Part shown: one piece after another, positions 1-64,000 of the stretch
Position numbering within the stretch: the first letter of the stretch is position 1
Layout: each line of letters starts with the position of its first letter
Assembly: GCF_001280565.1 (NCBI RefSeq)
Contig: NZ_LGRO01000001.1
Location: forward strand, 1,860,001 to 1,924,000
Source: Sulfobacillus thermosulfidooxidans
Lineage (GTDB): Bacteria > Bacillota > Sulfobacillia > Sulfobacillales > Sulfobacillaceae
Length of the DNA stretch: 64,000 bases
Direction: 5' to 3'
The notes under the pieces: model-generated
Told to the model about the DNA's origin: nothing
The model's database searches: none
Seen by the model: the letters and a program-made list of their open reading frames with translations, nothing else
Program-made: the position numbers and the translations under genes

Positions 1-359
1 CAATTCCTCATAGGTAGGCTACAAACCATTTTGGATTGATTCTGATATTGTAGTGGAACCAAGTTTCAATTCCTCATAGGTAGGCTACAAACAAAAAGGG
101 TGAAAAGTACTGGCGTAATGATAACAAGTTTCAATTCCTCATAGGTAGGCTACAAACTAAATTCCTCGGAAAGATGCACCATCCCGGCCCACCGCAGTTT
201 CAATTCCTCATAGGTAGGCTACAAACCGCCAGTCGGCCCGGTTTCGTATCGCGGGAAATTGATAGTTTCAATTCCTCATAGGTAGGCTACAAACTGCAAA
301 TTCCGCAGTTAGACAGGCAATTGTTGGATGTTTCAATTCCTCATAGGTAGGCTACAAAC
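1..359 (-). CRISPR. CRISPR array 1 (leader-proximal part, cut by the window edge)
   Basis: There are six 30-bp repeats, the first missing 4 bp at the window edge. They lie at 1-26, 63-92, 128-157, 197-226, 265-294 and 330-359, and spacers are 35-39 bp. Read on the minus strand the repeat begins GTTTGTAGCC and ends GGAATTGAAAC. The ATTGAAAC end is the usual 8-nt crRNA 5' handle, which sets the transcription direction leftward from the leader at 360-525. The repeat differs from array 2 by one base (position 4 is T, not C). The newest spacers should be those next to position 330. The array continues beyond the left edge. Confidence 0.97.
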
Positions 360-361
360 CC

Positions 362-390
362 ATTTTGCGGCTCGGGACTTGGGTTGTCAA
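362..390 (-). promoter_or_regulatory. Promoter of CRISPR array 1, abutting the first repeat
   Basis: On the minus strand a -35 box TTGACA (385-390) is followed after exactly 17 bp by CAAAAT (362-367). Only two bases separate it from the first repeat. The same two hexamers with the same 17-bp spacing precede array 2. A start about 7 nt downstream would fall inside the first repeat. The identity with the other leader is seen; promoter function is inferred. Confidence 0.75.
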
Positions 391-420
391 TCGAATAATT
401 TGTGGAAAGAATTGGAATTT

Positions 421-470
421 AACAAAGAAAAAATCCCAAAATGCTTATGCCATAAGGATTTCGGGATTTT
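421..470 (-). terminator. Intrinsic terminator inside the array 1 leader
   Basis: Read on the minus strand, AAAATCCC (470-463) pairs with GGGATTTT (437-430), the stem extends inward and a second short stem CTTAT/ATAAG lies inside. A T-rich tract follows (429-421). A hairpin sits at the same distance (about 70 bp) from the first repeat of array 2. It would stop transcription coming from the hydA side before it enters the array. Confidence 0.7.
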
Positions 471-477
471 CGGAAGT

Positions 478-521
478 GTCGTCGATCCCCGGGGGTTTTT
501 GCGCTACTGGCGATCGACGAC
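478..521. other. Conserved 44-bp leader block with 10-bp inverted repeat
   Basis: GTCGTCGATC (478-487) and GATCGACGAC (512-521) form a perfect 10-bp inverted repeat around a 24-bp loop. The whole 44-bp block recurs in inverted orientation at 62352-62395 with a single base difference, and both copies lie about 118 bp from the first repeat. The sequence between this block and the promoter is much less conserved. It may be a protein-binding site used in spacer integration or a transcription element; neither is shown. Confidence 0.6.
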
Positions 522-568
522 AAAAATAAGGGGTGCCCATGCAATGCCAACAAAGCTATTCATAGTCC

Positions 569-1951
569 TTAAGGCTTGACAAAGTGTTTACGCACGAGAA
601 ATTGACCGCGCCCTGGTTTTCCGTAATATTGCCCGTTGTCCACAATTTTTTCACCGCGGGAATAGACATAGCGGATAGCGCCTTGGGTTACTCGTCCCTC
701 ATAGGGATTATAATCTACGCGCATATGATGAGTTTTTGCACTCCAGAGCATACTGCCTTCGGGATCGAATATCACCAGATCCGCATCAGAGCCTACAGCA
801 ATCGTGCCTTTTCGAGGAAACAATCCAAAGATTTTTGCGGGTGAGGTCGAAGTTATCTCCACAAAGCGATTCAAGGACATGCGTGACTGGCGAACCGTTG
901 CATCATAAAGAAGACTCATCCGTGTTTCCACTCCAGGCGCGCCATTGGGAATTTTGGAAAAATCATTGCGACCTAAGATTTTTTGTTCTTTCATACAAAA
1001 TGGGCAATGGTCAGTCGATACAACTTGCAAATCATTTCCCGCTAAGCCACGCCATAAATGCGGAGCATGTTCATGTGTCCGTAAGGGAGGAGACATAACA
1101 TACTTTGCCCCATTAAATCCCTCTTCTTCATAATTGGTGTAATCTAAAAACAGATATTGTGGGCAAGTCTCTGCGAAAACCGCCTGTCCCTTGTCTCGGG
1201 CCATTGTCACTTCATCTAGTGCCTGAAGCGCGGACAAATGAACAAAATATACAGGACTGTCCGCCATCTCCGCCAACGCGATCACGCGGTGTGTGGCTTC
1301 CGCTTCCGCTTGAGGAGGTCTGGTTAAGGCATGATATTTGGGTTCAACATGTCCCTTCGCTAATGCTTGTTGCACTAAGACATCAATCACACTGCCGTTT
1401 TCCGCATGCATAGCAATTAGTGCCCCAAGTTCTCCGGCTCGTTGCAAGGCTTGAAAAATTTCACCATCTGTCACCATAAAAACCCCGGGATAGGCGGTGA
1501 ACAGCTTAAAGCTCGTCACTCCTCGGTCTACAAGCCACCCCATATCCTTAAGTGTCGTGGGGGTGACTTCGCTTAAAATCATGTGAAATCCATAATCAAT
1601 GGACGCTTTGCCTTCGGCCTTGCCCAGCCAAGTTTCAAATGCTTCTTGGGCACTATGCCCCCGCTGTTGAATAGCAAAATCGATGATTGTGGTGGTGCCG
1701 CCAAAAGCGGCAGCCCGTGTGCCCGTTTCAAAATCATCCGAAGATGTCGTTCCGCCAAATGGCATATCAAAGTGCGTGTGCACATCAATACCACCGGGCA
1801 AAATCAATAATCCGTGAGCATCCAGTTCCTCATCGGCTGTAATGGCTAAGCCCTTGCCGATCTGCGTAATGACGCCATCTTCTATCAACAGATCCGCATG
1901 ATAGTCATCGACGGCGGTGACAATATGACCGTTTTTGATTAACGTTTTCAT
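569..1951 (-). CDS. hydA: Dihydropyrimidinase / D-hydantoinase
   Basis: Opens dihydrouracil (or 5-substituted hydantoins) to N-carbamoyl-beta-alanine, the second step of reductive pyrimidine breakdown, in the cytosol. The 460-residue length is normal for the family. The metal motif GGIDVHTHFDMPFGG lies near residue 54, SFKLFTAYPG holds the lysine carboxylated in this family, and further ligands sit in MAHAENG, VHLSA and STDHCP. GGAGGG precedes the ATG. It is the last gene of a minus-strand run with preT and preA and lies 27 bp after preA. Its neighbours make uracil or thymine the likely source of substrate; activity on other hydantoins cannot be excluded. Confidence 0.9.
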   Translation of the reverse strand: MKTLIKNGHIVTAVDDYHADLLIEDGVITQIGKGLAITADEELDAHGLLILPGGIDVHTHFDMPFGGTTSSDDFETGTRAAAFGGTTTIIDFAIQQRGHSAQEAFETWLGKAEGKASIDYGFHMILSEVTPTTLKDMGWLVDRGVTSFKLFTAYPGVFMVTDGEIFQALQRAGELGALIAMHAENGSVIDVLVQQALAKGHVEPKYHALTRPPQAEAEATHRVIALAEMADSPVYFVHLSALQALDEVTMARDKGQAVFAETCPQYLFLDYTNYEEEGFNGAKYVMSPPLRTHEHAPHLWRGLAGNDLQVVSTDHCPFCMKEQKILGRNDFSKIPNGAPGVETRMSLLYDATVRQSRMSLNRFVEITSTSPAKIFGLFPRKGTIAVGSDADLVIFDPEGSMLWSAKTHHMRVDYNPYEGRVTQGAIRYVYSRGEKIVDNGQYYGKPGRGQFLVRKHFVKP

Positions 1952-1978
1952 CCTTCATGCCCTCCATTCCTTAAGTGG

Positions 1979-3235
1979 TTAAGACAACGATGTAAGTCGG
2001 TCTTGGCGTTGTCGCCAGGTTTCCACAATGCCCAAATCATGTTCTTGCATCTCAATACAGCCAGGAACAGGACAAACTAAGGCACAAAGATTACAGCCTA
2101 CACAGTCTTCTTCTCGTACCACAGGAGACTTCATCTCCGGTCCCTTATCGATACATTGATGTCCCCCGTCATCACACGCCACATAACAAAGATTGCACCC
2201 AATACACTTATCCTCGTGGATTTTGGCCACTACTTTATAGGAATAGGACAGGCGTAAATCATTCCAATCGCCCACTTTATTGGCAGACCGTCCGACAATA
2301 TCCTCGACCCGGGCCACCCCTTTAGCATTCAAATAATCGTTAAGCCCCTCTGTCATCGAGCGAATAATGCGAAACCCATAATGCATCGCCGCTGTACAAA
2401 CCTGGACCGCTTGTGCCCCCAAAAGCAAATATTCCACAGCGTCTTGCCACGACTCAATGCCCCCAATTCCCACCAAAGGAACTTTCACTTTCCGGTCATT
2501 GGCCAAAGCCGATACCATATAAAGACCAATAGGTTTAACAGCCGGTCCGCAATATCCCCCATGGGACCCTCGGCCATCAATTTGAGGGCGGGGCAACCAT
2601 GTGTCCAGATCAACCCCCATGACACTGTTTATGGTATTGATAAGGGAAAGGGCATCAGCCCCACCTTGCACCGCGGCCCGTCCGGGATTTCGAATATCCG
2701 TCACATTGGGAGTCAATTTTACGATCACAGGCAAACGTGAATCCGCCTTAGCATAGGCCGTAATTTGTTCGGTATATTCTGGGACTTGACCAATAACGGA
2801 ACCCATACCGCGCTCATTCATGCCGTGCGGACAGCCAAAATTTAGTTCTACGCCGTCCGCTCCGGTATCTTCAACGCGGTGCATCATGTCTTTCCACATC
2901 TCCGGGATTGAAGGCAGCATCAAGGAGACAACAACGGCATGCTCGGGAAAGCGCCGTTTCACTTCGGCAATTTCCCGCAAGTTATCTTCGATCGGTCGAT
3001 CAGAAATTAACTCCACGTTATTGAGACCCATCATGCGGCGATTGCCATAATCAATAGACGCCAGACGGGAACTCACATTAATGACCGGTTCCCCGACGGT
3101 TTTCCACACGGCTCCGCCCCAACCCTCATCAAAAGCTTTCATCACTTGATATGCCGTATTAGTTAACGGTCCGGATGCCAACCAAAAGGGATTGGGCGCC
3201 GAGATTCCGGCCACATTGACAGATAAGTCAGCCAT
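1979..3235 (-). CDS. preA: NAD-dependent dihydropyrimidine dehydrogenase, catalytic subunit PreA
   Basis: Reduces uracil or thymine to the 5,6-dihydro form together with PreT. Residues 1-310 are a dihydroorotate-dehydrogenase-like FMN barrel (NPFWLASGPLT at the start, GADGVELNFGCPHGM for the active-site region, LVGIGGIESWQDA for FMN phosphate binding). Residues about 345-400 carry two 4Fe-4S sets, CIGCNLCYVAC and CVGCNLCALVC. The 418-residue length matches PreA proteins. Its ATG follows the preT stop directly, with GGAGGG about 10 bp upstream, so the two subunits are probably translated together. Confidence 0.93.
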   Translation of the reverse strand: MADLSVNVAGISAPNPFWLASGPLTNTAYQVMKAFDEGWGGAVWKTVGEPVINVSSRLASIDYGNRRMMGLNNVELISDRPIEDNLREIAEVKRRFPEHAVVVSLMLPSIPEMWKDMMHRVEDTGADGVELNFGCPHGMNERGMGSVIGQVPEYTEQITAYAKADSRLPVIVKLTPNVTDIRNPGRAAVQGGADALSLINTINSVMGVDLDTWLPRPQIDGRGSHGGYCGPAVKPIGLYMVSALANDRKVKVPLVGIGGIESWQDAVEYLLLGAQAVQVCTAAMHYGFRIIRSMTEGLNDYLNAKGVARVEDIVGRSANKVGDWNDLRLSYSYKVVAKIHEDKCIGCNLCYVACDDGGHQCIDKGPEMKSPVVREEDCVGCNLCALVCPVPGCIEMQEHDLGIVETWRQRQDRLTSLS

Positions 3236-4573
3236 TTAGACATTTCCCTCCTTTGCGTAGCGCTTGACAATGTCCTGTGCAGCTTGCTTCCCTTGTTGGA
3301 CAGCGCTCACCACAGTGGCCTCTTGAGGCGCCAAGCAGTCCCCAATGGCGTACACACGGGAAACAGAGGTTTCAAAAGTGAGGGGATTAACGGTGGGCAC
3401 ATGGTTTTCTTGCTGAATGCCTAAGGCTAGCCAAGGACTACTGAAACGGCTTTGTCCGGTGGCGATAATCACACTATCACACGGCATTTCAAAATCACTG
3501 TTCTCTTTGATTACTAAGGGCTGATGGCGTAACGATCTGCCTGGTACGTCACTTGGGGCTAAAGCCGACTGCTTACAGTGCACCCCTTTGACCCGGTTAT
3601 CTCCAAGAATCGCGGTAACAACTGTCCACCATTTATAATTCACACCCTCATGTTTCGCAAACTCGTATTCATAGGCATAGGCCGGCATGGCCTCTTCACC
3701 GCGCCGGTACAAAATCGTGACCTCGGTAGCGCCGAGACGTTTGGCACAGGTGGCAGCATCCACTGCCGTATTTCCGGCACCAATCACCACGACCCGCGAG
3801 CCCAGATCGATGGCCTCATAATCACCCATTTTCGTTAAAGCAATCAGCTCCAGCGCATTATATACACCTCTCAACTCTTCTCCGGGAATCCCCAAAGCGG
3901 GTACCGGCCCAAGTCCCACCGCAATAATCAGGACATCGTGGCGGGATTTCACTTCTTCCCAGCTCACATCGCGGCCCACATTTATGCCGTAGTGGAACTG
4001 AACCCCTAACGCCTGAACTTGCTGAACTTCCCATTGGCTCACCGCTAAGGGTTCCCGGAATTCCACAATACCGTAGGTATCAAGACCTCCTGCCTGTTCA
4101 CGCGCTTCATAAATCATGACCTCACATCCATACCGCCGTAATTCCGCCGCGGCGGCTAATGCCGCCGGTCCCGATCCGACAATGCCGACATTAGCGTGCA
4201 CCTTGACCGATTTCGCTGGCAACACGGGAAATCCTTGGTTCATGGCATAATCGGTGGCCACCCGCTGCAAACGCCCAATACTGACCGCTCGCGAATCTTT
4301 GGTTCTGACGCAAGCCCCTTCACATAACACTTCAGTTGGGCAAATGCGGGCACAGGTACTACCCAAAATGTTGTCATCGAAAATTACCCGGGCCGCCCCT
4401 TGTAGATGCCCTTCGGCTATATGCCGGATAAATTCAGGAACATTAATTCCCGTCGGACAATGTGACATACACGGCGCATCATAACAGTAATAACAGCGTA
4501 AAGCTTCATCACGGGCTTCTTGCCACGACATGGGTGCCATGACTTCCTCAAAACCCAAATGGGTCGGTATCAA
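3236..4573 (-). CDS. preT: NAD-dependent dihydropyrimidine dehydrogenase, flavoprotein subunit PreT
   Basis: Electron-input subunit that passes electrons from NADH to PreA. The N-terminal domain carries Fe-S cysteine sets (CYYCYDAPCMSHCP, then CARICPTEVLCEGAC). Two Rossmann folds follow: GIVGSGPAALAAAAEL for FAD and VVVIGAGNTAVDAA for NAD. The C-terminal FAD motif is YAIGDCLAP. I chose a TTG start at 4573 because GAGGAGG lies 8 bp before it; a longer form from a TTG at 4594 is possible. The GltD-like layout alone could mean other Fe-S flavoproteins, but the adjacent preA settles the assignment. Confidence 0.9.
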   Translation of the reverse strand: MIPTHLGFEEVMAPMSWQEARDEALRCYYCYDAPCMSHCPTGINVPEFIRHIAEGHLQGAARVIFDDNILGSTCARICPTEVLCEGACVRTKDSRAVSIGRLQRVATDYAMNQGFPVLPAKSVKVHANVGIVGSGPAALAAAAELRRYGCEVMIYEAREQAGGLDTYGIVEFREPLAVSQWEVQQVQALGVQFHYGINVGRDVSWEEVKSRHDVLIIAVGLGPVPALGIPGEELRGVYNALELIALTKMGDYEAIDLGSRVVVIGAGNTAVDAATCAKRLGATEVTILYRRGEEAMPAYAYEYEFAKHEGVNYKWWTVVTAILGDNRVKGVHCKQSALAPSDVPGRSLRHQPLVIKENSDFEMPCDSVIIATGQSRFSSPWLALGIQQENHVPTVNPLTFETSVSRVYAIGDCLAPQEATVVSAVQQGKQAAQDIVKRYAKEGNV

Positions 4574-4765
4574 TTCACAATCCTCCTCTCCCAAGATGTT
4601 GACCTTTCTTCTTACGGGCGTGACCGGGAACTTTTCTGTCCATTACGCATCCAGCCAAATATGGGGATTTTGTCATGTTTCAAGCGCGCACCAAAGGAAT
4701 TCCCGTGAAGACGTGAAGAGTTCAAATGCTATCCCAGATCACTACCCTGCATGCCTTCGGCCGCA

Positions 4766-5653
4766 TTACAAGGCGGTTAAGGGATCATAGGTTTCGGGAC
4801 GGCGATCGCGGAAAAATTGCCAGGTATTGCGCACTTCACGAATCATATCTAAATCGGCATCCCCAATCACGACTTCGGACTGATCTGAGCTTCCGACCGC
4901 CACAAATTGTCCTCTGGGATCCACCAAATAACTTTCGCCATAAAATTCCCCCATGTTCCATGGCGCTTCGACTCCTACCCGATTAATCGCTCCCACGAAA
5001 TAGCCATTAGCCACAGCATGGGCAGGCTGTTCTAACTTCCACAAATACTTGGAGAGACCCGCCACAGTCGCGGAAGGGTTAAAGACAATTTCGGCACCAT
5101 GAAGTCCTAGAGCCCGGGCCCCTTCCGGAAAATGACGATCATAACAGATATAAACCCCAATGCGTCCTACCGCTGTCTCAAATACGGGATAGCCCAAATT
5201 GCCAGGACGGAAATAAAATTTCTCCCAGAACCCAGTATCGGGATGTGGTCCCGCCTGCACCTGAGGAATATGACTCTTTCGGTATTTGCCAAGATATTGA
5301 CCATCTGCATCGATGACGGCTGCCGCATTATAATAGACCCCTGGCTGCTCCTCTTCGTAGAGGGGCACAATTAACACCATTTGCGTCTCTTTGGCCACAC
5401 TTTGCATCATCTTTGTCGTCGGACCATCCGGAATCTTTTCGGTCAGCTCATACCACTTCGGGTTCTGTTCGGCACAGAAATAGGGCCCGACAAATAATTC
5501 TTGTAGGCACACAATTTGTGCGCCGCGTGCCTTGGCTTCATAAATCATGCCCAGGTGTTTATCCACCGCATAAGCTTTATGCACTGAGACCGGTTCTTCT
5601 CCGGGTACTTCGTGGTGGGATTGAATGAGACCCACGCGCACGATATGACTCAT
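4766..5653 (-). CDS. Beta-ureidopropionase (N-carbamoyl-beta-alanine amidohydrolase), nitrilase superfamily
   Basis: Hydrolyses N-carbamoyl-beta-alanine to beta-alanine, CO2 and ammonia, the third step of the pathway. The nitrilase triad is visible: Glu in CLQELFVGPYF, Lys in YRKSHIPQV and Cys in YICYDRHFPEGARALG. The chosen ATG at 5653 has GGAGGG 9 bp upstream and gives 295 residues; the frame is open 15 codons further upstream without a ribosome site. It lies between the aminotransferase and preT on the same strand, as expected for the reductive uracil pathway. Activity on another N-carbamoyl amino acid is possible. Confidence 0.88.
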   Translation of the reverse strand: MSHIVRVGLIQSHHEVPGEEPVSVHKAYAVDKHLGMIYEAKARGAQIVCLQELFVGPYFCAEQNPKWYELTEKIPDGPTTKMMQSVAKETQMVLIVPLYEEEQPGVYYNAAAVIDADGQYLGKYRKSHIPQVQAGPHPDTGFWEKFYFRPGNLGYPVFETAVGRIGVYICYDRHFPEGARALGLHGAEIVFNPSATVAGLSKYLWKLEQPAHAVANGYFVGAINRVGVEAPWNMGEFYGESYLVDPRGQFVAVGSSDQSEVVIGDADLDMIREVRNTWQFFRDRRPETYDPLTAL

Positions 5654-5924
5654 AATCTGATTCCCTCCATCGACGATTGTCAAATTTTTTGCTCTCAAAC
5701 CTCTTGCCCTCGATTACAAGAATAAATAGGGATTGGTTAGAGATTTTTAGGAGCATGCAAACATCCGGACAGGTAATCTAGGCAGGACAATCACTGATTC
5801 TCTTAAGAAGGCCATACTCTTCTTTCACTATACGAACTCATCATGCGAATAACAGCCGACACGGGAACGAATTTTTCAGGATAAAACGTGACATTTTGTC
5901 TGGGCAGTTTGCACAAAATGCTGT

Positions 5925-7298
5925 CTAACGATAATGAATGCGCGTGGGCGAAAGAGTTTTGATCTCAGGATGTTGTTCCATTAAGCGGATCAATGCCGTT
6001 TTCAACATAAGAAGGGCGTCATCCACTTCTGTGCGAGTGACCGATAAAGGGGGGGCAATACGGAGCACATTGTGATATAAGCCACCGAGTCCCAGCAATA
6101 ATCCTTCTTGGCGGGCTAATTCATGGATGGATGACGCCAATTCTGGCGCAGGAATTTTGTTTTCCCGCACAATTTCAATTCCTTGCATAAGCCCCATTCC
6201 CCGCACGTCACCGATTACAGGATACTGATCCGATAACTCCTCAAGTCCTGCCCGAAGCACGGCACCCAATTCTTTGGCATTTTCCACTAAATGTTCTTCA
6301 TCGATGACATCTAAGGTGGCTAGCGCTGCTTGCATGGAGACGGGATTGCCGCCAAAGGTGGAAATTGTGGGTCCCCGGTAACTTTGCGCAACATCTGGGG
6401 TTGTAATCGTAGCCCCAATGGGCATGCCATTGGCTAATCCTTTAGCAAAAGTCATAATATCCGGGGTCACCCCGTAATGTTCAATGCCAAAGGGCTTACC
6501 CGTTCGCCCAAAACCTGTTTGCACTTCATCGTCGATAAAGAGTCCCCCGTGCCTCCGCGTTATCTCCACGGTTTTCTCAAAGAAACCCACTGGCGGGGTA
6601 ATAAATCCGCCCACGCCCTGAATGGGTTCCGCAATGAATGCGGCAATTCGTCCTGATGTGCTGGTTTGAATAAACTCCTCAAGATCCTGGGCGCAATCGA
6701 TAGCACAGCGATCCGGGGTTTTGCCAAAGGGACAGCGGTAACAATAGGCATTGTGCGTATGGCGTATAGGCAAATGCATCCCGCCTCCGGCCAGTTTCCA
6801 ATCAGCCTGTCCCGTCAGGCCCATGGTCATGTGCGAACGGCCTGAATAACTGTGGCGCAAGGCGATGATATCGTGCTGGCCGGTGGCTAATTGCGCCATC
6901 ACCAGTGCGGTTTCGTTAGCTTCGGTACCACTGGTGGTGAAAAAGCTTTGGGTTAAAAAACCGGGCGTGATCTGCGCCAGACGCTCAGCTAACCGCACCA
7001 TCGGCTCAGTTAAATAAAGCGTGGAGGTATGAAGAAATTGCTGGGCTTGCTCGACAATCGCTTGCACCACTTTCGGATGACTATGGCCCACAGAGACCGT
7101 CAATATTCCTCCAAAAAAATCCAAATAGCGCTCTCCGTTGGCACCAAAGACATACCGTTCTTGCCCGCGCACAATGGTAAGCGGGTTTTGGTAATATAAA
7201 CTGATTCCTGGCACTAAATAACGTTTTTGCCGCTCAATGAGATCCATCGAATCCACAGATATGGAATTCTCAGCCATCTTGGACGCGTCGTAGGTCAT
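5925..7298 (-). CDS. Class III aminotransferase, probably beta-alanine (or 3-aminoisobutyrate):pyruvate/glyoxylate transaminase
   Basis: PLP enzyme of the AGXT2/ornithine aminotransferase fold. TSGTEANETALVMA is the cofactor phosphate loop, FIDDEVQTGFGRTG carries the PLP-ring aspartate and TFAKGLANGMPIGA the Schiff-base lysine. The 457-residue length is normal. It precedes the beta-ureidopropionase gene on the same strand, so its likely job is removing the amino group from beta-alanine to give malonate semialdehyde. A CYRCPFG...CAIDC stretch near residue 190 has four cysteines, a feature I know from AGXT2-like proteins. The exact acceptor cannot be read from sequence. Confidence 0.82.
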   Translation of the reverse strand: MTYDASKMAENSISVDSMDLIERQKRYLVPGISLYYQNPLTIVRGQERYVFGANGERYLDFFGGILTVSVGHSHPKVVQAIVEQAQQFLHTSTLYLTEPMVRLAERLAQITPGFLTQSFFTTSGTEANETALVMAQLATGQHDIIALRHSYSGRSHMTMGLTGQADWKLAGGGMHLPIRHTHNAYCYRCPFGKTPDRCAIDCAQDLEEFIQTSTSGRIAAFIAEPIQGVGGFITPPVGFFEKTVEITRRHGGLFIDDEVQTGFGRTGKPFGIEHYGVTPDIMTFAKGLANGMPIGATITTPDVAQSYRGPTISTFGGNPVSMQAALATLDVIDEEHLVENAKELGAVLRAGLEELSDQYPVIGDVRGMGLMQGIEIVRENKIPAPELASSIHELARQEGLLLGLGGLYHNVLRIAPPLSVTRTEVDDALLMLKTALIRLMEQHPEIKTLSPTRIHYR

Positions 7299-7435
7299 CT
7301 CTTTGGTCCCTGCCTTTCATGTCATCATCTAATCAATGAAGCTGAGATCATGCTAACAAACAGCTCTGTTTAAAACATTAGACAATCTGTCATGATTTCT
7401 CCCTCTTTCGTTATGACATTTCTCTATGAATGTGA

Positions 7436-8161
7436 TCACAACCCAAATAGCTGCCCATAAGATGTTAAGGGCATGGTCGAAACATTTAGCCGCTTTAAAG
7501 CCCACCACAACGCCGCCTGTACCGAGTCAATCACGGGCTTATGGTTCTTCTTTTCCCACGGTCTCACCACCACACTCCCATTCATGTTGGTGCAAAAAAT
7601 CATGGAAGCCTGGGCGCGGTCATCGGCAACGTCTTGAAGGCACTTAAGAATTGTGTCAGGCGTAATACGGGCAAAATCAGTATTTTGGGTCAAACCCAAA
7701 TGACAATCTTTGACGACGCCAATTCCCATTGCAGCAAAATTTCTCACAATACGTTGATTCAGTTCTTCAATGTATGGCGTCACTAGACTGATCGATCCCA
7801 CTCCTAAAGCCTTGGTCGCTTCTCGTGTCGCCTCAAGCGCCGTAGTCACCGGAACCTGGGCGCGAGATGATAAATGTTCGGCAAGCGCACGGTCCCAATC
7901 GATTCCTAGCCATCCTCCGCTGGTTCCATTCCAAATCAATTCATCAACCTCCGCACTCACAAGTTGATCGCAGGCCTGGTCAAAGGCGTCCCATTCAAAC
8001 TGGCGAAAAGATGCCTCGGTTGCCTCGATGCGAACCACGGGCAGTCTGGCAAAATGAAGACTCACTCCCGGTATGCTGGATATGAGCTCATAGCTGCGCG
8101 GTTCCACAATGGTATTCGAAGATGGCAGCATTATTCCAATTTTTTGTTGTATATCTGACAC
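7436..8161 (-). CDS. Asp/Glu racemase superfamily protein (maleate isomerase / arylmalonate decarboxylase-like)
   Basis: A 241-residue protein whose start, GIMLPSSNTIVEPR, is typical of the maleate isomerase and arylmalonate decarboxylase branch. In two-cysteine members the first catalytic site reads CTS; here it is WNGTSGG, without cysteine. The second site, IFCTNMNG, keeps its cysteine. One cysteine plus an N-terminal Gly-Thr-Ser is the arrangement of arylmalonate decarboxylases, so decarboxylation is as likely as isomerisation. It heads the minus-strand pyrimidine genes and diverges from an NCS1 permease. Handling malonate-semialdehyde-like or hydantoin-derived acids would fit, but the substrate is unknown. 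Confidence 0.7.
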   Translation of the reverse strand: MSDIQQKIGIMLPSSNTIVEPRSYELISSIPGVSLHFARLPVVRIEATEASFRQFEWDAFDQACDQLVSAEVDELIWNGTSGGWLGIDWDRALAEHLSSRAQVPVTTALEATREATKALGVGSISLVTPYIEELNQRIVRNFAAMGIGVVKDCHLGLTQNTDFARITPDTILKCLQDVADDRAQASMIFCTNMNGSVVVRPWEKKNHKPVIDSVQAALWWALKRLNVSTMPLTSYGQLFGL

Positions 8162-8291
8162 AGTGTACGGATATTCCTCCTAAATTTCTGACATTTTGTC
8201 CATGATCTTCGGACATATTTTCGATTATTGTGGAATTGATTCTAACACATTTCTCACATCAAACGTGCAAACGTGAAAGGAGCGATGATTG

Positions 8292-9758
8292 ATGGCGGCG
8301 ATGGAAAATGATTCGCGGTTAATGAATCCCGATTTACTGCCGGTTCCCCCGGCGCAACAAACGTGGAATATGTATAATTACGCAGCCTTGTGGATTGGCA
8401 TGTCGCACAACGTGGCGACATATCTTCTGGCCGCAGGCTTCATTGCCCTCGGCATGACCTGGTGGGAAGCCATTTTAACCATCGTGCTGGGGAATCTCAT
8501 TGTCTTGATCCCGATTCTCCTGAATTCCAATCCCGGTACCAAATACCGTATCCCGTTTCCGGTTTTAGCCCGGGCCTCGTTTGGCGTTTATGGTGCGACC
8601 ATTCCTTCCATCCTGCGAGGATTGGTGGCGGCAGGATGGTTCGGGATTAACGCCGCCATTGGCGGTTCAGCGGTCAACTCCCTATTTGGCCTCATCATTC
8701 CGGGATGGAATCATTGGGCCCAACATGGTACGTTCGTAGGATTAACTTTGGGTGGCTGGATAGCCTTCCTGTTATTCTGGTTTCTTAATGTCTGGGTCAT
8801 CTATCACGGCATGGACGCGGTTCGCCGTTTCGAAAATTGGGCTGGACCTTTGGTGCTGGTCTTAGGGCTTGTCTTATTATTTTGGGCCCATCATGCCGCC
8901 CATGGCTGGGGGCCAATGATTAATCAAAAAGGCAGTTTGCATACGTTCTCCCAATTCTTTGTGGTCTTTATTCCTTCATTGACGGGGGTCATAGCGTTTT
9001 GGTCGACATTGTCGCTGAATATTCCGGACTTTACCCGCTTTAGCCGCTCGCAAAAAGACCAGCTCTGGGGACAAACCTTAGGCCTCCCCACAACGATGAC
9101 GCTCTTTTCGTTAATCGGGATCTTAGTCACCTCGGCATCTATTGTCATTTACGGCAAAGCCATTTGGGATCCTGTGTCCTTAATCATGATGTTTAAGAAT
9201 CCCTTCACTGAAGTGATTGGACTTGGCGCTGTCATTATTGCCACCTTATCCGTCAATGTCGCCGCGAACATTGTGGCGCCGGCGTATGACTTATCGCAAA
9301 TCTTCCCCCGGATGACATTTGAGCGCGGAGGATTGATTACTGCCATTATTGGAATCTTGATGTTTCCCTGGCTTTTGCTTTCTAATCCCCACATCTACAT
9401 TTTTAGCTGGTTAGGGATTTATTCTGGATTTCTCGGACCCATTGCCGCCATATTAATCGCCGATTACTGGGTTTACCGCAAAAAAGTCCTTAATGTGGCC
9501 GATCTGTACCACACCCATGGCGATTATACCTATCGTGGGGGCTATAACCCAAATGGGATGATTGCGCTGGGGGCAGGGATTCTGATCGCCCTTATTGGGC
9601 TTGCCGTTCCTCCTTTGAAATGGCTTTTCAGCTACGCCTGGTTTTCGGGATTTGCCGTCTCTTTTATTGTCTATTTGATTCTGATGAACCGCTCACAGGC
9701 GTCCTTGGCGGGAACGGAGAGTCCCCCAGTCATCGCTTTAGATCGAAGGGGGCCGTAA
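8292..9758 (+). CDS. NCS1-family permease (uracil/allantoin/hydantoin type)
   Basis: Integral membrane symporter of the nucleobase-cation-symport-1 family, about 12 hydrophobic segments in 488 residues. The N-terminal NYAALWIGMSHNVATYLLAAG and the ARASFGVYGA region match the Mhp1/PucI branch. The ATG at 8292 has AAGGAG about 9 bp upstream; a TTG one codon earlier is also possible. It diverges from the racemase gene and shares an overlapping TAATG with the following SDR. Import of uracil, dihydrouracil or a hydantoin for the neighbouring catabolic enzymes is inferred. Confidence 0.85.
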   Translation: MAAMENDSRLMNPDLLPVPPAQQTWNMYNYAALWIGMSHNVATYLLAAGFIALGMTWWEAILTIVLGNLIVLIPILLNSNPGTKYRIPFPVLARASFGVYGATIPSILRGLVAAGWFGINAAIGGSAVNSLFGLIIPGWNHWAQHGTFVGLTLGGWIAFLLFWFLNVWVIYHGMDAVRRFENWAGPLVLVLGLVLLFWAHHAAHGWGPMINQKGSLHTFSQFFVVFIPSLTGVIAFWSTLSLNIPDFTRFSRSQKDQLWGQTLGLPTTMTLFSLIGILVTSASIVIYGKAIWDPVSLIMMFKNPFTEVIGLGAVIIATLSVNVAANIVAPAYDLSQIFPRMTFERGGLITAIIGILMFPWLLLSNPHIYIFSWLGIYSGFLGPIAAILIADYWVYRKKVLNVADLYHTHGDYTYRGGYNPNGMIALGAGILIALIGLAVPPLKWLFSYAWFSGFAVSFIVYLILMNRSQASLAGTESPPVIALDRRGP

Positions 9759-10579
9759 TGGATCTGGAACTCACCAATCAAATTGTTGTGATTACTGGAG
9801 GCAGCCGCGGGATTGGCTACGCGGTTGCCGAAGGCTTTTTGCAGGAAGGAGCCCACGTCGCGTTAATCGCTCAAAACGCCGACCGGCTAAAAACGGCCCA
9901 AAAACGCTTACATGAACAATTTCCTCATCAAGAGATTTTGGCCGTGGCCGCCGATTTATCTACTGAAGATCAAGCCGCTCAAGCTATTTCTCAAATTCTG
10001 TCTCACTTTGAGCATATCGATGTGCTAATCAATAATGCAGGCAATGCTCCGGGGCGACTCCTTGAGGATTTGACGGATGATATGTGGGAAAAAGCTCTCT
10101 CAGTGAAGTTTTTAGGTTATGTGCGCATGATGCGCCAAGTGCTTCCCATCTTCCAAGAACAAAAACACGGCGTGATTGTCAATGTCGTAGGCAATGACGG
10201 TACAAAATACCCCTATTGGGAAATTAGTGGCACAGCCGCTAATGCCGCTGATTTAGCCGTAAGCCAGGCTCTCGCCAAACAGTACGGGCGCTATCACATC
10301 CGCATTAATTCCGTCAATCCAGGACCGGTCGAAACCGATCGCTGGTGGAACTTGATGGCGGACTTTGCCCGTGATCATATCATGACCCCTCAAGAAGCTC
10401 ATGCGCTGTTTTGCCAGTCGATTCCCATAGGCCGTATTGCCACGCCCAAAGAAGTGGCCGACGTGGTTCTGTTTCTGGCATCACCGCGGGCCAGTTTTGT
10501 TCACGGTGCGATAATTGCCGTCGATGGCGATCAAGATAAAAGCGTGATTGATTGGCTGTCTTATCACAAAAAGCCGTGA
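9758..10579 (+). CDS. Short-chain dehydrogenase/reductase lacking the YxxxK lysine
   Basis: A Rossmann-fold SDR (273 residues) with an intact cofactor motif, TGGSRGIG, and the NNAG structural motif. The catalytic region is unusual. Where YxxxK is expected it reads YPYWEISGTAANAADLA, with no lysine in place. The C-terminal NSVNPGPVETDRW is conserved. I know of an SDR subgroup with this kind of degenerate active site, so it may bind cofactor but catalyse differently. The start overlaps the permease stop (TAATG) with GAAGGGGG upstream, so it is co-translated with the permease. Function unknown. Confidence 0.8.
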   Translation: MDLELTNQIVVITGGSRGIGYAVAEGFLQEGAHVALIAQNADRLKTAQKRLHEQFPHQEILAVAADLSTEDQAAQAISQILSHFEHIDVLINNAGNAPGRLLEDLTDDMWEKALSVKFLGYVRMMRQVLPIFQEQKHGVIVNVVGNDGTKYPYWEISGTAANAADLAVSQALAKQYGRYHIRINSVNPGPVETDRWWNLMADFARDHIMTPQEAHALFCQSIPIGRIATPKEVADVVLFLASPRASFVHGAIIAVDGDQDKSVIDWLSYHKKP

Positions 10580-10738
10580 AATATTTTTAATGAACGCTTT
10601 TGTGCTGTGAGCCAAATTCCTCAGACATGATAGGTTTTAGCCCCTGTTTATCTTCCGGCATGCCTATAATGTCTCATATCCATCATGTCCCATGTTCAAA
10701 ACGGAACACAAGTCGTTTTGCGAGAGGGGGTTCATAGG

Positions 10739-12316
10739 ATGTTACGTGTTCGGGATGTGTTAGCAAGGAATCTCTTTGTTCCCGCGCAGGTGGTCGCAGG
10801 TCATCAGGGGCTTGAGAGGCCTGTCAAATGGGTGCATGTCGGCGAAATTCCCAACATCGGCGATTATCTCCGGGGCGGGGAATTGGTTTTAACCACGGGA
10901 TTAGGTCTTGGTACCCCTGAAAATCGGAAAATGTTTATGGATGGGCTCATTGAGGCGCTAGCCGCTGGCCTCGTCGTTGAACTTGGCACCTACTTTCAGG
11001 AACTTCCTCCCGATCTGCTCGAAATGGGTAACCAGCATGATTTTCCCTTAATCGTCTTTCCTCATTCCGTGCGTTTTCTAGACCTATCTCAAGAAGTGAA
11101 TAGTCTCTTATTGAGTCAGCATCATAAGATTTTAGAAGATCTCGATGCGTTGTCGAGTTGTCTTCGTAAAGTGCTCTTGAATACCGAAGGACTTCCCAGC
11201 TTATTTGGCACCAGTTATGACACCCTAAAACGCCCCATCGCTTATGTTCCCCGCGATCATGGTACACCTATGCTGTGGGGCGAATGGCCCTTTGCCGTCC
11301 TCCCTTATCAAGATGAAGCCCCGCACCCCATTTTCTGCCCTCATCCCCTTCCCCACTTACGCCAATCGATCACAGTTTTTGGCCACCCCGTGGGCGACGT
11401 GTTATTTCTCCTGCCATCTTTACAGGTTGATGAATACTGGTACCTAGCTCTTGATCGGGTCACAACAGCTGCTGCCCAAGAAGTCATTCGCGCCGACACC
11501 CTAGAAAAACGTAAACGGCACGAAGAAGGTGTGTTACTCGAACAGTTGCTATTTAATCAAAACCCGGCACCCGAACTCATCAGGCGGTTTCGTTCGCGTT
11601 ATAATTATGGACATCACAAAAGCTTTCGTGTCATGCTTATGGAGAGTACCGTCCATCAGGCAGCAAACACCTTGGGAATGTTGCTGCGAGACTTATCCAC
11701 CCTGTTTACCACCGCGGTGATGGAACACGATGAGCGCATGGCCACCGTCGTCATGGGACGTCCTAGGGACATTGAGCGATTACCAGACCGTATTCGGGCT
11801 TTTTTTGCCATTCATCCCACCGTGCCTGTGGCTCCAATGGGCATATCAAACAGTCATTATCCGGTCGAAGAGATTCATCAAGCCTTCGGGGAAGCACATG
11901 ATGCGGCCACCATAGCGCGGCTAAGTCCGCCTGGCCCAGCCATTCGGTGTTATGAAAAATTAGGCGCGTACCGCTGGATTTTGTCGACTCCCATTACCGA
12001 GCTTGAAGAGCGTGTGATTCATCCAGAACTTGATCCGTTGTTAAACTCCTCGAAGAAACATACTCATGGACTATTAGAAACCCTGGAAGCACTCCTCATG
12101 CTGCAAGGCTCAAAGGTCGATGTCTCCCAAGTCTTAGGGATTCATCGCCAAACTCTTTACGCCCGCATACGCTCCCTCAAAATGTTGCTGGGGGATGACT
12201 TTATGGTCTTTGAACGCCGTGTGGCCTTGGAAAATGCGATTTTGGCTCACCGTTATGTACGTCTGTATAAGCACAGTAATTCTTCTTCTCCTACCCTCGT
12301 TCGCCAGTTCCTCTAA
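10739..12316 (+). CDS. PucR-family transcriptional regulator
   Basis: The N-terminal PucR domain (about residues 1-130, beginning RVRDVL and containing WVHVGEIPNIGDYLRGGELV) is joined to a C-terminal helix-turn-helix (VSQVLGIHRQTLYARIRSL, about 60 residues from the end). Such proteins control purine, allantoin or other nitrogen-source operons in response to a small molecule. GAGAGGGGG precedes the ATG at 10739; an upstream in-frame ATG at 10685 has no ribosome site. It follows the permease and SDR and is the best candidate regulator of the pyrimidine genes. Confidence 0.87.
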   Translation: MLRVRDVLARNLFVPAQVVAGHQGLERPVKWVHVGEIPNIGDYLRGGELVLTTGLGLGTPENRKMFMDGLIEALAAGLVVELGTYFQELPPDLLEMGNQHDFPLIVFPHSVRFLDLSQEVNSLLLSQHHKILEDLDALSSCLRKVLLNTEGLPSLFGTSYDTLKRPIAYVPRDHGTPMLWGEWPFAVLPYQDEAPHPIFCPHPLPHLRQSITVFGHPVGDVLFLLPSLQVDEYWYLALDRVTTAAAQEVIRADTLEKRKRHEEGVLLEQLLFNQNPAPELIRRFRSRYNYGHHKSFRVMLMESTVHQAANTLGMLLRDLSTLFTTAVMEHDERMATVVMGRPRDIERLPDRIRAFFAIHPTVPVAPMGISNSHYPVEEIHQAFGEAHDAATIARLSPPGPAIRCYEKLGAYRWILSTPITELEERVIHPELDPLLNSSKKHTHGLLETLEALLMLQGSKVDVSQVLGIHRQTLYARIRSLKMLLGDDFMVFERRVALENAILAHRYVRLYKHSNSSSPTLVRQFL

Positions 12317-12388
12317 TTTCCGGTACCTAGATAACGAAGTCTGCGAGTTGATGGATGACGACCAAAAGTTTCGGTAAATCCATAAAAA

Positions 12389-12425
12389 GACATACCCGGT
12401 CACGACGTGGGAGACCGGATATGTC
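12389..12425 (-). terminator. Intrinsic terminator of the formamidase gene
   Basis: GACATACCCGGTC (12389-12401) and GACCGGATATGTC (12413-12425) form a 13-bp stem with one internal mismatch. On the minus strand it is followed by TTTTT (12388-12384). It lies between the convergent pucR-type gene and the formamidase gene. Confidence 0.8.
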
Positions 12426-12451
12426 ATCGGCTGAATGAGTTCACCTAAAAC

Positions 12452-13753
12452 CTATAACGTATATTGTGTTTTCACAAGCGGCCAAAGTCCTTTGTCCTCA
12501 AGCAAGGTGCGCGGTAATAATAAGGAGAGTTGAACAGTCCCCGGTAACCGGGTAATTTGTACTTCGCCGGTCACTGTCGCACGATTCATCACTTCATCGC
12601 GTGATATCCCAAGAAATTGGTGGGCCCTCTCAATCGCGTTATCGACCGCCGCGTTCAAATCTTTGCCGGTTCCGATAAATTGGACGGGTCCCATGTCGGT
12701 ATCGGCAAAGATGTCATATTGCTTGGCTAAGGCGGCAAAAGATTGACGTTCTTCCACTGTATAGGGTTTGGCAATGCGCGGCAAATCTTCCCCATTGGGT
12801 AAGAGAATGGGACCTGGCAAATTAACGCCTTTTAACACGTCCACCCGGATGGTAATGTCGGCCGTAATATCAATGCTATGCACAGCCAGCTCACCCCGGC
12901 CCATAATCGAATGGGCATCTCCCATATAAACCCCAGCACCTGGAACCTTTACAGGACAAAGCAATACCGCGCCCGGGCGAACGTCCGTGCAGTCTAAATG
13001 GGCATCGGTGCGCACAGCGTCTAACTCCTCTTCACTTAAGCCATATTCATGAGGCGCATCGACTAAAAAGGCGCCAAAGTCACCGGCATTATGCGAGTCA
13101 GGAATCGTTTTGGCGGGCATGGTCCCAATATTTCCAATGCATGGACGGACGCGGATGGGAAGGCCCGTCAGTTCATGTGCGGCGAACACCAAAATCGGGT
13201 ATTGCTCACTTTGTTCAGGCAACGAGGCGAAGCGCTTAGCCTCAGCAGCAAACTGTTCCGCATGGGTTTGGTCAACCGCTATAGCCGCATTATGGTCACG
13301 ATCAAAGACCACAGTATATCCCTGGCGAAAATGAAAGGGACTGGCTTCCGCTCCACAGTGGACACAGCGAATCGATTCTTCACCAATGCCTTGTAACTGT
13401 GTTTGGGGCCAGGGTCGTCCACATCCCGGACATTTTTTCGCAACAAAGGCGTCGCCTTCACAGGCTTTGTCGTTTACACGCATCGTCCCGGTACTAGCCG
13501 CAAGCGACAGCACCCGAACGTCTTCGATATACAGCGCCACCGCATCCCCAATTTCCGCATTTTCAATATAGACGGGTTGGGTGACCTCATGACCCCCACG
13601 AAAATCTGGCGTAATCATGGGTCCCCAACAACCGGGCGGCGTAATGGCACGAATCCGGCTACCACTTTGAACCGTCGCAAAAAAACCGGTATCTGGCCCA
13701 ATTAGTCCGTGGGTAAAGCGGTTAACGAATAACGTGGTCTCTGTCTGGGACAT
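12452..13753 (-). CDS. Acetamidase/formamidase family protein
   Basis: FmdA/AmdA family, 433 residues, expected to hydrolyse formamide or a short amide to ammonia. Recognisable stretches are PGCWGPMITPDFRGGHEV, the glycine/aspartate-rich VYMGDAHSIMGRGEL and the beta-rich C-terminus. Residues around 120-140 hold two CxxC pairs (CPGCGRP and CVHCGAE), which look like a small zinc ribbon. I chose the ATG at 13753 because AAAGGAG lies 7 bp before it. In a nitrogen-scavenging cluster the role is probably ammonia release; the true substrate is open. Confidence 0.85.
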   Translation of the reverse strand: MSQTETTLFVNRFTHGLIGPDTGFFATVQSGSRIRAITPPGCWGPMITPDFRGGHEVTQPVYIENAEIGDAVALYIEDVRVLSLAASTGTMRVNDKACEGDAFVAKKCPGCGRPWPQTQLQGIGEESIRCVHCGAEASPFHFRQGYTVVFDRDHNAAIAVDQTHAEQFAAEAKRFASLPEQSEQYPILVFAAHELTGLPIRVRPCIGNIGTMPAKTIPDSHNAGDFGAFLVDAPHEYGLSEEELDAVRTDAHLDCTDVRPGAVLLCPVKVPGAGVYMGDAHSIMGRGELAVHSIDITADITIRVDVLKGVNLPGPILLPNGEDLPRIAKPYTVEERQSFAALAKQYDIFADTDMGPVQFIGTGKDLNAAVDNAIERAHQFLGISRDEVMNRATVTGEVQITRLPGTVQLSLLLPRTLLEDKGLWPLVKTQYTL

Positions 13754-14182
13754 ACTCATTCTCCTTTCAGCGATGGTCAAAGAAGGTCAAATAAGATCAA
13801 CGAAGAGAACGAGAAACAGGAAAAAGAGGTTATATGATATTACTAACTTTACTGAACATTATACAATTTGACTAATTATATTATTTGACTAATTATATTA
13901 GGGAAGAAATCTTGTGTAATGGGCCCAAAAAGTTCACCATGGGCAGTAAAGCCACCCCATGCCAAATCGCTTGATGAATCGCCAGAAGATAACAGCAGGT
14001 TATCTTTTGACACGTCACATTACGGCATGCTAGCTTCTTGATATATTATGCGGACAACCGGGTTGGTAGAATTTACTCATTATATATCCTCAGCCGTCGA
14101 AGTGTCATCACCTCGCAATGGGAGATGCTCGATCCCCTCCCTCCCCGGAGCTATCAGTTGCGCTGGTTAGGGCTGGTCAATC
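13754..14182. other. Intergenic region between formamidase and psuK
   Basis: About 430 bp without a supportable gene. The part nearest the formamidase gene (13780-13910) is very A+T rich and holds a perfect 17-bp tandem duplication. On the minus strand TATAAT-like boxes occur here, so this is probably the formamidase promoter region. The right half shows only short antisense frames. Confidence 0.5.
13866..13899. repeat. Perfect tandem duplication of a 17-bp unit
   Basis: The unit ATTTGACTAATTATATT occurs twice head to tail (13866-13882, 13883-13899), about 115 bp upstream of the formamidase start. Each copy contains TTGACT and TATATT. It may be a paired operator or a duplicated promoter element. 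Confidence 0.75.
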
Positions 14183-14203
14183 GCCGGAGTCACAAACTCC
14201 GGC
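14183..14203 (-). other. Hairpin over the psuK stop codon
   Basis: GCCGGAGT (14183-14190) and ACTCCGGC (14196-14203) form a perfect 8-bp stem with a 5-nt loop, and the TGA stop of psuK lies at the loop. No U-tract follows, so it is not a classical terminator. It could protect the 3' end of the mRNA. Confidence 0.5.
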
Positions 14204-15050
14204 CTTCAGGCCAGGTTGGGTGATTAACATTTTCCCAACAAACCGCTCCCAAATGGCCACAAGTTTCGACCCCGCGCAAGACCGCGCGAGTGGCTGCTTC
14301 AAGAGGATTGCGATTTTTCGCCAACATTGCGGCAAAGCTTCCGGCCACAGCATCACCGGCTCCGGTGGTATCGATAATATTGCCGGGTGGGGAAGGAATC
14401 TGCAGCTTCTCATTCGCCTGCATCACAACAATTCCGGATGCTCCGCGTTTTAATAATACAGCAGAAGAACGAGGGGATCCTAAGGCCTTCCACTCTTCTT
14501 CATTGGCTAAGAGCCAATCGGCATATTCCAACATCACAGCGAGTTGAGGGGCAAGGCGAAGATGCGCGGCATCAAGCAGGATCGTCGCCTCCTGTTCGCG
14601 GGCCCATTTCATCCAAGCGGTCACCCGCTCCGCACCATCATTCCGGTCTAGCAGATATCCGGAGATGAGCAAAATACGCGGTTGTATGGGCGATGGGGGC
14701 CAAGCCAAAGGGCCTTTCCCGGGATCGGTTAACAAAGCCCGTTCCCCATCATTTCTGACCACGGCCACCACTTGCGTCAAGGGCTCTTCTTCAGTCAAAA
14801 GAGGCAGGGCAATCCCTTGTTGGAGTATCCAATTCCGTAAAAATTGGCTTCGATCATCGCACCCGATTTGGGTTATTAAGGCGGTCTTCGCGTTCTCTTT
14901 GTTCGCACTCACCGCCATGTTTAATCCCTGACCCCCGGGTCCTGCAAAAATCTGTGCGGGCATATCGTGGCCGAATCTCAACGGTTTGTTCGTGCGCACA
15001 ACGGTATCCCATGCCGTATCGCCCAAAACGAGGACATCGATATCAGCCAT
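14190..15050 (-). CDS. psuK: PfkB-family carbohydrate kinase, probably pseudouridine kinase
   Basis: Ribokinase-fold kinase of 286 residues. The N-terminal GPGGQGLNMAVSANK resembles the substrate-binding GG motif and the C-terminal DTTGAGDAVAGSFAAML is the PfkB signature with its catalytic aspartate. It overlaps the end of psuG by 8 bp and GGAG lies 7 bp before the ATG. The PsuG partner gives the specificity: phosphorylation of pseudouridine to pseudouridine 5'-phosphate. From sequence alone it could be a ribokinase-like or nucleoside kinase. Confidence 0.82.
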   Translation of the reverse strand: MADIDVLVLGDTAWDTVVRTNKPLRFGHDMPAQIFAGPGGQGLNMAVSANKENAKTALITQIGCDDRSQFLRNWILQQGIALPLLTEEEPLTQVVAVVRNDGERALLTDPGKGPLAWPPSPIQPRILLISGYLLDRNDGAERVTAWMKWAREQEATILLDAAHLRLAPQLAVMLEYADWLLANEEEWKALGSPRSSAVLLKRGASGIVVMQANEKLQIPSPPGNIIDTTGAGDAVAGSFAAMLAKNRNPLEAATRAVLRGVETCGHLGAVCWENVNHPTWPEGRSL

Positions 15051-15939
15051 GAAGTGCTCCAGCAACTTTTCCCGCTAGGGCTGCATTGGCTTTCAATAAT
15101 GCAATATTAGCCCGTTGTAAATGATCTCCGGCCACACTATTCAAATAGTTCAACAAGAAGGGAGTAAGGAGCTTCCCCGAAATTCCCTGGGCGGCGGCAT
15201 GTTCCAAGGCGTCACGCACAAGATTCTCCACCAAATCGGGATCGACTGGCAAAGGTCCAGGCTGCACTAGAAGTAAGGCTTGTGGCAATGCCAAATCTCG
15301 CATAGTGCGGACCATGGAGCCCACTTCGTGGACATCTTCGACAAAGTGGGGCAGCGCAAGGCCCGTAGAGGCCACATAAAATCCGGGGAAATCTCGAGTT
15401 TGGTAGCCAATCACGGGAATTCCCATAGACTCAAGAAATTCCATTGTTTTTGGTAAATCCAATATACTTTTGGCTCCCGAAGATACAATCACGATAGGGC
15501 AAGACGCCATCGCATAAAGATCGGCAGAAATATCCCATGTGTGACTAGCCCCGCGGTGCACACCACCAATGCCCCCCGTGGCAAAGACATCGATGCCCGC
15601 CTTTTGGGCGATATAGGCGGTTGCGGCCACCGTGGTGCCCCCATTTTTATGATGGATGATGGCCGGAGCTAAATCACGAATCGAGCACTTTTCCGCATCC
15701 ACCAAGATTTCTTCCCATTCGGAGGGCTCCAATCCCACAACCACGTCCCCATGAAGAAGACCGATGACCGCGGGAACGGACCCAGACGAGCGCACCGCGT
15801 ACGCCATATCCCGGACCGTTTCAACATTGGCCGGATAGGGCAGGCCATGGGTTAATACCGCGGTTTCCAATGCCACCACTGCTCTATTGTGTGCCAATGC
15901 CTCTTGAACCTCGGGATGAACCCTCATATGTTCCATCAT
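15043..15939 (-). CDS. psuG: Pseudouridine-5'-phosphate glycosidase
   Basis: Splits the C-C glycosidic bond of pseudouridine 5'-phosphate to uracil and ribose 5-phosphate. The protein has 298 residues. Family hallmarks are LETAVLTHGLPYP at the N-terminus, GGTTVAATAYIA, FATGGIGGVHRGA and the Schiff-base lysine region SSGAKSILDLPKTMEFLE. AGGGGTGAGG precedes the start. It lies 9 bp after the last ABC permease gene and overlaps psuK, so import, phosphorylation and cleavage are one operon. The uracil formed can enter the reductive pathway encoded at 569-7298. Confidence 0.95.
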   Translation of the reverse strand: MMEHMRVHPEVQEALAHNRAVVALETAVLTHGLPYPANVETVRDMAYAVRSSGSVPAVIGLLHGDVVVGLEPSEWEEILVDAEKCSIRDLAPAIIHHKNGGTTVAATAYIAQKAGIDVFATGGIGGVHRGASHTWDISADLYAMASCPIVIVSSGAKSILDLPKTMEFLESMGIPVIGYQTRDFPGFYVASTGLALPHFVEDVHEVGSMVRTMRDLALPQALLLVQPGPLPVDPDLVENLVRDALEHAAAQGISGKLLTPFLLNYLNSVAGDHLQRANIALLKANAALAGKVAGALHG

Positions 15940-15948
15940 GCCTCACCC

Positions 15949-16872
15949 CTATAAGGACTCATCTTGATAGGGAACACCGTCCGCTGCCGGCGGCGTCGTA
16001 CGGCCAACAAATCCCCCTACGGCAATCACGGTTAATAAATAGGGTACCATGAGAACAATGTCCGACGGAATGAGTGTGCCTTGAAGTTGAATACTAGCAG
16101 CCGACAAAAACCCAAACATCAAAGCTGCCAATAATACGCCTTTGGGACGCCAATTACCAAAAATCATCGCCGCTAAAGCAATATAACCGCGGCCTGCCGT
16201 CATGTCGACATTAAAACTGTTTAACACCCCAATCGAGAGGTAGGCTCCTGCTATACCGGATAAAATGCCCGATAAAATAATCCCAGACAGCCGGTAACGA
16301 GTCACATTGAGCCCTGCGCTGCGCCCGGCCTGCGGTTTTTCTCCCATTGATCGCAAGCGAAGACCCCATGGTGTATAAAACAGCAGATATTGTGCCGCTA
16401 ACAGGACAGGAATCAATAAAAACGCCAACACATTCTCTTGGGCCAAAGCTGGTCCGATTACAGGAATCCCACCGAGCCAGTGAATATCAATCGTTGGCAA
16501 TGAGGGAGTATTGGTAGGTGTGCCATTATATCCATAAAAAGCATCTAAGAGGTAACCCGTAATGCCTAAGGCCAATAAATTTATGGCCATCCCGACGACA
16601 ACTTGGTCCGCCTGCAACCGCAATGTAGCCCAACCGAATAACATAGCCATGACCACACTACTTAAAACCCCCATAGCCAAGCCAATCCAGGGGTTATGCC
16701 CAATATTAGCGAAGACTACCGAGACGAACGCTGCGGTCAACATCATTCCTTCCATACTAATGTTGATAACCCCACCCCGTTCCGAAAACATCCCGCCCAA
16801 TGCCGCATAAATTAGGGGAACAGAGATCGTCACGGTCAATGTCCAGAGCTCCGGATTTGTAAAAAAACTCAC
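15949..16872 (-). CDS. Nucleoside ABC transporter permease 2 (NupQ/YufQ-like)
   Basis: Membrane protein of 307 residues with about 8-9 hydrophobic segments and the BPD-transporter-2 family signature (ALGGMFSERGGVINISMEGMM near the start and SAGLNVTRYRLSG in the cytoplasmic loop). Its ATG overlaps the stop of the upstream permease gene (ATGA). With the BMP-type binding protein, the ATPase and the other permease it forms a complete importer; the adjacent psuG/psuK point to pseudouridine or related nucleosides. Confidence 0.88.
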   Translation of the reverse strand: MSFFTNPELWTLTVTISVPLIYAALGGMFSERGGVINISMEGMMLTAAFVSVVFANIGHNPWIGLAMGVLSSVVMAMLFGWATLRLQADQVVVGMAINLLALGITGYLLDAFYGYNGTPTNTPSLPTIDIHWLGGIPVIGPALAQENVLAFLLIPVLLAAQYLLFYTPWGLRLRSMGEKPQAGRSAGLNVTRYRLSGIILSGILSGIAGAYLSIGVLNSFNVDMTAGRGYIALAAMIFGNWRPKGVLLAALMFGFLSAASIQLQGTLIPSDIVLMVPYLLTVIAVGGFVGRTTPPAADGVPYQDESL

Positions 16873-17984
16873 AGTGTTCCTTCCTCCTCGACCATCACAT
16901 GGGTTATTGATGGAACTGACTCTGCTGGTGGGTTGTCATCTTTCCGAAACCATCCCATTTTCTGTCCTATCCAGTCAAACAACCGATCAATGGCCACCAT
17001 AAACACAATGGTGCCTTGAATCACATAAGCAATCTGGGCGGGAATATTGGCATTCATTTGCATGTAACCGGCGCCACTTTGCAATGCTGCAAACAAAAAT
17101 GCAGAGGGAATAATCGCCCAGGGATTGTTACGGGCCAGTAAGGCTACAACAATGGCCGTATAACCATATTGATTGGCAAAAGAATCAAAGAGTTGATGCG
17201 ATACCCCACTAATTTGTAACCCTCCCGCCAGTCCGGCAAACATTCCTGATAGCATCATGCTCATCATAGTGAGTCGGGGTACCGATATCCCAGCCAACCG
17301 GGCCGCTTTAGAATTTTGTCCGGTCATTTGAATTTCGAATCCCAAACGAGTCCGGAACAAAAGCCATGCGGCCACAATAATCCCGAGGAAGGCAAAAAAC
17401 AATGCCGCCGAGAGTTCCGTTGTGGGCACCAAGATAGGAAGAGTGGCAGAAGCGGCAATGGGTGGCGATTCGGGAATACTGCCAGGCAGCATTAAGGGTC
17501 CCTTTTCAATAAGATAATGCCCAAATTCAATGGCGGCATAACTGAGCATCATTGTAGTAATAACTTCGTGGGCTCCCCGGTATGCTTTCAAAACACCCGG
17601 AATTAAAGCATAAAGTCCGCCAGCCGCCACAGCAGCCATAATCAAGGCCACAAGATGAAGACCCGGAACCCATCGCCCTCCCATCGCTCCTACCCACGCG
17701 GCAGCAATGGCTCCCATCCAATATTGACCCTCGGCGCCAATATTGAATAACCCTGCGCGAAATGCGATAGCAATGCCCAAGCCCATTAATGACAAGGGAA
17801 CAAAAATCACTAGGGTGCTCGCGAGATTACTCAAATTTCCTACTGAACCGGCCCATAGTGCCGAGAGCACGGTCCACGCAGGATACCCCGTAACTTGGGC
17901 AATCAGAGCGCTAATCACAAGGCCCATGATTACCGTAAATAAAGGCTTCAGCCATGGACGCAAAATCATACGACTTCGGCTCAT
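16869..17984 (-). CDS. Nucleoside ABC transporter permease 1 (NupP/YufP-like)
   Basis: Membrane protein of 371 residues with about 9-10 hydrophobic segments and the same family signature (GLFNIGAEGQYWMGAIAAAW, later RLAGISVPRLTM). The start at 17984 overlaps the ATPase stop as ATGA, with AAGGAG 8 bp upstream; a 12-codon longer reading is less likely. It pairs with the permease at 15949-16872 as a heterodimer. The C-terminal 40 residues are hydrophilic. Confidence 0.88.
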   Translation of the reverse strand: MSRSRMILRPWLKPLFTVIMGLVISALIAQVTGYPAWTVLSALWAGSVGNLSNLASTLVIFVPLSLMGLGIAIAFRAGLFNIGAEGQYWMGAIAAAWVGAMGGRWVPGLHLVALIMAAVAAGGLYALIPGVLKAYRGAHEVITTMMLSYAAIEFGHYLIEKGPLMLPGSIPESPPIAASATLPILVPTTELSAALFFAFLGIIVAAWLLFRTRLGFEIQMTGQNSKAARLAGISVPRLTMMSMMLSGMFAGLAGGLQISGVSHQLFDSFANQYGYTAIVVALLARNNPWAIIPSAFLFAALQSGAGYMQMNANIPAQIAYVIQGTIVFMVAIDRLFDWIGQKMGWFRKDDNPPAESVPSITHVMVEEEGTL

Positions 17985-19507
17985 AAGAGAAGCTCCTTGG
18001 ACTGTTGTCCAGCCATCCACAGCCCAAATTGTTGGCGATTAAACGCACGACGTTCAGCCTGTCCGGAAATTTGGCCACGGAAGAGAACGACAATGCGATT
18101 AGACAACCGGATTAATTCATCTAATTCCAATGAAATAAGCAGAATAGCGGTTCCGCCCGCTGCCAAGGCTATTAATTGCTGGTGAACATATTCGATAGCT
18201 CCCACATCGAGTCCGCGCGTTGGTTGGGAAATCACAAGGACATGCGGATTTCGACTGATTTCCCGCGCTAATAACAACTTTTGTTGATTGCCGCCGGATA
18301 ATGCACGGCATGGCAGTTCAATATTTCCCGGACGGATATCAAACGCCTTGATAGCCGCCTCAGCATGCTCTTTGGCCACTTGGTGATCAATGCCCATGCC
18401 CCGTCGATAGGGATAGCGGTAATAGTCACGCAAAATAAAGTTCTCCCAAATCTTTAGATCAAGCACTAACCCTTCTTCTTGCCGGTCTGCTGGCACATAG
18501 CCAATGCCCGCTTCGAGCCGCTTTCTCACGGAAAATTTTTCGATCGTTGTTCCATTCAACACGACGTGACCGCCATCTGGCTCTCTTAAGCCCACGACAC
18601 TTTCTGCTAATTCTTGCTGGCCATTGCCTTCGATACCGGCTACACCCAAAATTTCCCCTTTGTTGAGCCGAAGACTCATCGGACCCAAGGCATGGCTTGA
18701 TCGTGTTGCACGAATCCATAGCCGTTCAAGGCGTAATACTTCGTCGCTTGTAGCTTTAACCGTGCGGCTCATGGTAAGATTCACATCCCGGCCAACCATC
18801 ATCCGTGCCAAACTGTGTGCATCCGTGTCTTTGGTGAGAGTCTGCTCAACAACCCGCCCTCGGCGGATAACGAGAACCCGGTCTGAAATGGTTAACACTT
18901 CGTCCAACTTGTGACTGATAAACACCACGGACAATCCCATTTGGGCAAATTCGCGAATCGATTTAAATAATCCGAGCGTTTCTTGTGGCGTTAAAAGCGC
19001 TGTCGGTTCGTCGAGAATAAGAATTTTGGCGCCGCGGTAGAAAGCTTTCAAGATTTCTACCCGTTGTTGCTCGCCCACCGTTAAATTTTCCACGAGACTT
19101 CCGGGATTAATATGAAGCCCAAATTTGTCGGCCAGTTCGCGGACTTCGCGCTCAGCCCGTCGTTTATCCAATTGACCCCAAAGGGTTTTAGGTTCATGCC
19201 CTAAAATTAGGTTTTCGACTACACTCATCCGATTGATCAACATAAAATGTTGGTGGATCATCCCGATACCAGCGGCAATAGCTTCCTGGGGATCCCCTAA
19301 CCGAAGGTTTTGGCCATCGACCCTTACCGTGCCTGTGTCCGGTCGCAGGAAGCCCGACACAATTTTCATCAGGGTTGATTTGCCCGCACCATTCTCCCCA
19401 AGGATGGCCAAAACTTCCCCGGATTCCACGGAAAAGGAAATGTGGTCATTAGCCATCAGGGATCCAAAATGTTTGGTCACGTCTTTCACATCAAGTTGGG
19501 CCATCAT
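17981..19507 (-). CDS. Nucleoside ABC transporter ATP-binding protein, two ABC domains (NupO/YufO-like)
   Basis: 508 residues with two ATPase halves, as in ribose and nucleoside importers. Half 1 has Walker A GENGAGKST, signature LTVGEQQRVEI and Walker B ILILDEPTALL. Half 2 has the degenerate P-loop GIEGNGQQEL typical of this family and signature LSGGNQQKLLLARE. AAGGAGG lies 6 bp before the ATG. It sits between the binding-protein gene and the permease genes on the minus strand and energises import. Confidence 0.92.
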   Translation of the reverse strand: MMAQLDVKDVTKHFGSLMANDHISFSVESGEVLAILGENGAGKSTLMKIVSGFLRPDTGTVRVDGQNLRLGDPQEAIAAGIGMIHQHFMLINRMSVVENLILGHEPKTLWGQLDKRRAEREVRELADKFGLHINPGSLVENLTVGEQQRVEILKAFYRGAKILILDEPTALLTPQETLGLFKSIREFAQMGLSVVFISHKLDEVLTISDRVLVIRRGRVVEQTLTKDTDAHSLARMMVGRDVNLTMSRTVKATSDEVLRLERLWIRATRSSHALGPMSLRLNKGEILGVAGIEGNGQQELAESVVGLREPDGGHVVLNGTTIEKFSVRKRLEAGIGYVPADRQEEGLVLDLKIWENFILRDYYRYPYRRGMGIDHQVAKEHAEAAIKAFDIRPGNIELPCRALSGGNQQKLLLAREISRNPHVLVISQPTRGLDVGAIEYVHQQLIALAAGGTAILLISLELDELIRLSNRIVVLFRGQISGQAERRAFNRQQFGLWMAGQQSKELLL

Positions 19508-19554
19508 TCGTCCTCCTTAGTGCAGACCGCCGAAATCGGACAATTCTCAGGAGT

Positions 19555-20589
19555 CTACGGTATTGTGGTGGGAGGAATAATCTTTCCTGCGCGAATAGCT
19601 TTTTCCGACTGTAAAACTTGTTGCACAATACTTGCCGGAATAGCTGAAATTGGCGGGGCCATGCCAACCCCATTATTCGATAAACTGTAATATTGAACGC
19701 CCGCTTTTAACGTACCCTGCAAACCGTCTTTTATCGTGTCAAATGTGGCGACTTGAATGCCTTTTTCCGCACTGGTAATCACGGTGTTGGGAGCAAGATA
19801 ATTTTGATTGGCATCGACTCCAATCGCATAAACATGAGCCTGTTTGGCTGCAGTAATCACCCCGAGTCCGGAGCCTCCGGCAACCTGAAAGATAATATCG
19901 GCATGCTGAGCAATTTCTGATTGCGCATAAGTTTGCCCGTTATTGGGATTGTTGAAGTCATTGGTATATTTCAAGATAATCTTGGCGGAAGGATCTACGG
20001 CATGAACCCCAGCATAAAATCCTGCGATATAGGTATTCACAGGAGGAATTGATTCACCGCCCACGACGCCCAGTGTATTATAGGAATTAATATGGGGCAG
20101 GGCGTGATCTTTTTGCACCAAACCGGCCAATTCCCCAACGAGATAACCACACTGCTGCGTTTCAAATAATGAGGAAGTAACATTGGGCCCTGGCACTTCA
20201 TCATCAATAATCATAAATTTGGTATGCGGAAATTCTTTAGATACTTGCTGGACGGCTTGCGCCATTAAAAAGCCTACGGCGATGACCAAGTTGTAACCTT
20301 GCTTGGCATAGTTGGTCAGAAATGGCACATAATCCGATTCGGTTTCTGACTGTACCACTGAAGTTGTGACACCAAGTTGATTTTTCGCTTGCATCAAACC
20401 GAGATATGCCAGATGATTAAATCCATGATCATTCAGCCCACCCGTATCCGTAACCAATCCAACTTTATACTTGGCTTTTGCCGTTGTGCCACTAGGGGAT
20501 GAGGCAGCGGACGATGCTCCACATGCAGCTAATAACCCTCCCGAAAATATCGCGGTCGTAATCAAGGCGAGTGCACTTGATTTTCTCAT
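19555..20589 (-). CDS. BMP-family nucleoside-binding lipoprotein
   Basis: Substrate-binding protein, 344 residues. A signal peptide ends at a lipobox, LLAAC, with the lipidated Cys at about residue 23. A low-complexity Ser/Ala linker and a Bmp/PnrA-type domain follow (KVGLVTDTGGLNDHGFN, VIAVGFLMAQAV, ADIIFQVAGGSGLGVI, AIGVDANQ). PnrA-like proteins bind nucleosides. GAGGAGG precedes the ATG at 20589, the first gene of the six-gene importer/psuG/psuK operon. The promoter should lie in 20590-20800. Confidence 0.92.
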   Translation of the reverse strand: MRKSSALALITTAIFSGGLLAACGASSAASSPSGTTAKAKYKVGLVTDTGGLNDHGFNHLAYLGLMQAKNQLGVTTSVVQSETESDYVPFLTNYAKQGYNLVIAVGFLMAQAVQQVSKEFPHTKFMIIDDEVPGPNVTSSLFETQQCGYLVGELAGLVQKDHALPHINSYNTLGVVGGESIPPVNTYIAGFYAGVHAVDPSAKIILKYTNDFNNPNNGQTYAQSEIAQHADIIFQVAGGSGLGVITAAKQAHVYAIGVDANQNYLAPNTVITSAEKGIQVATFDTIKDGLQGTLKAGVQYYSLSNNGVGMAPPISAIPASIVQQVLQSEKAIRAGKIIPPTTIP

Positions 20590-21356
20590 ATTGTCCTCCT
20601 CAATTGGATTTGAAAGACTCGACAATCAGGGAATAGGAAGAAATGAATACCTCGAATATGATTTTCTGCTCTAGATATCGGCGGGTTATTTTTGGACGTA
20701 AAGAGAGCAGACATCAGATGTCATAGAACAACATTAATAGTAAAGAAAATTACCGGAGGGTGCAATCAGCGGACAAGTTTTTGTGCAGGTGACCTAAAGT
20801 CGATAGAAACTGACAAAAATAAGGAAACAGGATTTCTTTGTTACACGGCTTTGTTAAATGAAGATATAACATCCTCACCTGTTATTAATACGGTTAAATG
20901 GCTATAGCATTGAGTGCTGTGTTAATTTAGGCTATGGCAATACGATTTCGATCAAACCCATACCGAAGAGCTCCATAGGGACTGTCATCATCGCGCCCTA
21001 AATAATCGTCCCGTCTCATACGGTCTGACCTTTTGTACAAGGAACAGAGCCATGGAATAGTTGTTCGGTCCAATTCCCCGTCTTCACGACTAAAGATGCC
21101 ATTCAATATACGCCCATGTTCTTTTTAAAACACACCACACCAGATCATGGATCGTCACCACAAGATGGCTTGGTTGATATGTGTCACCAGCAAAATTGTC
21201 GGTTGCAGGGTGACTGCAGCAATTTCCCGATTCTTAAATTTTAAGGCCCAAATCATTCTGGCAGCCACCCAGGTTGTAAATACAGAATGCTCACATCACA
21301 TACGTTAATTAAGTAGCGACTTCACAGCCATATTTGTGACCCTGTGGACAGGACTA
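20590..21356. other. Intergenic region of about 770 bp
   Basis: No frame here has a ribosome site or recognisable product on either strand. It separates the minus-strand importer operon from the end of hutU, so its left side must hold the importer promoter. The sequence looks like old, decayed DNA, but I see no identifiable gene remnant and no inverted ends of a mobile element. Confidence 0.4.
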
Positions 21357-21378
21357 TCCCATGACCTAAGTCATGGGA
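21357..21378 (-). other. Hairpin with the hutU stop codon in its loop
   Basis: TCCCATGAC (21357-21365) and GTCATGGGA (21370-21378) form a perfect 9-bp stem whose 4-nt loop contains the TAG stop of hutU. No U-tract follows on the minus strand. It resembles the stop-codon hairpin of psuK. Confidence 0.5.
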
Positions 21379-23063
21379 ATATTGGTCTCAGGTCCCACAA
21401 ACGGTGCGCGCATGCGGTCTTCATGGGCCTTCATGGTTTGGGCAGCTAATTCATACCCCGCATCGGCGTGTCGGATCACGCCGATGCCCGGATCATTAAA
21501 GAATACGCGCGATAAGCGACCGGCACTATCCTCACTCCCGTCTGCCACCACCACAGCGCCCGCATGCAACGCATAGCCAATCCCGGTGCCTCCTCCATGA
21601 TGAAACGACACCCAATGGGCCCCCGAGGCGGTATTCAATAAGGCGTTAAGAATCGGCCAATCGGCAATCGCATCAGAACCGTCTCGCATAGCCTCTGTTT
21701 CCCGATAGGGCGAGGCCACAGAACCCGTATCATGATGGTCGCGGCCAAAGACGACGGGGGCTGACAGCACGCCTTGCGCCACCCACTCATTCACCTTTGT
21801 CGCGAACGCGTCCCGTTCCCCCAGCCCCATATAGGCGATACGCGCGGGAAGCCCTTGAAAGTGAATATATTTCTGAGCCAGCGTAAACCACCGGGTTAGC
21901 AGCGGATTATCGCCAAACATCTGAAGGGCTAAGGCGTCCAATTGATAAATTTCTTCCGGCTTTCCGGAAAGAACGGCCCAGCGAAACGGGCCCTTGCCCT
22001 GGTTAAACAAATCACGAATATACGCGGGAACATATCCGGGAATATCAAACGCATCGGTTACGCCCTGATCGAACGCTTCTCGTCGTATGTTATTACCATA
22101 ATCAAACGTATGCGCTCCCGCTTTTTGAAGTTGCAGGAGGTTCCGAACATGATGCGCAATCGAACGTCGCGCTCGTTGTAAATAATCTCCAGGATCTTTT
22201 TGGCGCCAAGACACCGCCTCGTGTACGCTGAGTTCATCAGGAATATACCCGATCAGGGGATCATGCGCGGCCGTCTGGTCTGAGAGCACATCGGGAATAA
22301 TCTTTTGCGTAATGAAATACTGTAATAGCTCATTGGCATGACAGTGAACACCAATCGATAAAGACTCGCCGGCCTGTTTTGCCGACAGAGCGCGGTTAAC
22401 AGCGGTTTCGATACTGTCGTACGCCACATCAAGATATCCGGTATCGAGACGTTTCTGAATCCGGTTCTCATCCACTTCCGCGATTAACGCCACGCCATCC
22501 AACATTTTGGCGGCTAAGGGTTGAGCGCCGCCCATTCCGCCCAATCCGGCTGAGACATAAAGACGTCCTTTCAAGGTCCCATCAAAATGTTTACGGGCCA
22601 AAGCGGCTAATGTTTCAAAGGTGCCTTGAATGACGCCTTGACTGCCAATATAAATCCATGAACCCGCCGTCATTTGTCCAAACATGGTGAGCCCTTGTTT
22701 TTCCAATCGGTCAAACTCTTCCAAGGTCGCCCACTTTCCCACCAGGTTGGCATTCGCTATCAAAACGCGCGGGGCCTGGGGTTGGGTCTTGAATATTCCT
22801 ACGGGCTTCCCCGATTGAATCAGTAAGGTTTCATCATTCTCCAAAGTCAATAAACTTTCCACAATCTTGTCATACGCTGGCCATGACCTTGCTGCCCGCC
22901 CGCGTCCTCCATAGACAATGCGCTCTGACGGATTTTCTCCGACGCGCGCATCAAGATTATTCATCAGCATGCGCAATGCCGCTTCCTGACCCCATCCTTT
23001 ACAATGCCGTGTGGGCCCCGTTGGGGCTTGAATCCCCACATGCTGGAAAAAGTCCCTGTCCAT
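21366..23063 (-). CDS. hutU: Urocanate hydratase (urocanase)
   Basis: Adds water to urocanate to give 4-imidazolone-5-propionate, using tightly bound NAD. The 565-residue length is normal. Family stretches are GWGQEAALRMLMNNLD, RIVYGGRGRAARSW, MTAGSWIYIGSQGVIQGT, SAGLGGMGGAQP (NAD binding) and VSFHHGGGTGIGY near the C-terminus. It is the last gene of the minus-strand group that begins with the RpiR-type regulator; HutI, the next enzyme, is encoded at the far end of the divergent plus-strand group. No histidine ammonia-lyase gene is present. Confidence 0.96.
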   Translation of the reverse strand: MDRDFFQHVGIQAPTGPTRHCKGWGQEAALRMLMNNLDARVGENPSERIVYGGRGRAARSWPAYDKIVESLLTLENDETLLIQSGKPVGIFKTQPQAPRVLIANANLVGKWATLEEFDRLEKQGLTMFGQMTAGSWIYIGSQGVIQGTFETLAALARKHFDGTLKGRLYVSAGLGGMGGAQPLAAKMLDGVALIAEVDENRIQKRLDTGYLDVAYDSIETAVNRALSAKQAGESLSIGVHCHANELLQYFITQKIIPDVLSDQTAAHDPLIGYIPDELSVHEAVSWRQKDPGDYLQRARRSIAHHVRNLLQLQKAGAHTFDYGNNIRREAFDQGVTDAFDIPGYVPAYIRDLFNQGKGPFRWAVLSGKPEEIYQLDALALQMFGDNPLLTRWFTLAQKYIHFQGLPARIAYMGLGERDAFATKVNEWVAQGVLSAPVVFGRDHHDTGSVASPYRETEAMRDGSDAIADWPILNALLNTASGAHWVSFHHGGGTGIGYALHAGAVVVADGSEDSAGRLSRVFFNDPGIGVIRHADAGYELAAQTMKAHEDRMRAPFVGPETNIPMT

Positions 23064-23116
23064 CGATTTCGTCCTCCTTTAATTCACTGGTTGTCCAACA
23101 ACTGAGCCGCTTGCCG

Positions 23117-24442
23117 TTACCCCCATCGCTGGGTGAGATCTTGAATTCTTCGAGTCAAATCCGTAAGATTTTCGCTTGGCAACTGGCCGTCACGTACCAC
23201 AGGTTTACCCTGAATCACGACCTGGCGAATGGCTTCCGGCGTCATCGCATAGACGATATTGGCCAAAAGTGTTTCGGGATTCCACGGCAATAGCGACAGA
23301 TGATGGAGATCGATGCCGACAAAATCGGCCCAGAAGCCTTCGGCAATTCGGCCCGCTGGTACCCCTAGCATCTCAGCCCCGGATTGTGTCCCCATATGCC
23401 AAACCTCACGGTGTGACACGCTGGTCGCATCGAGTGTGCCCACTTTTTGGAGCAGGGCAGCCATCCGCATTTCTTCAAAAATACTGGCCCGGTTATTGCT
23501 GCATCCCCCATCGGTGCCTAGCCCTATCCGGACCCCCGCTTCTCGCAGTCGCGGGAGCGGAGTAATCCCATCAGCTAAAAACATGTTGCTTGAGGGGCAA
23601 TAAGCTAAATGGGATTGAGCCTCACCCAGCACATGAATATCATCGGAATTCACCCACGTCAGATGAATCGCTATCAGTTGATCCGTGATAATCCCCAGAT
23701 CGGCCAAATGCTGCACCGGCGTTTTTCCGGTCCGGGAAAGAGTCTCGTTGACTTCAAACGGTTCCTCAGCAACATGGATATGATAGGGAGTGCCAAGACG
23801 CCGGGCTAAGTCTACTCCGGCTTGGATCATCGGATCCGACGCCCCGTGAACACTGTGGGGAGCAGGATGGATGAAAACAGCGGGATCCGGAGCACACCGT
23901 GCGGCTAATTCTTGTGTTCGATATACCGCGTCATCAGGGGTTTCACGGTACGCCTCCGGCGCCCCCTCCCAGTCATAAAAGGTCCGGGCCATGACCAGGC
24001 GGATACCAACATCCCGCGCGGCTTCAATGACCGCCCAATCATTCTCAAGGCCTTGATTGTGCACATAGAAGAAGTCGACAACCGTCGTAATGCCGTGTAA
24101 GACCATTTCGCTAAACGCCAATTTTGCTCCCCAATAAATAGCCTCCGCATTCAGATGAGGCGTAATCCGATATAACGCTATATCCCGCCACACCAAAAAC
24201 GGCTGATCGACCGCTATTCCACGCAACAAATGTTGAAAGGAGTGGGTATGGGTGTTAATCGTGCCGGGCACTAAGGCCTGATCCGCCCAGTGAATGGATC
24301 GGGCCTGAGGAAAAAGACGCGCCATCTCGTCCCGGGGACCCACCCCGACAATGGTTCCCGCGTCCTCGTCAACCACGACGCCATAATGCGCCATAAACTG
24401 CTCATTCACCCACATCCACGCGGGTTCATAAACGCTCAGCAT
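23117..24442 (-). CDS. Amidohydrolase-superfamily deaminase, candidate formimidoylglutamate deiminase (HutF-like)
   Basis: 441-residue metal-dependent deaminase of the TRZ/ATZ/HutF type. Metal ligands are in NTHTHSFQ (His 65 and 67), IHVAEE, AIHLTW and GLGTDGGCSNN. Context between hutU and an M20 hydrolase suggests formiminoglutamate to formylglutamate plus ammonia. The motifs are also close to SAH, 8-oxoguanine or cytosine deaminase types, so the substrate is not certain. The ATG at 24442 overlaps the stop of the upstream gene and follows AAAGGATG. Confidence 0.72.
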   Translation of the reverse strand: MLSVYEPAWMWVNEQFMAHYGVVVDEDAGTIVGVGPRDEMARLFPQARSIHWADQALVPGTINTHTHSFQHLLRGIAVDQPFLVWRDIALYRITPHLNAEAIYWGAKLAFSEMVLHGITTVVDFFYVHNQGLENDWAVIEAARDVGIRLVMARTFYDWEGAPEAYRETPDDAVYRTQELAARCAPDPAVFIHPAPHSVHGASDPMIQAGVDLARRLGTPYHIHVAEEPFEVNETLSRTGKTPVQHLADLGIITDQLIAIHLTWVNSDDIHVLGEAQSHLAYCPSSNMFLADGITPLPRLREAGVRIGLGTDGGCSNNRASIFEEMRMAALLQKVGTLDATSVSHREVWHMGTQSGAEMLGVPAGRIAEGFWADFVGIDLHHLSLLPWNPETLLANIVYAMTPEAIRQVVIQGKPVVRDGQLPSENLTDLTRRIQDLTQRWG

Positions 24443-25710
24443 TCTTTCACATCCTTTGAGAACATCGTATAAGATGTTCCCGGAGCATTCAGATCCCACC
24501 GTATGATGACCCGGCGCACAACCTCGGCAGCCAGCACGATATCCTCCATTTCGGCGGATTCTTCAGGACAGTGGCTGTAGCCATTACTGCGCACGAAAAG
24601 CATGCCCGTCGGCACCCGTTTGGCCAGATGAGCCGCATCATGCCCCGCCCAACTGACGAGAGCGGGATGCGGCAGTCCCATCTCATCCATCACGGCATGG
24701 AGTAAGGCTTGCACGTCCTGATCCATGAAACTCGGCTCCTGTTCCAAGATCATGTGGCGGCGGATGGATAAGTGCAGGCGCTGGCTTAATGCCTGAAGCT
24801 GTGTCCACAGGCTATCTGTCAGTTCCGCCAAGATGTCGGGATCAGGAGAACGCCATTCCACAATAAATTCGACGTGCGAGGGGATAATGTTGATGGAATT
24901 GGGAAACACGCGGACATAGCCGACCGTGCCCACCGCACGGTCGGCAAATCGCTGGCTCAATTGTTGGAAGATCATCATGGCTTGGGCAAATCCTTGAACC
25001 GCATCACGACGGGATTCATAGGGTGTCGTGCCGGCATGGTTTTGTTCTCCGGTAAGGGTAATCATTTGCCGCGTGATCCCGGTAATGGTGGTCACCACTC
25101 CCAGAGGCCATCCCGCTTCATGAAGCCGGGGACCTTGTTCAATATGGGGTTCCAAAAAACCTTTTAACGGGCCGATTGCAAATGCTGAATCGTGAAGACC
25201 AGGAGCTCCCGCTTGATCCAACGCCTTCCGCACCGAATAACCCGTCTCATCGGTCACATCCAGTACCCGATCCCACGACAGGACACCAGTTAACAAGCGG
25301 CTCCCTAAGGTCGAAAGGCGAAAAGGATTGGGTTCTTCACCGGTTAAGGCCAAAACCGCGAGAGTGTTTCGCGGTCTGTATCCCTCTTCTTGTAATGTTT
25401 GGAGGGCTTCTAAGCCTAAAATGACCCCCAGTGCCCCATCATAACCGCCACCATTTCTCACCGTATCCAAGTGGGATCCCACGGCCATAATGTCTTGCGA
25501 CGCTCCCGGCAAAAATGCCCATAGATTCCCAGCCGGATCGATTTGGGTCACAAATCCGGCCTGTTCCGCTTCCCGCAAAAACCATTGTCGTGCCGCCCGT
25601 TCCGCTGCACTGCCAAAGGGGCGGGTAATGCCTCCCGCATCATCTTGTCCGATCGCGGCAAGGGCATCAAACCGTCTTTGCAATCGAGACAACGCCAAGA
25701 TATCCGGCAT
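24436..25710 (-). CDS. M20-family amidohydrolase (N-carbamoyl-L-amino acid hydrolase / allantoate amidohydrolase-like)
   Basis: 424 residues with the binuclear-metal motifs of this branch: VGSHLDTVRNGGGYDGALG, the catalytic LTGEEPNPF and FLEPHIEQGP, and later QNHAGTTPY and AGHDAAHLA. Relatives remove carbamoyl or similar groups from amino acids. In this cluster it could take N-formyl-, N-formimino- or N-carbamoyl-glutamate to glutamate, replacing HutG. AAGGAG lies before the ATG. It follows the regulator gene by 7 bp and overlaps the deaminase gene, so all are co-transcribed. Confidence 0.85.
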   Translation of the reverse strand: MPDILALSRLQRRFDALAAIGQDDAGGITRPFGSAAERAARQWFLREAEQAGFVTQIDPAGNLWAFLPGASQDIMAVGSHLDTVRNGGGYDGALGVILGLEALQTLQEEGYRPRNTLAVLALTGEEPNPFRLSTLGSRLLTGVLSWDRVLDVTDETGYSVRKALDQAGAPGLHDSAFAIGPLKGFLEPHIEQGPRLHEAGWPLGVVTTITGITRQMITLTGEQNHAGTTPYESRRDAVQGFAQAMMIFQQLSQRFADRAVGTVGYVRVFPNSINIIPSHVEFIVEWRSPDPDILAELTDSLWTQLQALSQRLHLSIRRHMILEQEPSFMDQDVQALLHAVMDEMGLPHPALVSWAGHDAAHLAKRVPTGMLFVRSNGYSHCPEESAEMEDIVLAAEVVRRVIIRWDLNAPGTSYTMFSKDVKEC

Positions 25711-25717
25711 GGAGTCG

Positions 25718-26617
25718 TCACTCCTTATTTTTTGTGCTCGTCCGCGACCAGTAGACCTGCAAGCGTTGGTCCCGTTCTTCTAACTGTTCCAAACGCAAAC
25801 GGACGCCAGGAAGTTCTTGGGCCACTTGACGGACAAGGTAATTAATCACAAACATGGGGGCCACATACGAATCAAATAGCGACGCCGTGGCCACCGGAAC
25901 GACCAGAACCGGATCGGCAAAGGTCATGACGGGCGACATCCAGCGATCGGTTAACGCCGCCACCCTCACCCCATCGTGATGTGCCGCTTCAAGCCATTCC
26001 ATCAACACTCGGGAATAGCGAGGAAACACCCACCCCACAATGACCGTGTCCTCGGAATCCCAGCCGGCACAGTTATCCCATAAAGGCGTGCCGGGTGTCG
26101 CCACTTCCACCCCATTGCGAATCTTGCCCAAACAATATGCAGCATAGGGAATTAACGTACTCGAAATGCGCGCCCCCGCCAAAATGACGCGGGATTTGGT
26201 CGCCACCAAATTCACCAACCGGTTCATGGGTTCACTGTCTAAAATTTCGGGGAGCGATTCCAAATTCGCCACCTCTTGCGCCAATAATGGATCCGCATCG
26301 TCAGGAATACTGGGACGGAGGTAGACGGTGCGTTCGGGAGCGCGCCATTCTTCCCGGACAAATTCTTGGAGGGCATGCACAAACTCACTGTATCCCCCAA
26401 AGCCCATGCTGTGGCAAAACCGCGTGATGGAGGCTTGGCTCACACCGACCGCTTTGGCTAAGTCACCTGAACTCATAAAGGACGCTTCCCGTAAATGCAG
26501 CGCTAAGTAATCGCCAATTTGCTGATGCGTGATCGACTCGCTTGATGCCAGTCGAATCCGGTCCATAAATCCTTCAATACTCTGTAGTGGCTTCATCGAA
26601 TGCGTATCCTCATTCAT
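25718..26617 (-). CDS. RpiR/MurR-family transcriptional regulator (HTH plus SIS domain)
   Basis: 299 residues. The N-terminal helix-turn-helix (SSGDLAKAVGVSQASITRFCHSMGFGGYSEF, split here as residues about 50-80) is the RpiR type; residues about 125-270 form a SIS-like domain (RVILAGARISS). It heads the M20-deaminase-hutU operon and diverges from the permease/HisD-like operon, so it probably controls both from the 26618-27119 region in response to a pathway intermediate. The start is uncertain; an ATG at 26596 is an alternative. Confidence 0.87.
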   Translation of the reverse strand: MNEDTHSMKPLQSIEGFMDRIRLASSESITHQQIGDYLALHLREASFMSSGDLAKAVGVSQASITRFCHSMGFGGYSEFVHALQEFVREEWRAPERTVYLRPSIPDDADPLLAQEVANLESLPEILDSEPMNRLVNLVATKSRVILAGARISSTLIPYAAYCLGKIRNGVEVATPGTPLWDNCAGWDSEDTVIVGWVFPRYSRVLMEWLEAAHHDGVRVAALTDRWMSPVMTFADPVLVVPVATASLFDSYVAPMFVINYLVRQVAQELPGVRLRLEQLEERDQRLQVYWSRTSTKNKE

Positions 26618-27119
26618 AAACGAATAGTGTGTGAATCAGTTGTTCCACAAAATTTTAGCACAAAGAGAATATTTGAATAAGCTCATTCCGCCAATTTTTT
26701 GTATAAAAACCAATTTACCCAGAATCCTGCTAATTTGTCGTCTAATTGCGTCAGCCTTACAGTATATATTTGACATCTATCTTACATGATTCATTGTGCT
26801 GAACTCACAAATCATGAATAAAAATAATGAACATGTTCTAAACCCATTGACATCATCTCCTGTTTGTTTTTACTGTAAACGTGTAACACTCTATTCTCTT
26901 TGAAATATATTTAAATGACTTCATTCATCCTGTGTTGTCTTAACCTATCTGTTTCGTGATTCATGGTAGTCGTTGCCGGCCCCTGTGCTTATGCCCCAAA
27001 TTTTCCAGTTCGTAAGATGGTCCCATTCAAGACGCCCTGACTTAGGCTGCCACCTACGCTTAGAGGAACATTTTTCAGTCGTTAAGGTAGTGATTGAAAA
27101 TATGATAGGAGGAAACAAG
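26618..27119. promoter_or_regulatory. Divergent control region of the imidazole cluster
   Basis: About 500 bp, A+T rich, between two divergent operons. Two perfect palindromes stand out: GAACATGTTC (26829-26838) and TTTACTGTAAA (26869-26879). TTGACA boxes occur at 26847-26852 and around 26770. AGGAGG lies before the permease ATG. The palindromes are candidate operators for the RpiR-type protein; promoter assignment is not firm. Confidence 0.5.
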
Positions 27120-28526
27120 ATGAGCGAGTTATCTGCCGTCGAAAAGGCCATCGAGCGTCACAGTTATGACGTCATTCCTCTCACGGAACGACACGGGACG
27201 CCCAAATGGTTATTTTTCATGTGGTATGGGATTAACGCACAAATTTTTGTTGTAGCTACAGGGGCACTAGGTGTACTGATTGGCTTGAATTTTTGGGGTA
27301 CGGTGTTGGCCATTGTTGTAGGGAATATTGTCGGTAGCATTTTTATGGCACTCCATTCCGCTCAAGGGCCCAAATTGGGCTTACCGCAGATGATTCAAAG
27401 CCGCGCTCAATTCGGTTTTTATGGATCACTGTGGCCACTATTTATTGTGTGGGCCATGTATGTCATTTTTGCAGCCACTAATATTGTGATGGCCGGACAA
27501 GCTTTTCAAGCTGTCTACCATGGTTCTGTCAATTCCTGGGCGGCCATCTTGACCATCCCCATGATTCTCATCGCGATTTTTGGCTATGACTGGATCCATT
27601 ATGGATTTCGCTATGCAACCTGGCTTTATTCCATCGTCTTTATTGTGCTCACGGTCATGTTGCTTGTTCACGGTTTACCCGCTCATGATCTCGCCCATGG
27701 GAAATTTACTTGGGGCAACTTTTTCTTAGCGTTATCTATTTATGCAACCTGGCAAATTTCTTATGCGCCCTATGTATCGGATTACTCCCGGTACTTGAGC
27801 CCGAATCTTGCCACTCATACGTTCTGGGCAACATTTTGGGGTACCAACATCGGGTCTATCTGGCTTATGATTTTAGGAGCCGCCTTAGCCGCTCTCAATC
27901 CCGCCGCTCAGACTCTTTCTGCTATTCAGGGATTAGGTGGTCACAGTTGGGGAACGATTATCGCCCTATTACTCGGGATAGGTCAACTCATCCCCGGAGC
28001 CGTCAATATTTATGGCGGAGCCATTGTGACGCTTTCCGCAGGTAGTAATATTCGTCCGTTTGAATCCACTCGCATATTGCGAAGTGTCGTGGCTCTCGTG
28101 ATAGGAATATTATCGGCACTTATGGCAATTGCTGGTTCCGGGCATTTCATGACCAATGTTGAAAATTTTCTACTCTTCCTGATGTACTTCTTGATCCCAT
28201 GGACCGCCATCAATCTCACCGACTTCTATTGGATCCACCATGGTAACTATAAAATCTCCGATTTATTCACGTCTAAGGGCGTCTATGGACGGTGGGGATG
28301 GCCCGCACTGATTGTGTACACCGTGACCTTTCTCGTCGAAGTTCCATTTATGAACACGACCGTCTACCAGGGGCCTATTTCCAAAGCTTTAGGCGGAGCC
28401 GACATTTCATGGATTGTCGGCCTCATTGTTGCGGTGCCCCTGTACTACTGGGCAGACCGTAAATGGGGTAAAAAAGATGCGATTAGTTCCGTGTTAACAG
28501 ACAGAGAACCCCAAATCGTAGAATAG
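27120..28526 (+). CDS. NCS1-family permease (second copy, imidazole cluster)
   Basis: 468-residue membrane protein with about 12 hydrophobic segments, of the cytosine/purine/hydantoin symporter family (WYGINAQIFVVATGALGV near the start, then MIQSRAQFGFYGS, then YAPYVSDYSRYL). AGGAGG lies just before the ATG at 27120; the open frame upstream has no ribosome site. It is the first gene of the plus-strand operon and diverges from the regulator. It is clearly different in sequence from the permease at 8292. The context suggests uptake of an imidazole compound. Confidence 0.86.
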   Translation: MSELSAVEKAIERHSYDVIPLTERHGTPKWLFFMWYGINAQIFVVATGALGVLIGLNFWGTVLAIVVGNIVGSIFMALHSAQGPKLGLPQMIQSRAQFGFYGSLWPLFIVWAMYVIFAATNIVMAGQAFQAVYHGSVNSWAAILTIPMILIAIFGYDWIHYGFRYATWLYSIVFIVLTVMLLVHGLPAHDLAHGKFTWGNFFLALSIYATWQISYAPYVSDYSRYLSPNLATHTFWATFWGTNIGSIWLMILGAALAALNPAAQTLSAIQGLGGHSWGTIIALLLGIGQLIPGAVNIYGGAIVTLSAGSNIRPFESTRILRSVVALVIGILSALMAIAGSGHFMTNVENFLLFLMYFLIPWTAINLTDFYWIHHGNYKISDLFTSKGVYGRWGWPALIVYTVTFLVEVPFMNTTVYQGPISKALGGADISWIVGLIVAVPLYYWADRKWGKKDAISSVLTDREPQIVE

Positions 28527-28605
28527 CTCTGAACAAACCATCACAGTTATTAAAATTTTACAATCCCAATAAAGAAAGAAGGGAACGGGATTATCCCGGA
28601 TTTGT

Positions 28606-30585
28606 GTGATAACCATCAGATATTGGGATAGACTTACAGATTCAGAACGCCAGAATCTTCTCATACGTGGAGAAATGCATTATCCCGATATTCAAGCCAC
28701 CGTGGAAAACATTCTCCAAGAGGTTAAAGTGTATGGTGATGATGCGTTATGGCGTTTAGAAAAAGAACTTGACCAGGCGGATCTCCGGGCATGTGGCCTG
28801 AAAGTCACCGAAGCTGAATTCATCAACGCGGAACAGCAATTACCCGAGCATCTCAAAGCGGCAATAGACCATAGTATTGCCAATATCAAACGGTTTCATC
28901 TCAAGCAGGTTCCCCCATTGTCATGGTCAACGGAAATCCTTCCTGGAGTCCACGTGGGAGAAATCACGAAGCCCATTGCCTCAATTGGACTCTATGTTCC
29001 CCGCGGAAAGGGCTCTTTTCCCTCGGTTATGGCAATGCTCGGCGTGCCAGCGGTCCTTGCCGGAGTTCCTCAAATTATTGTGGCTTCCCCTCCGGGTCCT
29101 CAAGGGACAATTGACCCCGCTGTACTCTATGTGGCAAGCCAATTGGGCATTTCCCACGTCTTTCGTATAGGCGGCGCACAAGCTATCGCAGCTATGGCGT
29201 ATGGGACAATGTCCGTGCCTAAGGTAGCTAAAATTTTGGGACCCGGCAGTGCCTTCGTTGCCGTCGCCAAACAACAACTGGCTGGTTTTATAGATATTGG
29301 TTTGCAGTCAGGACCCAGCGAGGCTCTCATCATAGCCGATGACCATGCCAATGCCAAATGGGTCGCCCTGGACTGGATGAATGAAGCTGAACATGGACCC
29401 GACTCCACCGTATTTCTTGTCACGCCATCTGCCACGTTAGCCCAACAAGTAGCCCGTTTTGTTGAGGAATATTATGAACGATTGCCCGAGCCCCGCCGTC
29501 AATTTGTCGAGCAGGTTGCACAAAAGGGAGGAATTCTCATCACCCCAAATCTCTCCATAGCGTTAGACTTTGTTAACGATTTCGCCGCCGAACACCTGGT
29601 GCTTCATGTCGCCGACCCTGATGGCGTTGTGCCCCACATTCATCATGCCGGAGAAATTCTTATTGGACCCTTTACACCCATTGCGGCAGGCAACTTTATG
29701 GTAGGACCTAATGCCGTCTTGCCCACAGCAGGATTTGCTCGCAGTATGTCTGCTCTTAGCATTCGTGATTTCTTACATGTCACATCGGTTCTAAGGCTTT
29801 CGAAAAATGCCCTTATCGAGATGGCTTCCGATATTGTCACGATAGCCGAATATGAAGGATTTACGGCTCACGCTCTCTCAGTCACCGGTCGAGACTTAGC
29901 GGTGAGCGGAGCAACACATACAAGTCATCCCGAACAAGAACTAGGAATATTTTGGCACGAAATCACTAAGGACCGGATCCATGTCAAGAGACGAACACGG
30001 GAATCAATTATTGAACTGCAACTATCCCGGGGACCTCGTGATGAGGCGTTAAAAGAACATGTGCGAACCGGACTGCAATTCCTTAATCATATGCTTGAAA
30101 CGATTGCCTGGCGAGGACAGTTTAATCTGGCGGTAACATATCACGCTCAAGAGGCCAAGGAATATCACTTGATGCATGTCATTGCCGAGGATGTCGGTCT
30201 TACGTTAGGTCTTGCCTTCCACCGTATGGCTCAAGAACATTTATTTTATGGCATTGAAGGCTCAGGGTTTGCCGTGGGCGTCATCGACGAAGCCGAGTCT
30301 TTTGTGGCTATCAGTCTTGAAGGACGCCCCTTCTTGCAATGCGAGTACGATCCTTCCGTTCGTCAGCTCGAACACGTAGAAGATATGCTGACCACGGATT
30401 TGGAGAATGTCTTGTCCGGCTTCGCTCAAGGGGCTCTGGCTACACTTCATGTCATGGTCCGCCGGGGACACGATCCCCACCACCTGTGGGAATCGGTTTT
30501 CCGTGCGCTCGGTGAAGCCATGAATGCCTGCTTACGGCCCAATGCGTTCAGGCAAGGAACGACACCGGGAGTCAAGGGAATTTAA
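28606..30585 (+). CDS. HisD-like dehydrogenase fused to a HisB (IGPD)-like domain
   Basis: 659 residues. Residues 1-435 are a histidinol-dehydrogenase-like NAD enzyme (VPRGKGSFPSVMAMLGVPA, FAAEHLVLH with Glu 329/His 330). Residues about 458-659 are an imidazoleglycerol-phosphate-dehydratase-like domain (RRTRES, FLNHMLE, DEAES, GHDPHHLWES). Metal ligands are altered: the HisD zinc Gln and Asp are Glu 260 and Asn 363 (His 263 and His 422 kept); in IGPD the HH pair is His 524-Val 525. A GTG start at 28606 follows AAGAAGGGA, with a small hairpin between. The catabolic context argues against histidine synthesis. Inferred role: oxidising and dehydrating an imidazole C3 alcohol or diol. The substrate is unknown. 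Confidence 0.85.
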   Translation: MITIRYWDRLTDSERQNLLIRGEMHYPDIQATVENILQEVKVYGDDALWRLEKELDQADLRACGLKVTEAEFINAEQQLPEHLKAAIDHSIANIKRFHLKQVPPLSWSTEILPGVHVGEITKPIASIGLYVPRGKGSFPSVMAMLGVPAVLAGVPQIIVASPPGPQGTIDPAVLYVASQLGISHVFRIGGAQAIAAMAYGTMSVPKVAKILGPGSAFVAVAKQQLAGFIDIGLQSGPSEALIIADDHANAKWVALDWMNEAEHGPDSTVFLVTPSATLAQQVARFVEEYYERLPEPRRQFVEQVAQKGGILITPNLSIALDFVNDFAAEHLVLHVADPDGVVPHIHHAGEILIGPFTPIAAGNFMVGPNAVLPTAGFARSMSALSIRDFLHVTSVLRLSKNALIEMASDIVTIAEYEGFTAHALSVTGRDLAVSGATHTSHPEQELGIFWHEITKDRIHVKRRTRESIIELQLSRGPRDEALKEHVRTGLQFLNHMLETIAWRGQFNLAVTYHAQEAKEYHLMHVIAEDVGLTLGLAFHRMAQEHLFYGIEGSGFAVGVIDEAESFVAISLEGRPFLQCEYDPSVRQLEHVEDMLTTDLENVLSGFAQGALATLHVMVRRGHDPHHLWESVFRALGEAMNACLRPNAFRQGTTPGVKGI

Positions 30586-30737
30586 CGAGAGCCCACTGGT
30601 CATTGGTTATCCAAAGCTGCTTCCACCTTATGGTATAAATTCAGCGCCATGAAATCATTGACGAGTTCTTGATGTCACAAACGATGATAGAAACTAAAGG
30701 ACTCCCATCAAGTCTAGCATAGGAGAGAGAATACTCC

Positions 30738-31514
30738 ATGAATGACGCGATAGCCGAGATTATGTCTTTAAAAAATCACATAGCTCTCGTGACAGGAGGA
30801 AGTCAAGGCATTGGAGAGAAAACAGCTAAAATATTAGCAGAATCCGGAGCCGAGGTCGTCATTTGTTCGCGTTCAGAAGATCGTTTGAAAGCAGCGCAAA
30901 AACGTCTAGCAGCTCAAGGTCAGCACGTCCACACAGTTTTGTGTGATATCAAGAATCCCGGAAGTATTGCCCTTATGGTACAAGAGATCGAAGAACATAT
31001 CGGTCCCATCAGTATTTTGGTGAACAACGCGGGCGTTGATATCCCTATGGCTGCTCTCGACGTGACAGAAGAAACGTGGACGACCATCATGGACACCAAC
31101 GTCAAGGGAGTTTTCTTCTGTGCCCAGCAGGTAGCCCGCTTCATGATTCCCCGCAATCAGGGCGTCATTATCAATTTGGCATCTGAATTGAGCTTTGTAG
31201 GGATGGTTCCCTATGCGGTCTATGCCATTAGCAAAGGCGCTGTTGTCCAATTAACCAAAACATTGGCACTAGAATGGGCTCCTCATCACATCCGTGTCAA
31301 TGCCATAGCCCCAACTTTAGTCGAGACGCCCATGCTTGATGCGCTTTTTAGTCATCCCGAGCACGCAATGAGGCAGTGGATTAACATGATCCCGTTAGGA
31401 CGTTTAGGCACACCCACTGACGTGGCGCACGCCATCGCATTTTTAGCGTCAGACGCGGCATCTTTTATTACCGGGACCATACTTCCGGTTGATGGCGGGC
31501 GATTGTGCCACTAA
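30738..31514 (+). CDS. Short-chain dehydrogenase/reductase (canonical)
   Basis: 258-residue SDR with the full set of motifs: TGGSQGIGEKT for the cofactor, NNAG, Ser in INLASELS, and YAISK for the catalytic Tyr/Lys. The C-terminal LPVDGG is typical of the FabG-like group. AGGAGAG lies before the ATG at 30738. It lies between the HisD-like fusion and the aconitase X genes. Inferred role: interconversion of a keto and hydroxy group on the imidazole side chain, for example imidazolepyruvate and imidazolelactate. Confidence 0.87.
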   Translation: MNDAIAEIMSLKNHIALVTGGSQGIGEKTAKILAESGAEVVICSRSEDRLKAAQKRLAAQGQHVHTVLCDIKNPGSIALMVQEIEEHIGPISILVNNAGVDIPMAALDVTEETWTTIMDTNVKGVFFCAQQVARFMIPRNQGVIINLASELSFVGMVPYAVYAISKGAVVQLTKTLALEWAPHHIRVNAIAPTLVETPMLDALFSHPEHAMRQWINMIPLGRLGTPTDVAHAIAFLASDAASFITGTILPVDGGRLCH

Positions 31515-31573
31515 TCTTCGCCCAACCACAGCAGCAATGACGACTGTAACGTCCACAGGAAGGAGACCTGACA

Positions 31574-32776
31574 TTGGTTCTCACCGAAGAAGAAATCGCC
31601 ATGCTTGAGGGAAAGTACGGGGAAGGAACCGCTTTAGCCATGCGGATACAAGTCGGCATTGGAGAAGCGTTTGACGCCCAACGCCTGGTACCCATTTCCC
31701 GAGCACATGTCGCATTAAGTAACCAAGAAGCCGATTTGTGGTTTGTCGAAAAGCTTCTCCATCTCGGAGCCGCATGCCGCGTTTCTCCAACCGTCAATCC
31801 CGGATTTGATCTGTCCTATTTTTCCACTGTGGCCACGGTGAAATCCCAGGATTTAGAGCAAATGGCGCGAACAGCTCAAGCTTATCGGGATATCGGAGCC
31901 ATTTTAAATTACAGCTGTACGCCTTATTTGTTTGACAATATTCCCCGTCTTCATGAAATCATCGCGTTTTCGGAAAGCAGTGCCACCCCCTACGTAAATG
32001 CAGTCTATGGAGCCAGGACTAACCGTGAATCAGCTCAAAGTGCCTTGTGTGCTGCCATTACAGGACGTGTTCCGGAATACGGATTATTATTAGACGAAGC
32101 CCGATATGGAACGGTCTTGGTACAAATCGAAGCGCGGTTGCAGTCTGATTTCGACTACCAACTCCTTGGCTATGCTATTCCTAAAAAGATTCATGGTGAA
32201 GTTCCCGTCTTTATGGGCATTCCCAAAGACGTTACACCCGAATCCCTGATGAATCTTGGGGCCGAACTTAATACCGCTGGAGCTGTACCCATGTATCACA
32301 TTTTGGGCGTGACTCCCGAAGCCCAAAGTCTGGAACAAGCTACCGGATACCGAAAGAATCTGAATACGGTCGTCATTACCAATCAGGATTTAGAACGGGT
32401 CCATGACCAGATTTCCAAGAAACCAGGACCTATTGAGTTTGTGATGCTCGGTTGTCCTCATCTCACGCTCAGGCAAATTCAAAATATTGCCCAGTTAATT
32501 CATGGACACAAACTCCGTACCGAATTATGGATCAACACATCCGCCCATACACGTCTTTTGGCCGAACGTCTCGGTATTGCTCAAATTATTGAGGATGCGG
32601 GTGGCCACATTCTCCAAGACTCCTGCGTCGACCAGCCCATTTGGGCTCATCTCGCCGGGAAAATCGGCGCCACCGACTCGCCCAAATGCGCTTATTATAC
32701 GGCCAGACGGTCGATGGATTTTGTTATTCGCAGTATCGAAGAGTGTGTGGCTGCGGCAATAAAGGGGGAAATTTGA
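31574..32776 (+). CDS. Aconitase X large (catalytic) subunit
   Basis: 400-residue protein of the AcnX/DUF521 family, Fe-S hydro-lyases known to dehydrate cis-3-hydroxyproline or mevalonate 5-phosphate. Three well-placed cysteines could hold the cluster: Cys 115 (NYSCTPYL), Cys 294 (LGCPHLT) and Cys 351 (DSCVDQP). The start is a TTG with AAGGAG 7 bp upstream. Its stop overlaps the start of the small subunit (TGATG). In this cluster the attractive role is dehydration of imidazolelactate to urocanate, the HutU substrate; this is inference. Confidence 0.88.
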   Translation: MVLTEEEIAMLEGKYGEGTALAMRIQVGIGEAFDAQRLVPISRAHVALSNQEADLWFVEKLLHLGAACRVSPTVNPGFDLSYFSTVATVKSQDLEQMARTAQAYRDIGAILNYSCTPYLFDNIPRLHEIIAFSESSATPYVNAVYGARTNRESAQSALCAAITGRVPEYGLLLDEARYGTVLVQIEARLQSDFDYQLLGYAIPKKIHGEVPVFMGIPKDVTPESLMNLGAELNTAGAVPMYHILGVTPEAQSLEQATGYRKNLNTVVITNQDLERVHDQISKKPGPIEFVMLGCPHLTLRQIQNIAQLIHGHKLRTELWINTSAHTRLLAERLGIAQIIEDAGGHILQDSCVDQPIWAHLAGKIGATDSPKCAYYTARRSMDFVIRSIEECVAAAIKGEI

Positions 32777-33204
32777 TGGTAAACGCAGTGAACAATTCAA
32801 AAGAGTTTTCTTGCCACAAAATTTCTGGTGGGAGAGCCGAGGCTCCTTGCATTATTTCTCCCGATGATATCTGTTTTTACCTCTGCGATCCCAAAACAGG
32901 CATCGTCTTAGAAGAAGGTCATGCCTTGAAAGGCCGCAGTCTCGCTGACAAAATCGTCATTTTCCCCAGTGGCAAGGGTAGCTCAGTGGTTCAAACCGAC
33001 GGACTCTTCCAGTTAGCGATGAATGGGAATGCTCCCAAAGCTATTATCGTGCAATACCCCGACACAGTACTTGTGGCCAGTTGTATTATTCTAGATATTC
33101 CGATGGTCGACCGCGTCGATCCCGCCTTTTACCACTGGATCGAGTCAGGCGTAACACTCCACCTCGATGCCGATAGGGAAAGAATCCGCGTGATGGCGCC
33201 TTGA
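32776..33204 (+). CDS. Aconitase X small (swivel) subunit
   Basis: 142-residue DUF126-type swivelling domain (KISGGRAEAPCIIS, IVIFPSGKGSSVVQTDGLFQL, PMVDRVD). The PSGKGSS loop is the family signature, and the serine of this loop acts in catalysis in known AcnX enzymes. The ATG overlaps the large-subunit stop and AAAGGGGG lies upstream, so the two parts are made in equal amounts. Two-gene AcnX is the usual bacterial and archaeal form. Confidence 0.88.
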   Translation: MVNAVNNSKEFSCHKISGGRAEAPCIISPDDICFYLCDPKTGIVLEEGHALKGRSLADKIVIFPSGKGSSVVQTDGLFQLAMNGNAPKAIIVQYPDTVLVASCIILDIPMVDRVDPAFYHWIESGVTLHLDADRERIRVMAP

Positions 33205-35768
33205 ATTCTGTGACATCATCTATTTCGGCAGAACAAAAAAGCAAGATTATGCAAGCGCTCTTGCCCATCGTCGGCCAAGATGCTCTCATCGCTCAGTCAG
33301 ATGCCCTAACTTCCTACCGGTATGATGCGACGGGACAGGCGGGACATCCGGACTTGGTAGTGTTGCCCTCCTCAACTAGCGCCTTAAGGCAGGTTCTCAA
33401 AATCCTCGAATCTTTTTCATCCCTTCCTATCATCGTTCGCGGTTCGGGAACGAACTTGTGCGGTGGCACGGTCCCCAAAACCGGTGGTGTTGTCATTGCC
33501 CTGACCCGCCTTCAGAGTTGGCTCTATCACGATCTTAGAAACCGCTATATTGTCGTGGAATCCGGTCTCTTAACCGCATCAGTGAACCACCGCCTAAATC
33601 CTTTAGGCTATCATTATGGACCAGATCCCGGCAGTTATCATATCTCCACAATTGGCGGCAACGTAGCCGAAAATGCCGGAGGCATTCATGGCGTCTCCTA
33701 TGGCGTGACCACCCAACATGTGTTGCAAATGCATATCTATATCGGCAATAAGGGCCTCTTGACGCCCACTATTCACGACTTCCGAACCACGCTTGATATC
33801 ACTGGATTACTGGTTGGCTCCGAAGGCACATTAGCTATAGTCGATACAGTTATTTTAAATATTTTGCCGCAATGGCCTCATATAGCGACGATGCTTATCA
33901 TATTTTCAACCCTACCTGAGGCCGTGGATACAGCTTTGGGTGTTTTAGCTGCTGCTGTTTCTGTAAGCGCTTTAGAACTTATGGACGAGGCTTCCCTTAA
34001 GGTGATTCAACCTCTCATGAAAGACATGGATTTTGGGAAGGCTCAGGCCGCATTGCTCATCGACATCCACTCGTCGCCGGCACGCTTATTTCAAGAGTCG
34101 ATGTACCTCAAAGAAATTACTAAGAAGTATGGGGCTCTAAAGGTTCTCCTCGCTGAAACAGCGACCGAATCACGTTCATGGTGGGAAGGACGGCGGGCGC
34201 AATATGGTGCGGCGGCGCGTCTGGCTCCTCGACTATGGGTACAAGATGTAGCCGTACCTCTGTCCCAACTCAAATCATTGTTCCGACGTATTGAGGAGAT
34301 TCAATCATCTTATGCCATGCCCATCATTACCGTCGCTCATGCAGGCGATGGGAACCTTCATCCGGACATTCCCTACGATCCGACATCCGCCACAGAAGTC
34401 AGTCGTGCTCACGCGATGGTCGACGCTATTCTCCAAGAAGCCGTCGCTTTAGGCGGAACCATATCCGGTGAACATGGCATAGGCCATGACAAACTTCCCT
34501 ATTTAGGGCTTATGTATGGAGATGAGGAGCAACATGTTTTTGCCGCCATTAAACAGTGTTTTGATCCAGACTGGCGTTTAAATCCTGGTATTGCCGTGTA
34601 CAGAACGGCCCTGAAAGACCTTCAATATCCACTAATCAGTTCTCCCACTTCTTCGATATCGCAAAAGTCCTCTAGTTTGTGGCAGCCCGGTAATCTTAAC
34701 GAACTTCAAGAGATGATATATACAGCATCTCGTTCACATCTCACGCTGACAGTTCAAGGTGCCGGACACTGGCAAAATATCTTGCAGTGTGAAGACACCA
34801 GGATGATTCAACCCATATCTTTGTGCGCTTTTAGTTCCATCCATGAATTGGACCCGGAGAGTTTATCCATCACGGTGGGTGCTGGAATACCCAATGCTGA
34901 ATTAACCGACTTTCTCGCATCTTATCATCTTCAGCATGCGCTAGTCAGCGGCCATCCTCAAGGTACTACCGGGGGTCTAGTCAGCCGCAATAATAGGTCA
35001 TGGCACCATAGCTATCAATTTGGATGGCGCGACACCCTTTTGGCGATATCGGTTATCGACGGACAAGGGCGTCATCTCAAATTCGGCAGCAAAGCTATCA
35101 AGGACGTAGCCGGATACGACGTCAAAAAATTGTTTATCGGTTCTTGGGGAGCGTTAGGAATCATCACCTCATTAACATTCAAACTTGAGACGATACCAAA
35201 AACCTTGTTATGGGGCACCTTTCGGGCAAAAACCCTTCAACAATTGCTAAACATCGCAATCGATTTGGGTTCTCATGCGTACCGGCCTGAAGCTATATTC
35301 ATAAAACGCTGGTCCTTTACGGATCCCGAACTGGTGATTCGAATCTTAGGCCCTCACTGTCCTGAAATGAGGAGGCTGGCAGAACAATTGGCCCTGTCCT
35401 ATCAAGCCGATCTGACGTGGCAACAATCGGAGTTCCAGGACGACCTTGATATACAGCGAGAGAACAATATTCGTAATGCATGGCAACAACATGGCTATTG
35501 CTATGAAGGTGGGGTCTGGCCCACCGATCTGCTCAACCTCATTCCTGTAATAGGCGACCGTTTGTTCACTTTGTTTCCTGTCTCAGGAGCTTATGAAATT
35601 TATGGCCAACTTCCCTTTTCTCGGGTGCTGCCAGGTCTTCACCGGGTGTGGCATCCCAACAATCATTGGAGTCTAACCTATCCCACCTGGCACCCTTATG
35701 TCCAGGGTCTCAAAGAAATCTTTGATCCCAAACAAATCTTTGCTGTCCCGTGGACTGTAAGCCTATAG
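33201..35768 (+). CDS. Fused GlcD-GlcE-type FAD-linked 2-hydroxyacid dehydrogenase
   Basis: 855 residues with two flavoprotein modules. Residues 1-470 are GlcD-like (GSGTNLCGG and ENAGGIHGVSYG for FAD; HAGDGNLHP and GEHGIGHDK for the active site). Residues about 480-855 are GlcE-like, with a shorter FAD domain ending in KDVAGYDVKKLFIGSWGALG. Normally these are separate subunits of glycolate oxidase with an Fe-S GlcF, which is absent here. The TTG start overlaps the AcnX stop. Likely role: oxidising a D-2-hydroxyacid such as imidazolelactate to the keto acid, or disposing of electrons; the substrate is not known. Confidence 0.83.
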   Translation: MNSVTSSISAEQKSKIMQALLPIVGQDALIAQSDALTSYRYDATGQAGHPDLVVLPSSTSALRQVLKILESFSSLPIIVRGSGTNLCGGTVPKTGGVVIALTRLQSWLYHDLRNRYIVVESGLLTASVNHRLNPLGYHYGPDPGSYHISTIGGNVAENAGGIHGVSYGVTTQHVLQMHIYIGNKGLLTPTIHDFRTTLDITGLLVGSEGTLAIVDTVILNILPQWPHIATMLIIFSTLPEAVDTALGVLAAAVSVSALELMDEASLKVIQPLMKDMDFGKAQAALLIDIHSSPARLFQESMYLKEITKKYGALKVLLAETATESRSWWEGRRAQYGAAARLAPRLWVQDVAVPLSQLKSLFRRIEEIQSSYAMPIITVAHAGDGNLHPDIPYDPTSATEVSRAHAMVDAILQEAVALGGTISGEHGIGHDKLPYLGLMYGDEEQHVFAAIKQCFDPDWRLNPGIAVYRTALKDLQYPLISSPTSSISQKSSSLWQPGNLNELQEMIYTASRSHLTLTVQGAGHWQNILQCEDTRMIQPISLCAFSSIHELDPESLSITVGAGIPNAELTDFLASYHLQHALVSGHPQGTTGGLVSRNNRSWHHSYQFGWRDTLLAISVIDGQGRHLKFGSKAIKDVAGYDVKKLFIGSWGALGIITSLTFKLETIPKTLLWGTFRAKTLQQLLNIAIDLGSHAYRPEAIFIKRWSFTDPELVIRILGPHCPEMRRLAEQLALSYQADLTWQQSEFQDDLDIQRENNIRNAWQQHGYCYEGGVWPTDLLNLIPVIGDRLFTLFPVSGAYEIYGQLPFSRVLPGLHRVWHPNNHWSLTYPTWHPYVQGLKEIFDPKQIFAVPWTVSL

Positions 35769-35813
35769 AATCTGGCACAATATTGTAGATACTCTGAATG
35801 CAACAGGAGCTGA

Positions 35814-37052
35814 ATGATCATGTATTATCTCATTATTCACGGAACTGTTTATCCGGTGACCACTCCCCGTGCGCCCCGGCGCGGAGGAGAACTAGGCTCT
35901 CAGTCTATTGTGGCTGATGGGGCCATCGTGATTAAAGACGGCCTTATACAGGCGCTCGGGCCCACCGAGGATATTCTCCAGGCTTATCGGTCCCCAGACC
36001 AGATTTTTGATGCCCAAGGCCGTATTGTCATCCCCGGTTTTGTAGACTGTCACACCCATTTACCCTTTGCGGGTTGGCGGGCCGATGAATACCGTAGTCG
36101 TCTCTTAGGCCAATCCTATCAAAATCTCGGACGTGGTGAAGGAGGCATTGCCCGGTCTAGTCGCCAATTAAATATCCAGAGCGATGAGCAGGTACTCACC
36201 TTTACGGAATCGTTGACACGGGAGATGTTATCGACCGGTACGACTGCATTTGAAATGAAGAGTGGATATGGACTCAGCGTCCAAGGGGAACTTCGCCAGC
36301 TCGCTCTTATTCAGCGTTTAAAGTCCCGCCTCGATCAGCGTATCACAGCCACCGGCTTGTTCCTTCACGCGCTCCCTCAAGAATACACCGCAGACAACTG
36401 GGTCGATGTCGTCATTGATGAGCTTCTTCCTGCCGCTCATGAAAGACAACTGGTTGACGCTGTCGACGTGTTTATCGAGTCGACAGCTTTTACGCCTGAA
36501 CAGGCTCAGAGATTTTTACACGCCGCGCAACGTCTCAATTTGATTCTTCGGGTGCATAGTGACCAATTTTCTCACATGGGAGGAACCGCGTTGGCTCTCG
36601 CGCTTGGTGCCCGGGGCATTGATCATTTGGATCATCTGACGTCAGAAGATGTTGCGGCATTTGGTGATTCGCGGTCAGTTGCCGTGCTCTTACCTGCTGC
36701 TACGTATAGCATGAATCATCAGCCCTTTCCTCCAGCACGGGACTTAATCGAACACAACGCAGCCATTGCTATCGCCTCTGATTTTAATCCTGGGACAGCG
36801 CCGATTTCTCACATGCCCCTCATTATATCGTTAGCAGTCCATCTTTTTGGTCTCACACCGGAAGAAGCCTTAAGCGCAACCACTATAAATCCGGCCTATG
36901 TGTTAGGGATAGAACAAGAAGTCGGTTCAATAGAAGTGGGAAAACGTGCCGATCTTCTCATTTTAGACACTGATCAACTAGAAAGCATTCCATACAGAGC
37001 CGGACATAATCCAATTTATCAGGGTTTTGTAAAAGGAAAACAAATTCGGTAA
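35814..37052 (+). CDS. hutI: Imidazolonepropionase
   Basis: Hydrolyses 4-imidazolone-5-propionate (from HutU) to N-formimino-L-glutamate. 412 residues. Metal and substrate motifs are GFVDCHTHLPFAGWRADE, EMKSGYGLS, LRVHSDQFSHMGG, and ASDFNPGTAP near the C-terminus. AGGAGC lies just before the ATG; a second ATG two codons later is also usable. It is the last gene of the plus-strand operon. HutU and HutI on opposite arms of the divergent cluster tie both operons to one pathway. Confidence 0.95.
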   Translation: MIMYYLIIHGTVYPVTTPRAPRRGGELGSQSIVADGAIVIKDGLIQALGPTEDILQAYRSPDQIFDAQGRIVIPGFVDCHTHLPFAGWRADEYRSRLLGQSYQNLGRGEGGIARSSRQLNIQSDEQVLTFTESLTREMLSTGTTAFEMKSGYGLSVQGELRQLALIQRLKSRLDQRITATGLFLHALPQEYTADNWVDVVIDELLPAAHERQLVDAVDVFIESTAFTPEQAQRFLHAAQRLNLILRVHSDQFSHMGGTALALALGARGIDHLDHLTSEDVAAFGDSRSVAVLLPAATYSMNHQPFPPARDLIEHNAAIAIASDFNPGTAPISHMPLIISLAVHLFGLTPEEALSATTINPAYVLGIEQEVGSIEVGKRADLLILDTDQLESIPYRAGHNPIYQGFVKGKQIR

Positions 37053-37433
37053 TACATTGTAAAATCTAATTCCAAAAATCTCGCTTTGTTATCAAAATAT
37101 TTGCTACTGAATGTTTTTGAATTTAACAAGTCGGTCCCATGGTAACACTAGGTTAACTCCCCTAATTGTAAACAACTCATTGATGACTGGACCTAGAGCA
37201 TCTCGGAACACCATATTATCAGAAAAGCCCAAAAGGATAGGGAATGTGTCTGGCTTATTATATCCCGTTTTACGACTCATTTACTGCGAAAGCAAACGTC
37301 AGTAAAGTCATTTGGTCCACTGATACACACATAGCAGGACACGCTTCGGAACTAGGAACATCCTCGGTTGCCCAACCGCTTCCGTACCTAGGAAACATCT
37401 TTGATATCCACATATGGACTAAACCGTTAATTA
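37053..37433. other. Intergenic region after hutI
   Basis: About 380 bp between the convergent hutI and GtrA-type genes. I see no gene with a ribosome site, no convincing terminator hairpin and no repeat. Base composition becomes A+T richer to the right. Confidence 0.4.
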
Positions 37434-37865
37434 TCAATTCTTCAATAATCCAAACGTTACAAAGTTATTTAATGTAAAATTCCAGATAAAAGCTACGCCA
37501 AGACTAACTGCCATACTTACCGCTACATTCCAATGAAGAATTCCAGCTAATAAATATAAACTTAGCTCGTTAATGCCCAATCCAATACTCGCAATAGATG
37601 CGAAGATGCCAAACTGACGACCGATTTGAGCATATCGATTTCGAAATGCCCACCGGCGACTAAGAGGAAAATTAATGAATAACCCGACAATAAAGCCGAT
37701 ACCCTGACTATAAATAAAATTTATGGACAAAAAATGAAACAATATCACACTACTTATCCACGCACATACTGCCGATATCGTACCGCTAACAATGTATTTC
37801 AATAACCTTTTTCCGATTGGAGAATTAACCTGGACGTGGTCATTTATCATCAATATATTCCTCAT
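37434..37865 (-). CDS. GtrA-like membrane protein
   Basis: 143 residues, four hydrophobic segments, with the GtrA signature near residue 20 (KYIVSGTISAVCAW) and NFPLSRRWAF after the second helix. GtrA-type proteins are thought to flip polyprenyl-phosphate-linked sugars across the membrane. Its ATG overlaps the stop of the upstream flavoprotein gene (ATGA), so it belongs to a three-gene minus-strand operon for a surface glycan. Confidence 0.85.
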   Translation of the reverse strand: MRNILMINDHVQVNSPIGKRLLKYIVSGTISAVCAWISSVILFHFLSINFIYSQGIGFIVGLFINFPLSRRWAFRNRYAQIGRQFGIFASIASIGLGINELSLYLLAGILHWNVAVSMAVSLGVAFIWNFTLNNFVTFGLLKN

Positions 37866-39310
37866 ATATTAATTTGCCTTGGTACTAACCGTTCTTCTCC
37901 TGTCTCTTCCAAATATATTGCGTCTCCGTTAACTGCCCACAAATCGTAACTAGCTCCTAATATATTCCGTGCAGCCAATAATCCTGTCATCATTGCATGA
38001 TCCTGATTATTGTAACGATGCATCCCATTTCGACCAGCTACTTGCAGATTTGAACACGTACTTGCTAATTCACTTACAATTTCTTGGACATTATTCTCAT
38101 AGAAATCGTCATATACAGGATAGGCCTTTCGGACACGTACAACTTTTCCATCCACCACTTTCCCCAATCCTAATAATCCTAATTTCCGTATTTCTTGTTC
38201 GGCAAATTGCAACAAGTCCCTATCTTCCATACTCCATAAATGATCCCCCTCTGAACAAAAATATTCCAATCCTAGACACGACGTCTTCGGATTCGGAACC
38301 ATGTGTGGACTCCAATTCCCAAAATTTTGAATACGCCCGACCTTAACAGACGGTTCATGGATATAAATCCAATTATCGGGAAACAAGTCTGGCAAATCGA
38401 TTATTAATGCAACAGTTAGAAAATCTCTATATTTTAACGATTCAGCGGCTTTTATAGTCATTAATGTTGGTGACGGATCTAGTGCCATAACTAGCGAACG
38501 AAGTGGCATGGTGGATATTACTTTATCGACTGTGAACCGAACAACTTGACCATTTAAATTCTTTGCTTCAACACTTGTGATAAATCCAGAATTATGCATT
38601 ACTTTGGTCACTTTGTGTCCCATGAAAACTTCGGCCCCAAGTTTTTTCGCTTCAGATGCGACTTTTTCCCACAACATACCTGGTCCAAGTTTTGGATAAT
38701 AAAATTCGTTAATCAAGGTTTTGATTATTTGGTCATCCTTCGCCGAATTTGGGAAAAGGGAAGTTTTTATGGCATTCCATAGATTCAAGCCTTTAATACG
38801 TTGGGCTGCCCAGTCTGCGCTAATTTCATTGCATTTCATACCCCACACCTTTTCAGTGTAAGTTTTAAAAAACATTTCATATAATCGTCTACCGAAATGA
38901 TATATAACCCAGTCTTCAAAAGTTACGAACTGCTTTCGCCGTGACATTCTGGATTTAACATAGTCAGTAATGCATAGTGTTGTATTCATCAGTCCCATAT
39001 TTCGGAATGCATTGCTCGCTTTCAAAGGATAATCATAAAATTTTCCGTCGTAGTAAATTCTAGATATCCGTTGCCGCTTCAACAGATTATCACCTAACAT
39101 ATCAAACCAGAAATTATTTATTTCCTGGCTCTTGGAAAAAAAACGGTGACCACCTATATCAAATCGATAATTTCCATAGTCTACAGTGCGCGAAATCCCT
39201 CCAACATATTGAGGATCTTGCTCAAAAACAACAACCTTTACTCCGTGAAGTGCCAATTCATACGCGGCCATTAACCCCGCCGGACCGGCACCGATAACAA
39301 TAACTCTCAT
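37862..39310 (-). CDS. FAD-dependent oxidoreductase related to UDP-galactopyranose mutase
   Basis: 482 residues. The N-terminal FAD motif is VIVIGAGPAGLMAAYEL. GGISRTVDYGNYRFDIGGHRFF and FKTYTEKVWGM are typical of the UGM/protoporphyrinogen-oxidase-like group found in sugar operons. The ATG at 39310 follows GGAGGTG by 10 bp; an open stretch of 19 codons upstream lacks a ribosome site. The neighbours GtrA and DUF2079 suggest modification of a lipid-linked sugar. Whether it is a ring-contracting mutase or a redox enzyme is not clear. Confidence 0.78.
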   Translation of the reverse strand: MRVIVIGAGPAGLMAAYELALHGVKVVVFEQDPQYVGGISRTVDYGNYRFDIGGHRFFSKSQEINNFWFDMLGDNLLKRQRISRIYYDGKFYDYPLKASNAFRNMGLMNTTLCITDYVKSRMSRRKQFVTFEDWVIYHFGRRLYEMFFKTYTEKVWGMKCNEISADWAAQRIKGLNLWNAIKTSLFPNSAKDDQIIKTLINEFYYPKLGPGMLWEKVASEAKKLGAEVFMGHKVTKVMHNSGFITSVEAKNLNGQVVRFTVDKVISTMPLRSLVMALDPSPTLMTIKAAESLKYRDFLTVALIIDLPDLFPDNWIYIHEPSVKVGRIQNFGNWSPHMVPNPKTSCLGLEYFCSEGDHLWSMEDRDLLQFAEQEIRKLGLLGLGKVVDGKVVRVRKAYPVYDDFYENNVQEIVSELASTCSNLQVAGRNGMHRYNNQDHAMMTGLLAARNILGASYDLWAVNGDAIYLEETGEERLVPRQINI

Positions 39311-39368
39311 TGAATACAGACACCTCCGTTGCTTACTTGCGTTATGGCACTTACCACATTCTTCCAAA

Positions 39369-41240
39369 TCAATTGTGATGAAATGAACGATAATAAATTA
39401 CAAGCTTTCTGACCTCAAACTCATAATGTCCATTAGTTAAAATCGAAACCGATACAATTTTTACGTGTCGAATATTTAAGTACATTGATGTTGATACCGA
39501 GGTTATAGGGATTCTGGCTTTGCCGATTTGTAGGACTCCAACACGTTCTTTCTTTGTGGATGAAATGGCTGAGCAATTTAAAGTTATTTTGTATTGACCC
39601 GGATACAGTATTAACCAAAGGTTTTCTATGATTGGTCCCGGTTTCCCTTGAGGTATCTCAACATCATAATTACGCCAATTAATGCCACCCGTTATCACAC
39701 CCTGCGTCCACAAGGGAACGACCCAAGACCTACCTGTCGGTTCCCATCCCCATACATCTGGAGATGGCTTTGGGACCGAAAATCGCCGAGATCCGTTTAA
39801 AATAAACAAATGATCTTGGTAATAGGTAATGCGATATCCGTTGCGAACAGCGTTATATATAACATCCGCTAAGTAGGGTCTTACAGGACTTCGCGCGATG
39901 ATGGCAGTTGGTACATTCTTTGCCTTCGGATTTGCCTCTTTCCACAATGTCGGCAGCGTATCCAGAAGACGACCAGGAGCTTGATCGGTTGCAATTCCCA
40001 CCACCGGATAGCGATAAGCCCACAGGCCTAAATGATTTTGCGTATAAATTACATCAGTCATAGGAATATGACTAATGGCTTTCTTGACCTGAGCCACATA
40101 ATTATTGTTAACAGTTATCTCGGGAACAATGACGATCACCATAAAGATTGATTCTAAAATCATTGTCGATAAAAAAGTGCCAAAAATGAATAAACTTCGA
40201 CGAGCCTTGAATCGCAAAAGTGCCTCAATTAACGCTAAGAAAACCCAACCTGATAAAATCACTTGATATTGATCATTGATAGCTTGTTGAGCGGCAAAAG
40301 AAGATATTCCGTTGAAAATAAACAGCGACAGTGTTGCCATTACACTAGCCGAGCCAAAAAACACAATCGCTAAGACAGGAGCAAATATTAAGAAAGCATA
40401 AACACCATCATGGGACAGATGTGTCAAGACCAACGAAAAATGTTGAAATAAACCAGTAATAACTCCAAAGAGGGTGTGCCCTAAATATCCGTAGAGACTT
40501 AAAACGAGAGATTCGTTAGCTCCCGGAAAGTACGTAGGCAGAATCCACTTAAATTCCACCACTAAAATTAAGAGGCTGAGAAAAATAGCAACGATGCCAT
40601 CTTTTATCCGGCGTTCCCAGAAAATTAGGCCAATTCCCCAACCTCCTATGGAAATTAAGACGACATTCTTTGCCAAAATAGCCGACACTAAAAATACATA
40701 GTACAGAATTTTGTTGTTAGCTCGATAAAAATAATAGGCCCATATGATAAATGGCAAGGCCACAAAATCCGGATGAAAATCGAATTGACTTCCACCGATA
40801 ATTGCTGGATATAGCAAAAATGTCACACTGACAAAAGTCGACTGCCATTTGGACAATCCTCGTAAATAAGCAATTCGGTATAACCCCCAAGCAGCTATCG
40901 CCGTTCCTAACGCCTGCACAACAAATAAAAAGTATGCTCCTCCCAAAAACCGAAAACCGTAAGCCAAAGGATAAATCCATAATGAGCCGTCCACAGCCAA
41001 AGCGGGGGTCTGAAATACGGAAGAGAAGGCCCACCAATCTCCATGGGAAATTTTCCACATTGTTTGTTCTGCATATCCCAAGTCCATCGTGGTTGCTTCC
41101 AAATTTAAATATTTGTGTACTGACACGAAAACTTGAAAACTGCAAAACAACACAATAGCAATGCCAAGGAGAACATATGACAAGTTTTTCGTTGAATTAC
41201 GCGGAAATTCCTTAGTAATTTTCCATTTCGGAATTTGCAA
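39369..41240 (-). CDS. DUF2079 polytopic membrane protein, probable lipid-linked glycosyltransferase
   Basis: 623 residues with about 10-11 hydrophobic segments in the first 390 and an extracytoplasmic C-terminal part. DLGYAEQTMWKISHG near residue 53 and FDFHPDFVALPF are hallmarks of DUF2079, a GT-C/PMT-like family. The start is a TTG (no in-frame ATG nearby) with GGAAGGA upstream. It opens the operon with the flavoprotein and GtrA. Codons here are A+T richer than in the catabolic clusters, which hints at separate acquisition. Confidence 0.78.
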   Translation of the reverse strand: MQIPKWKITKEFPRNSTKNLSYVLLGIAIVLFCSFQVFVSVHKYLNLEATTMDLGYAEQTMWKISHGDWWAFSSVFQTPALAVDGSLWIYPLAYGFRFLGGAYFLFVVQALGTAIAAWGLYRIAYLRGLSKWQSTFVSVTFLLYPAIIGGSQFDFHPDFVALPFIIWAYYFYRANNKILYYVFLVSAILAKNVVLISIGGWGIGLIFWERRIKDGIVAIFLSLLILVVEFKWILPTYFPGANESLVLSLYGYLGHTLFGVITGLFQHFSLVLTHLSHDGVYAFLIFAPVLAIVFFGSASVMATLSLFIFNGISSFAAQQAINDQYQVILSGWVFLALIEALLRFKARRSLFIFGTFLSTMILESIFMVIVIVPEITVNNNYVAQVKKAISHIPMTDVIYTQNHLGLWAYRYPVVGIATDQAPGRLLDTLPTLWKEANPKAKNVPTAIIARSPVRPYLADVIYNAVRNGYRITYYQDHLFILNGSRRFSVPKPSPDVWGWEPTGRSWVVPLWTQGVITGGINWRNYDVEIPQGKPGPIIENLWLILYPGQYKITLNCSAISSTKKERVGVLQIGKARIPITSVSTSMYLNIRHVKIVSVSILTNGHYEFEVRKLVIYYRSFHHN

Positions 41241-41620
41241 ATATAATCTAATCCTTCCACTGAGTTAGAGATTCAAAAACCGTCATGTGACAACGCATAA
41301 ACTTTATTGATCATAAATGTGAATGGCGTGTTTATTTATGACGTCTATATACTGCTCATTCGCCTAGCTGTCATAGCAGTCCCTTTAAATGTCGTTTCCT
41401 GCTGTTATTTTTGGAATAAAGAAGTCGTACCATTTTGGTATTCTCCACCAAATAACCCATTTCCTTCTGCTTCGACAATACTTTTTACATGAAGGCCACT
41501 TTATTGGGATGGTTCACTTCATATCGCATCATGTCAATGACTCAAGGCCATATCGTAATCCAACGGAACACGTCATAATGAACCTATAGATTGGATAATA
41601 CTCGTGAGGAGGAATGATTT
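41241..41620. other. Intergenic region before the VOC gene
   Basis: About 380 bp of A+T-rich DNA between divergent genes. It must contain the promoters of the DUF2079 operon (leftward) and the VOC gene (rightward). I see no gene in it. GAGGAGG lies directly before the VOC ATG. Confidence 0.4.
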
Positions 41621-41962
41621 ATGGAGCGTCCACGAATTCAGCACGTTGATCATATTGCGGTCCGTGTTTCCGAACCTGAGGCTTTGGCTGAATTCTTCAC
41701 CAACGTGTTGGGACTTGAACGCAAAGGCACATCGACGCGTGCGCTATTTTCCCTTCCTGGCGGCATCACCATTGCCGTCTTCCCTATCGGGGCCAACCAG
41801 GGAGGAATAAGCGAACGTACAACTTCATTGGTCCCCGACCATATTGCGATTACGGTGGATGATTTTGCCGCAATGAAAGCATTTTTAGAGTCGAAAGGTT
41901 ATGAATTTGATGGGGATATGATGATCGCTCCCGGAGGATTATGTCTTCAATTTGTCGAGTAA
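41621..41962 (+). CDS. VOC (glyoxalase/bleomycin-resistance) family protein
   Basis: 113 residues, one beta-alpha-beta-beta-beta pair set: HVDHIAVRVSEPEALAEFF opens the first half and DHIAITVDDFAAMKAFL the second. Possible metal ligands are the histidines at the start of each half and a Glu at the C-terminal LCLQFVE. GAGGAGG lies about 9 bp before the ATG. It is a single gene with its own terminator. VOC proteins range from lyases to dioxygenases, so no specific reaction can be given. Confidence 0.82.
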   Translation: MERPRIQHVDHIAVRVSEPEALAEFFTNVLGLERKGTSTRALFSLPGGITIAVFPIGANQGGISERTTSLVPDHIAITVDDFAAMKAFLESKGYEFDGDMMIAPGGLCLQFVE

Positions 41963-41996
41963 CCATTTTTCATACTAAATTGACAAAAATACACGA

Positions 41997-42040
41997 GACA
42001 TCAGGAGATCCACGTATGACGCAGCGTGCCTCCTGATGTC
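41997..42040 (+). terminator. Hairpin after the VOC gene
   Basis: GACATCAGGAG (41997-42007) and CTCCTGATGTC (42030-42040) form a perfect 11-bp stem, with CACG/CGTG pairing further inside. It is followed by TTCATT, a weak U-tract. Probably an intrinsic terminator. Confidence 0.65.
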
Positions 42041-42395
42041 TTCATTAAATCCCGTCGTAAGGGAGTCTTAACATGTCACCTGCGATTCTGACCTGTCTTA
42101 GGGCGGTAGCAACATCGGCGAATTTGAGTCCTACCGGATTATTTCCACATCATCTTCCGTAATCCATTTTTTTGAGTTTGACGATGCTATTTGGCTGAAT
42201 CAGTCTTGGCATTATCACCAACATTCTGTTGAATCTAGATGTATCAAGCTAAATGATATCTATTGAACATCTGAAGCATATGCGTCTTGGTATCTGTAAT
42301 GTCCGAAGTAATAAAAGAATACGTTGGTGAATGTGAGAACGAAAGCGCTGCAGGGACACCATGAAATTGTTCTGCAAATAAGACTGGGCGATTAG
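42041..42395. other. Gene-poor stretch downstream of the VOC gene
   Basis: About 355 bp with no supportable gene on either strand. It lies directly beyond the point where the truncated ATPase frame at 42396-42530 stops, but I cannot read a continuation of that protein in any frame here. Confidence 0.35.
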
Positions 42396-42530
42396 TCATA
42401 GCGATTCTAACAAAGCACTTTTGCCCTCGCTATTTGGGCCGTTCGCGAGGGTAATGGGCGCTAGGGGAATATACTGTCCTGCCCCGAAATCCTTAAAATT
42501 TTCAATGTAGAGTTTGGTTAAACGGTGCAT
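42396..42530 (-). pseudogene. Truncated AAA/SMC-like ATPase (N-terminal fragment)
   Basis: From an ATG at 42530 with GAGGAG upstream the frame encodes 44 residues. YIENFKDFGAGQYIPLAPIT leads into a perfect Walker A, GPNSEGKSALLESL, and then a stop codon. This is the start of an AAA ATPase of the OLD/RecF-like kind, which should run for several hundred residues. The rest is missing. It is probably a relic of a defence or repair gene next to the CRISPR region. Confidence 0.7.
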
Positions 42531-42743
42531 ACATTTCTCCTCTAATCTATCGGTTATGGCGTCAGGATGTTGTATATGATATTTCTCCACGCTTTATGGA
42601 ATCCCCTTCAATATTTAGATAGATAGTACCAAAATATCTCTCCTTTCATGTTGATGTTGAGTAACTCGTGTTGCGGAGCCCCCTCTTTAGAAACCATCTC
42701 AATCCGAATCTCTTGAAATCATACAAATTCTTTACACAAATGA

Positions 42744-42772
42744 TTGACACTGGACGTGTGGTGGTATATTAT
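42744..42772 (+). promoter_or_regulatory. Near-consensus sigma-70-type promoter
   Basis: TTGACA (42744-42749), a 17-bp spacer and TATTAT (42767-42772). It is among the best matches to the vegetative consensus in the window. Transcription would begin near 42779 and leave a leader of about 175 nt before the 42954 gene. Confidence 0.7.
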
Positions 42773-42953
42773 ACTCCCATCATTAGTAAATCATACTACA
42801 CCTTCAGCTAATAGAACACGTTGAGCAGCAACAGAGCATGACAGTTCGTCACGTGAACAACACAGATATTTGATTCTTCATTGTTCCGAGTTTTGAAAGA
42901 GTCCAACCGTCATTCACTAAGATTTCTCAATATTCTTGACGAGGTGAAAACTT

Positions 42954-43595
42954 ATGCCCACATTAGACGAATTATGGTTTCACGCCACAGAAGAGGAGTG
43001 GAAACAAGGTCTAGAACAATATTGGCACCACGTGAAGCCAAAAAATCTTGCCGTCGAGCGCCGGTTAAACAATTTACCAGAAGGCTTTCTTCATAACATG
43101 AGCCCGGAACAATTCTATCAATTTCTTTATGAGGAATATTTCCCATGGAAGTATACCGATGGACGCATTTTAGCGCTGCAACGCAAGCGCCTAGCTCATT
43201 ATATGATTAATGATCAAACCGTGAAAACTCTCGAAAATATCCATGCACAGATGCTACAGGTAGATGTCCACGACACAAAACACGCATTGAGCATCGTCAC
43301 ACAAATTCATGGGATAGGTCCATCAGCAGGATCCGGATTACTGTCACTGCTTTATCCTGCTCACTTTGGCACTGTGGACCGTTTTGTCGTGGAAAATCTG
43401 CAGTCAGTGCCCAATGCCCCTTGGGAAAGGAAAGTCGGTTCCATATTACCGCGTAATATCTCAATCCTTGATGCAGCATCAGTGATTGAGGCCCTGCGCA
43501 ATATGGCCGCAGCACTCAATGACCGTTTTAGCACAACATTTTGGACTCCACGAAAAGTCGACATGGTGCTATGGGGAGTGAGAGCTCAAGGGTAA
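42954..43595 (+). CDS. Uncharacterised protein with a helix-hairpin-helix (DNA-glycosylase-like) motif
   Basis: 213 residues; I do not recognise the family. Residues 117-130 (TQIHGIGPSAGSGL) look like the helix-hairpin-helix of base-excision glycosylases, and Asp 142 in HFGTVDRFVVENL sits where HhH-GPD enzymes have their catalytic aspartate. The N-terminal 110 residues are helical and charged. GAGGTG lies about 10 bp before the ATG, and a strong promoter precedes it. It is followed by two other unknown genes and then the cas genes. DNA binding is likely; enzyme activity is only a guess. Confidence 0.72.
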   Translation: MPTLDELWFHATEEEWKQGLEQYWHHVKPKNLAVERRLNNLPEGFLHNMSPEQFYQFLYEEYFPWKYTDGRILALQRKRLAHYMINDQTVKTLENIHAQMLQVDVHDTKHALSIVTQIHGIGPSAGSGLLSLLYPAHFGTVDRFVVENLQSVPNAPWERKVGSILPRNISILDAASVIEALRNMAAALNDRFSTTFWTPRKVDMVLWGVRAQG

Positions 43596-43699
43596 AATGG
43601 CAAATTGATAAATCCTGAACCAGTCTTCCCACCTTCCTCTTTAATTTTCTAATTTCTAGCATGACAACCTAAAAATTCTTAAAAGGCGGCGATGCTTCT

Positions 43700-44146
43700 A
43701 TGAAATGGACGATTTGGTCAAAACAAGAACTCACGGAATACGTCCGGACAATGTTTTTTCAGGAGTTTGTTTCAGCAGGTTTTACTATAAAAGAAGAAGG
43801 AAAGCAATGGCATCTTTGGGAACAGAACGGGACACACTGGACTGTTTTTATTCGCAGTTCCCGTCACCGAAATTACTCTTTTGTCACGAAACAGCAGACG
43901 GCCTCATCTGCTCGTTGGTTAGTGGCTCTAGCCCATTTTCATTCATCACAAGCCGAGCCCGACAAATTTTTGTTCCCTGATCAGGCATGGAATAGCTCGG
44001 TATACCCTTTAAAATCTCGAGATTACGAGGAAGGACGGTCTCAACCAGAATGGGGTATCGATTTAAGTGCCCGGTCATATCAGGCATTACAACCCTTTCG
44101 ATGGGACGAGGTCGTTAGAAATAATGGTGTGTTTTATTGGCCTTAA
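43700..44146 (+). CDS. Uncharacterised protein (148 aa)
   Basis: Not recognised with confidence. The pattern HWTVFIRSSRHRNYSFVTK followed by WLVALAHFHSSQAEPDKFLFP resembles small restriction-nuclease-like proteins of unknown function, in which a strand ending in a basic residue is followed by a helix and a Pro-Asp stretch. No complete catalytic set is visible. An AAAGGCGG stretch lies before the ATG. It lies 104 bp after the HhH gene on the same strand. Confidence 0.55.
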   Translation: MKWTIWSKQELTEYVRTMFFQEFVSAGFTIKEEGKQWHLWEQNGTHWTVFIRSSRHRNYSFVTKQQTASSARWLVALAHFHSSQAEPDKFLFPDQAWNSSVYPLKSRDYEEGRSQPEWGIDLSARSYQALQPFRWDEVVRNNGVFYWP

Positions 44147-44261
44147 TCGCGTCGACAACCAAGCCTTTTGATATCCATGCCATGTCTTTGACCATATCCT
44201 CGGAAAAAACTGTTTCTTTAGGCTTCAAAACCAAATATTAAGGCTAGGAGGTGTCAGGGTT

Positions 44262-44495
44262 GTGGATACGCAACAAGAGCCTTGGTATACCAAGGTATTT
44301 TGGGGAATTGCCACCTTCCTTTACAGAACGATTAGATTTCTTGACCCCATTGTTTTTTGGCTCTTGCAATTAACCTATCATATCGTTCGTATTCTTTTAC
44401 AAATTGCTTTTCGCCTGCTGATTCTTGCCATCGCTTTTGTTCTGGGTTTTGCATATGGATATAGCCGGTCTCATCGTTATGATGATCAGTGCTAA
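44262..44495 (+). CDS. Small membrane protein (77 aa)
   Basis: A short protein with a hydrophobic core (residues about 12-68, probably two membrane helices) and a charged C-terminal SRSHRYDDQC. The start is GTG with AGGAGGTG about 9 bp upstream, a strong site that argues for real translation. It has no recognisable family. It lies between the unknown genes and the end of cas2, on the opposite strand to the cas operon. Confidence 0.6.
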   Translation: MDTQQEPWYTKVFWGIATFLYRTIRFLDPIVFWLLQLTYHIVRILLQIAFRLLILAIAFVLGFAYGYSRSHRYDDQC

Positions 44496-44703
44496 TGTAA
44501 TAAAGAGGGCAAATCTATCGCTCAATCTAGCCGGCATCACACATGTTCTAACGCCAGTCATCCCACAAAACTTCCCGGTGTCTATCTTCCCGCGTCATGA
44601 GATCATAGAAGCTAGGAGGAGCACTTAACCTCAGTGCAAGTTTAGCCAGTGCTGCCCGGCGTATTTGTCTTCACGGAGTCATCCTTTTTCAACTCAAGGA
44701 GAT

Positions 44704-44967
44704 TCAAAGAATGAATCCTTCTTCGACTTTGGGCTTTCCTAACGTGATGCGAGAATTATAACGTTGGCTTGATAAGACATAAATGACAATGTAATCCTCT
44801 TGGGCATTTATGATGTCTCTCAGTTCATGTTGTAACTTTTTGAATTTGCCTTCGGTCAATTCTCCTTCAAACACAGAATTCTGAATCCAGTTTAAATATT
44901 TCCGACATGTTTTAAGAATCTTGGGATCTCGTTTTACGCCCGCATCGTAGACTAAAATCACAAACAC
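44704..44967 (-). CDS. cas2: Cas2, CRISPR adaptation protein
   Basis: 87 residues with the ferredoxin-like Cas2 core: FVILVYDAGVKRD opens with the conserved Asp, then KYLNWIQNSVFEGELTE. Cas2 dimers bridge two Cas1 dimers in the spacer-integration complex. GTG start with AAGGAG 7 bp upstream, 12 bp after cas1. It is the last gene of the minus-strand type I-B operon; only one Cas1/Cas2 pair is present, so it must serve both arrays. Confidence 0.95.
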   Translation of the reverse strand: MFVILVYDAGVKRDPKILKTCRKYLNWIQNSVFEGELTEGKFKKLQHELRDIINAQEDYIVIYVLSSQRYNSRITLGKPKVEEGFIL

Positions 44968-44979
44968 ATCCGTTCTCCT

Positions 44980-45972
44980 TTACCACTGTGCGACAAAGGG
45001 TTCATAAGGCTCGTCACCCAAAAAGTGTTTTTCCAATTTGTATACTTCCATGCGGATTAATCGTCGGTAAGAAACCATCCGTCGAATTTTTCTCTGACGG
45101 ATCACTTGCCGCAAACGTTCATCGAATCCTTCAACAAATATCTTTCGTGCCTTTTCAGACATCACGATACCTCCCTCCAAGCGACCAAAATCCTTAAGCG
45201 TTATCATCCGCTTGGAAATGAGCGTAAAAATTAAACGGTCGACGATTATTGGTTTAAAAATCTCAGCAATATCTAGATGCAAAGAAAATCGCCGATCGTT
45301 GGTGGTATGAAGATATCCAATGCGGGGATCGAGATGCGTTTTATAGATTTCAGCCAGCACAATACTATACATCAACGAATTCCCAAAGCTTATGAGAGCA
45401 TTGAGTTGATTCGTCGGGGGTCTCCGACTGCGTTTTTGAAAGGTAAATCCTGAACCAGTCAAGATTACATCAAAATTTTGATAATACAGTTCGCGCATAT
45501 TGCCTTCTAGAGCCATTAACTCAGGAATTTTGTTCGTCGACTCGACCAGAGCCGCCAATCGTTCGATTTGCTCAAGGGAACCCATCACATCCTTGCCTCG
45601 GTTAGAATAATAGCGAAGAACTTTCGTGATATTTTGCGCAGCTCCCCAAACGAAAGCTTGGGCAAGTTCAAGCCGCTTTTGGGGGTCGAGATAGAACTCC
45701 GCTTGCTTTAACGTCATAAATCCGGAATTGTAATGCTCGCGCGGATAAAAGGTTCCCATATAATAGCCATAATGATTAAAATAATGCATGGTGATTTCTT
45801 TTTCCGAAAGGAATTCGAGAAATCGTTTATTAAAATCCACTTCCCCATGCACAATAATTTCCCGCACAGACTCGACAGGTAAATAGCGATTACCTTTGTC
45901 ACTTTCAAATAGAATGGTGTTGCCTTTGCGCCGGAATACCCCATTAGAAAAGACATTCACCATGCGCTCCAT
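44980..45972 (-). CDS. cas1: Cas1, CRISPR integrase
   Basis: 330 residues, type I-B Cas1. The metal-binding set is visible as Glu 156 (MALEGNMRELYY), His 222 (IGYLHT) and Asp 234/Glu 237 (LHLDIAEIFKP). The N-terminal domain begins VFSNGVFRRKGNTILFE. It inserts prespacers at the leader-repeat junction with Cas2, and Cas4 next door trims them. The start at 45972 is chosen over an ATG three codons later on length grounds. It lies 26 bp after cas4. Confidence 0.96.
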   Translation of the reverse strand: MERMVNVFSNGVFRRKGNTILFESDKGNRYLPVESVREIIVHGEVDFNKRFLEFLSEKEITMHYFNHYGYYMGTFYPREHYNSGFMTLKQAEFYLDPQKRLELAQAFVWGAAQNITKVLRYYSNRGKDVMGSLEQIERLAALVESTNKIPELMALEGNMRELYYQNFDVILTGSGFTFQKRSRRPPTNQLNALISFGNSLMYSIVLAEIYKTHLDPRIGYLHTTNDRRFSLHLDIAEIFKPIIVDRLIFTLISKRMITLKDFGRLEGGIVMSEKARKIFVEGFDERLRQVIRQRKIRRMVSYRRLIRMEVYKLEKHFLGDEPYEPFVAQW

Positions 45973-45998
45973 ATATGTCGCCTCACATCCTTACTCAA

Positions 45999-46526
45999 TT
46001 AACTCCAGCAAAATTCCACATATCCACAACGTGAACACCATGACACTCTTTTTGCTGGCGGCGGTTTCGGTTCTGCTGTAATCTGTACAATTTCCTCTTT
46101 AATATTTCGCAAGCGTTCGCGCCATGCATCGTCCAAAATCACAATTTCCTTGCGCCGTTCTTCAGGAAATCGAAGCTCTCCTTGGGCGCTAATTCCCCGT
46201 TCTTCAAGCTCCATGAGATAATGCACTAACTGCGTTCGGGCACTGTCAATAGCAGAAGAGCTCTTCTTGATTTCAACAACAATGATGTGACCATCGCGTT
46301 CAATGACCCGGTCCATCTTGGAATTTTCCAATTCCACTTCATTACCTTCACGGGCATAAGCCCGTTCGTGAAGAAATCGCCCGTATTCAATGTTGGGATC
46401 ATCTTCATCAGGATTCAACGCGTGAGCCATGAGCCAGAGTTCACGATGGCAAATCATGTAATACCAAATCAAGGTACCACCGATATGGGGTAAGGGAGTG
46501 GGAATCATTGTATCTTCCTCACTCAT
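45999..46526 (-). CDS. cas4: Cas4, Fe-S RecB-like exonuclease of adaptation
   Basis: 175 residues. One cysteine lies near the N-terminus (YMICHREL) and three at the C-terminus (WCSRCGYVEFC), the set that binds 4Fe-4S. The nuclease motif is VVEIKKSS, preceded by Asp in the KMDRV region. Cas4 trims prespacers and helps choose PAM orientation. The ATG at 46526 overlaps the cas3 stop (ATGA) and AAGGAG lies upstream, so the longer upstream reading is not used. Confidence 0.93.
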   Translation of the reverse strand: MSEEDTMIPTPLPHIGGTLIWYYMICHRELWLMAHALNPDEDDPNIEYGRFLHERAYAREGNEVELENSKMDRVIERDGHIIVVEIKKSSSAIDSARTQLVHYLMELEERGISAQGELRFPEERRKEIVILDDAWRERLRNIKEEIVQITAEPKPPPAKRVSWCSRCGYVEFCWS

Positions 46527-48892
46527 AAAATCACTCCTTCGTCTTGCGCATGGCGGATGTACCAATGCCCTAGACCCAAATCAGCGGAGTAACTTTCAAT
46601 ATCGACTAGACGCTGGACACCCAAGCTAGGATTGCCCTCAGTCAATCCTAATTCCTGTTTTAACGGAATATTAATCATAAACCGGCCAAGTAAATTCAAA
46701 AACTGCTTCCGGCGTAAGAAATCAAGACGCCGTAGGAATCCCGGTTCGATAAACCTTTCATAGATTTCTTCGACCGACACATCAAAACGTTGCATAAGGG
46801 TTTGAGTGGCGTCATCAATCCATAAATATGGTTGATCTTTTGGTCCTCCCAGTGGAATAAAAACGGGTATACGCAGAATAAAGGTGTCCTGGCCAAAAGG
46901 TTCGAGTCCCGCCACAGCACTCCATTGGCCGCATGCTGCGTCAATAAGGCGCTGACGGCCAACAGTGTAGTGGTTACGCTCAAACACCTGATCAAAGTAA
47001 CGATTCAATAACGAAGGAATGTCAGGCTCCTCAATCATCTTGTCCCCTGTCAACAGAGCATCCGTCTCTTCGCGCATGATGGCATCTCGGTAGACAAAAT
47101 GCCGTGACGATGAACCATCTTCCCGTATATAATCGAATACTTTCACATGAGCCCGGGAATTTTCCCCATGCCGGTTTGCTCGTCCTGCTGCTTGGATAAT
47201 GGACGGCAAAATTGCCCGAGCTCGTAAAATGCTTTGAAAACTTATATCAATTCCCGCCTCTAATGTCTGCGTAGCAATCACCAAGGTCGGTTGATGATTT
47301 TTCATCGCATTTTTGATTTGGGACAGTTGATAAGCCTTATGCAGGGGCTGCATGGCGCCATGCAGCGCGAATAGTTTCAAGGTGGGATCTTTTTGGTTTT
47401 GAATCCGCTCAGTGACTTGGGCAACGTCTGCAATTGTATTGAGAATCACAGCACACGATCCACTCTTTGCAACGTGTTCCTGAGCCCATTGGGCTGTATC
47501 ATCAACGTTTTTCGGATCTGGATCGACCGAAATAACAAAGCGACCCGCACTAGATGGCAAGGGCTCAGAGCTTACCACTGTGATCATCGATTCAAGCCCG
47601 AAGGCATACCGGTAAGGGGGAATCGTCGCCGACATAATCAAAATTTGCGTCTGCATTTCTTCCGTCAAGGGCCGCAGCATTGTCAGAAACATATTCCATA
47701 CCGAAGAATCCATAATTTGCGGTTCATCAATAATCACATAAGCATGGTGTAACGCCCTAAGGCGCATGCTCTCTTGCGCTTTTCGGGGAAAAATTGCGCC
47801 GAAAAGCTGGTTAAAAGTGGTGACGACGACTGGAGATTGCCACGACTCCATGAGTAATAACGGCCCTTCGGGACTTTCCGTTTCCTTCAAATCGGGAAGA
47901 GACAAATGATGTTGTTCCAGAACTTCGAGATGGGTGGCATGGCGAATGTTGCCGGCGGTTTGAGTCACAATAGATAAGTATGGAGCCACATAGATTAACT
48001 TGCCAGGTTCGTGCGCGACAAAATGCTTTAAAGCCGCTCTAATGGCCACCAGCGTTTTCCCGGAACCGGTGGGCATTTGTAAAATGGTTATCGGGGTAGA
48101 TTCTTTATGCAAAAGATGTTCCACGTCGTGTTGCACCTGCTGCCGAAATTGGGCCATCTTACCGCCCCCAAGGGCACTAACCCGTTCTTTTTCTGCTTCG
48201 ATGTACTGTTCAAGGTGGGCTAACGCCCCTTTTGCCAGATCAGCATTGATCCCCGGATCGGGCTGAATATTGGCTGCATCAAAGCGGTCAGCAGCAATTA
48301 ATGCACTCGTCGGTCCTCTTAAGGTCCAAGGTAATGCGGAGGATATCTCGTCCATTCGACTAAGGGCTTTAAGCGACCATTTGCGCCATATTCTCGGTAA
48401 TTTCCGTAAGTCTTGTTCTAATTGCGCGGCATCGGTTGAAAAGTGTGAAAATCGGGGACAAGCTTCATGAATAAATTGATGAAAACCCTTCAAATCCATT
48501 TCACGCAGGGCTCCCTCTTCCCATCCCCCAAACCATGGAGGATCGTTAGATAAATCATCCAACACCCCGTGATGACAAGCAATATCTCGACACAAGAATA
48601 AGGCATAACGCATGTCTTCTCGTGACAATGCCTCTTGCTGCACGAGATAGAAGAACAACGCCGCGCCCAAAAAGGCATGATGAACGCCGGGCCCTAATTT
48701 CCGAATATATTGCTGCCAACTATTCCGAGCCTTGCCCATATCATGAAGAAGCCCGGCAAGCTTTAATAAATCCCGGCGAATTCCTTTTTCATGAGCACTC
48801 GCTTGCTCGCCCACCGTCCAAAGATGCTGCGACAACGGAAATTGATTAGATTCGCTACCAGGGCGGGCGATACATTGGTCAAATTGCCACAT
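46523..48892 (-). CDS. cas3: Cas3, HD nuclease-helicase of type I-B
   Basis: 789 residues. The N-terminal HD nuclease has His 23, the His 50-Asp 51 pair in LLHDMGK, His 71/72 and His 107/108. The superfamily 2 helicase has Walker A MPTGSGKT (273-280), DEPQ (389-392), SAT (421-423), and motif VI QAAGRANRHGE. It degrades target DNA recruited by Cascade. All catalytic motifs look intact. It is fused as one protein and sits between cas5 and cas4. Confidence 0.96.
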   Translation of the reverse strand: MWQFDQCIARPGSESNQFPLSQHLWTVGEQASAHEKGIRRDLLKLAGLLHDMGKARNSWQQYIRKLGPGVHHAFLGAALFFYLVQQEALSREDMRYALFLCRDIACHHGVLDDLSNDPPWFGGWEEGALREMDLKGFHQFIHEACPRFSHFSTDAAQLEQDLRKLPRIWRKWSLKALSRMDEISSALPWTLRGPTSALIAADRFDAANIQPDPGINADLAKGALAHLEQYIEAEKERVSALGGGKMAQFRQQVQHDVEHLLHKESTPITILQMPTGSGKTLVAIRAALKHFVAHEPGKLIYVAPYLSIVTQTAGNIRHATHLEVLEQHHLSLPDLKETESPEGPLLLMESWQSPVVVTTFNQLFGAIFPRKAQESMRLRALHHAYVIIDEPQIMDSSVWNMFLTMLRPLTEEMQTQILIMSATIPPYRYAFGLESMITVVSSEPLPSSAGRFVISVDPDPKNVDDTAQWAQEHVAKSGSCAVILNTIADVAQVTERIQNQKDPTLKLFALHGAMQPLHKAYQLSQIKNAMKNHQPTLVIATQTLEAGIDISFQSILRARAILPSIIQAAGRANRHGENSRAHVKVFDYIREDGSSSRHFVYRDAIMREETDALLTGDKMIEEPDIPSLLNRYFDQVFERNHYTVGRQRLIDAACGQWSAVAGLEPFGQDTFILRIPVFIPLGGPKDQPYLWIDDATQTLMQRFDVSVEEIYERFIEPGFLRRLDFLRRKQFLNLLGRFMINIPLKQELGLTEGNPSLGVQRLVDIESYSADLGLGHWYIRHAQDEGVIL

Positions 48893-48926
48893 AAACGCCT
48901 CGCTTTCTCTCTATCATTTACCATAA

Positions 48927-49631
48927 TTACCATAATGCGATGTACGGGACACTTTCATCCGGTTGGGCAAAATACACAGGTCCAGGTTCTTTCGTGTCTT
49001 GCACTTCAATGCGAAATGGCTGGTTCAACGCCTCATAAATAAAGTTTATGGAACCGTGAAAACGGCGGCCGGGTAATGCCTGATATAACATACCTCCAGC
49101 CCGCGCAAAGCGCCTGGAACCTTCCGGCACAAAATTCCTGATACAGTGAGCGGGCACAATGCCTTTTACCGGAACCGGATCAGAAAAATCCGTGGAGGCG
49201 ATAATCTCGGTGTCGACAAGATCCACAAATTCGGGAACGCTCAAGGCAAACGCCGAGCCTAAATAGGTATGGTAGGTGGCTTGACGCCGTGCAATGCGGT
49301 CCGCCAACTCCTCCACCATGGTGCCAGTGTAATACACTCGATAAGACGGATTCACAATAAGTTCCACTGTGGTTGGCCGATTAAACATAGTACCCGATTC
49401 TAAAAATCCTTTCCCTAGTAGAGACAATTGTTGAACCCGTGTCTGGACTGGGCGGAGCAACTCCAGACCCGTCCAGCCCTCTTCTGGCCACATCTCTAAT
49501 CCCATGACCGATGCCAAAAGTCCTCGCAACGCCGTTCGGGGGATAAATGGGTATGTGGCATGGGTCGATGTGGTGTCTGGCCTCCTAAAATGCGCCAGTG
49601 CCGCATGTAAATCAAAAATCAACAATTTCAT
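48927..49631 (-). CDS. cas5b: Cas5 (type I-B Cascade subunit)
   Basis: 234 residues, RAMP fold. The start LIFDLHAALAHFRRPDTTSTHATYPFIPRTALRGLLASVMG is the Cas5h/Cas5b pattern (given here by position, residues about 4-44 in two parts: LHAALAHFRRP and PRTALRGLLAS). It caps the crRNA 5' handle in Cascade. It lies between cas7 and cas3, with 34 bp to cas3. Functional residues cannot be judged further from sequence. Confidence 0.92.
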   Translation of the reverse strand: MKLLIFDLHAALAHFRRPDTTSTHATYPFIPRTALRGLLASVMGLEMWPEEGWTGLELLRPVQTRVQQLSLLGKGFLESGTMFNRPTTVELIVNPSYRVYYTGTMVEELADRIARRQATYHTYLGSAFALSVPEFVDLVDTEIIASTDFSDPVPVKGIVPAHCIRNFVPEGSRRFARAGGMLYQALPGRRFHGSINFIYEALNQPFRIEVQDTKEPGPVYFAQPDESVPYIALW

Positions 49632-49663
49632 GGTTGTTAACCCATCTTTCTCCGTGGTATCCC

Positions 49664-50629
49664 TTAAAAACTTAATTCTTCAGCATCTAATGTCCCTATC
49701 ATTTTGAGATCCGGATTTTTCCACACCCGGATGCGAGCTATACGATCCATATAACGGCTTATCCGATCATTCAATCCCGTAACATCTAAAGTGATATCTT
49801 GGAGTGCCGTTGGAATTTTCGTTCCGGATCCTATATCGGCCCGCACAGTTTCATCGAGGTATCCAATTCGAAAAAAGGGATCTGTATATTCTATATGAAC
49901 CAATAGTTGCGGTTGCTGAAATCCTCGGCCTCGGGCTTGGCGGTATAAGGTTCCTTTCCATAAGGCTTCTAACATAAGCTCCACATCGTCCCCGCGCATC
50001 CCTGTTTCTTTCGCTATGGTGGCATTGATTACAGCCGGCATGGCAAACATGGCAAAAGGCAGATACCATGTCGTCCAAATTGTACCTTGGGTATTTCCTT
50101 CTTCACTACCGTCTTCTTTACTCGTGGTGTCTTTTGACGGCATGACCACAGTTCCTTGCACATATTGGGTTTCAACAGGGTGTAAAGAATGGGCCCAGCC
50201 AAACTGCACAGGACCGGTAAGATGAAAACTTTCTTTAGATACGGAATAGACAGCGCCAAATAGACGAACATCGTAGGCATGTTCACACAGCGCCCTTCTT
50301 TTTTCTTCGCTGCTCTTCAAGTCCTTGACAGTAATCCCCGCTTGTTCAAAAATCTTCTCGACCAAACTGCCCCGGCCTAGCAATTTCCCCTCTGGGGTCC
50401 GCTCTTCGTGAACAAAAACAAACTTATCTTTAGCATCGCCCCCGTCCGGATACTTGGCCAGCACAAAATCCCTTACATCTCGCTTGACACTCACATCAGA
50501 TAACGAGATACGTCCATCGTCCTCACCGAACAGGCGGCGGGCGTCACTGTCTGCGAGAGGATCCCGATTAGGAATCCCATCTTTCACTGTCTTAATAAAT
50601 AACAATTCTCCACTTCGTACTGCGTCCAT
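49664..50629 (-). CDS. cas7b: Cas7 (Csh2-like Cascade backbone)
   Basis: 321 residues. The N-terminal NRDPLADSDARR is the Cas7/Csh2 start and DVRLFGAVYSV is a family hallmark. It polymerises along the crRNA spacer. An insert of about 20 acidic residues (near 165-185, KEDGSEEGNTQG) lies between core strands. AAGGAGG lies 11 bp before the ATG. The gap of 122 bp after cas8b is the largest within the operon. Confidence 0.93.
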   Translation of the reverse strand: MDAVRSGELLFIKTVKDGIPNRDPLADSDARRLFGEDDGRISLSDVSVKRDVRDFVLAKYPDGGDAKDKFVFVHEERTPEGKLLGRGSLVEKIFEQAGITVKDLKSSEEKRRALCEHAYDVRLFGAVYSVSKESFHLTGPVQFGWAHSLHPVETQYVQGTVVMPSKDTTSKEDGSEEGNTQGTIWTTWYLPFAMFAMPAVINATIAKETGMRGDDVELMLEALWKGTLYRQARGRGFQQPQLLVHIEYTDPFFRIGYLDETVRADIGSGTKIPTALQDITLDVTGLNDRISRYMDRIARIRVWKNPDLKMIGTLDAEELSF

Positions 50630-50751
50630 ATAAATTAAATTCCTCCTTAGTCATTAGACGTCATTGATAACCACCATGCTCGATCCGTCATCGACAACCT
50701 GTCAACAAATTATCACGCTCATGAGTGCTTGCGGGCGGATAGACCATCAAA

Positions 50752-52752
50752 TTATAGGGTTGCCGCCTCGGAAATCTTCTCTTCTTTTGGAGGACGTCCC
50801 AAATCATATAGAGCATATCCCGCCCAAAAAGCAGCCATGAAAGCATCACGTTCTTTGCGTACCGTATCAATTTGCCGAAGGAATTCGTTGAGAGTGGCAC
50901 CAACACGTTGGCGAAATTGTTGAGGCAAATGAATGTTGAGTTTCAATGATAATTCCTCAATTTTTCCTAACGCCTTCAAGCCGGCAACATCAGGGGTTAA
51001 ATCCGTCCCAAAAGTCATTATCCGTGAAGAGAGATACTCCTTTTTTGTCGTGTTGTAAAATTGTTGCGAAAATCGTTTGACCAGATGTCCCATGACATAA
51101 CCTAAATCTTCCACATTGTCATCAAAATGCATATTTTCTGGATCGCCATTGGCCATTGCTTGCAATTCTTGCCATGTTCGCACAAATTGTCCTCCTTTCG
51201 AAGCATGAGAATCGCCCATAGTATCAAGAACGTATAAAAATCGGGAAAAGATCAGATAGAACTTGGCAGTGTCTTGTAACACCCAAAAGTTTCCTCCGTG
51301 CAAGGCGGATTTGGCCGCGTCTTGCAGATCTTGGGCGACCCGGTGAATAAATCGTTCACGTCCCGGAGATTCAAGCCGCATAACGTGAGTAAGACTTTGC
51401 CAGAGATATCCCGACCCATAGGCTCGAGCCAACAAAGCGGGAATTCGCAAGACATAAGGGACTTCCAATTGATCGGCATAAGATTTCAATTCCAAATGAA
51501 CCTCATCATGTAATATCGCCAGCGCTGACGGTAAGACATCTTCAATCACAGCCCATAACTGAACATCAGCATTCTCCTGAGTATAATAAATTAAGGTCAA
51601 ACGATAAGCGTCTTTAGCAAACTCTTCCGGCAGCAACGCATCAAATCCCACAACTTGATCCAAAAGGCGATCCGATCCAGAACCCGGAACTCGTTCGCGC
51701 ATTTTCCGCAATCCGGAGAGAAAGGAGTCGAGAAACTCTCTATCCTCCATCATATAGTCCAGCACAGGCAAAACAAATGCTGCCCCTCGAACAGGTGGGG
51801 GTGTGGATTTACTTTTCGATTGAACATTGCCTTTAAAGGCCTCTTGTAAGATTTGGGGAGGAAGGAAACTCGACAAATCTGCAAAGAGTTTACCGCCGTA
51901 AGATAAGGCCGCATAGCAATGTTGACAGAGTGCGACCTCTTCATGTAATGCATGTTTATCGAGCTCACTCGAAATGGGAGCTGTCCAGGTAATGCTATAC
52001 CAGGGCCACGCTTTGGAATACAGGGATACGACTTCGCCAGTATCGTGACAAAATGAGCAGAGAGCTTCCGAAGAACGACCATACTCGGCCCCTTCTTCGA
52101 GTTTCGCCCACCACAACTTATCTAATATCCACTCCAAATCAGCCCATATGCGATTTGTTCCTGAATAACAGGTACCAATGGATATCATATTGTCATCATC
52201 AGCCGGATCTTCGCAGGAAAAGGCACTTCCATCACTACGAAGATCACAAAGAAGGACTAAGCCTTTGGATTCGGGAGCTTCGGCAACAGCCTTGGCTAAT
52301 TTCTCAGCAATGGGAGAAATCATTGGAACATACTGTTCTCCATTAAATGTTTTGTCCAGGCGGCTTTTAAGAAAGCTTTGGGCCCGGTCGACACTATCGA
52401 GTTGGTTGTGATCAAAATAGGGAAATGCAGGAACTCCATAACGGCCTTGGGCCACTTTGGGATTTCCGCCGGTCGCGATCAGCACCGGTGCTGCCACAGC
52501 TAGAGAGAGGTCGGGTATGAATTCCTCTTTTTTCCCTTGTTGGATTTTTTCGCCCCATTGACGATATGGGTGGACATAGACATCATCCGGATGAATTTCT
52601 ACCACAAAAACTTGCTGATAAAAATCGCGTCCCCGGCCAGTGATATCCGTTAATTGCCGCAATAATAATGCTGCATCGACTGCACCATCAATGAATGGAC
52701 GCCCTAAGCGCACTAACGATTCCACTAGAATGCCGCATCCCTCCTCACTCAC
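50752..52752 (-). CDS. cas8b1: Cas8b (Csh1-type large subunit of I-B Cascade)
   Basis: 666 residues. Cas8 proteins diverge fast, and the assignment rests on size, position between cas6 and cas7, and a zinc-finger-like set (CSFCHDTG near residue 230 and CQHCYAAL about 40 residues later) that is common in Csh1. It should recognise the PAM and recruit Cas3. GTG start, 2 bp after the cas6 stop, so translation is coupled. Confidence 0.88.
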   Translation of the reverse strand: MSEEGCGILVESLVRLGRPFIDGAVDAALLLRQLTDITGRGRDFYQQVFVVEIHPDDVYVHPYRQWGEKIQQGKKEEFIPDLSLAVAAPVLIATGGNPKVAQGRYGVPAFPYFDHNQLDSVDRAQSFLKSRLDKTFNGEQYVPMISPIAEKLAKAVAEAPESKGLVLLCDLRSDGSAFSCEDPADDDNMISIGTCYSGTNRIWADLEWILDKLWWAKLEEGAEYGRSSEALCSFCHDTGEVVSLYSKAWPWYSITWTAPISSELDKHALHEEVALCQHCYAALSYGGKLFADLSSFLPPQILQEAFKGNVQSKSKSTPPPVRGAAFVLPVLDYMMEDREFLDSFLSGLRKMRERVPGSGSDRLLDQVVGFDALLPEEFAKDAYRLTLIYYTQENADVQLWAVIEDVLPSALAILHDEVHLELKSYADQLEVPYVLRIPALLARAYGSGYLWQSLTHVMRLESPGRERFIHRVAQDLQDAAKSALHGGNFWVLQDTAKFYLIFSRFLYVLDTMGDSHASKGGQFVRTWQELQAMANGDPENMHFDDNVEDLGYVMGHLVKRFSQQFYNTTKKEYLSSRIMTFGTDLTPDVAGLKALGKIEELSLKLNIHLPQQFRQRVGATLNEFLRQIDTVRKERDAFMAAFWAGYALYDLGRPPKEEKISEAATL

Positions 52753-52754
52753 AC

Positions 52755-53513
52755 CTAATGGGTATGGGCCATCTCGACAAGACCGAACCCTTGAGAATTG
52801 CGATCACCGAACCCTGCATCCCAGCCTATTTGTAACAGGGCTGGAGGACCTTCAATATCGAACAGCCCACTATATCCCTTAATAATGGTTTTCTTATACT
52901 GAACAATGTTTAATTTTGCTTCGTTTTTGAGGCGTAGACGAAAAGGCGGCGATGTCTTATCGAGCAAAAACGGCGACCCCGTCACCGCAATATATTTGCG
53001 CAGCAAATTTTGTAACACCTGCTCTTCAAACTCATGCTCTTTGGGATGATAATACACCGTATAAGGTCGGCCATCCGCTTTCGTCATCGTGCTATGCACT
53101 GTAATCGGGGAAAGGGTACGTACCCGAATATGGGATGTCTGAATATCTATATCATCGACAGAAACGGATGCAAGACGACACGTCTCTGGACCAATGTGAA
53201 ATTCATGAGCTGAGACCAATGCGTTCACAAATTGTTGAATCAATAGTTTCAGTGGAGAGGCAATCACGAGACGTACGGGATAAGTAAAAGCGATGGTTTC
53301 TTTGTTTACGCGAAATCGGCCTTGTATTCGTGAAAAGGCAAACAATCGCAAAGGTCTCCCATCCACAGGAAACCCCATGTCATGTACCGCTTGCGCCACA
53401 TTCTGTTGCATACTATTGTAAATAGCAGCCTGAACCCATTCCACATAATGATAGGGAAGTACCAAGGTGTTATGATGGATAAATTTTGAATCAAGTTCTA
53501 AGGTCACGCGCAC
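52755..53513 (-). CDS. cas6: Cas6, pre-crRNA endoribonuclease
   Basis: 252 residues with two ferredoxin-like folds and the C-terminal glycine-rich loop GFGDRNSQGFG. A candidate catalytic histidine is in the first 40 residues (HHNTLVLPYHYVEW). It cuts the repeat so that the crRNA keeps the ATTGAAAC handle. It is the only Cas6 in the window, so it should serve both the type I-B and III-B complexes. GTG start, 92 bp after the CARF-HEPN gene on the same strand. Confidence 0.92.
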   Translation of the reverse strand: MRVTLELDSKFIHHNTLVLPYHYVEWVQAAIYNSMQQNVAQAVHDMGFPVDGRPLRLFAFSRIQGRFRVNKETIAFTYPVRLVIASPLKLLIQQFVNALVSAHEFHIGPETCRLASVSVDDIDIQTSHIRVRTLSPITVHSTMTKADGRPYTVYYHPKEHEFEEQVLQNLLRKYIAVTGSPFLLDKTSPPFRLRLKNEAKLNIVQYKKTIIKGYSGLFDIEGPPALLQIGWDAGFGDRNSQGFGLVEMAHTH

Positions 53514-53605
53514 GGCCAGACATCACATCCCTGTCACCACAAAATACGAAACACCATCAGTGTTCGTCATTATTTGCCAAAAATCCTTCTTCCTGCCAGT
53601 TACTT

Positions 53606-54832
53606 TTAAACTTTTTCTAACCAAGCAGTAGGCAATTGCCGAGGAATTTTCTTAATACCGTGTTGTTGACCCTGTTCATGGAACGCGGGAAGAAAAGAGT
53701 TTTCCAACCACTCCCGCCATTTCTTCCATTCTTCCTCTGAGACAGGCTGATGGCCATGTGCTAGATACGAATCATTTCGGATATTTAAATATTGTCGCAA
53801 ATGAGATTCTTCTTGTATAAACCATTTCGAAAGAGGTCCCGTATCAATCTCACGCAGCAAACGCCAAGCCTCGAACAGTCCCATTTTTACAGGCTCTGTG
53901 CCGACATCGTGTCGAAATCCCGAAGGCAGCTGTGCGGGCTGAACCTGACTCGTATCAATATGATAACTGTGTTGAAGCTGCCACTGGGCCGTTGCTTCCA
54001 CGAGACGGTAAAGGCGAGCGACGCCGTCATCATACCGTCCCCGTTCTGCCCGTCTTAAGGCGTTAAACCAGAGATCCCAAATTCGTAAATAATCACGCCG
54101 CACCGGCCTTTCAGTTTCTAATAGAAAATGCACCTGTTCGGTATATTGTGAAACAAATGGAATACTGCCAGCATAGAATCGTAAGCATTCATATGCTTGT
54201 TCATATTGAAACCGGTCCCATAGACTTAAAGCTCTGCTCACCTGTTGAGCCTGATAAACGTTTGGTTCCGGTTGCCGTCCTGCAATAAGCTGTTGAAGCC
54301 TTTTCGCCGCCGCCTCGTAGTCATAACTTTCCCAGAACTGTAGTGCCAGCCGAAATTCTCGCTCAAAACGCACCGTATTCGCTGCGACTTGTCGTGGATA
54401 ATGAGTTCCATGCCGTACCTTTTCAAAGTCTGCCCGAGTTCCTGTGACCATATAGATGTCGATCTCCCGATACTCCACAGCCGCTGCAAAGAGAGAGGCC
54501 GACATAGATTTGGTGCCGCCGGTGTAATCGACCGCAATTTGGGCTTCTGGCGTGCGTTGATAGATATTGTCAATGAGGTTATGAAGGATCCCGTAAGCCT
54601 GATCTGGTCGATCCGCAGGAACCTGAATGACCTCAAATTGCTCTGGGCTCAATCCTAAAGAAGCCGCCAATTTTCCATCTTGTCCATTACCTACTTCGAC
54701 ATATGACCCCTTATGTTTTGAATAGGGGTCATCCTCCGAGCAAATAAAATATGTTTTGTCCGGATGAAGATGGTTCCATGTAGACCGAATGGGTTCCGGA
54801 GATCCGCCTACGGTGACTAATAGGACGCGCAA
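53606..54832 (-). CDS. CARF-HEPN effector ribonuclease (TIGR02710-like, Csm6/Csx1 group)
   Basis: 408 residues. The N-terminal CARF domain opens LLVTVGGSPEPI and has the ligand loop DYTGGTKSM (residues 102-110). The middle is helical. The C-terminal HEPN domain ends in RNDSYLAH (Arg 352 to His 359), the Rx6H RNase motif. It should be switched on by cyclic oligoadenylate made by the Cas10 at 56095 and then cut RNA. TTG start with GAAGGGA upstream. It is the first gene in front of cas6 on the minus strand and diverges from cmr1, so it sits between the two systems. Confidence 0.88.
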   Translation of the reverse strand: MRVLLVTVGGSPEPIRSTWNHLHPDKTYFICSEDDPYSKHKGSYVEVGNGQDGKLAASLGLSPEQFEVIQVPADRPDQAYGILHNLIDNIYQRTPEAQIAVDYTGGTKSMSASLFAAAVEYREIDIYMVTGTRADFEKVRHGTHYPRQVAANTVRFEREFRLALQFWESYDYEAAAKRLQQLIAGRQPEPNVYQAQQVSRALSLWDRFQYEQAYECLRFYAGSIPFVSQYTEQVHFLLETERPVRRDYLRIWDLWFNALRRAERGRYDDGVARLYRLVEATAQWQLQHSYHIDTSQVQPAQLPSGFRHDVGTEPVKMGLFEAWRLLREIDTGPLSKWFIQEESHLRQYLNIRNDSYLAHGHQPVSEEEWKKWREWLENSFLPAFHEQGQQHGIKKIPRQLPTAWLEKV

Positions 54833-54937
54833 TATAATCCCTTCTTTTTCGAATATTTCTTTAAATCTTTGGAAGGAATTCTACCATATCTTGGAGAATA
54901 TTGAATAATATTGTCGATTAGATTAGGAGTGACCATA
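54833..54937. promoter_or_regulatory. Divergent promoter region between the CARF-HEPN/cas operon and the cmr operon
   Basis: 105 A+T-rich bases that must start both operons. AATATT (54897-54902) and AATATT (54907-54912) form a short palindrome, and AGGAGTG lies before the cmr1 ATG. No clear -35/-10 pair can be fixed by eye. Confidence 0.45.
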
Positions 54938-56098
54938 ATGCAAACACTCGAAGTCACTTATCAGCTTGTCACACCCGCCTTCTTAGAAGGTTTTAAGACG
55001 GAAAAAAAATATATGCGTATAAGAGAAATGTCGATAAAGGGATTAATCAGATTTTGGTGGCGGGCATTGGCTTATCCTCTATATGGACATGATATAGCCA
55101 CGCTTCACAATCGCGAGGCGGACCTCTTTGGCTCTACCAAACAAAACTCGTCTGTTCTTTTTTTACCTTCAGAGGATGAGGGATTCGTTGTGGAGGAATC
55201 CTCTAAACCCTTTGAACCCTATAAGGGAATTCAATATTTGGGGTACGGTCTTCTGCCGCAGAATGACAAACAACCTATCCCTCCCTACATCAAAGTTCCG
55301 TGGCACTTTACCATCCGCCTCCTGTCCAAAACAGATTTTGATCCCTTATTAATCAATGCGTTCAAAATTTTAGGGTTAATTGGCGGCATGGGCCGAAGAA
55401 GCCGCCGGGGTTTTGGGAGTCTCAGCATCGTTAACATCAAACACCAAGGCAAAGTCCTGTGGGAATCGCCTAAGACTCTCACGGATTTGACCCGTACATT
55501 GCAAGATATTCTGCCTTCTCCCAATCCTGCGAACAGTGTACTGACTTACACCGCTTTTGGAAGCCAAACGGCAATTTATTTCTTGGCTCACGGTTCCCAT
55601 GTTTTCAAACTATGGGATGAGGTTGGGAGACAATTTCAGATGTACCGAAGCTTTGGTCGAAATGGCAAGGTCGGCTCAATTCCCGCAGAAAAAAACTTTC
55701 GCGACGATCATGATCTCATGCAACAGGCACTTAACCACGAACCGGTTAAACAGGCTCCGCGGCGTAGCATTTTTGGTTTGCCCCATAATTACTGGTTTAG
55801 TTCCGGAGGGCAGCTCATGGTAACACCTCGGGGAGCGGGAGACCGCCGGGCCAGCCCTTTAATGCTTCACCTCCACCAATTGACACCTGAAGAATATGTC
55901 GTATTGGCGTCGGTATTTCCTGCAAAATTTCTCCCCGGCGCTGAGCCTAAAATTGGTATTCGTGTTAAGAACAGCACCGACATTTCCGTTCCCGGATCGA
56001 TCGAACAGGACTATCCGGTCATTAACGAATTTATTACCGGTAAAGTCGCTAAAGCCCAAACATCACGTTTTCCCGAAGCGAGGTGTATTTGGCCATGA
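54938..56098 (+). CDS. cmr1: Cmr1 (type III-B, RAMP Cas7-like)
   Basis: 386 residues, two RAMP domains. TYQLVTPAFLEGF at the start and SIKGLIRFWWRAL are the Cmr1 hallmarks, and GGMGRRSRRGFGS is the glycine-rich loop. It caps the 3' end region of the Cmr filament. The ATG at 54938 follows AGGAGTG by 7 bp. First gene of the plus-strand cmr operon; its stop overlaps the cas10 start (ATGA). Confidence 0.94.
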   Translation: MQTLEVTYQLVTPAFLEGFKTEKKYMRIREMSIKGLIRFWWRALAYPLYGHDIATLHNREADLFGSTKQNSSVLFLPSEDEGFVVEESSKPFEPYKGIQYLGYGLLPQNDKQPIPPYIKVPWHFTIRLLSKTDFDPLLINAFKILGLIGGMGRRSRRGFGSLSIVNIKHQGKVLWESPKTLTDLTRTLQDILPSPNPANSVLTYTAFGSQTAIYFLAHGSHVFKLWDEVGRQFQMYRSFGRNGKVGSIPAEKNFRDDHDLMQQALNHEPVKQAPRRSIFGLPHNYWFSSGGQLMVTPRGAGDRRASPLMLHLHQLTPEEYVVLASVFPAKFLPGAEPKIGIRVKNSTDISVPGSIEQDYPVINEFITGKVAKAQTSRFPEARCIWP

Positions 56099-57888
56099 AA
56101 CGCTTACATTTCAGTTTGGGTCCCGTACAGTCATTTGTTAGTCAAGCACGCCGCACACGGGATTTGTGGGCCGGGTCTTTCCTCTTGTCCTATCTCACAG
56201 GGCATGCAATGAATGCCATCATATCCCATGGTAGCGAAATCGAATTTCCCATTGTTACGGATTTTTCGGCGAATATCTCTGATCCCTTGTTGCGGTCTAT
56301 CCATGACCACGTTGAAACGGGTCCTTATATCGGTTCTCTTCCCAACCGTTTCGTGGCCCTAGTTCCTGATTCCTTTCAACCTTTGTGGTGTTTGGAAGCG
56401 ATTCATAATCAATGGAATACATTGGCTAACACGGTCTGGACGCATTTTATTGAACCCGTCAGCAATTTGGGACAGGATACCCAAACCATTTGGACCGAGC
56501 AAATCACTAACTTTTGGGAAATCACCTGGGTCATAGGCGAAGAACCTGATCTCTTGGATCGCCGTAAAAACTGGCGCAGTCAGACGTATCCGGTCCAAGG
56601 GGGACGAAAATGTTCCATGATGCCACAGTGGCAAGAAATCTCCGGTCACGTGACAAACCCTCAAGCCCGGGAAACATTTTGGCACGCATTACGACAGACT
56701 ATTTCGCGCCATGTCGGCATACTCGACCTTCAAGAAGGCGAAGAGTTGTCAGCAATTGCCTTGGTTAAGCGTTTGTTCCCTTACATTGCTAAAGAGGCTA
56801 TCGGCTGGTCGGTTCCTTTGTCATACCGCTCTACGGTCGATTTAGCTGCAGCTACCTGGGTATACAAGCAGTGCAAATCTCAACCGGCAGTATGTGAAGC
56901 ATATGCTCGCGAAGGGAAGCCATTGGTCAGACGCAATAAGGTTTTACCCGCATCATGGGAACAATTGGCTCAAGAACAGCCGTCGCTCAAATCCTTTATG
57001 AAGATGGATGCCAATAGTTGGTACCCCAATACGTTGTTAAATGACAGGCTATGGGATGACAACGACAGTCGAACCCTTCGTGCACATTTAGCCAATAAGC
57101 TGAAAGAATTTAAATCATCACCCGACACATATTTCGCAATTTTACTGATGGATGGAGACCATTTGGGGCGCTTACTCAGGACATTTCCTCCACGCGATGT
57201 CAGTGCGGCATTAAAGGAATTTACAGAACGTGTCCCAGAAATCGTCCAAAATCATGAAGGCGAACTCATTTATGCCGGCGGTGATGATGTCCTCGCCCTT
57301 TTTCCTGTTGAAAACTCCTTAACTGCCAGTGTGGCCTTAAGAGAACATTATGCCCGCGTCATGAAGGGCATGGGCACAATTTCGGCAGCTATTGTCTATG
57401 GCTATTATCATGCCCCCTTAACGGAACTGATTCATTATGCCCATTATGTGTTAGATCATATCGCCAAGGATGAAAACGGGAGGGATTCCCTCGCCTTGGC
57501 GGTGATGACATCAGGCGGGCCAAGCAGCACCTGGGCCACTAAATGGGATGTGTTACAGTTCTCATCTCTCAACCGTTTGGAATATCTAGCGACTCAAGTG
57601 CAAAAAAGAATGTCTTCACAGTTTCTTTTTAAAATCAGCGAAACAGAATCTAAATTGGGTTCTCAAAACTTCATGGACGATGATTTTTGGGAACACCTAT
57701 TCGCTTATGAACTCACGCGTACCCGTGAACGAGAAATTCCAGATCAAACCGAGGAATCTCCCGACACCATAAGCCGGACAATCTTGGACCTTTTTCACGG
57801 CTACCACGGGAAGACGGACGAATCACGCTTTCAGGACCTCTTGTATTTGATCCATTTTCTTTCCAAAAGGATGCGATTAGATGCCTAA
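56095..57888 (+). CDS. cmr2: Cas10/Cmr2 without an HD nuclease domain
   Basis: 597 residues. It begins directly with LHFSLGPVQSFVSQARRTRD, the part that follows the HD domain in longer Cmr2 proteins, so no HD nuclease is present. The palm has LLMDGDHLGRLL and the cyclase loop GGDD (residues 395-398, in YAGGDDVLALF), so synthesis of cyclic oligoadenylate should be intact. The usual CxxC zinc site after GGRK is reduced to one Cys (GGRKCSMM). The ATG at 56095 overlaps the cmr1 stop and follows GAGGTG. A GTG four codons earlier is also possible. Confidence 0.94.
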   Translation: MKRLHFSLGPVQSFVSQARRTRDLWAGSFLLSYLTGHAMNAIISHGSEIEFPIVTDFSANISDPLLRSIHDHVETGPYIGSLPNRFVALVPDSFQPLWCLEAIHNQWNTLANTVWTHFIEPVSNLGQDTQTIWTEQITNFWEITWVIGEEPDLLDRRKNWRSQTYPVQGGRKCSMMPQWQEISGHVTNPQARETFWHALRQTISRHVGILDLQEGEELSAIALVKRLFPYIAKEAIGWSVPLSYRSTVDLAAATWVYKQCKSQPAVCEAYAREGKPLVRRNKVLPASWEQLAQEQPSLKSFMKMDANSWYPNTLLNDRLWDDNDSRTLRAHLANKLKEFKSSPDTYFAILLMDGDHLGRLLRTFPPRDVSAALKEFTERVPEIVQNHEGELIYAGGDDVLALFPVENSLTASVALREHYARVMKGMGTISAAIVYGYYHAPLTELIHYAHYVLDHIAKDENGRDSLALAVMTSGGPSSTWATKWDVLQFSSLNRLEYLATQVQKRMSSQFLFKISETESKLGSQNFMDDDFWEHLFAYELTRTREREIPDQTEESPDTISRTILDLFHGYHGKTDESRFQDLLYLIHFLSKRMRLDA

Positions 57889-58981
57889 TACGGTTACATG
57901 GAGCATTGAACCAATCGATACGTTGTTTTTTCGCCAAGGCACTCCCTATGATTTGGGGCAGCAAGTCCTTACGGGAGATGTGCTCTTCCCCCCACACATG
58001 AGTACGCTCCAAGGAGCGATCCGCACCGCCATTGCCAGAGCTCAAGGATGGCAGCCGGGGCGAGATGACAAATGGCCCGAAATATTGGGTACCCCTGATA
58101 ATTTGGGGGAAATGTCTTTAGAAGGCGTGTTCTTACAAAAAGATGGGCAGTGGCTTTTTCCCGTTCCTCGTCACCTGATGAGGATAAGCCATCAAAAGAA
58201 AACGATATACCAAAACAATCTTGTCTATCTTAAACCCGGGCCTTTAGTTGAAAGTGATTTGGGAGTATCTGCTCTGCCCATTGTGGACGCCAGAATTTCT
58301 GACGAGGACAAAGTGTCAGATATTGGAGACGCTTATATTAGCGAAGAAGGCCTCGCCCTGTGTCTTCAAGGCCAAGTTCCCCCCGATACTACTATTGTGC
58401 CTGTTGAGTGCTTGTGGAAGTTGGAAATTCGCACAGGTCTCACTATAAGCGATCAGAGCCAAACGGCAGAACCCGGACTCCTCTATCAGAGCACTCATGT
58501 CAGACTAGAGAAGGGCGTTGCTATCGGCATTAGCGTTCACGGTATTCCGTGGGAATGGCAAGAATGCATTCGCGCCTTCCCATTAGGAGGAGAACGCCGC
58601 TTTGCCCGAGTCTCCTTGTCTAAGAACGCTATTCCCATACCGCCCTTAAACGTTCAGCCCAGCCGTGACGGTTATGTCCGGGTCTTCGCCTTGTTACTCA
58701 CACCGGGACTGTTTGAAAATCCTGGTCACGTACTACGGCATGGACCTTTTCCCGATCCCTGTCTTTCGGCTGTGACTGGGCGCATTACGATGCGAGGTGG
58801 CTGGGATTTGAAGAGGCATATGCCAAGACCTCTGCGCCCTTTTATTCCGGCGGGAAGCCTCTGGTTTTATCGCTTAACACCCGAGATGTGGGATACTCTC
58901 AAACTCCTTCATGATCACCATATTGGTCTTGAAGGGGAATATGGATTTGGTCATATCATCTTTGGACAATGGGAGGAATGA
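57881..58981 (+). CDS. cmr3: Cmr3 (Cas5-like subunit of type III-B)
   Basis: 366 residues. The start, WSIEPIDTLFFRQGTPYDLG, and the following LFPPHMSTLQGAIRTAI match Cmr3, which binds the crRNA handle beside Cas10. GEYGFGHI near the end is the glycine-rich loop. The ATG overlaps the cas10 stop by 8 bp. Confidence 0.92.
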   Translation: MPNTVTWSIEPIDTLFFRQGTPYDLGQQVLTGDVLFPPHMSTLQGAIRTAIARAQGWQPGRDDKWPEILGTPDNLGEMSLEGVFLQKDGQWLFPVPRHLMRISHQKKTIYQNNLVYLKPGPLVESDLGVSALPIVDARISDEDKVSDIGDAYISEEGLALCLQGQVPPDTTIVPVECLWKLEIRTGLTISDQSQTAEPGLLYQSTHVRLEKGVAIGISVHGIPWEWQECIRAFPLGGERRFARVSLSKNAIPIPPLNVQPSRDGYVRVFALLLTPGLFENPGHVLRHGPFPDPCLSAVTGRITMRGGWDLKRHMPRPLRPFIPAGSLWFYRLTPEMWDTLKLLHDHHIGLEGEYGFGHIIFGQWEE

Positions 58982-58987
58982 TTGATT

Positions 58988-59821
58988 ATGCAATCACAAA
59001 TGATAGGACTGTTAACGGAAACTGCCATGCATCCCGGGGCTAGTCAAAGTGCCGGGGCTATCGATCTTCCGGTTCAACGAGAACGGTCGACGGGATATCC
59101 CGTGATTGTCGGTTCGAGTCTAAAGGGCTCCTTGCGCGACTATTTTGAGTCTATTTGGGGGAAAGGAGAACGTGTTGACAATCTTTTTGGAAAACGCGAT
59201 GAAGTAGGACACGTGAGTATTACGGATGGGCGATTACTCCTGTTACCTGTTCGTTCCCTCCAACATGCTTTTGTCTGGATTACCTGCCCTTACCTTCTAG
59301 AACGGTTTCAACGTGATTTGTTACTGTCAGGCCGTAAAGTGTCATGGTCCGTGCCTGGCGTGTCCTCATCACAGGTAATCATCGCGGGCTTATCCGAAAA
59401 CAGCACTCTATTTTTAGAAGAGTTTGCCTTTACCGTCCACAATCATCCGGAATTGAAAGAGATTGCACAGGATATAGCACCCCTCATGGCTCATCACAGC
59501 GCCCGCGCTCGCCTTGCCGATCAGCTCGCTATTATTCATGATAAAGATTTTGGCTATTTCGCCCAGTATGGTCTTCCTGTTAATGCCCGAAACCAACTTG
59601 ATAATAATAAAATAAGCCAAAATTTGTGGTATGAAGAAACCTTGCCCGCTGACACGTTGCTCTATTATTTGGCCTTAGCAGTCGAGAATGATTCACTTAC
59701 ACCGTTCATCGAACAGATTTCAGCATCTCCCTATATTCAATTAGGTGGCAATGCATCGATTGGTCAAGGCTATTGTATTCAAAACCCATGGAAGAATCAG
59801 TCCAAGGAGGAACTCTCATGA
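58988..59821 (+). CDS. cmr4: Cmr4 (backbone and target-RNA-cleaving subunit)
   Basis: 277 residues. LLTETAMHPGASQSAGAIDL and REGSTGYPVIVGSSLKGSLRD-like motifs (seen as RERSTGYPVIVGSSLKGS) define Cmr4, with the catalytic Asp of the family expected in the N-terminal loop (SAGAIDLP, Asp 26). It cleaves target RNA at 6-nt steps. GGGAGG precedes the start. A TTG two codons upstream is an alternative start. Confidence 0.93.
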   Translation: MQSQMIGLLTETAMHPGASQSAGAIDLPVQRERSTGYPVIVGSSLKGSLRDYFESIWGKGERVDNLFGKRDEVGHVSITDGRLLLLPVRSLQHAFVWITCPYLLERFQRDLLLSGRKVSWSVPGVSSSQVIIAGLSENSTLFLEEFAFTVHNHPELKEIAQDIAPLMAHHSARARLADQLAIIHDKDFGYFAQYGLPVNARNQLDNNKISQNLWYEETLPADTLLYYLALAVENDSLTPFIEQISASPYIQLGGNASIGQGYCIQNPWKNQSKEELS

Positions 59822-60222
59822 TCTTGACGATAGAACAAGACAGGGCTCAGCACGCATTAACACAAATTAAGAACCTCATAAATCAACCGGAAGCATGGCA
59901 AGGACGGTACAAATCCTATGTCAAAGGATTACCCGCATCCATTTTGTCCAATGGTCTTGGCCAAGCTCTGGCAACCTTGTTATCCGCCGCCAAAGGGACT
60001 ACAAACGATGCTCATTATGTTCTCTATCAGCACATCGAACAATGGCTGTGCCGTTCCCATCCACTCGCTCCTTATTCAGGGACCTCAAACGTTATGGATG
60101 CCATCACCCATCATGACAGCACGGCTTACCGCCTCGCCCAAATGGAAGCAATGGCCTATCTTGTCTGGCTTAAAAAGTTTGCGGCAGCGTACTTATTGGG
60201 AGAAGAAGGAGATGTCGACTAA
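59818..60222 (+). CDS. cmr5: Cmr5 (small helical subunit)
   Basis: 134 residues, almost all helical, as in Cmr5. The start, TIEQDRAQHALTQIKNL, is a good family match. AAGGAGG lies 7 bp before the ATG at 59818, which overlaps the cmr4 stop (ATGA). It stabilises the inner filament with Cmr4. Confidence 0.92.
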   Translation: MILTIEQDRAQHALTQIKNLINQPEAWQGRYKSYVKGLPASILSNGLGQALATLLSAAKGTTNDAHYVLYQHIEQWLCRSHPLAPYSGTSNVMDAITHHDSTAYRLAQMEAMAYLVWLKKFAAAYLLGEEGDVD

Positions 60223-61235
60223 TGATTCCCATGTACCCTCACAAAGACATCCCCAATGCCCCCACTTCCCAAGCCAATTTTGGGTTGTGGTATGACAAAT
60301 TTTGTAATCAATGGTCAGAAGATAACCTATGGTCCTTTAAAAAAAAGGAATGGATTGAACAAGCGGAATCGTTTCGTTTTAACGACAGGGATATCGTCCA
60401 CGAATTTGTGAGTCGCCGAGTACAAATGATTCAAAGCTTGGGCGGACGCTTTTGGGTCTTCGAAACCTTGTCTCCTTTTGTCACAGGGCTTGGCCGCACA
60501 CATCCCGTTGAAAACGGCATGGTCTGGGACTATCTCTCAGGTCTTCCATTTATTCCAGGAAGTTCTATTAAGGGTGCCTTAAAGGCCAGTAATCGGCAAT
60601 ATTTCGAAAACCACTATGACATCACCGAACGATTCACCATATTCGACGCAATTCCTCTTGGCTCTGTCACATTACGTGGAGAGATTATGACTCCTCACTA
60701 TGCTCCTTATTATCAAAAGCAAGAAAGCCCGGGTGACTGGTTTAGTCCCACACCTATCCCTTTCCTCACGGTACCAAAGGGCCAACGTTTCCTCTTTTCC
60801 ATTGTTGCGCCTAGCGAACATTTAAATAGGATTGAAGAATGGCTCGAAGAGACACTCACGTGGGCTGGTCTTGGCGCCAAAACGGCTGTCGCCTTTGGCC
60901 GGTTTCGCCGAATCCAGGCTGAAGAGCAGCGTTTAATCAGAGAATTTGAGGAGACGCTAGCGCAAAAACGTCAAGCCGAACAGATGCAATCACTAAGTCC
61001 AGTGGAACAAGAATTATTGGCCGATGGATACCATGACAATTCGGATCGGTTTATGCAAGCGCTAACCCAGAAATGGTTAGACAAAATGGAAGATGTTACG
61101 TTACCCGAAGACGACCGAATACTTATTGCACAGAAGCTGAAAGATTGGTACCTGAAAAACAAAAATCAAGAGTGGAATAAACCCAAAAACAAAAAGAACC
61201 AGCAGAAGATTGCCCGCATTAAAAAGGTCCTATGA
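60222..61235 (+). CDS. cmr6: Cmr6 with a basic C-terminal extension
   Basis: 337 residues. FVTGLGRTHPVENGMVWD and LPFIPGSSIKGALKASNRQYF are the Cmr6 hallmarks, and the RAMP fold ends at AKTAVAFGRF (about residue 228). The last 100 or so residues are a helical, lysine-rich tail (NKPKNKKNQQKIARIKKVL) not needed for the core fold. The tail may contact RNA. The start overlaps the cmr5 stop (TAATG). Confidence 0.91.
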   Translation: MIPMYPHKDIPNAPTSQANFGLWYDKFCNQWSEDNLWSFKKKEWIEQAESFRFNDRDIVHEFVSRRVQMIQSLGGRFWVFETLSPFVTGLGRTHPVENGMVWDYLSGLPFIPGSSIKGALKASNRQYFENHYDITERFTIFDAIPLGSVTLRGEIMTPHYAPYYQKQESPGDWFSPTPIPFLTVPKGQRFLFSIVAPSEHLNRIEEWLEETLTWAGLGAKTAVAFGRFRRIQAEEQRLIREFEETLAQKRQAEQMQSLSPVEQELLADGYHDNSDRFMQALTQKWLDKMEDVTLPEDDRILIAQKLKDWYLKNKNQEWNKPKNKKNQQKIARIKKVL

Positions 61236-61246
61236 GAGGTATAGGG

Positions 61247-62347
61247 ATGGCACGCTTAGACGATCTATTTATTATCCATGATACTTATGTCTGCTTGCTA
61301 TCCGATCATCTGCTGCCTAATGTAATCCCGGTGATTCAAGCACCGCCGCAGCGAGTTATTCTCCTCTATACTCCCAACAACAAAGAGAGAGTTCAAAGGT
61401 TCAGGCAAGCAACCGAATCGGTTCCGACGGAGATTATTGAAAAACAGGTCCACCCTTACCAATATGCTCAAACACAGAGGATCTGCGATGAGATTCTTGA
61501 GCAATTCCCGAATGCTATTTTGAATGTTACTGGCGGCACAAAAATCATGGCGTTAGCGGCGTTTGACCGCTTTCGCCACAACCACCGGCCCATCATATAT
61601 GTGGATTCCGATAGTCAAAGAATTCTGTACCTTCATAATGGTGAATCTGAACGCTTAGGCGATCCGTTAACCGTGAAACAATATCTCGCTTGCTACGGTT
61701 TTAAAGCCGATAATATCAATCGACAAGACAACCTGCCGAAAACATGGCGCGAAGTAGAAGATTTATTCGCTCAAAATTCGACCAAATGGCAAAATCAACT
61801 GGGTCGTCTGAATTGGATTGCGGCACAACAACAACCAATATTCACCTTACAAACAGGTGAACTACAAGATCTCCTTTTAAAAGCAAACCTTATCAAACCA
61901 GCCGAAGCAAAGAACGCGGGTTTCCAGTTTACATCGGACCAAGCCAGACAATTTATCAATGGAGGATGGTTTGAACATTATGTGTATTCGCTTCTTAGAC
62001 AAATCTCAGCCCAATATCCAATCAAAAATCTCACGAAAAATATTGAAATAAGCAATGACAGCGTAAGCAACGAGCTTGATGTCGTGTTTTTATATCATAA
62101 CAAACTTCATGTCATTGAGTGTAAGACCCGGCATTTTACGGCTGACGGAAAGATTAATCCGATGGAAACGATCTACAAAATCGATTCAGTAACAAACCGG
62201 GTCGCAGGTATTAAAGGCAAGTCAATGTTCGCATCATACTATCCCTTGACTCAAGCGGCCAAAAAACGATGCTTGAACAACAGCATCTACGTCAGCGATC
62301 AGCCGTCACAATTGCATCACCAATTAATAAAGTGGATTAATGCGTAA
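61247..62347 (+). CDS. card1: Card1/Can2-type CARF nuclease (DUF1887)
   Basis: 366 residues. An N-terminal CARF domain with the loop NVTGGTKIMAL (93-103) is followed by a winged-helix-like linker and a PD-(D/E)XK nuclease: Glu 243 (GGWFEHYVY), Asp 278 (NELDVVF) and Glu 291-x-Lys 293 (HVIECKTR). Known relatives cut single-stranded DNA and RNA, or nick DNA, when bound to cyclic tetra-adenylate. I prefer the ATG at 61247 (GAGAGG 8 bp upstream); an ATG at 61232 overlaps the cmr6 stop. It is the last gene of the cmr operon and ends at the array 2 leader. Confidence 0.9.
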   Translation: MARLDDLFIIHDTYVCLLSDHLLPNVIPVIQAPPQRVILLYTPNNKERVQRFRQATESVPTEIIEKQVHPYQYAQTQRICDEILEQFPNAILNVTGGTKIMALAAFDRFRHNHRPIIYVDSDSQRILYLHNGESERLGDPLTVKQYLACYGFKADNINRQDNLPKTWREVEDLFAQNSTKWQNQLGRLNWIAAQQQPIFTLQTGELQDLLLKANLIKPAEAKNAGFQFTSDQARQFINGGWFEHYVYSLLRQISAQYPIKNLTKNIEISNDSVSNELDVVFLYHNKLHVIECKTRHFTADGKINPMETIYKIDSVTNRVAGIKGKSMFASYYPLTQAAKKRCLNNSIYVSDQPSQLHHQLIKWINA

Positions 62348-62351
62348 TTTT

Positions 62352-62395
62352 GTCGTCGATCGTCAGTAGCGCAAAAACCCCCGGGGATCGACGAC
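62352..62395. other. Conserved 44-bp leader block of array 2
   Basis: GTCGTCGATC (62352-62361) and GATCGACGAC (62386-62395) bracket the same 44-bp sequence found inverted at 478-521, with one base changed. It begins 5 bp after the card1 stop and ends 118 bp before the first repeat, the same distance as in array 1. Confidence 0.6.
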
Positions 62396-62403
62396 ACCAC
62401 GTG

Positions 62404-62444
62404 AAATCCCGAAACGCTCGTCCTGAAAGGGTTTCGGGATTTTT
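62404..62444 (+). terminator. Intrinsic terminator of the cmr/card1 operon, inside the array 2 leader
   Basis: AAATCCCGAAAC (62404-62415) and GTTTCGGGATTT (62431-62442) form a perfect 12-bp stem followed by TTTTT. It ends the cmr-card1 transcript and insulates the array promoter. Confidence 0.85.
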
Positions 62445-62482
62445 ACGTTTGTTATTCCCAATATATTCCATAATATCTTTTA

Positions 62483-62511
62483 TTGACAACCTTGTATTAG
62501 AGCCGCAAAAT
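62483..62511 (+). promoter_or_regulatory. Promoter of CRISPR array 2, abutting the first repeat
   Basis: TTGACA (62483-62488), 17 bp, CAAAAT (62506-62511), then the first repeat at 62514. The same elements and spacing precede array 1. The predicted start lies inside the first repeat. Confidence 0.75.
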
Positions 62512-62513
62512 GG

Positions 62514-63467
62514 GTTCGTAGCCTACCTATGAGGAATTGAAACTTCCACTAAAGTGCCGAGAGCCGGAGCCCATGCGCGGTTCGTAGCCTACCTATGAGG
62601 AATTGAAACAGGGTAGTCCTCAGTAACTTCGTAATAGTCACTAGTTCGTAGCCTACCTATGAGGAATTGAAACCCTATCTTATTTGAGATAGGTAAAATT
62701 TAAAAAAATTCCTGCGTTCGTAGCCTACCTATGAGGAATTGAAACTGAAACTTGTTGGTTGAAACTTGTCAGGGTGCTGAGTTCGTAGCCTACCTATGAG
62801 GAATTGAAACTCCTTCATTCTATACGCGAAAAAATGCCATGCGTATTTGTTCGTAGCCTACCTATGAGGAATTGAAACAACGCAACCACCAACCCAACAA
62901 GCGCCATGGCCCAGTTCGTAGCCTACCTATGAGGAATTGAAACATAGAAAACATTTATTCTCTAAACGAGAATTGCAAGTTCGTAGCCTACCTATGAGGA
63001 ATTGAAACTCATAACCATACAGTTTAACGCGAAACTGTATGGAAGTTCGTAGCCTACCTATGAGGAATTGAAACTGCGTTCCAGGTTTCTGCGGCGGGTG
63101 ATGTTTCGATGTTCGTAGCCTACCTATGAGGAATTGAAACACAGCACCTTTTGGATAGCGGTGCTGAGATTCGTTCGTTCGTAGCCTACCTATGAGGAAT
63201 TGAAACATATAAATGGTAACCATCACGTCAACAGAAGGTTTAGTTCGTAGCCTACCTATGAGGAATTGAAACGGCACATAATGGGAGTGGGTACGACTAT
63301 ATTTATATGTTCGTAGCCTACCTATGAGGAATTGAAACCCGACGAGGAGATCCTTGCCGCGCTCGAATTTTTGACGTTCGTAGCCTACCTATGAGGAATT
63401 GAAACGCTATGGAAACTGTCCCAATTTTGTCCTGCGGAACAAGTTCGAAGCCTACCTATGAGGAATA
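62514..63467 (+). CRISPR. CRISPR array 2, complete, 14 spacers
   Basis: Fourteen 30-bp repeats start at 62514, 62580, 62644, 62716, 62781, 62849, 62914, 62979, 63045, 63111, 63177, 63243, 63309 and 63376. A degenerate last copy at 63443 has one internal change and has lost the ATTGAAAC end. The repeat begins GTTCGTAGCC and ends GGAATTGAAAC, so transcription is rightward from the leader. Spacers are 34-42 bp, most 35-37. Four of them (spacers 3, 7, 8 and 10) contain perfect inverted repeats of 6-11 bp. The repeat matches array 1 except at position 4, so one Cas6 can process both. Confidence 0.98.
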
Positions 63468-63495
63468 ACCTGCTCACCGTCATCCGGTAGGTTTT
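63467..63495 (+). terminator. Probable terminator at the end of array 2
   Basis: AACCT (63467-63471) pairs with AGGTT (63489-63493), with ACCG/CGGT inside, then TTTTC. It directly follows the degenerate last repeat and would end the pre-crRNA transcript. The stem has a bulge, so confidence is modest. Confidence 0.5.
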
Positions 63496-63566
63496 CATTT
63501 ACCTCTCGCTTATCGAAAGCGGCAATCCGTTCTTACAGAATTAACACAACAGAAAAGACATGTAAA

Positions 63567-64000
63567 TTATTCATCTTGAATATCACTAATTTTATAGAGA
63601 ATTGCCGCTGGAACAACCTTTTCCATATGCCGACCACAATCGGCCAAAGGGGCAAATCCATAATGTTGGTAAAGCCCATGAGCATCACGCGTCACCAAAT
63701 AGAAACGTCTTAATCCTTGCAAATCCGGGTGATCCATAATCGATTCTATTAGCCATTTACCCAGTCCTTGACCTCTATATGGTGCTAAAACAAACACATC
63801 ACATAAATAAGCGAATGTCGCAAAATCTGAAATAACCCGTGCAAATCCCACTTGTTGACTATCCTGGTAAATACCAAAACATAAAGAATGCCGCAGGCTT
63901 TTCTCAAAAATATCCCGAGGCAATCCTACAGACCAATATGCTTCATTATGGAGATATGAAAATACGGTTTCTTTGTCCAACAAGGCTGGATCTGTTGATA
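63567..64000 (-). CDS. GNAT-family N-acetyltransferase (5' end beyond the window)
   Basis: At least 144 residues. SLCFGIYQDSQQVGFARVISD and VLAPYRGQGLGKWLI are the GNAT core and acetyl-CoA loop, and LYQHYGFAPL is the C-terminal motif. The frame stays open to the right edge (reading STDPALLDKETV), and family members begin a few residues before this, so the true start lies outside. The substrate is unknown. It faces the end of CRISPR array 2. Confidence 0.85.
   Translation of the reverse strand, partial: STDPALLDKETVFSYLHNEAYWSVGLPRDIFEKSLRHSLCFGIYQDSQQVGFARVISDFATFAYLCDVFVLAPYRGQGLGKWLIESIMDHPDLQGLRRFYLVTRDAHGLYQHYGFAPLADCGRHMEKVVPAAILYKISDIQDE

Follow-up and report, generated by a model that had tools for sequence, protein, structure and literature searches.

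The window analysed here is a stretch of 64,000 nt from the genome of Sulfobacillus thermosulfidooxidans (contig NZ_LGRO01000001.1, positions 1,860,001 to 1,924,000). Its minus strand carries a unit of four genes in the order RpiR-M20-HutF-like-HutU. Profile scores are given throughout as bits obtained/curated cut-off. The features are:

25718..26617, minus strand: RpiR/MurR-type regulator (HTH_6 and SIS), first gene of the unit
24436..25710, minus strand: M20 hydantoinase/carbamoylase-family amidase, proposed N-formylglutamate deformylase (TIGR01879, 339/204 bits)
24436..24442: ATGCTGA, overlap of 7 nt between deaminase start and M20 stop, read from the DNA
23117..24442, minus strand: TRZ/ATZ amidohydrolase, proposed formiminoglutamate iminohydrolase (HutF-like), from open frame and profiles
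21366..23063, minus strand: hutU, urocanate hydratase (TIGR01228, 851.6/375 bits)
35814..37052, plus strand: hutI, imidazolonepropionase (TIGR01224, 379/298 bits)
26973..28526, plus strand: NCS1-family permease, divergent from RpiR (PF02133, 182.9/23.5 bits)
12452-13780: FmdA-type amidase (FmdA_AmdA)

A gap of 7 nt separates the regulator gene, which presumably controls the unit, from the M20 gene, and 53 nt lie between the deaminase gene and hutU. The M20 and deaminase genes, both open frames, had been described as overlapping, and the overlap is real, but the 64 nt counted from a GTG at 24499 shrink to 7 nt with the ATG at 24442, which shares ATGCTGA (24442-24436) with the M20 TGA. In relatives, the tblastn-matched ranges open at this Met in nine of 12 rows and one to seven residues after it in the remaining three; because such ranges are local matches, we regard ATG 24442 as the likely deaminase start and do not put it more strongly. 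The only PF00221 match of the genome, HutH (hutH score 673/539), is found at C1:1987145, 63 kb past the window, and the open frames of the surrounding 20 kb showed no further hut genes.

The preliminary description had noted that the classical HutG and HutE are missing, and the search of the whole genome (completeness 99.98%) bears this out. No PF05013 match, and hence no HutG of the FGase fold, was found in the genome, and the two arginase-family proteins reach only 115 and 116 of the 229 bits set for the arginase-fold formimidoylglutamase (TIGR01227). Both were considered as formiminoglutamase candidates and rejected, as they score as agmatinase and RocF arginase. A hutG or hutE gene under the same control was looked for elsewhere in the genome without success. 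The control for the PF05013 search gave a match in one of 14 control genomes. Our sample comprised 61 genomes, S. thermosulfidooxidans and 60 relatives, of which 47 have HutU and 14 do not; PF05013 was absent in all 61, and the observed absence is therefore wider than this species.

We propose that the overlapping pair quite probably completes histidine degradation via N-formylglutamate, the HutF-like enzyme acting before the M20 enzyme. HutH, encoded outside the window, HutU and HutI would make N-formimino-L-glutamate. The HutF-like TRZ/ATZ enzyme would then hydrolyse the imine to give N-formyl-L-glutamate and ammonia, and the M20 enzyme would take off the formyl group, yielding L-glutamate and formate. 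The substrates of both enzymes are what we infer here; the pair would replace both HutG (FGase fold) and the arginase-fold formiminoglutamase. The proposed chemistry resembles that of HutF and HutG of Pseudomonas in being two hydrolyses that release ammonia and then formate, with the difference that the second enzyme is an M20 protein and not an FGase-fold HutG.

The deaminase deserves the name HutF-like, given to it in the preliminary description, only in a loose sense. It stays below the cut-off in all six HutF models (TIGR02022, NF006680-NF006684), with best scores of 257.1/362 (NF006681) and 214.2/413.05 (TIGR02022), while a classical HutF (L095) scores 636 and 472, respectively. Its top model, a generic TRZ/ATZ hydrolase, is likewise not passed (275/540). 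What stands is the fold and superfamily shared with Pseudomonas HutF, together with conserved R86, Y126 and H128 and the residues H65, H67, H223 and D311, metal residues included. For comparison, we take R82, Y121 and R209 of PaHutF to be the numbers of its ligand residues and to have the corresponding roles; the correspondence to our protein was taken from the alignment. The R82-type Arg is kept, and so is the Tyr-x-His that contains the Y121-type residue. R86 occurs in 15/15 rows of HutF-like group 1, 11/11 rows of a second HutF-like group (group 2) and 5/5 classical HutF proteins, and in none of seven other TRZ/ATZ proteins. Y126 is found in all 26 HutF-like rows (15 of group 1 and 11 of group 2), in 5/5 classical HutF and in 2/7 others, and H128 in 15/15 rows of group 1, 5/5 classical HutF and one of the seven others, its place being taken by Asn in 11/11 rows of group 2. 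The R209 position holds Arg in 5/5 classical HutF but His in 26/26 HutF-like rows. Conversely, R318 is Arg in all 26 HutF-like rows and in none of the five classical HutF or seven other proteins. As judged from this pattern, R86 and R318 may hold the two carboxylates of formiminoglutamate.

The missed HutF cut-offs and the His at the R209 position count against our reading, and so does the structural model (mean pLDDT 92), which resembles adenosine/SAH-type deaminases (Z 52) more than HutF 3mdu (Z 47), the VIA-align and Foldseek lists being used for fold only. In a tree of 38 rows, with five classical HutF proteins (one of them, L171, outside a hut context) and seven other proteins, HutF-like group 1 and group 2 were grouped (95/94). 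The classical HutF proteins sat on a branch 2.16 long that was flagged for long-branch trouble. This tree is unrooted and hence does not establish a separate origin from classical HutF.

The M20 protein passes the hydantoinase/carbamoylase model TIGR01879 and is without a PF05013 (FGase) domain. Residues H80, D91, E126, H189 and H380 are invariant, the carboxylate-type Arg is kept, and an AF2 model (mean pLDDT 86) matches structures of L-N-carbamoylase and allantoate amidohydrolase. The protein fails AllC, allantoate deiminase (TIGR03176, 243.4/597.75). In an M20 structure, Glu131, Gln196, His385 and Arg291 are named as ligand residues (PMC10952681), and by our own mapping by family position these four fit E125/E126, Q192, H380 and R287 of the window protein. 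Its best PDB match by sequence is 3n5f, the L-N-carbamoylase of Geobacillus stearothermophilus, with which, as with ErtE, an N-carbamyl-L-glutamate amidohydrolase, it shares fold, metal residues and the carboxylate-type Arg. For an L-carbamoylase of this species, PMC7431475 reports more efficient recognition of N-formyl than of N-carbamoyl amino acids, a precedent for the proposed activity. At one site all 17 hut-type M20 rows (15 of the family, one from a Clostridia MAG and one from Niallia) read EEPN(P/A/S)F, in contrast to EEGARF in 3n5f; the same site is EEPSIY in the other M20 of one relative (G022) and EEG(G/A/S)RF in actinobacterial rows. R138 and R214, considered as a mark of the glutamate side chain, were dropped, as both are Arg in 10 non-hut rows.

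In an M20 tree of 53 rows, for which 25 'other' loci were drawn from the 80 kept in a contig scan and L126 was left out, the 15 hut-type M20s of the family formed one group (100/98), which was joined by the Clostridia row (89/89). A wider clade (99/98) also took in the Niallia protein and eight non-hut Bacilli proteins. The latter carry EE(P/S/A)N(D/E)F, and no HutF, HutU, HutI or HutH match was found at their loci. One further protein with this motif, that of Bacillus badius (L145), adjoins aspA and an amidase.

The preliminary description had also considered a branch through N-carbamoylglutamate. In such a branch the M20 enzyme, from a family that includes carbamoylases, would be an N-carbamoyl-L-glutamate amidohydrolase placed downstream of a hydantoin-propionate intermediate, in the manner of ergothioneine degradation, and the deaminase would have its role elsewhere. 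The ErtE model (NF058540) gives 334.5/520 bits here, 421 with the Niallia and 326 with the Clostridia M20. A Deinococcus plasmid moreover carries the order amidohydrolase-M20 (ErtE 563/520)-urocanase-type-DUF917, and G022, which keeps HutF-like and HutU, has an M20 that groups (99/98) with this ErtE-type protein. However, the three M20s tested all remain below the ErtE cut-off and the ErtE-type protein falls outside the hut-type clade. Moreover, a normal HutI is present, the product of which is formiminoglutamate, HutU fails two thiourocanate-type models (652/930 and 671/880), and the dihydropyrimidinase of the window (628/393) adjoins PreA (627/335) and fails both models for ErtD, hydantoin-5-propionate amidohydrolase (267/650 and 216/600). 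We consider this branch unlikely.

Orthologues of the M20 protein, at 47-78% identity, were found in 15 of the 60 relatives, the next best proteins reaching no more than 38%. Together with S. thermosulfidooxidans, 16 of the 47 genomes with HutU thus have the orthologue, and none of the 14 without HutU does. HutF-like group 1 (681-815 bits) was found in 14 of the 61 genomes, all of which have HutU. The RpiR-M20-HutF-like-HutU order is kept in 12 of the 15 relatives with the M20 orthologue, and the arrangement is therefore more than chance. RpiR adjoins M20 at 14 of the 15 loci, hutI is present on nine, and three (L051, L053 and L056) have an ammonia-lyase more than 40% identical to HutH. NCS1 matches lie at eight of these loci, one with only 27% identity; the NCS1-family permease is a possible uptake gene of the cluster. 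Among the 12 relatives with conserved order is one (L057) in which the M20 gene is split into two overlapping pieces.

Some relatives, with a pair that is broken up or substituted, count against our proposal. G029 (L054) has M20-HutU without a HutF-like gene between them, and G024 (L056) retains only fragments of this gene. In G017 (L052), M20 occurs without nearby hut genes, HutU being of another type and on another contig, whereas G032 (L058) has RpiR-HutU with neither M20 nor HutF-like between; the M20 of G022 was mentioned above. The persistence of M20 beside HutU in G029 and G024, where the HutF-like gene is gone or broken, would also suit an M20 enzyme that is itself the formiminoglutamase, converting formiminoglutamate to glutamate and formamide while the deaminase has another task; the formamide could be cleared by the FmdA-type amidase encoded within the window. 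Yet M20 adjoins the deaminase in 12 of 15 relatives as well as in Niallia and the Clostridia MAG, the deaminase retains HutF-type residues, and seven other genes lie between the FmdA gene and the pair. Such a single-enzyme step appears very unlikely.

Formiminoglutamate could also be consumed by FtcD, glutamate formimidoyltransferase (TIGR02024, 353/221), which is encoded in the genome and weighs against our proposal; the preliminary description had not named this route. FtcD would transfer the formimino group to tetrahydrofolate and the pair would handle another compound of the cluster, perhaps one linked to HisD-IGPD, AcnX and GlcDE. In line with this, FtcD lies at most 1.4 kb from HutU in six of the 31 genomes of the class that have HutU and lack the M20 orthologue (G042, G045, G049, G050, G052 and G058), and AcnX, an SDR and HisD adjoin the pair in the Clostridia MAG too. 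FtcD near HutU where the M20 orthologue is missing also fits our proposal. At the locus studied here, however, no FtcD gene stands beside the hut genes, the gene being about 1.8 Mb away. Where a hut-type M20 is present (16 genomes), FtcD and HutU are on different contigs or lie 200 kb or more apart, although several of the contigs are short. Moreover, 56 of the 61 genomes have FtcD, HutU-less ones among them (11 of 14), and FtcD therefore does not track histidine breakdown here. The pair in Niallia belongs to a hut run led by HutP, with no AcnX or HisD match in the 29-kb stretch. We consider it improbable that FtcD does the work.

Outside the family, 80 of 294 loci were kept from the scan of genome contigs, and beyond the Sulfobacillus relatives only one of the 80, that of the Clostridia MAG (L082), had a neighbour more than 40% identical to the HutF-like protein. 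HutU (450/375), HutI (461/298) and HutD are on its contig, about 9-11 kb from RpiR-M20-HutF-like. A search of plasmids revealed that Niallia taxi carries HutP (214/155), HutH (718/539), HutU (996/375), HutI (508/298), M20 and HutF-like in one run. In Bacillus subtilis the order is hutP-hutH-hutU-hutI-hutG-hutM, and hutG after hutI encodes an arginase-fold formiminoglutamase. The Niallia run has the same HutP-HutH-HutU-HutI order but continues with M20 and HutF-like where hutG would stand, and for this reason we regard it as the best evidence for replacement. Non-orthologous replacement of HutG and formiminoglutamase, one of two possibilities raised in the preliminary description, thus appears well supported, because the gene context recurs in three Bacillota lineages and the whole genome is without HutG or formiminoglutamase by score.

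M20 genes also occur in some actinobacterial hut clusters, paired with true HutF, which speaks for our proposal. As in the pair studied here, the M20 gene immediately precedes that of the deaminase in Nonomuraea (L169) and Arthrobacter (L170). The Nonomuraea cluster also comprises HutU (901/375), an RpiR-family gene and HutI (389/298), and in Arthrobacter M20-HutF is accompanied by one end of HutU at the border of the stretch. A third M20-HutF pair, in a MAG (L095), is in a stretch without a HutU or HutI match. Unlike the Sulfobacillus enzyme, the deaminases of these clusters group with true HutF (TIGR02022, 472/413 in L095), and the three M20s form a clade of their own (100/100) apart from the hut-type M20s, the Nonomuraea protein falling in NCBIfam NF006770. 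M20 enzymes therefore probably entered the hut step at least twice. A Streptomyces plasmid (L168) with HutH-HutU-HutI-HutF has no M20 match in the stretch examined, which counts against our proposal. A more far-reaching possibility, which we put forward tentatively and with some doubt, is that both terminal steps were re-invented, the first by a TRZ/ATZ deiminase apart from HutF and the second by M20 deformylases recruited at least twice, in Bacillota and Actinomycetota. R86 would then have been kept, while the other carboxylate Arg may, just as tentatively, have moved from the R209 position to R318.

The SEED roles reportedly include an 'N-formylglutamate deformylase, alternative form', and an N-formylglutamate route has reportedly been studied biochemically in Streptomyces; if so, an alternative enzyme for this step has been thought of before. 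If our proposal is true, it supplies the missing last step of histidine breakdown wherever a genome has hutH, hutU and hutI and neither hutG nor a formiminoglutamase. In the literature searched, which covered few subscription journals, no M20 N-formylglutamate deformylase is named and no laboratory test of the replacement was found. The summary of three routes from formiminoglutamate in PMC12288474 and the account of two known HutG types in PMC5343134 make no mention of an M20 enzyme. The NCBIfam equivalog NF006770, 'allantoate amidohydrolase', takes in the Nonomuraea hut-cluster M20 (593/372), which suggests that some M20s of this name may be N-formylglutamate deformylases.

Two further combinations of these families were observed. 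In Sumerlaeota (L093), an M20 gene stands beside a deaminase of only 26% identity. HutF-like group 2 (378-510 bits) is present in 16 of the 61 genomes, and in nine of the 16 another M20 directly adjoins it. No hut matches were seen near this second pair, which is carried by G029, lacking HutF-like group 1, and by G032, lacking both hut-type genes. At the two loci scanned (L151 and L155), its neighbours are HD-domain and Nramp proteins.

Between the NCS1-family permease gene and hutI lies a further set of genes:

28606-35768, plus strand: HisD-IGPD fusion, SDR, both subunits of AcnX (large, then small) and GlcD-GlcE fusion.

This set is possibly a route bringing another imidazole compound into the hut pathway. 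In the Clostridia MAG (L082/L149), the overlapping pair of M20 amidase and HutF-like amidohydrolase is likewise flanked by AcnX, SDR and HisD, and also by TPP-enzyme genes and Lar_N (a weak match, 27 bits against a cut-off of 23). The relatives' loci L043, L045 and L057 were grouped with the window gene set, as was L082/L149.

Another M20 gene directly adjoins the second-group HutF-like gene, apart from the hut genes, in nine genomes of the family:

L151-L159: second HutF-like group with M20, in G009, G018, G012, G033, G029, G032, G027, G031 and G020.

The M20 protein of the Nonomuraea hut cluster (L169:4820-5995) was matched by the NCBIfam equivalog NF006770, 'allantoate amidohydrolase' (593 bits, cut-off 372), a name which may be wrong. 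A further M20 gene is found on a plasmid:

L147, Deinococcus sp. KNUC1210 plasmid: amidohydrolase (split into two pieces by the annotation), M20, urocanase-like protein, DUF917 and ammonia-lyase.

This looks like an ergothioneine-type cluster; its M20 is ErtE-type (563 bits, cut-off 520), and the nearest model for the urocanase-like protein is thiourocanate hydratase, at 767 bits under the cut-off of 930.

Elsewhere, the window carries:

569-8161, minus strand: reductive pyrimidine breakdown genes, including dihydropyrimidinase (628 bits, cut-off 393), PreA (627, cut-off 335), nitrilase-family amidase and aminotransferase.
12452-15939, minus strand: FmdA-type amidase (PF03069), then two further genes.
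63-359 and 62514-63405, opposite strands: one CRISPR array each, both with repeats of the DR2 family.

From their translations, the two genes following the FmdA-type amidase were read as a putative PfkB-type kinase and a putative pseudouridine-5'-phosphate glycosidase; neither had an NCBIfam match at E 1e-40. Cas1, Cas3 and Cas10/Cmr2 proteins were confirmed within the interval from 44980 to 57888.

Follow-up and report, generated by a model that had tools for sequence, protein, structure and literature searches.

A fused HisD-like and HisB-like protein of Sulfobacillus thermosulfidooxidans and a possible non-phosphorylated ending of histidine biosynthesis in Bacillota

Histidine biosynthesis is taught as a single invariant route. 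The described systems closest to the protein reported here are two of its enzymes, histidinol dehydrogenase (HisD, EC 1.1.1.23; E. coli structure 1kae) and imidazoleglycerol-phosphate dehydratase (HisB or IGPD, EC 4.2.1.19; IGPD2 structure 4mu0), together with HpsN, the (R)-dihydroxypropanesulfonate 3-dehydrogenase (structures 8v35 and 9cp9), the hut pathway and the canonical his operon, as in Ilyobacter (hisZ-G-D-C-B-H-A-F-IE). HpsN, which has the HisD fold, was recruited to a vicinal diol and turns the CH2OH of this substrate into COOH: the 2-OH of dihydroxypropanesulfonate takes the zinc site of the histidinol amine, and the loop that reads GSAPL in HisD reads GRYxH in HpsN (PMC11382572). 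In the IGPD of Arabidopsis thaliana (At), whose numbering we follow for HisB residues, His74 is a ligand of Mn1, and His55, Arg99 and Lys177 contact the phosphate (Bisson et al. 2015, PMC4509728).

The window analysed here is the whole stretch of 64,000 nucleotides from S. thermosulfidooxidans. An earlier note on it had described a single frame joining the modules of these two non-consecutive steps, both with changed metal ligands, and had proposed a new reaction on an imidazole side chain in a catabolic setting. We refer to the two domains and their relatives as HisD* and HisB* (or IGPD*).

The fused protein and its two domains

The frame described in the earlier note is real: it has a GTG start, runs without interruption and holds both Pfam domains complete.

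28606..30585, plus strand: HisD*-IGPD* fusion protein, 659 amino acids (open reading frame and translation, Pfam)
28606..29910, plus strand: HisD* domain (histidinol-dehydrogenase fold), residues 1-435
29977..30582, plus strand: IGPD* (HisB*) domain, residues 458-659

Pfam profiles recovered both domains in this one frame, PF00815 (Histidinol_dh) matching residues 22-429 with 454 bits and PF00475 (IGPD) residues 488-639 with 103 bits (cut-off 27). The NCBIfam HisD model TIGR00069 was also passed, with 439 bits for a cut-off of 244. In AlphaFold models, the HisD* half (pLDDT 75) had E. coli HisD as its best solved match (1kae; Z 37.3, rmsd 4.6, 410 residues aligned) and also matched the HpsN structures with a Z of about 30-34, while the best solved match of the HisB* half (pLDDT 79) was A. 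thaliana IGPD2 (4mu0; Z 24.1, rmsd 2.1, 180 residues aligned). A congener (G003) carries a fused homologue of 658 amino acids, 85% identical, within an equivalent gene cluster. This identical layout rules out an assembly or annotation artefact, as well as a frameshift that, once corrected, would give two separate genes.

Elsewhere in the genome, on contig C2, S. thermosulfidooxidans has a separate canonical operon (hisC-hisZ-hisG-hisD-hisB-hisH-hisA-hisF-hisIE), so the fusion is an additional enzyme. An ordinary second his copy is ruled out by the clade and residues described below, a canonical function still being a rival. A contig scan for homologues of the fusion found ordinary HisD and HisB loci only. 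In the open-access literature searched, we found neither an alternative end to histidine biosynthesis nor this fusion described, an absence that we take as weak evidence.

Clade membership and active-site residues

Pooled profile scores separated both domains from their ordinary counterparts: HisD* scored at least 561 bits against at most 460 for all other HisD, and HisB* at least 258 bits against at most 128 for all other HisB. Each formed a single clade, with an SH-aLRT of 99 for HisD* and 100 for HisB*, in quick tree searches without bootstrap. When the IGPD half was searched for, the gap was of 340 bits or more against 121 bits in the class of the fusion organism, and of 227-248 bits in five genomes against 120 bits in a sample of the phylum; in two further classes, 6 of 46 and 19 of 98 genomes were above threshold. 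In the trees, the fusion and G003 proteins, with the lone HisB* of genome G008, formed a sister branch to all others. The G008 protein (L042, 2820-3446) is 62% identical to the fusion domain and lies between a transposase-like gene and a following SDR gene; no HisD* was found in this genome, nor as a remnant upstream of the lone HisB*.

Residues were compared over 31 HisD* and 31 HisB* rows, a few of which repeat one gene from overlapping loci. For HisD*, the positions that differ from the E. coli enzyme include the following.

29005..29019, plus strand: GKGSF signature loop, residues 134-138; K135 and F138 in 31/31 HisD*
29383..29385, plus strand: Glu260 (E. coli Gln259, zinc ligand); E in 31/31 HisD*, Q in 55/55 ordinary HisD
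29692..29694, plus strand: Asn363 (E. coli Asp360, zinc ligand); N in 31/31, D in 75/75
29713..29715, plus strand: Ala370 (E. coli His367); A in 31/31, H in 70/75

The fusion thus departs from the HisD zinc-ligand set of Gln, His, Asp and His, since it has Glu260, His263, Asn363 and His422 in their place. HisD* retains both histidine zinc ligands, Glu414 and the catalytic pair Glu326-His327 of E. coli, the latter as Glu329-His330 in the fusion and conserved in 31/31 rows. HisD* therefore shares with HisD its fold, its catalytic Glu-His, two of the four zinc ligands and the Pfam and TIGR00069 matches, but differs by a Gln-to-Glu and Asp-to-Asn swap, by the loss of His367 and by GKGSF instead of GSAPL, with an IGPD domain fused in the window protein. 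Membership of HpsN was rejected, as the fusion has GKGSF at 134-138 instead of the GRY(A/S)H motif; HpsN, in contrast, keeps the Gln and Asp zinc ligands, is unfused and acts on a sulfonate, not an imidazole. In genome G159, a second HisD-like protein (L115, 1462-2754) on a very long branch has the ordinary Gln and Asp ligands.

For HisB*, the changes concern one metal ligand and the phosphate contacts.

30112..30114, plus strand: Arg503 (At His55, phosphate contact); R in 31/31 HisB*, H in 67/72 ordinary HisB
30178..30180, plus strand: Val525 (At His74, Mn1 ligand); V in 29 and L in 2 of 31, H in 71/71
30259..30261, plus strand: Gly552 (At Arg99, phosphate contact); G in 30/31, R in 72/72
30502..30504, plus strand: Arg633 (At Lys177, phosphate contact); R in 31/31, K in 70/70

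In addition, Ser199 of the C-loop is replaced by Gly (Gly655 in the fusion), so the whole phosphate-binding set of IGPD (H55, R99, K177 and S199) is changed in the fusion. HisB* retains Glu21 (acid-base), Glu173 (Mn1 ligand and base), H47, H73, E77, H169 and H170. Like HisB, the fusion has the IGPD fold and keeps seven of the eight Mn ligands (H47, H73, H74, E77, H145, H169, H170 and E173), His74 being Val525; unlike HisB, it stays below each of the NCBIfam HisB equivalog cut-offs, its best score being 96 bits against cut-offs of at least 189. Judging from these residues, the dehydration machinery is conserved, whereas the site for the substrate tail has been remodelled together with one side of Mn1. 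Since HisB* has Arg503, Arg574 and Arg633, the tail is still likely to be anionic; a carboxylate would fit, and phosphate may still be bound.

Each residue that the earlier note had named (Glu260, His263, Asn363, His422, Glu329-His330, Arg503 and Val525) is present as described. The list was incomplete, as Ala370, the GKGSF loop, Gly552 and Arg633 are invariant changes as well, and its metal ligands for the IGPD half held for Val525 but not for Arg503, which occupies the place of a phosphate contact. The changes go beyond chance: they are invariant in the 31 HisD* and 31 HisB* rows and absent from the ordinary enzymes compared.

We considered whether one domain, most likely HisB*, could have lost catalysis altogether and persist as a remnant with a structural or regulatory role. 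One Mn1 ligand is indeed missing, and the copy of Monoglobus pectinilyticus also has a Phe at the Mn2 ligand His145; Glu21, Glu173 and most other ligands are, on the other hand, invariant over 31 rows and several families, and we regard this idea as hardly credible. The main rival is that HisD* and HisB* have diverged in their active sites but still catalyse the canonical reactions, HisD* as a histidinol dehydrogenase and HisB* as an IGP dehydratase whose phosphate site has been rebuilt, the fusion being a second copy recruited to a catabolic cluster. That HisD* passes the NCBIfam HisD cut-off and that three arginines could still hold the phosphate agree with it, whereas the ligand swap and the HisB* changes are invariant where ordinary enzymes retain the canonical residues, and HisB* falls below every HisB equivalog cut-off. 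Moreover, a fusion of non-adjacent steps is hard to explain in a genome that has a canonical pair. On the whole, we find this rival rather unlikely.

The unfused pair in other Bacillota

The unfused HisD*/HisB* pair is usually the sole HisD and HisB of its genome. G057, G208, G403, G447 and G526 have no HisD other than HisD*, and all five have HisA and HisF. In G447, G159, G526 and G553, the pair ends an operon of the order hisZ-G-H-A-F-I-D*-B*; in G555, hisG-A-F-I precede it on a short contig, and in G565 hisIE stands before it, with hisZGHAF on another contig. The upstream steps to IGP are encoded by the same genes as in the canonical Ilyobacter operon; the gene order differs, and hisC is usually lacking. 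Several genomes that make histidine thus have no other HisD/HisB than this pair, which stands last in their his operon, so it is not a purely catabolic invention. The earlier idea of a changed reaction on the imidazole side chain is supported by the clade-wide, invariant active-site changes, but a catabolic reading alone is incomplete. These contexts, and the presence of HisA and HisF, would also suit the canonical rival.

A second arrangement, in which HisD* and HisB* are followed by a HAD hydrolase, was found in family f100 (19 HisB* genomes), in G057, which belongs to another class, and in M. pectinilyticus, a few short contigs showing only one neighbour. M. pectinilyticus also carries hisH and hisF. 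Its HisB* (L159, 16320-16940), the only one with Phe at His145, is named 'hypothetical protein' by NCBI. The HAD hydrolase that follows HisB* is of about 400 amino acids with an FDMDGVIT motif (L102 9264-10541, L103 9998-11191 and f100 loci L142-L158), and no specific match above cut-off was found for this family among the NCBIfam phosphatase models. We regard it as a candidate IGP phosphatase; under the canonical rival, it would fit a histidinol-phosphatase equally well. Histidinol-phosphatases of the hisJ family were both present and absent in both groups of genomes.

No HisC (histidinol-phosphate aminotransferase) was found in G447, G159, G553, G555 and G565, five of six operon-type genomes. 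The best HisC score was 171 bits in G447 and 127 bits in G159 for a cut-off of 277, and the matches of about 250 bits in G553, G555 and G565 were assigned to CobD, not HisC, by score and neighbourhood. The sixth genome, G526, has two HisC-family genes, both in transporter clusters. HisC-family genes of 341-358 bits were also present, near tsaD, in the D*-B*-HAD genomes G057, G208 and G403, which accords with the canonical rival, while the lack of HisC in the operon-type genomes speaks against it. For comparison, ten class-mates chosen as being without HisB*, in which an ordinary HisB was not individually confirmed, all scored at least 247 bits for HisC; only five passed the cut-off, those below it not being separated from CobD, and in six of the ten the match lay no more than a few kilobases from HisA. 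The absence of HisC supports a HisC-free route in operon-type genomes, without proving it, and as these genomes are related it may reflect one evolutionary event.

The catabolic gene cluster and the proposed reactions

The fusion lies in one of two divergent operons, with an NCS1 permease, SDR, aconitase X, GlcD-GlcE and HutI on the plus strand, and RpiR, amidase, HutF-like and HutU genes on the minus strand. This bears out the catabolic setting noted earlier.

21366..23063, minus strand: urocanate hydratase HutU (TIGR01228, 852 bits, cut-off 375)
23117..24442, minus strand: HutF-like formimidoylglutamate deiminase (NF006681, 257 bits, below the cut-off of 362; start inferred from G003)
24436..25710, minus strand: M20 carbamoylase/formylglutamate-type amidohydrolase (TIGR01879, 339 bits, cut-off 204)
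25718..26617, minus strand: RpiR/SIS-type regulator (PF01418 and PF01380)
27120..28526, plus strand: NCS1-family permease, likely importer (PF02133, 183 bits; equivalent place in G003, from which the ATG start is inferred)
30738..31514, plus strand: SDR oxidoreductase, proposed imidazolepyruvate/imidazolelactate step (PF13561, 231 bits; an SDR follows the G008 HisB* too)
31574..32776, plus strand: large subunit of aconitase X, proposed to dehydrate imidazolelactate (PF04412, 424 bits)
32776..33204, plus strand: aconitase X small (swivel) subunit (PF01989, 92 bits)
33201..35768, plus strand: GlcD-GlcE fused FAD 2-hydroxyacid oxidase (PF02913, two FAD_binding_4 stretches; TIGR00387, 400 bits)
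35814..37052, plus strand: imidazolonepropionase HutI (TIGR01224, 379 bits, cut-off 298)

By their scores, the identities of HutU and HutI are secure. Ergothioneine or thiourocanate catabolism was rejected, as the urocanase scores as a true HutU and the thiourocanate hydratase models stay below cut-off. The cis-3-hydroxy-L-proline dehydratase model gave 233 bits on aconitase X for a cut-off of 700, this model spanning a fused two-subunit protein. The cluster thus shares with the hut pathway HutU and HutI, the HutF-like deiminase and the amidase, but has no HutH, and entry into urocanate seems to proceed via HisD*-HisB*, SDR and aconitase X. A HutH gene (L044, G000:C1:1987145-1988524) stands about 100 kb from HutU with no other hut genes beside it, so the ordinary breakdown of histidine may also depend on the fusion cluster. 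No Rfam match was found in 20000-38000.

Adjoining the imidazole cluster, 569-20625 holds a reductive pyrimidine catabolism operon with a dihydropyrimidinase (629 bits) and PreA (627 bits), both above cut-off, along with another NCS1 permease and an ABC transporter of the BMP type. A PfkB-type kinase and a neighbour that, judged by eye alone, resembles pseudouridine glycosidase suggest an island for the salvage of nucleobases or nucleosides. Further on, 44980-63277 holds a CRISPR locus with type I-B Cas1 (448 bits) and Cas3, a Cmr2/Cas10 gene of type III-B, and an array of repeats that reads FQFLIGRLRT again and again when translated.

From the residues and contexts, we infer the substrates, the reaction order and the catabolic steps upstream of urocanate. 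It is quite possible, though somewhat short of probable, that the fused enzymes act consecutively on a non-phosphorylated imidazole side chain, from imidazoleglycerol to imidazolylglycerate and on to imidazolepyruvate. HisD*, dependent on NAD and zinc, would oxidize the CH2OH end of imidazoleglycerol to the carboxylate of imidazolylglycerate, with the 2-OH of the substrate on the zinc where histidinol puts its amino group; HpsN offers a precedent for this. HisB*, with manganese and the IGPD fold, would then remove the 3-OH by the usual diazafulvene/enol chemistry to give imidazolepyruvate. The substrate carboxylate would be received by the new arginines and at the Mn1 position left free by the loss of His74. 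On a non-phosphorylated side chain the two steps would be adjacent, so the puzzle of non-consecutive steps would disappear and the fusion would be explained. Against this consecutive reading, G057, G208 and G403 keep a HisC-like gene, the HAD neighbour would equally suit a histidinol-phosphatase, and G008 has HisB* without HisD*.

In the reverse order, HisB* would convert imidazoleglycerol into imidazoleacetol, whose CH2OH HisD* would then oxidize to imidazolepyruvate. The residues for elimination of the C3-OH are kept in HisB*, and no anionic tail would be needed, in keeping with the loss of Arg99. This order nevertheless seems improbable, as Arg503 and Arg633, both new and invariant, point to a substrate with a negative charge and a ketone is a poorer zinc ligand than the amine or hydroxyl of HisD and HpsN (PMC11382572). 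A purely catabolic fusion, in which HisD* would turn another imidazole compound, such as imidazolelactaldehyde or an imidazolyl-propanediol, into imidazolelactate for aconitase X and HisB* would have another role, agrees with its site among hut genes and aconitase X and with its lineage being the sister branch of all unfused ones. However, the diagnostic residues are all common to the members in his operons, which argues for the same reactions, and we hold this alternative to be quite improbable.

Building on the consecutive reading, we propose, a little more tentatively, a second and non-phosphorylated ending of histidine biosynthesis in Bacillota, run by HisD* and HisB* without histidinol or histidinol-phosphate aminotransferase, and a similar degradation of imidazoleglycerol by the fusion via imidazolelactate and urocanate. 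In the Bacillota where the unfused pair replaces HisD and HisB, a putative phosphatase, HisD*, HisB* and a general aminotransferase would act in turn to lead from IGP to histidine, so that the four kinds of chemical operation known from the textbook branch would merely be rearranged. In S. thermosulfidooxidans, imidazolepyruvate would be reduced to imidazolelactate (SDR/GlcDE) and this converted to urocanate by aconitase X, a reaction for which we know of no precedent. Urocanate would then yield imidazolonepropionate, formiminoglutamate, formylglutamate and glutamate through HutU, HutI, HutF and the amidase.

If true, this proposal would account for the existence of the fusion and would mean that two metalloenzymes jointly changed their ligands so that a carboxylate is accepted where a phosphate and an amine were before. 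An alternative histidine ending would have been hidden by automated annotation, in which HisD* is called HisD and HisB* a 'hypothetical protein', and what look like gaps in the histidine synthesis of Clostridia-type bacteria, the gut species M. pectinilyticus among them, would become a testable pathway.
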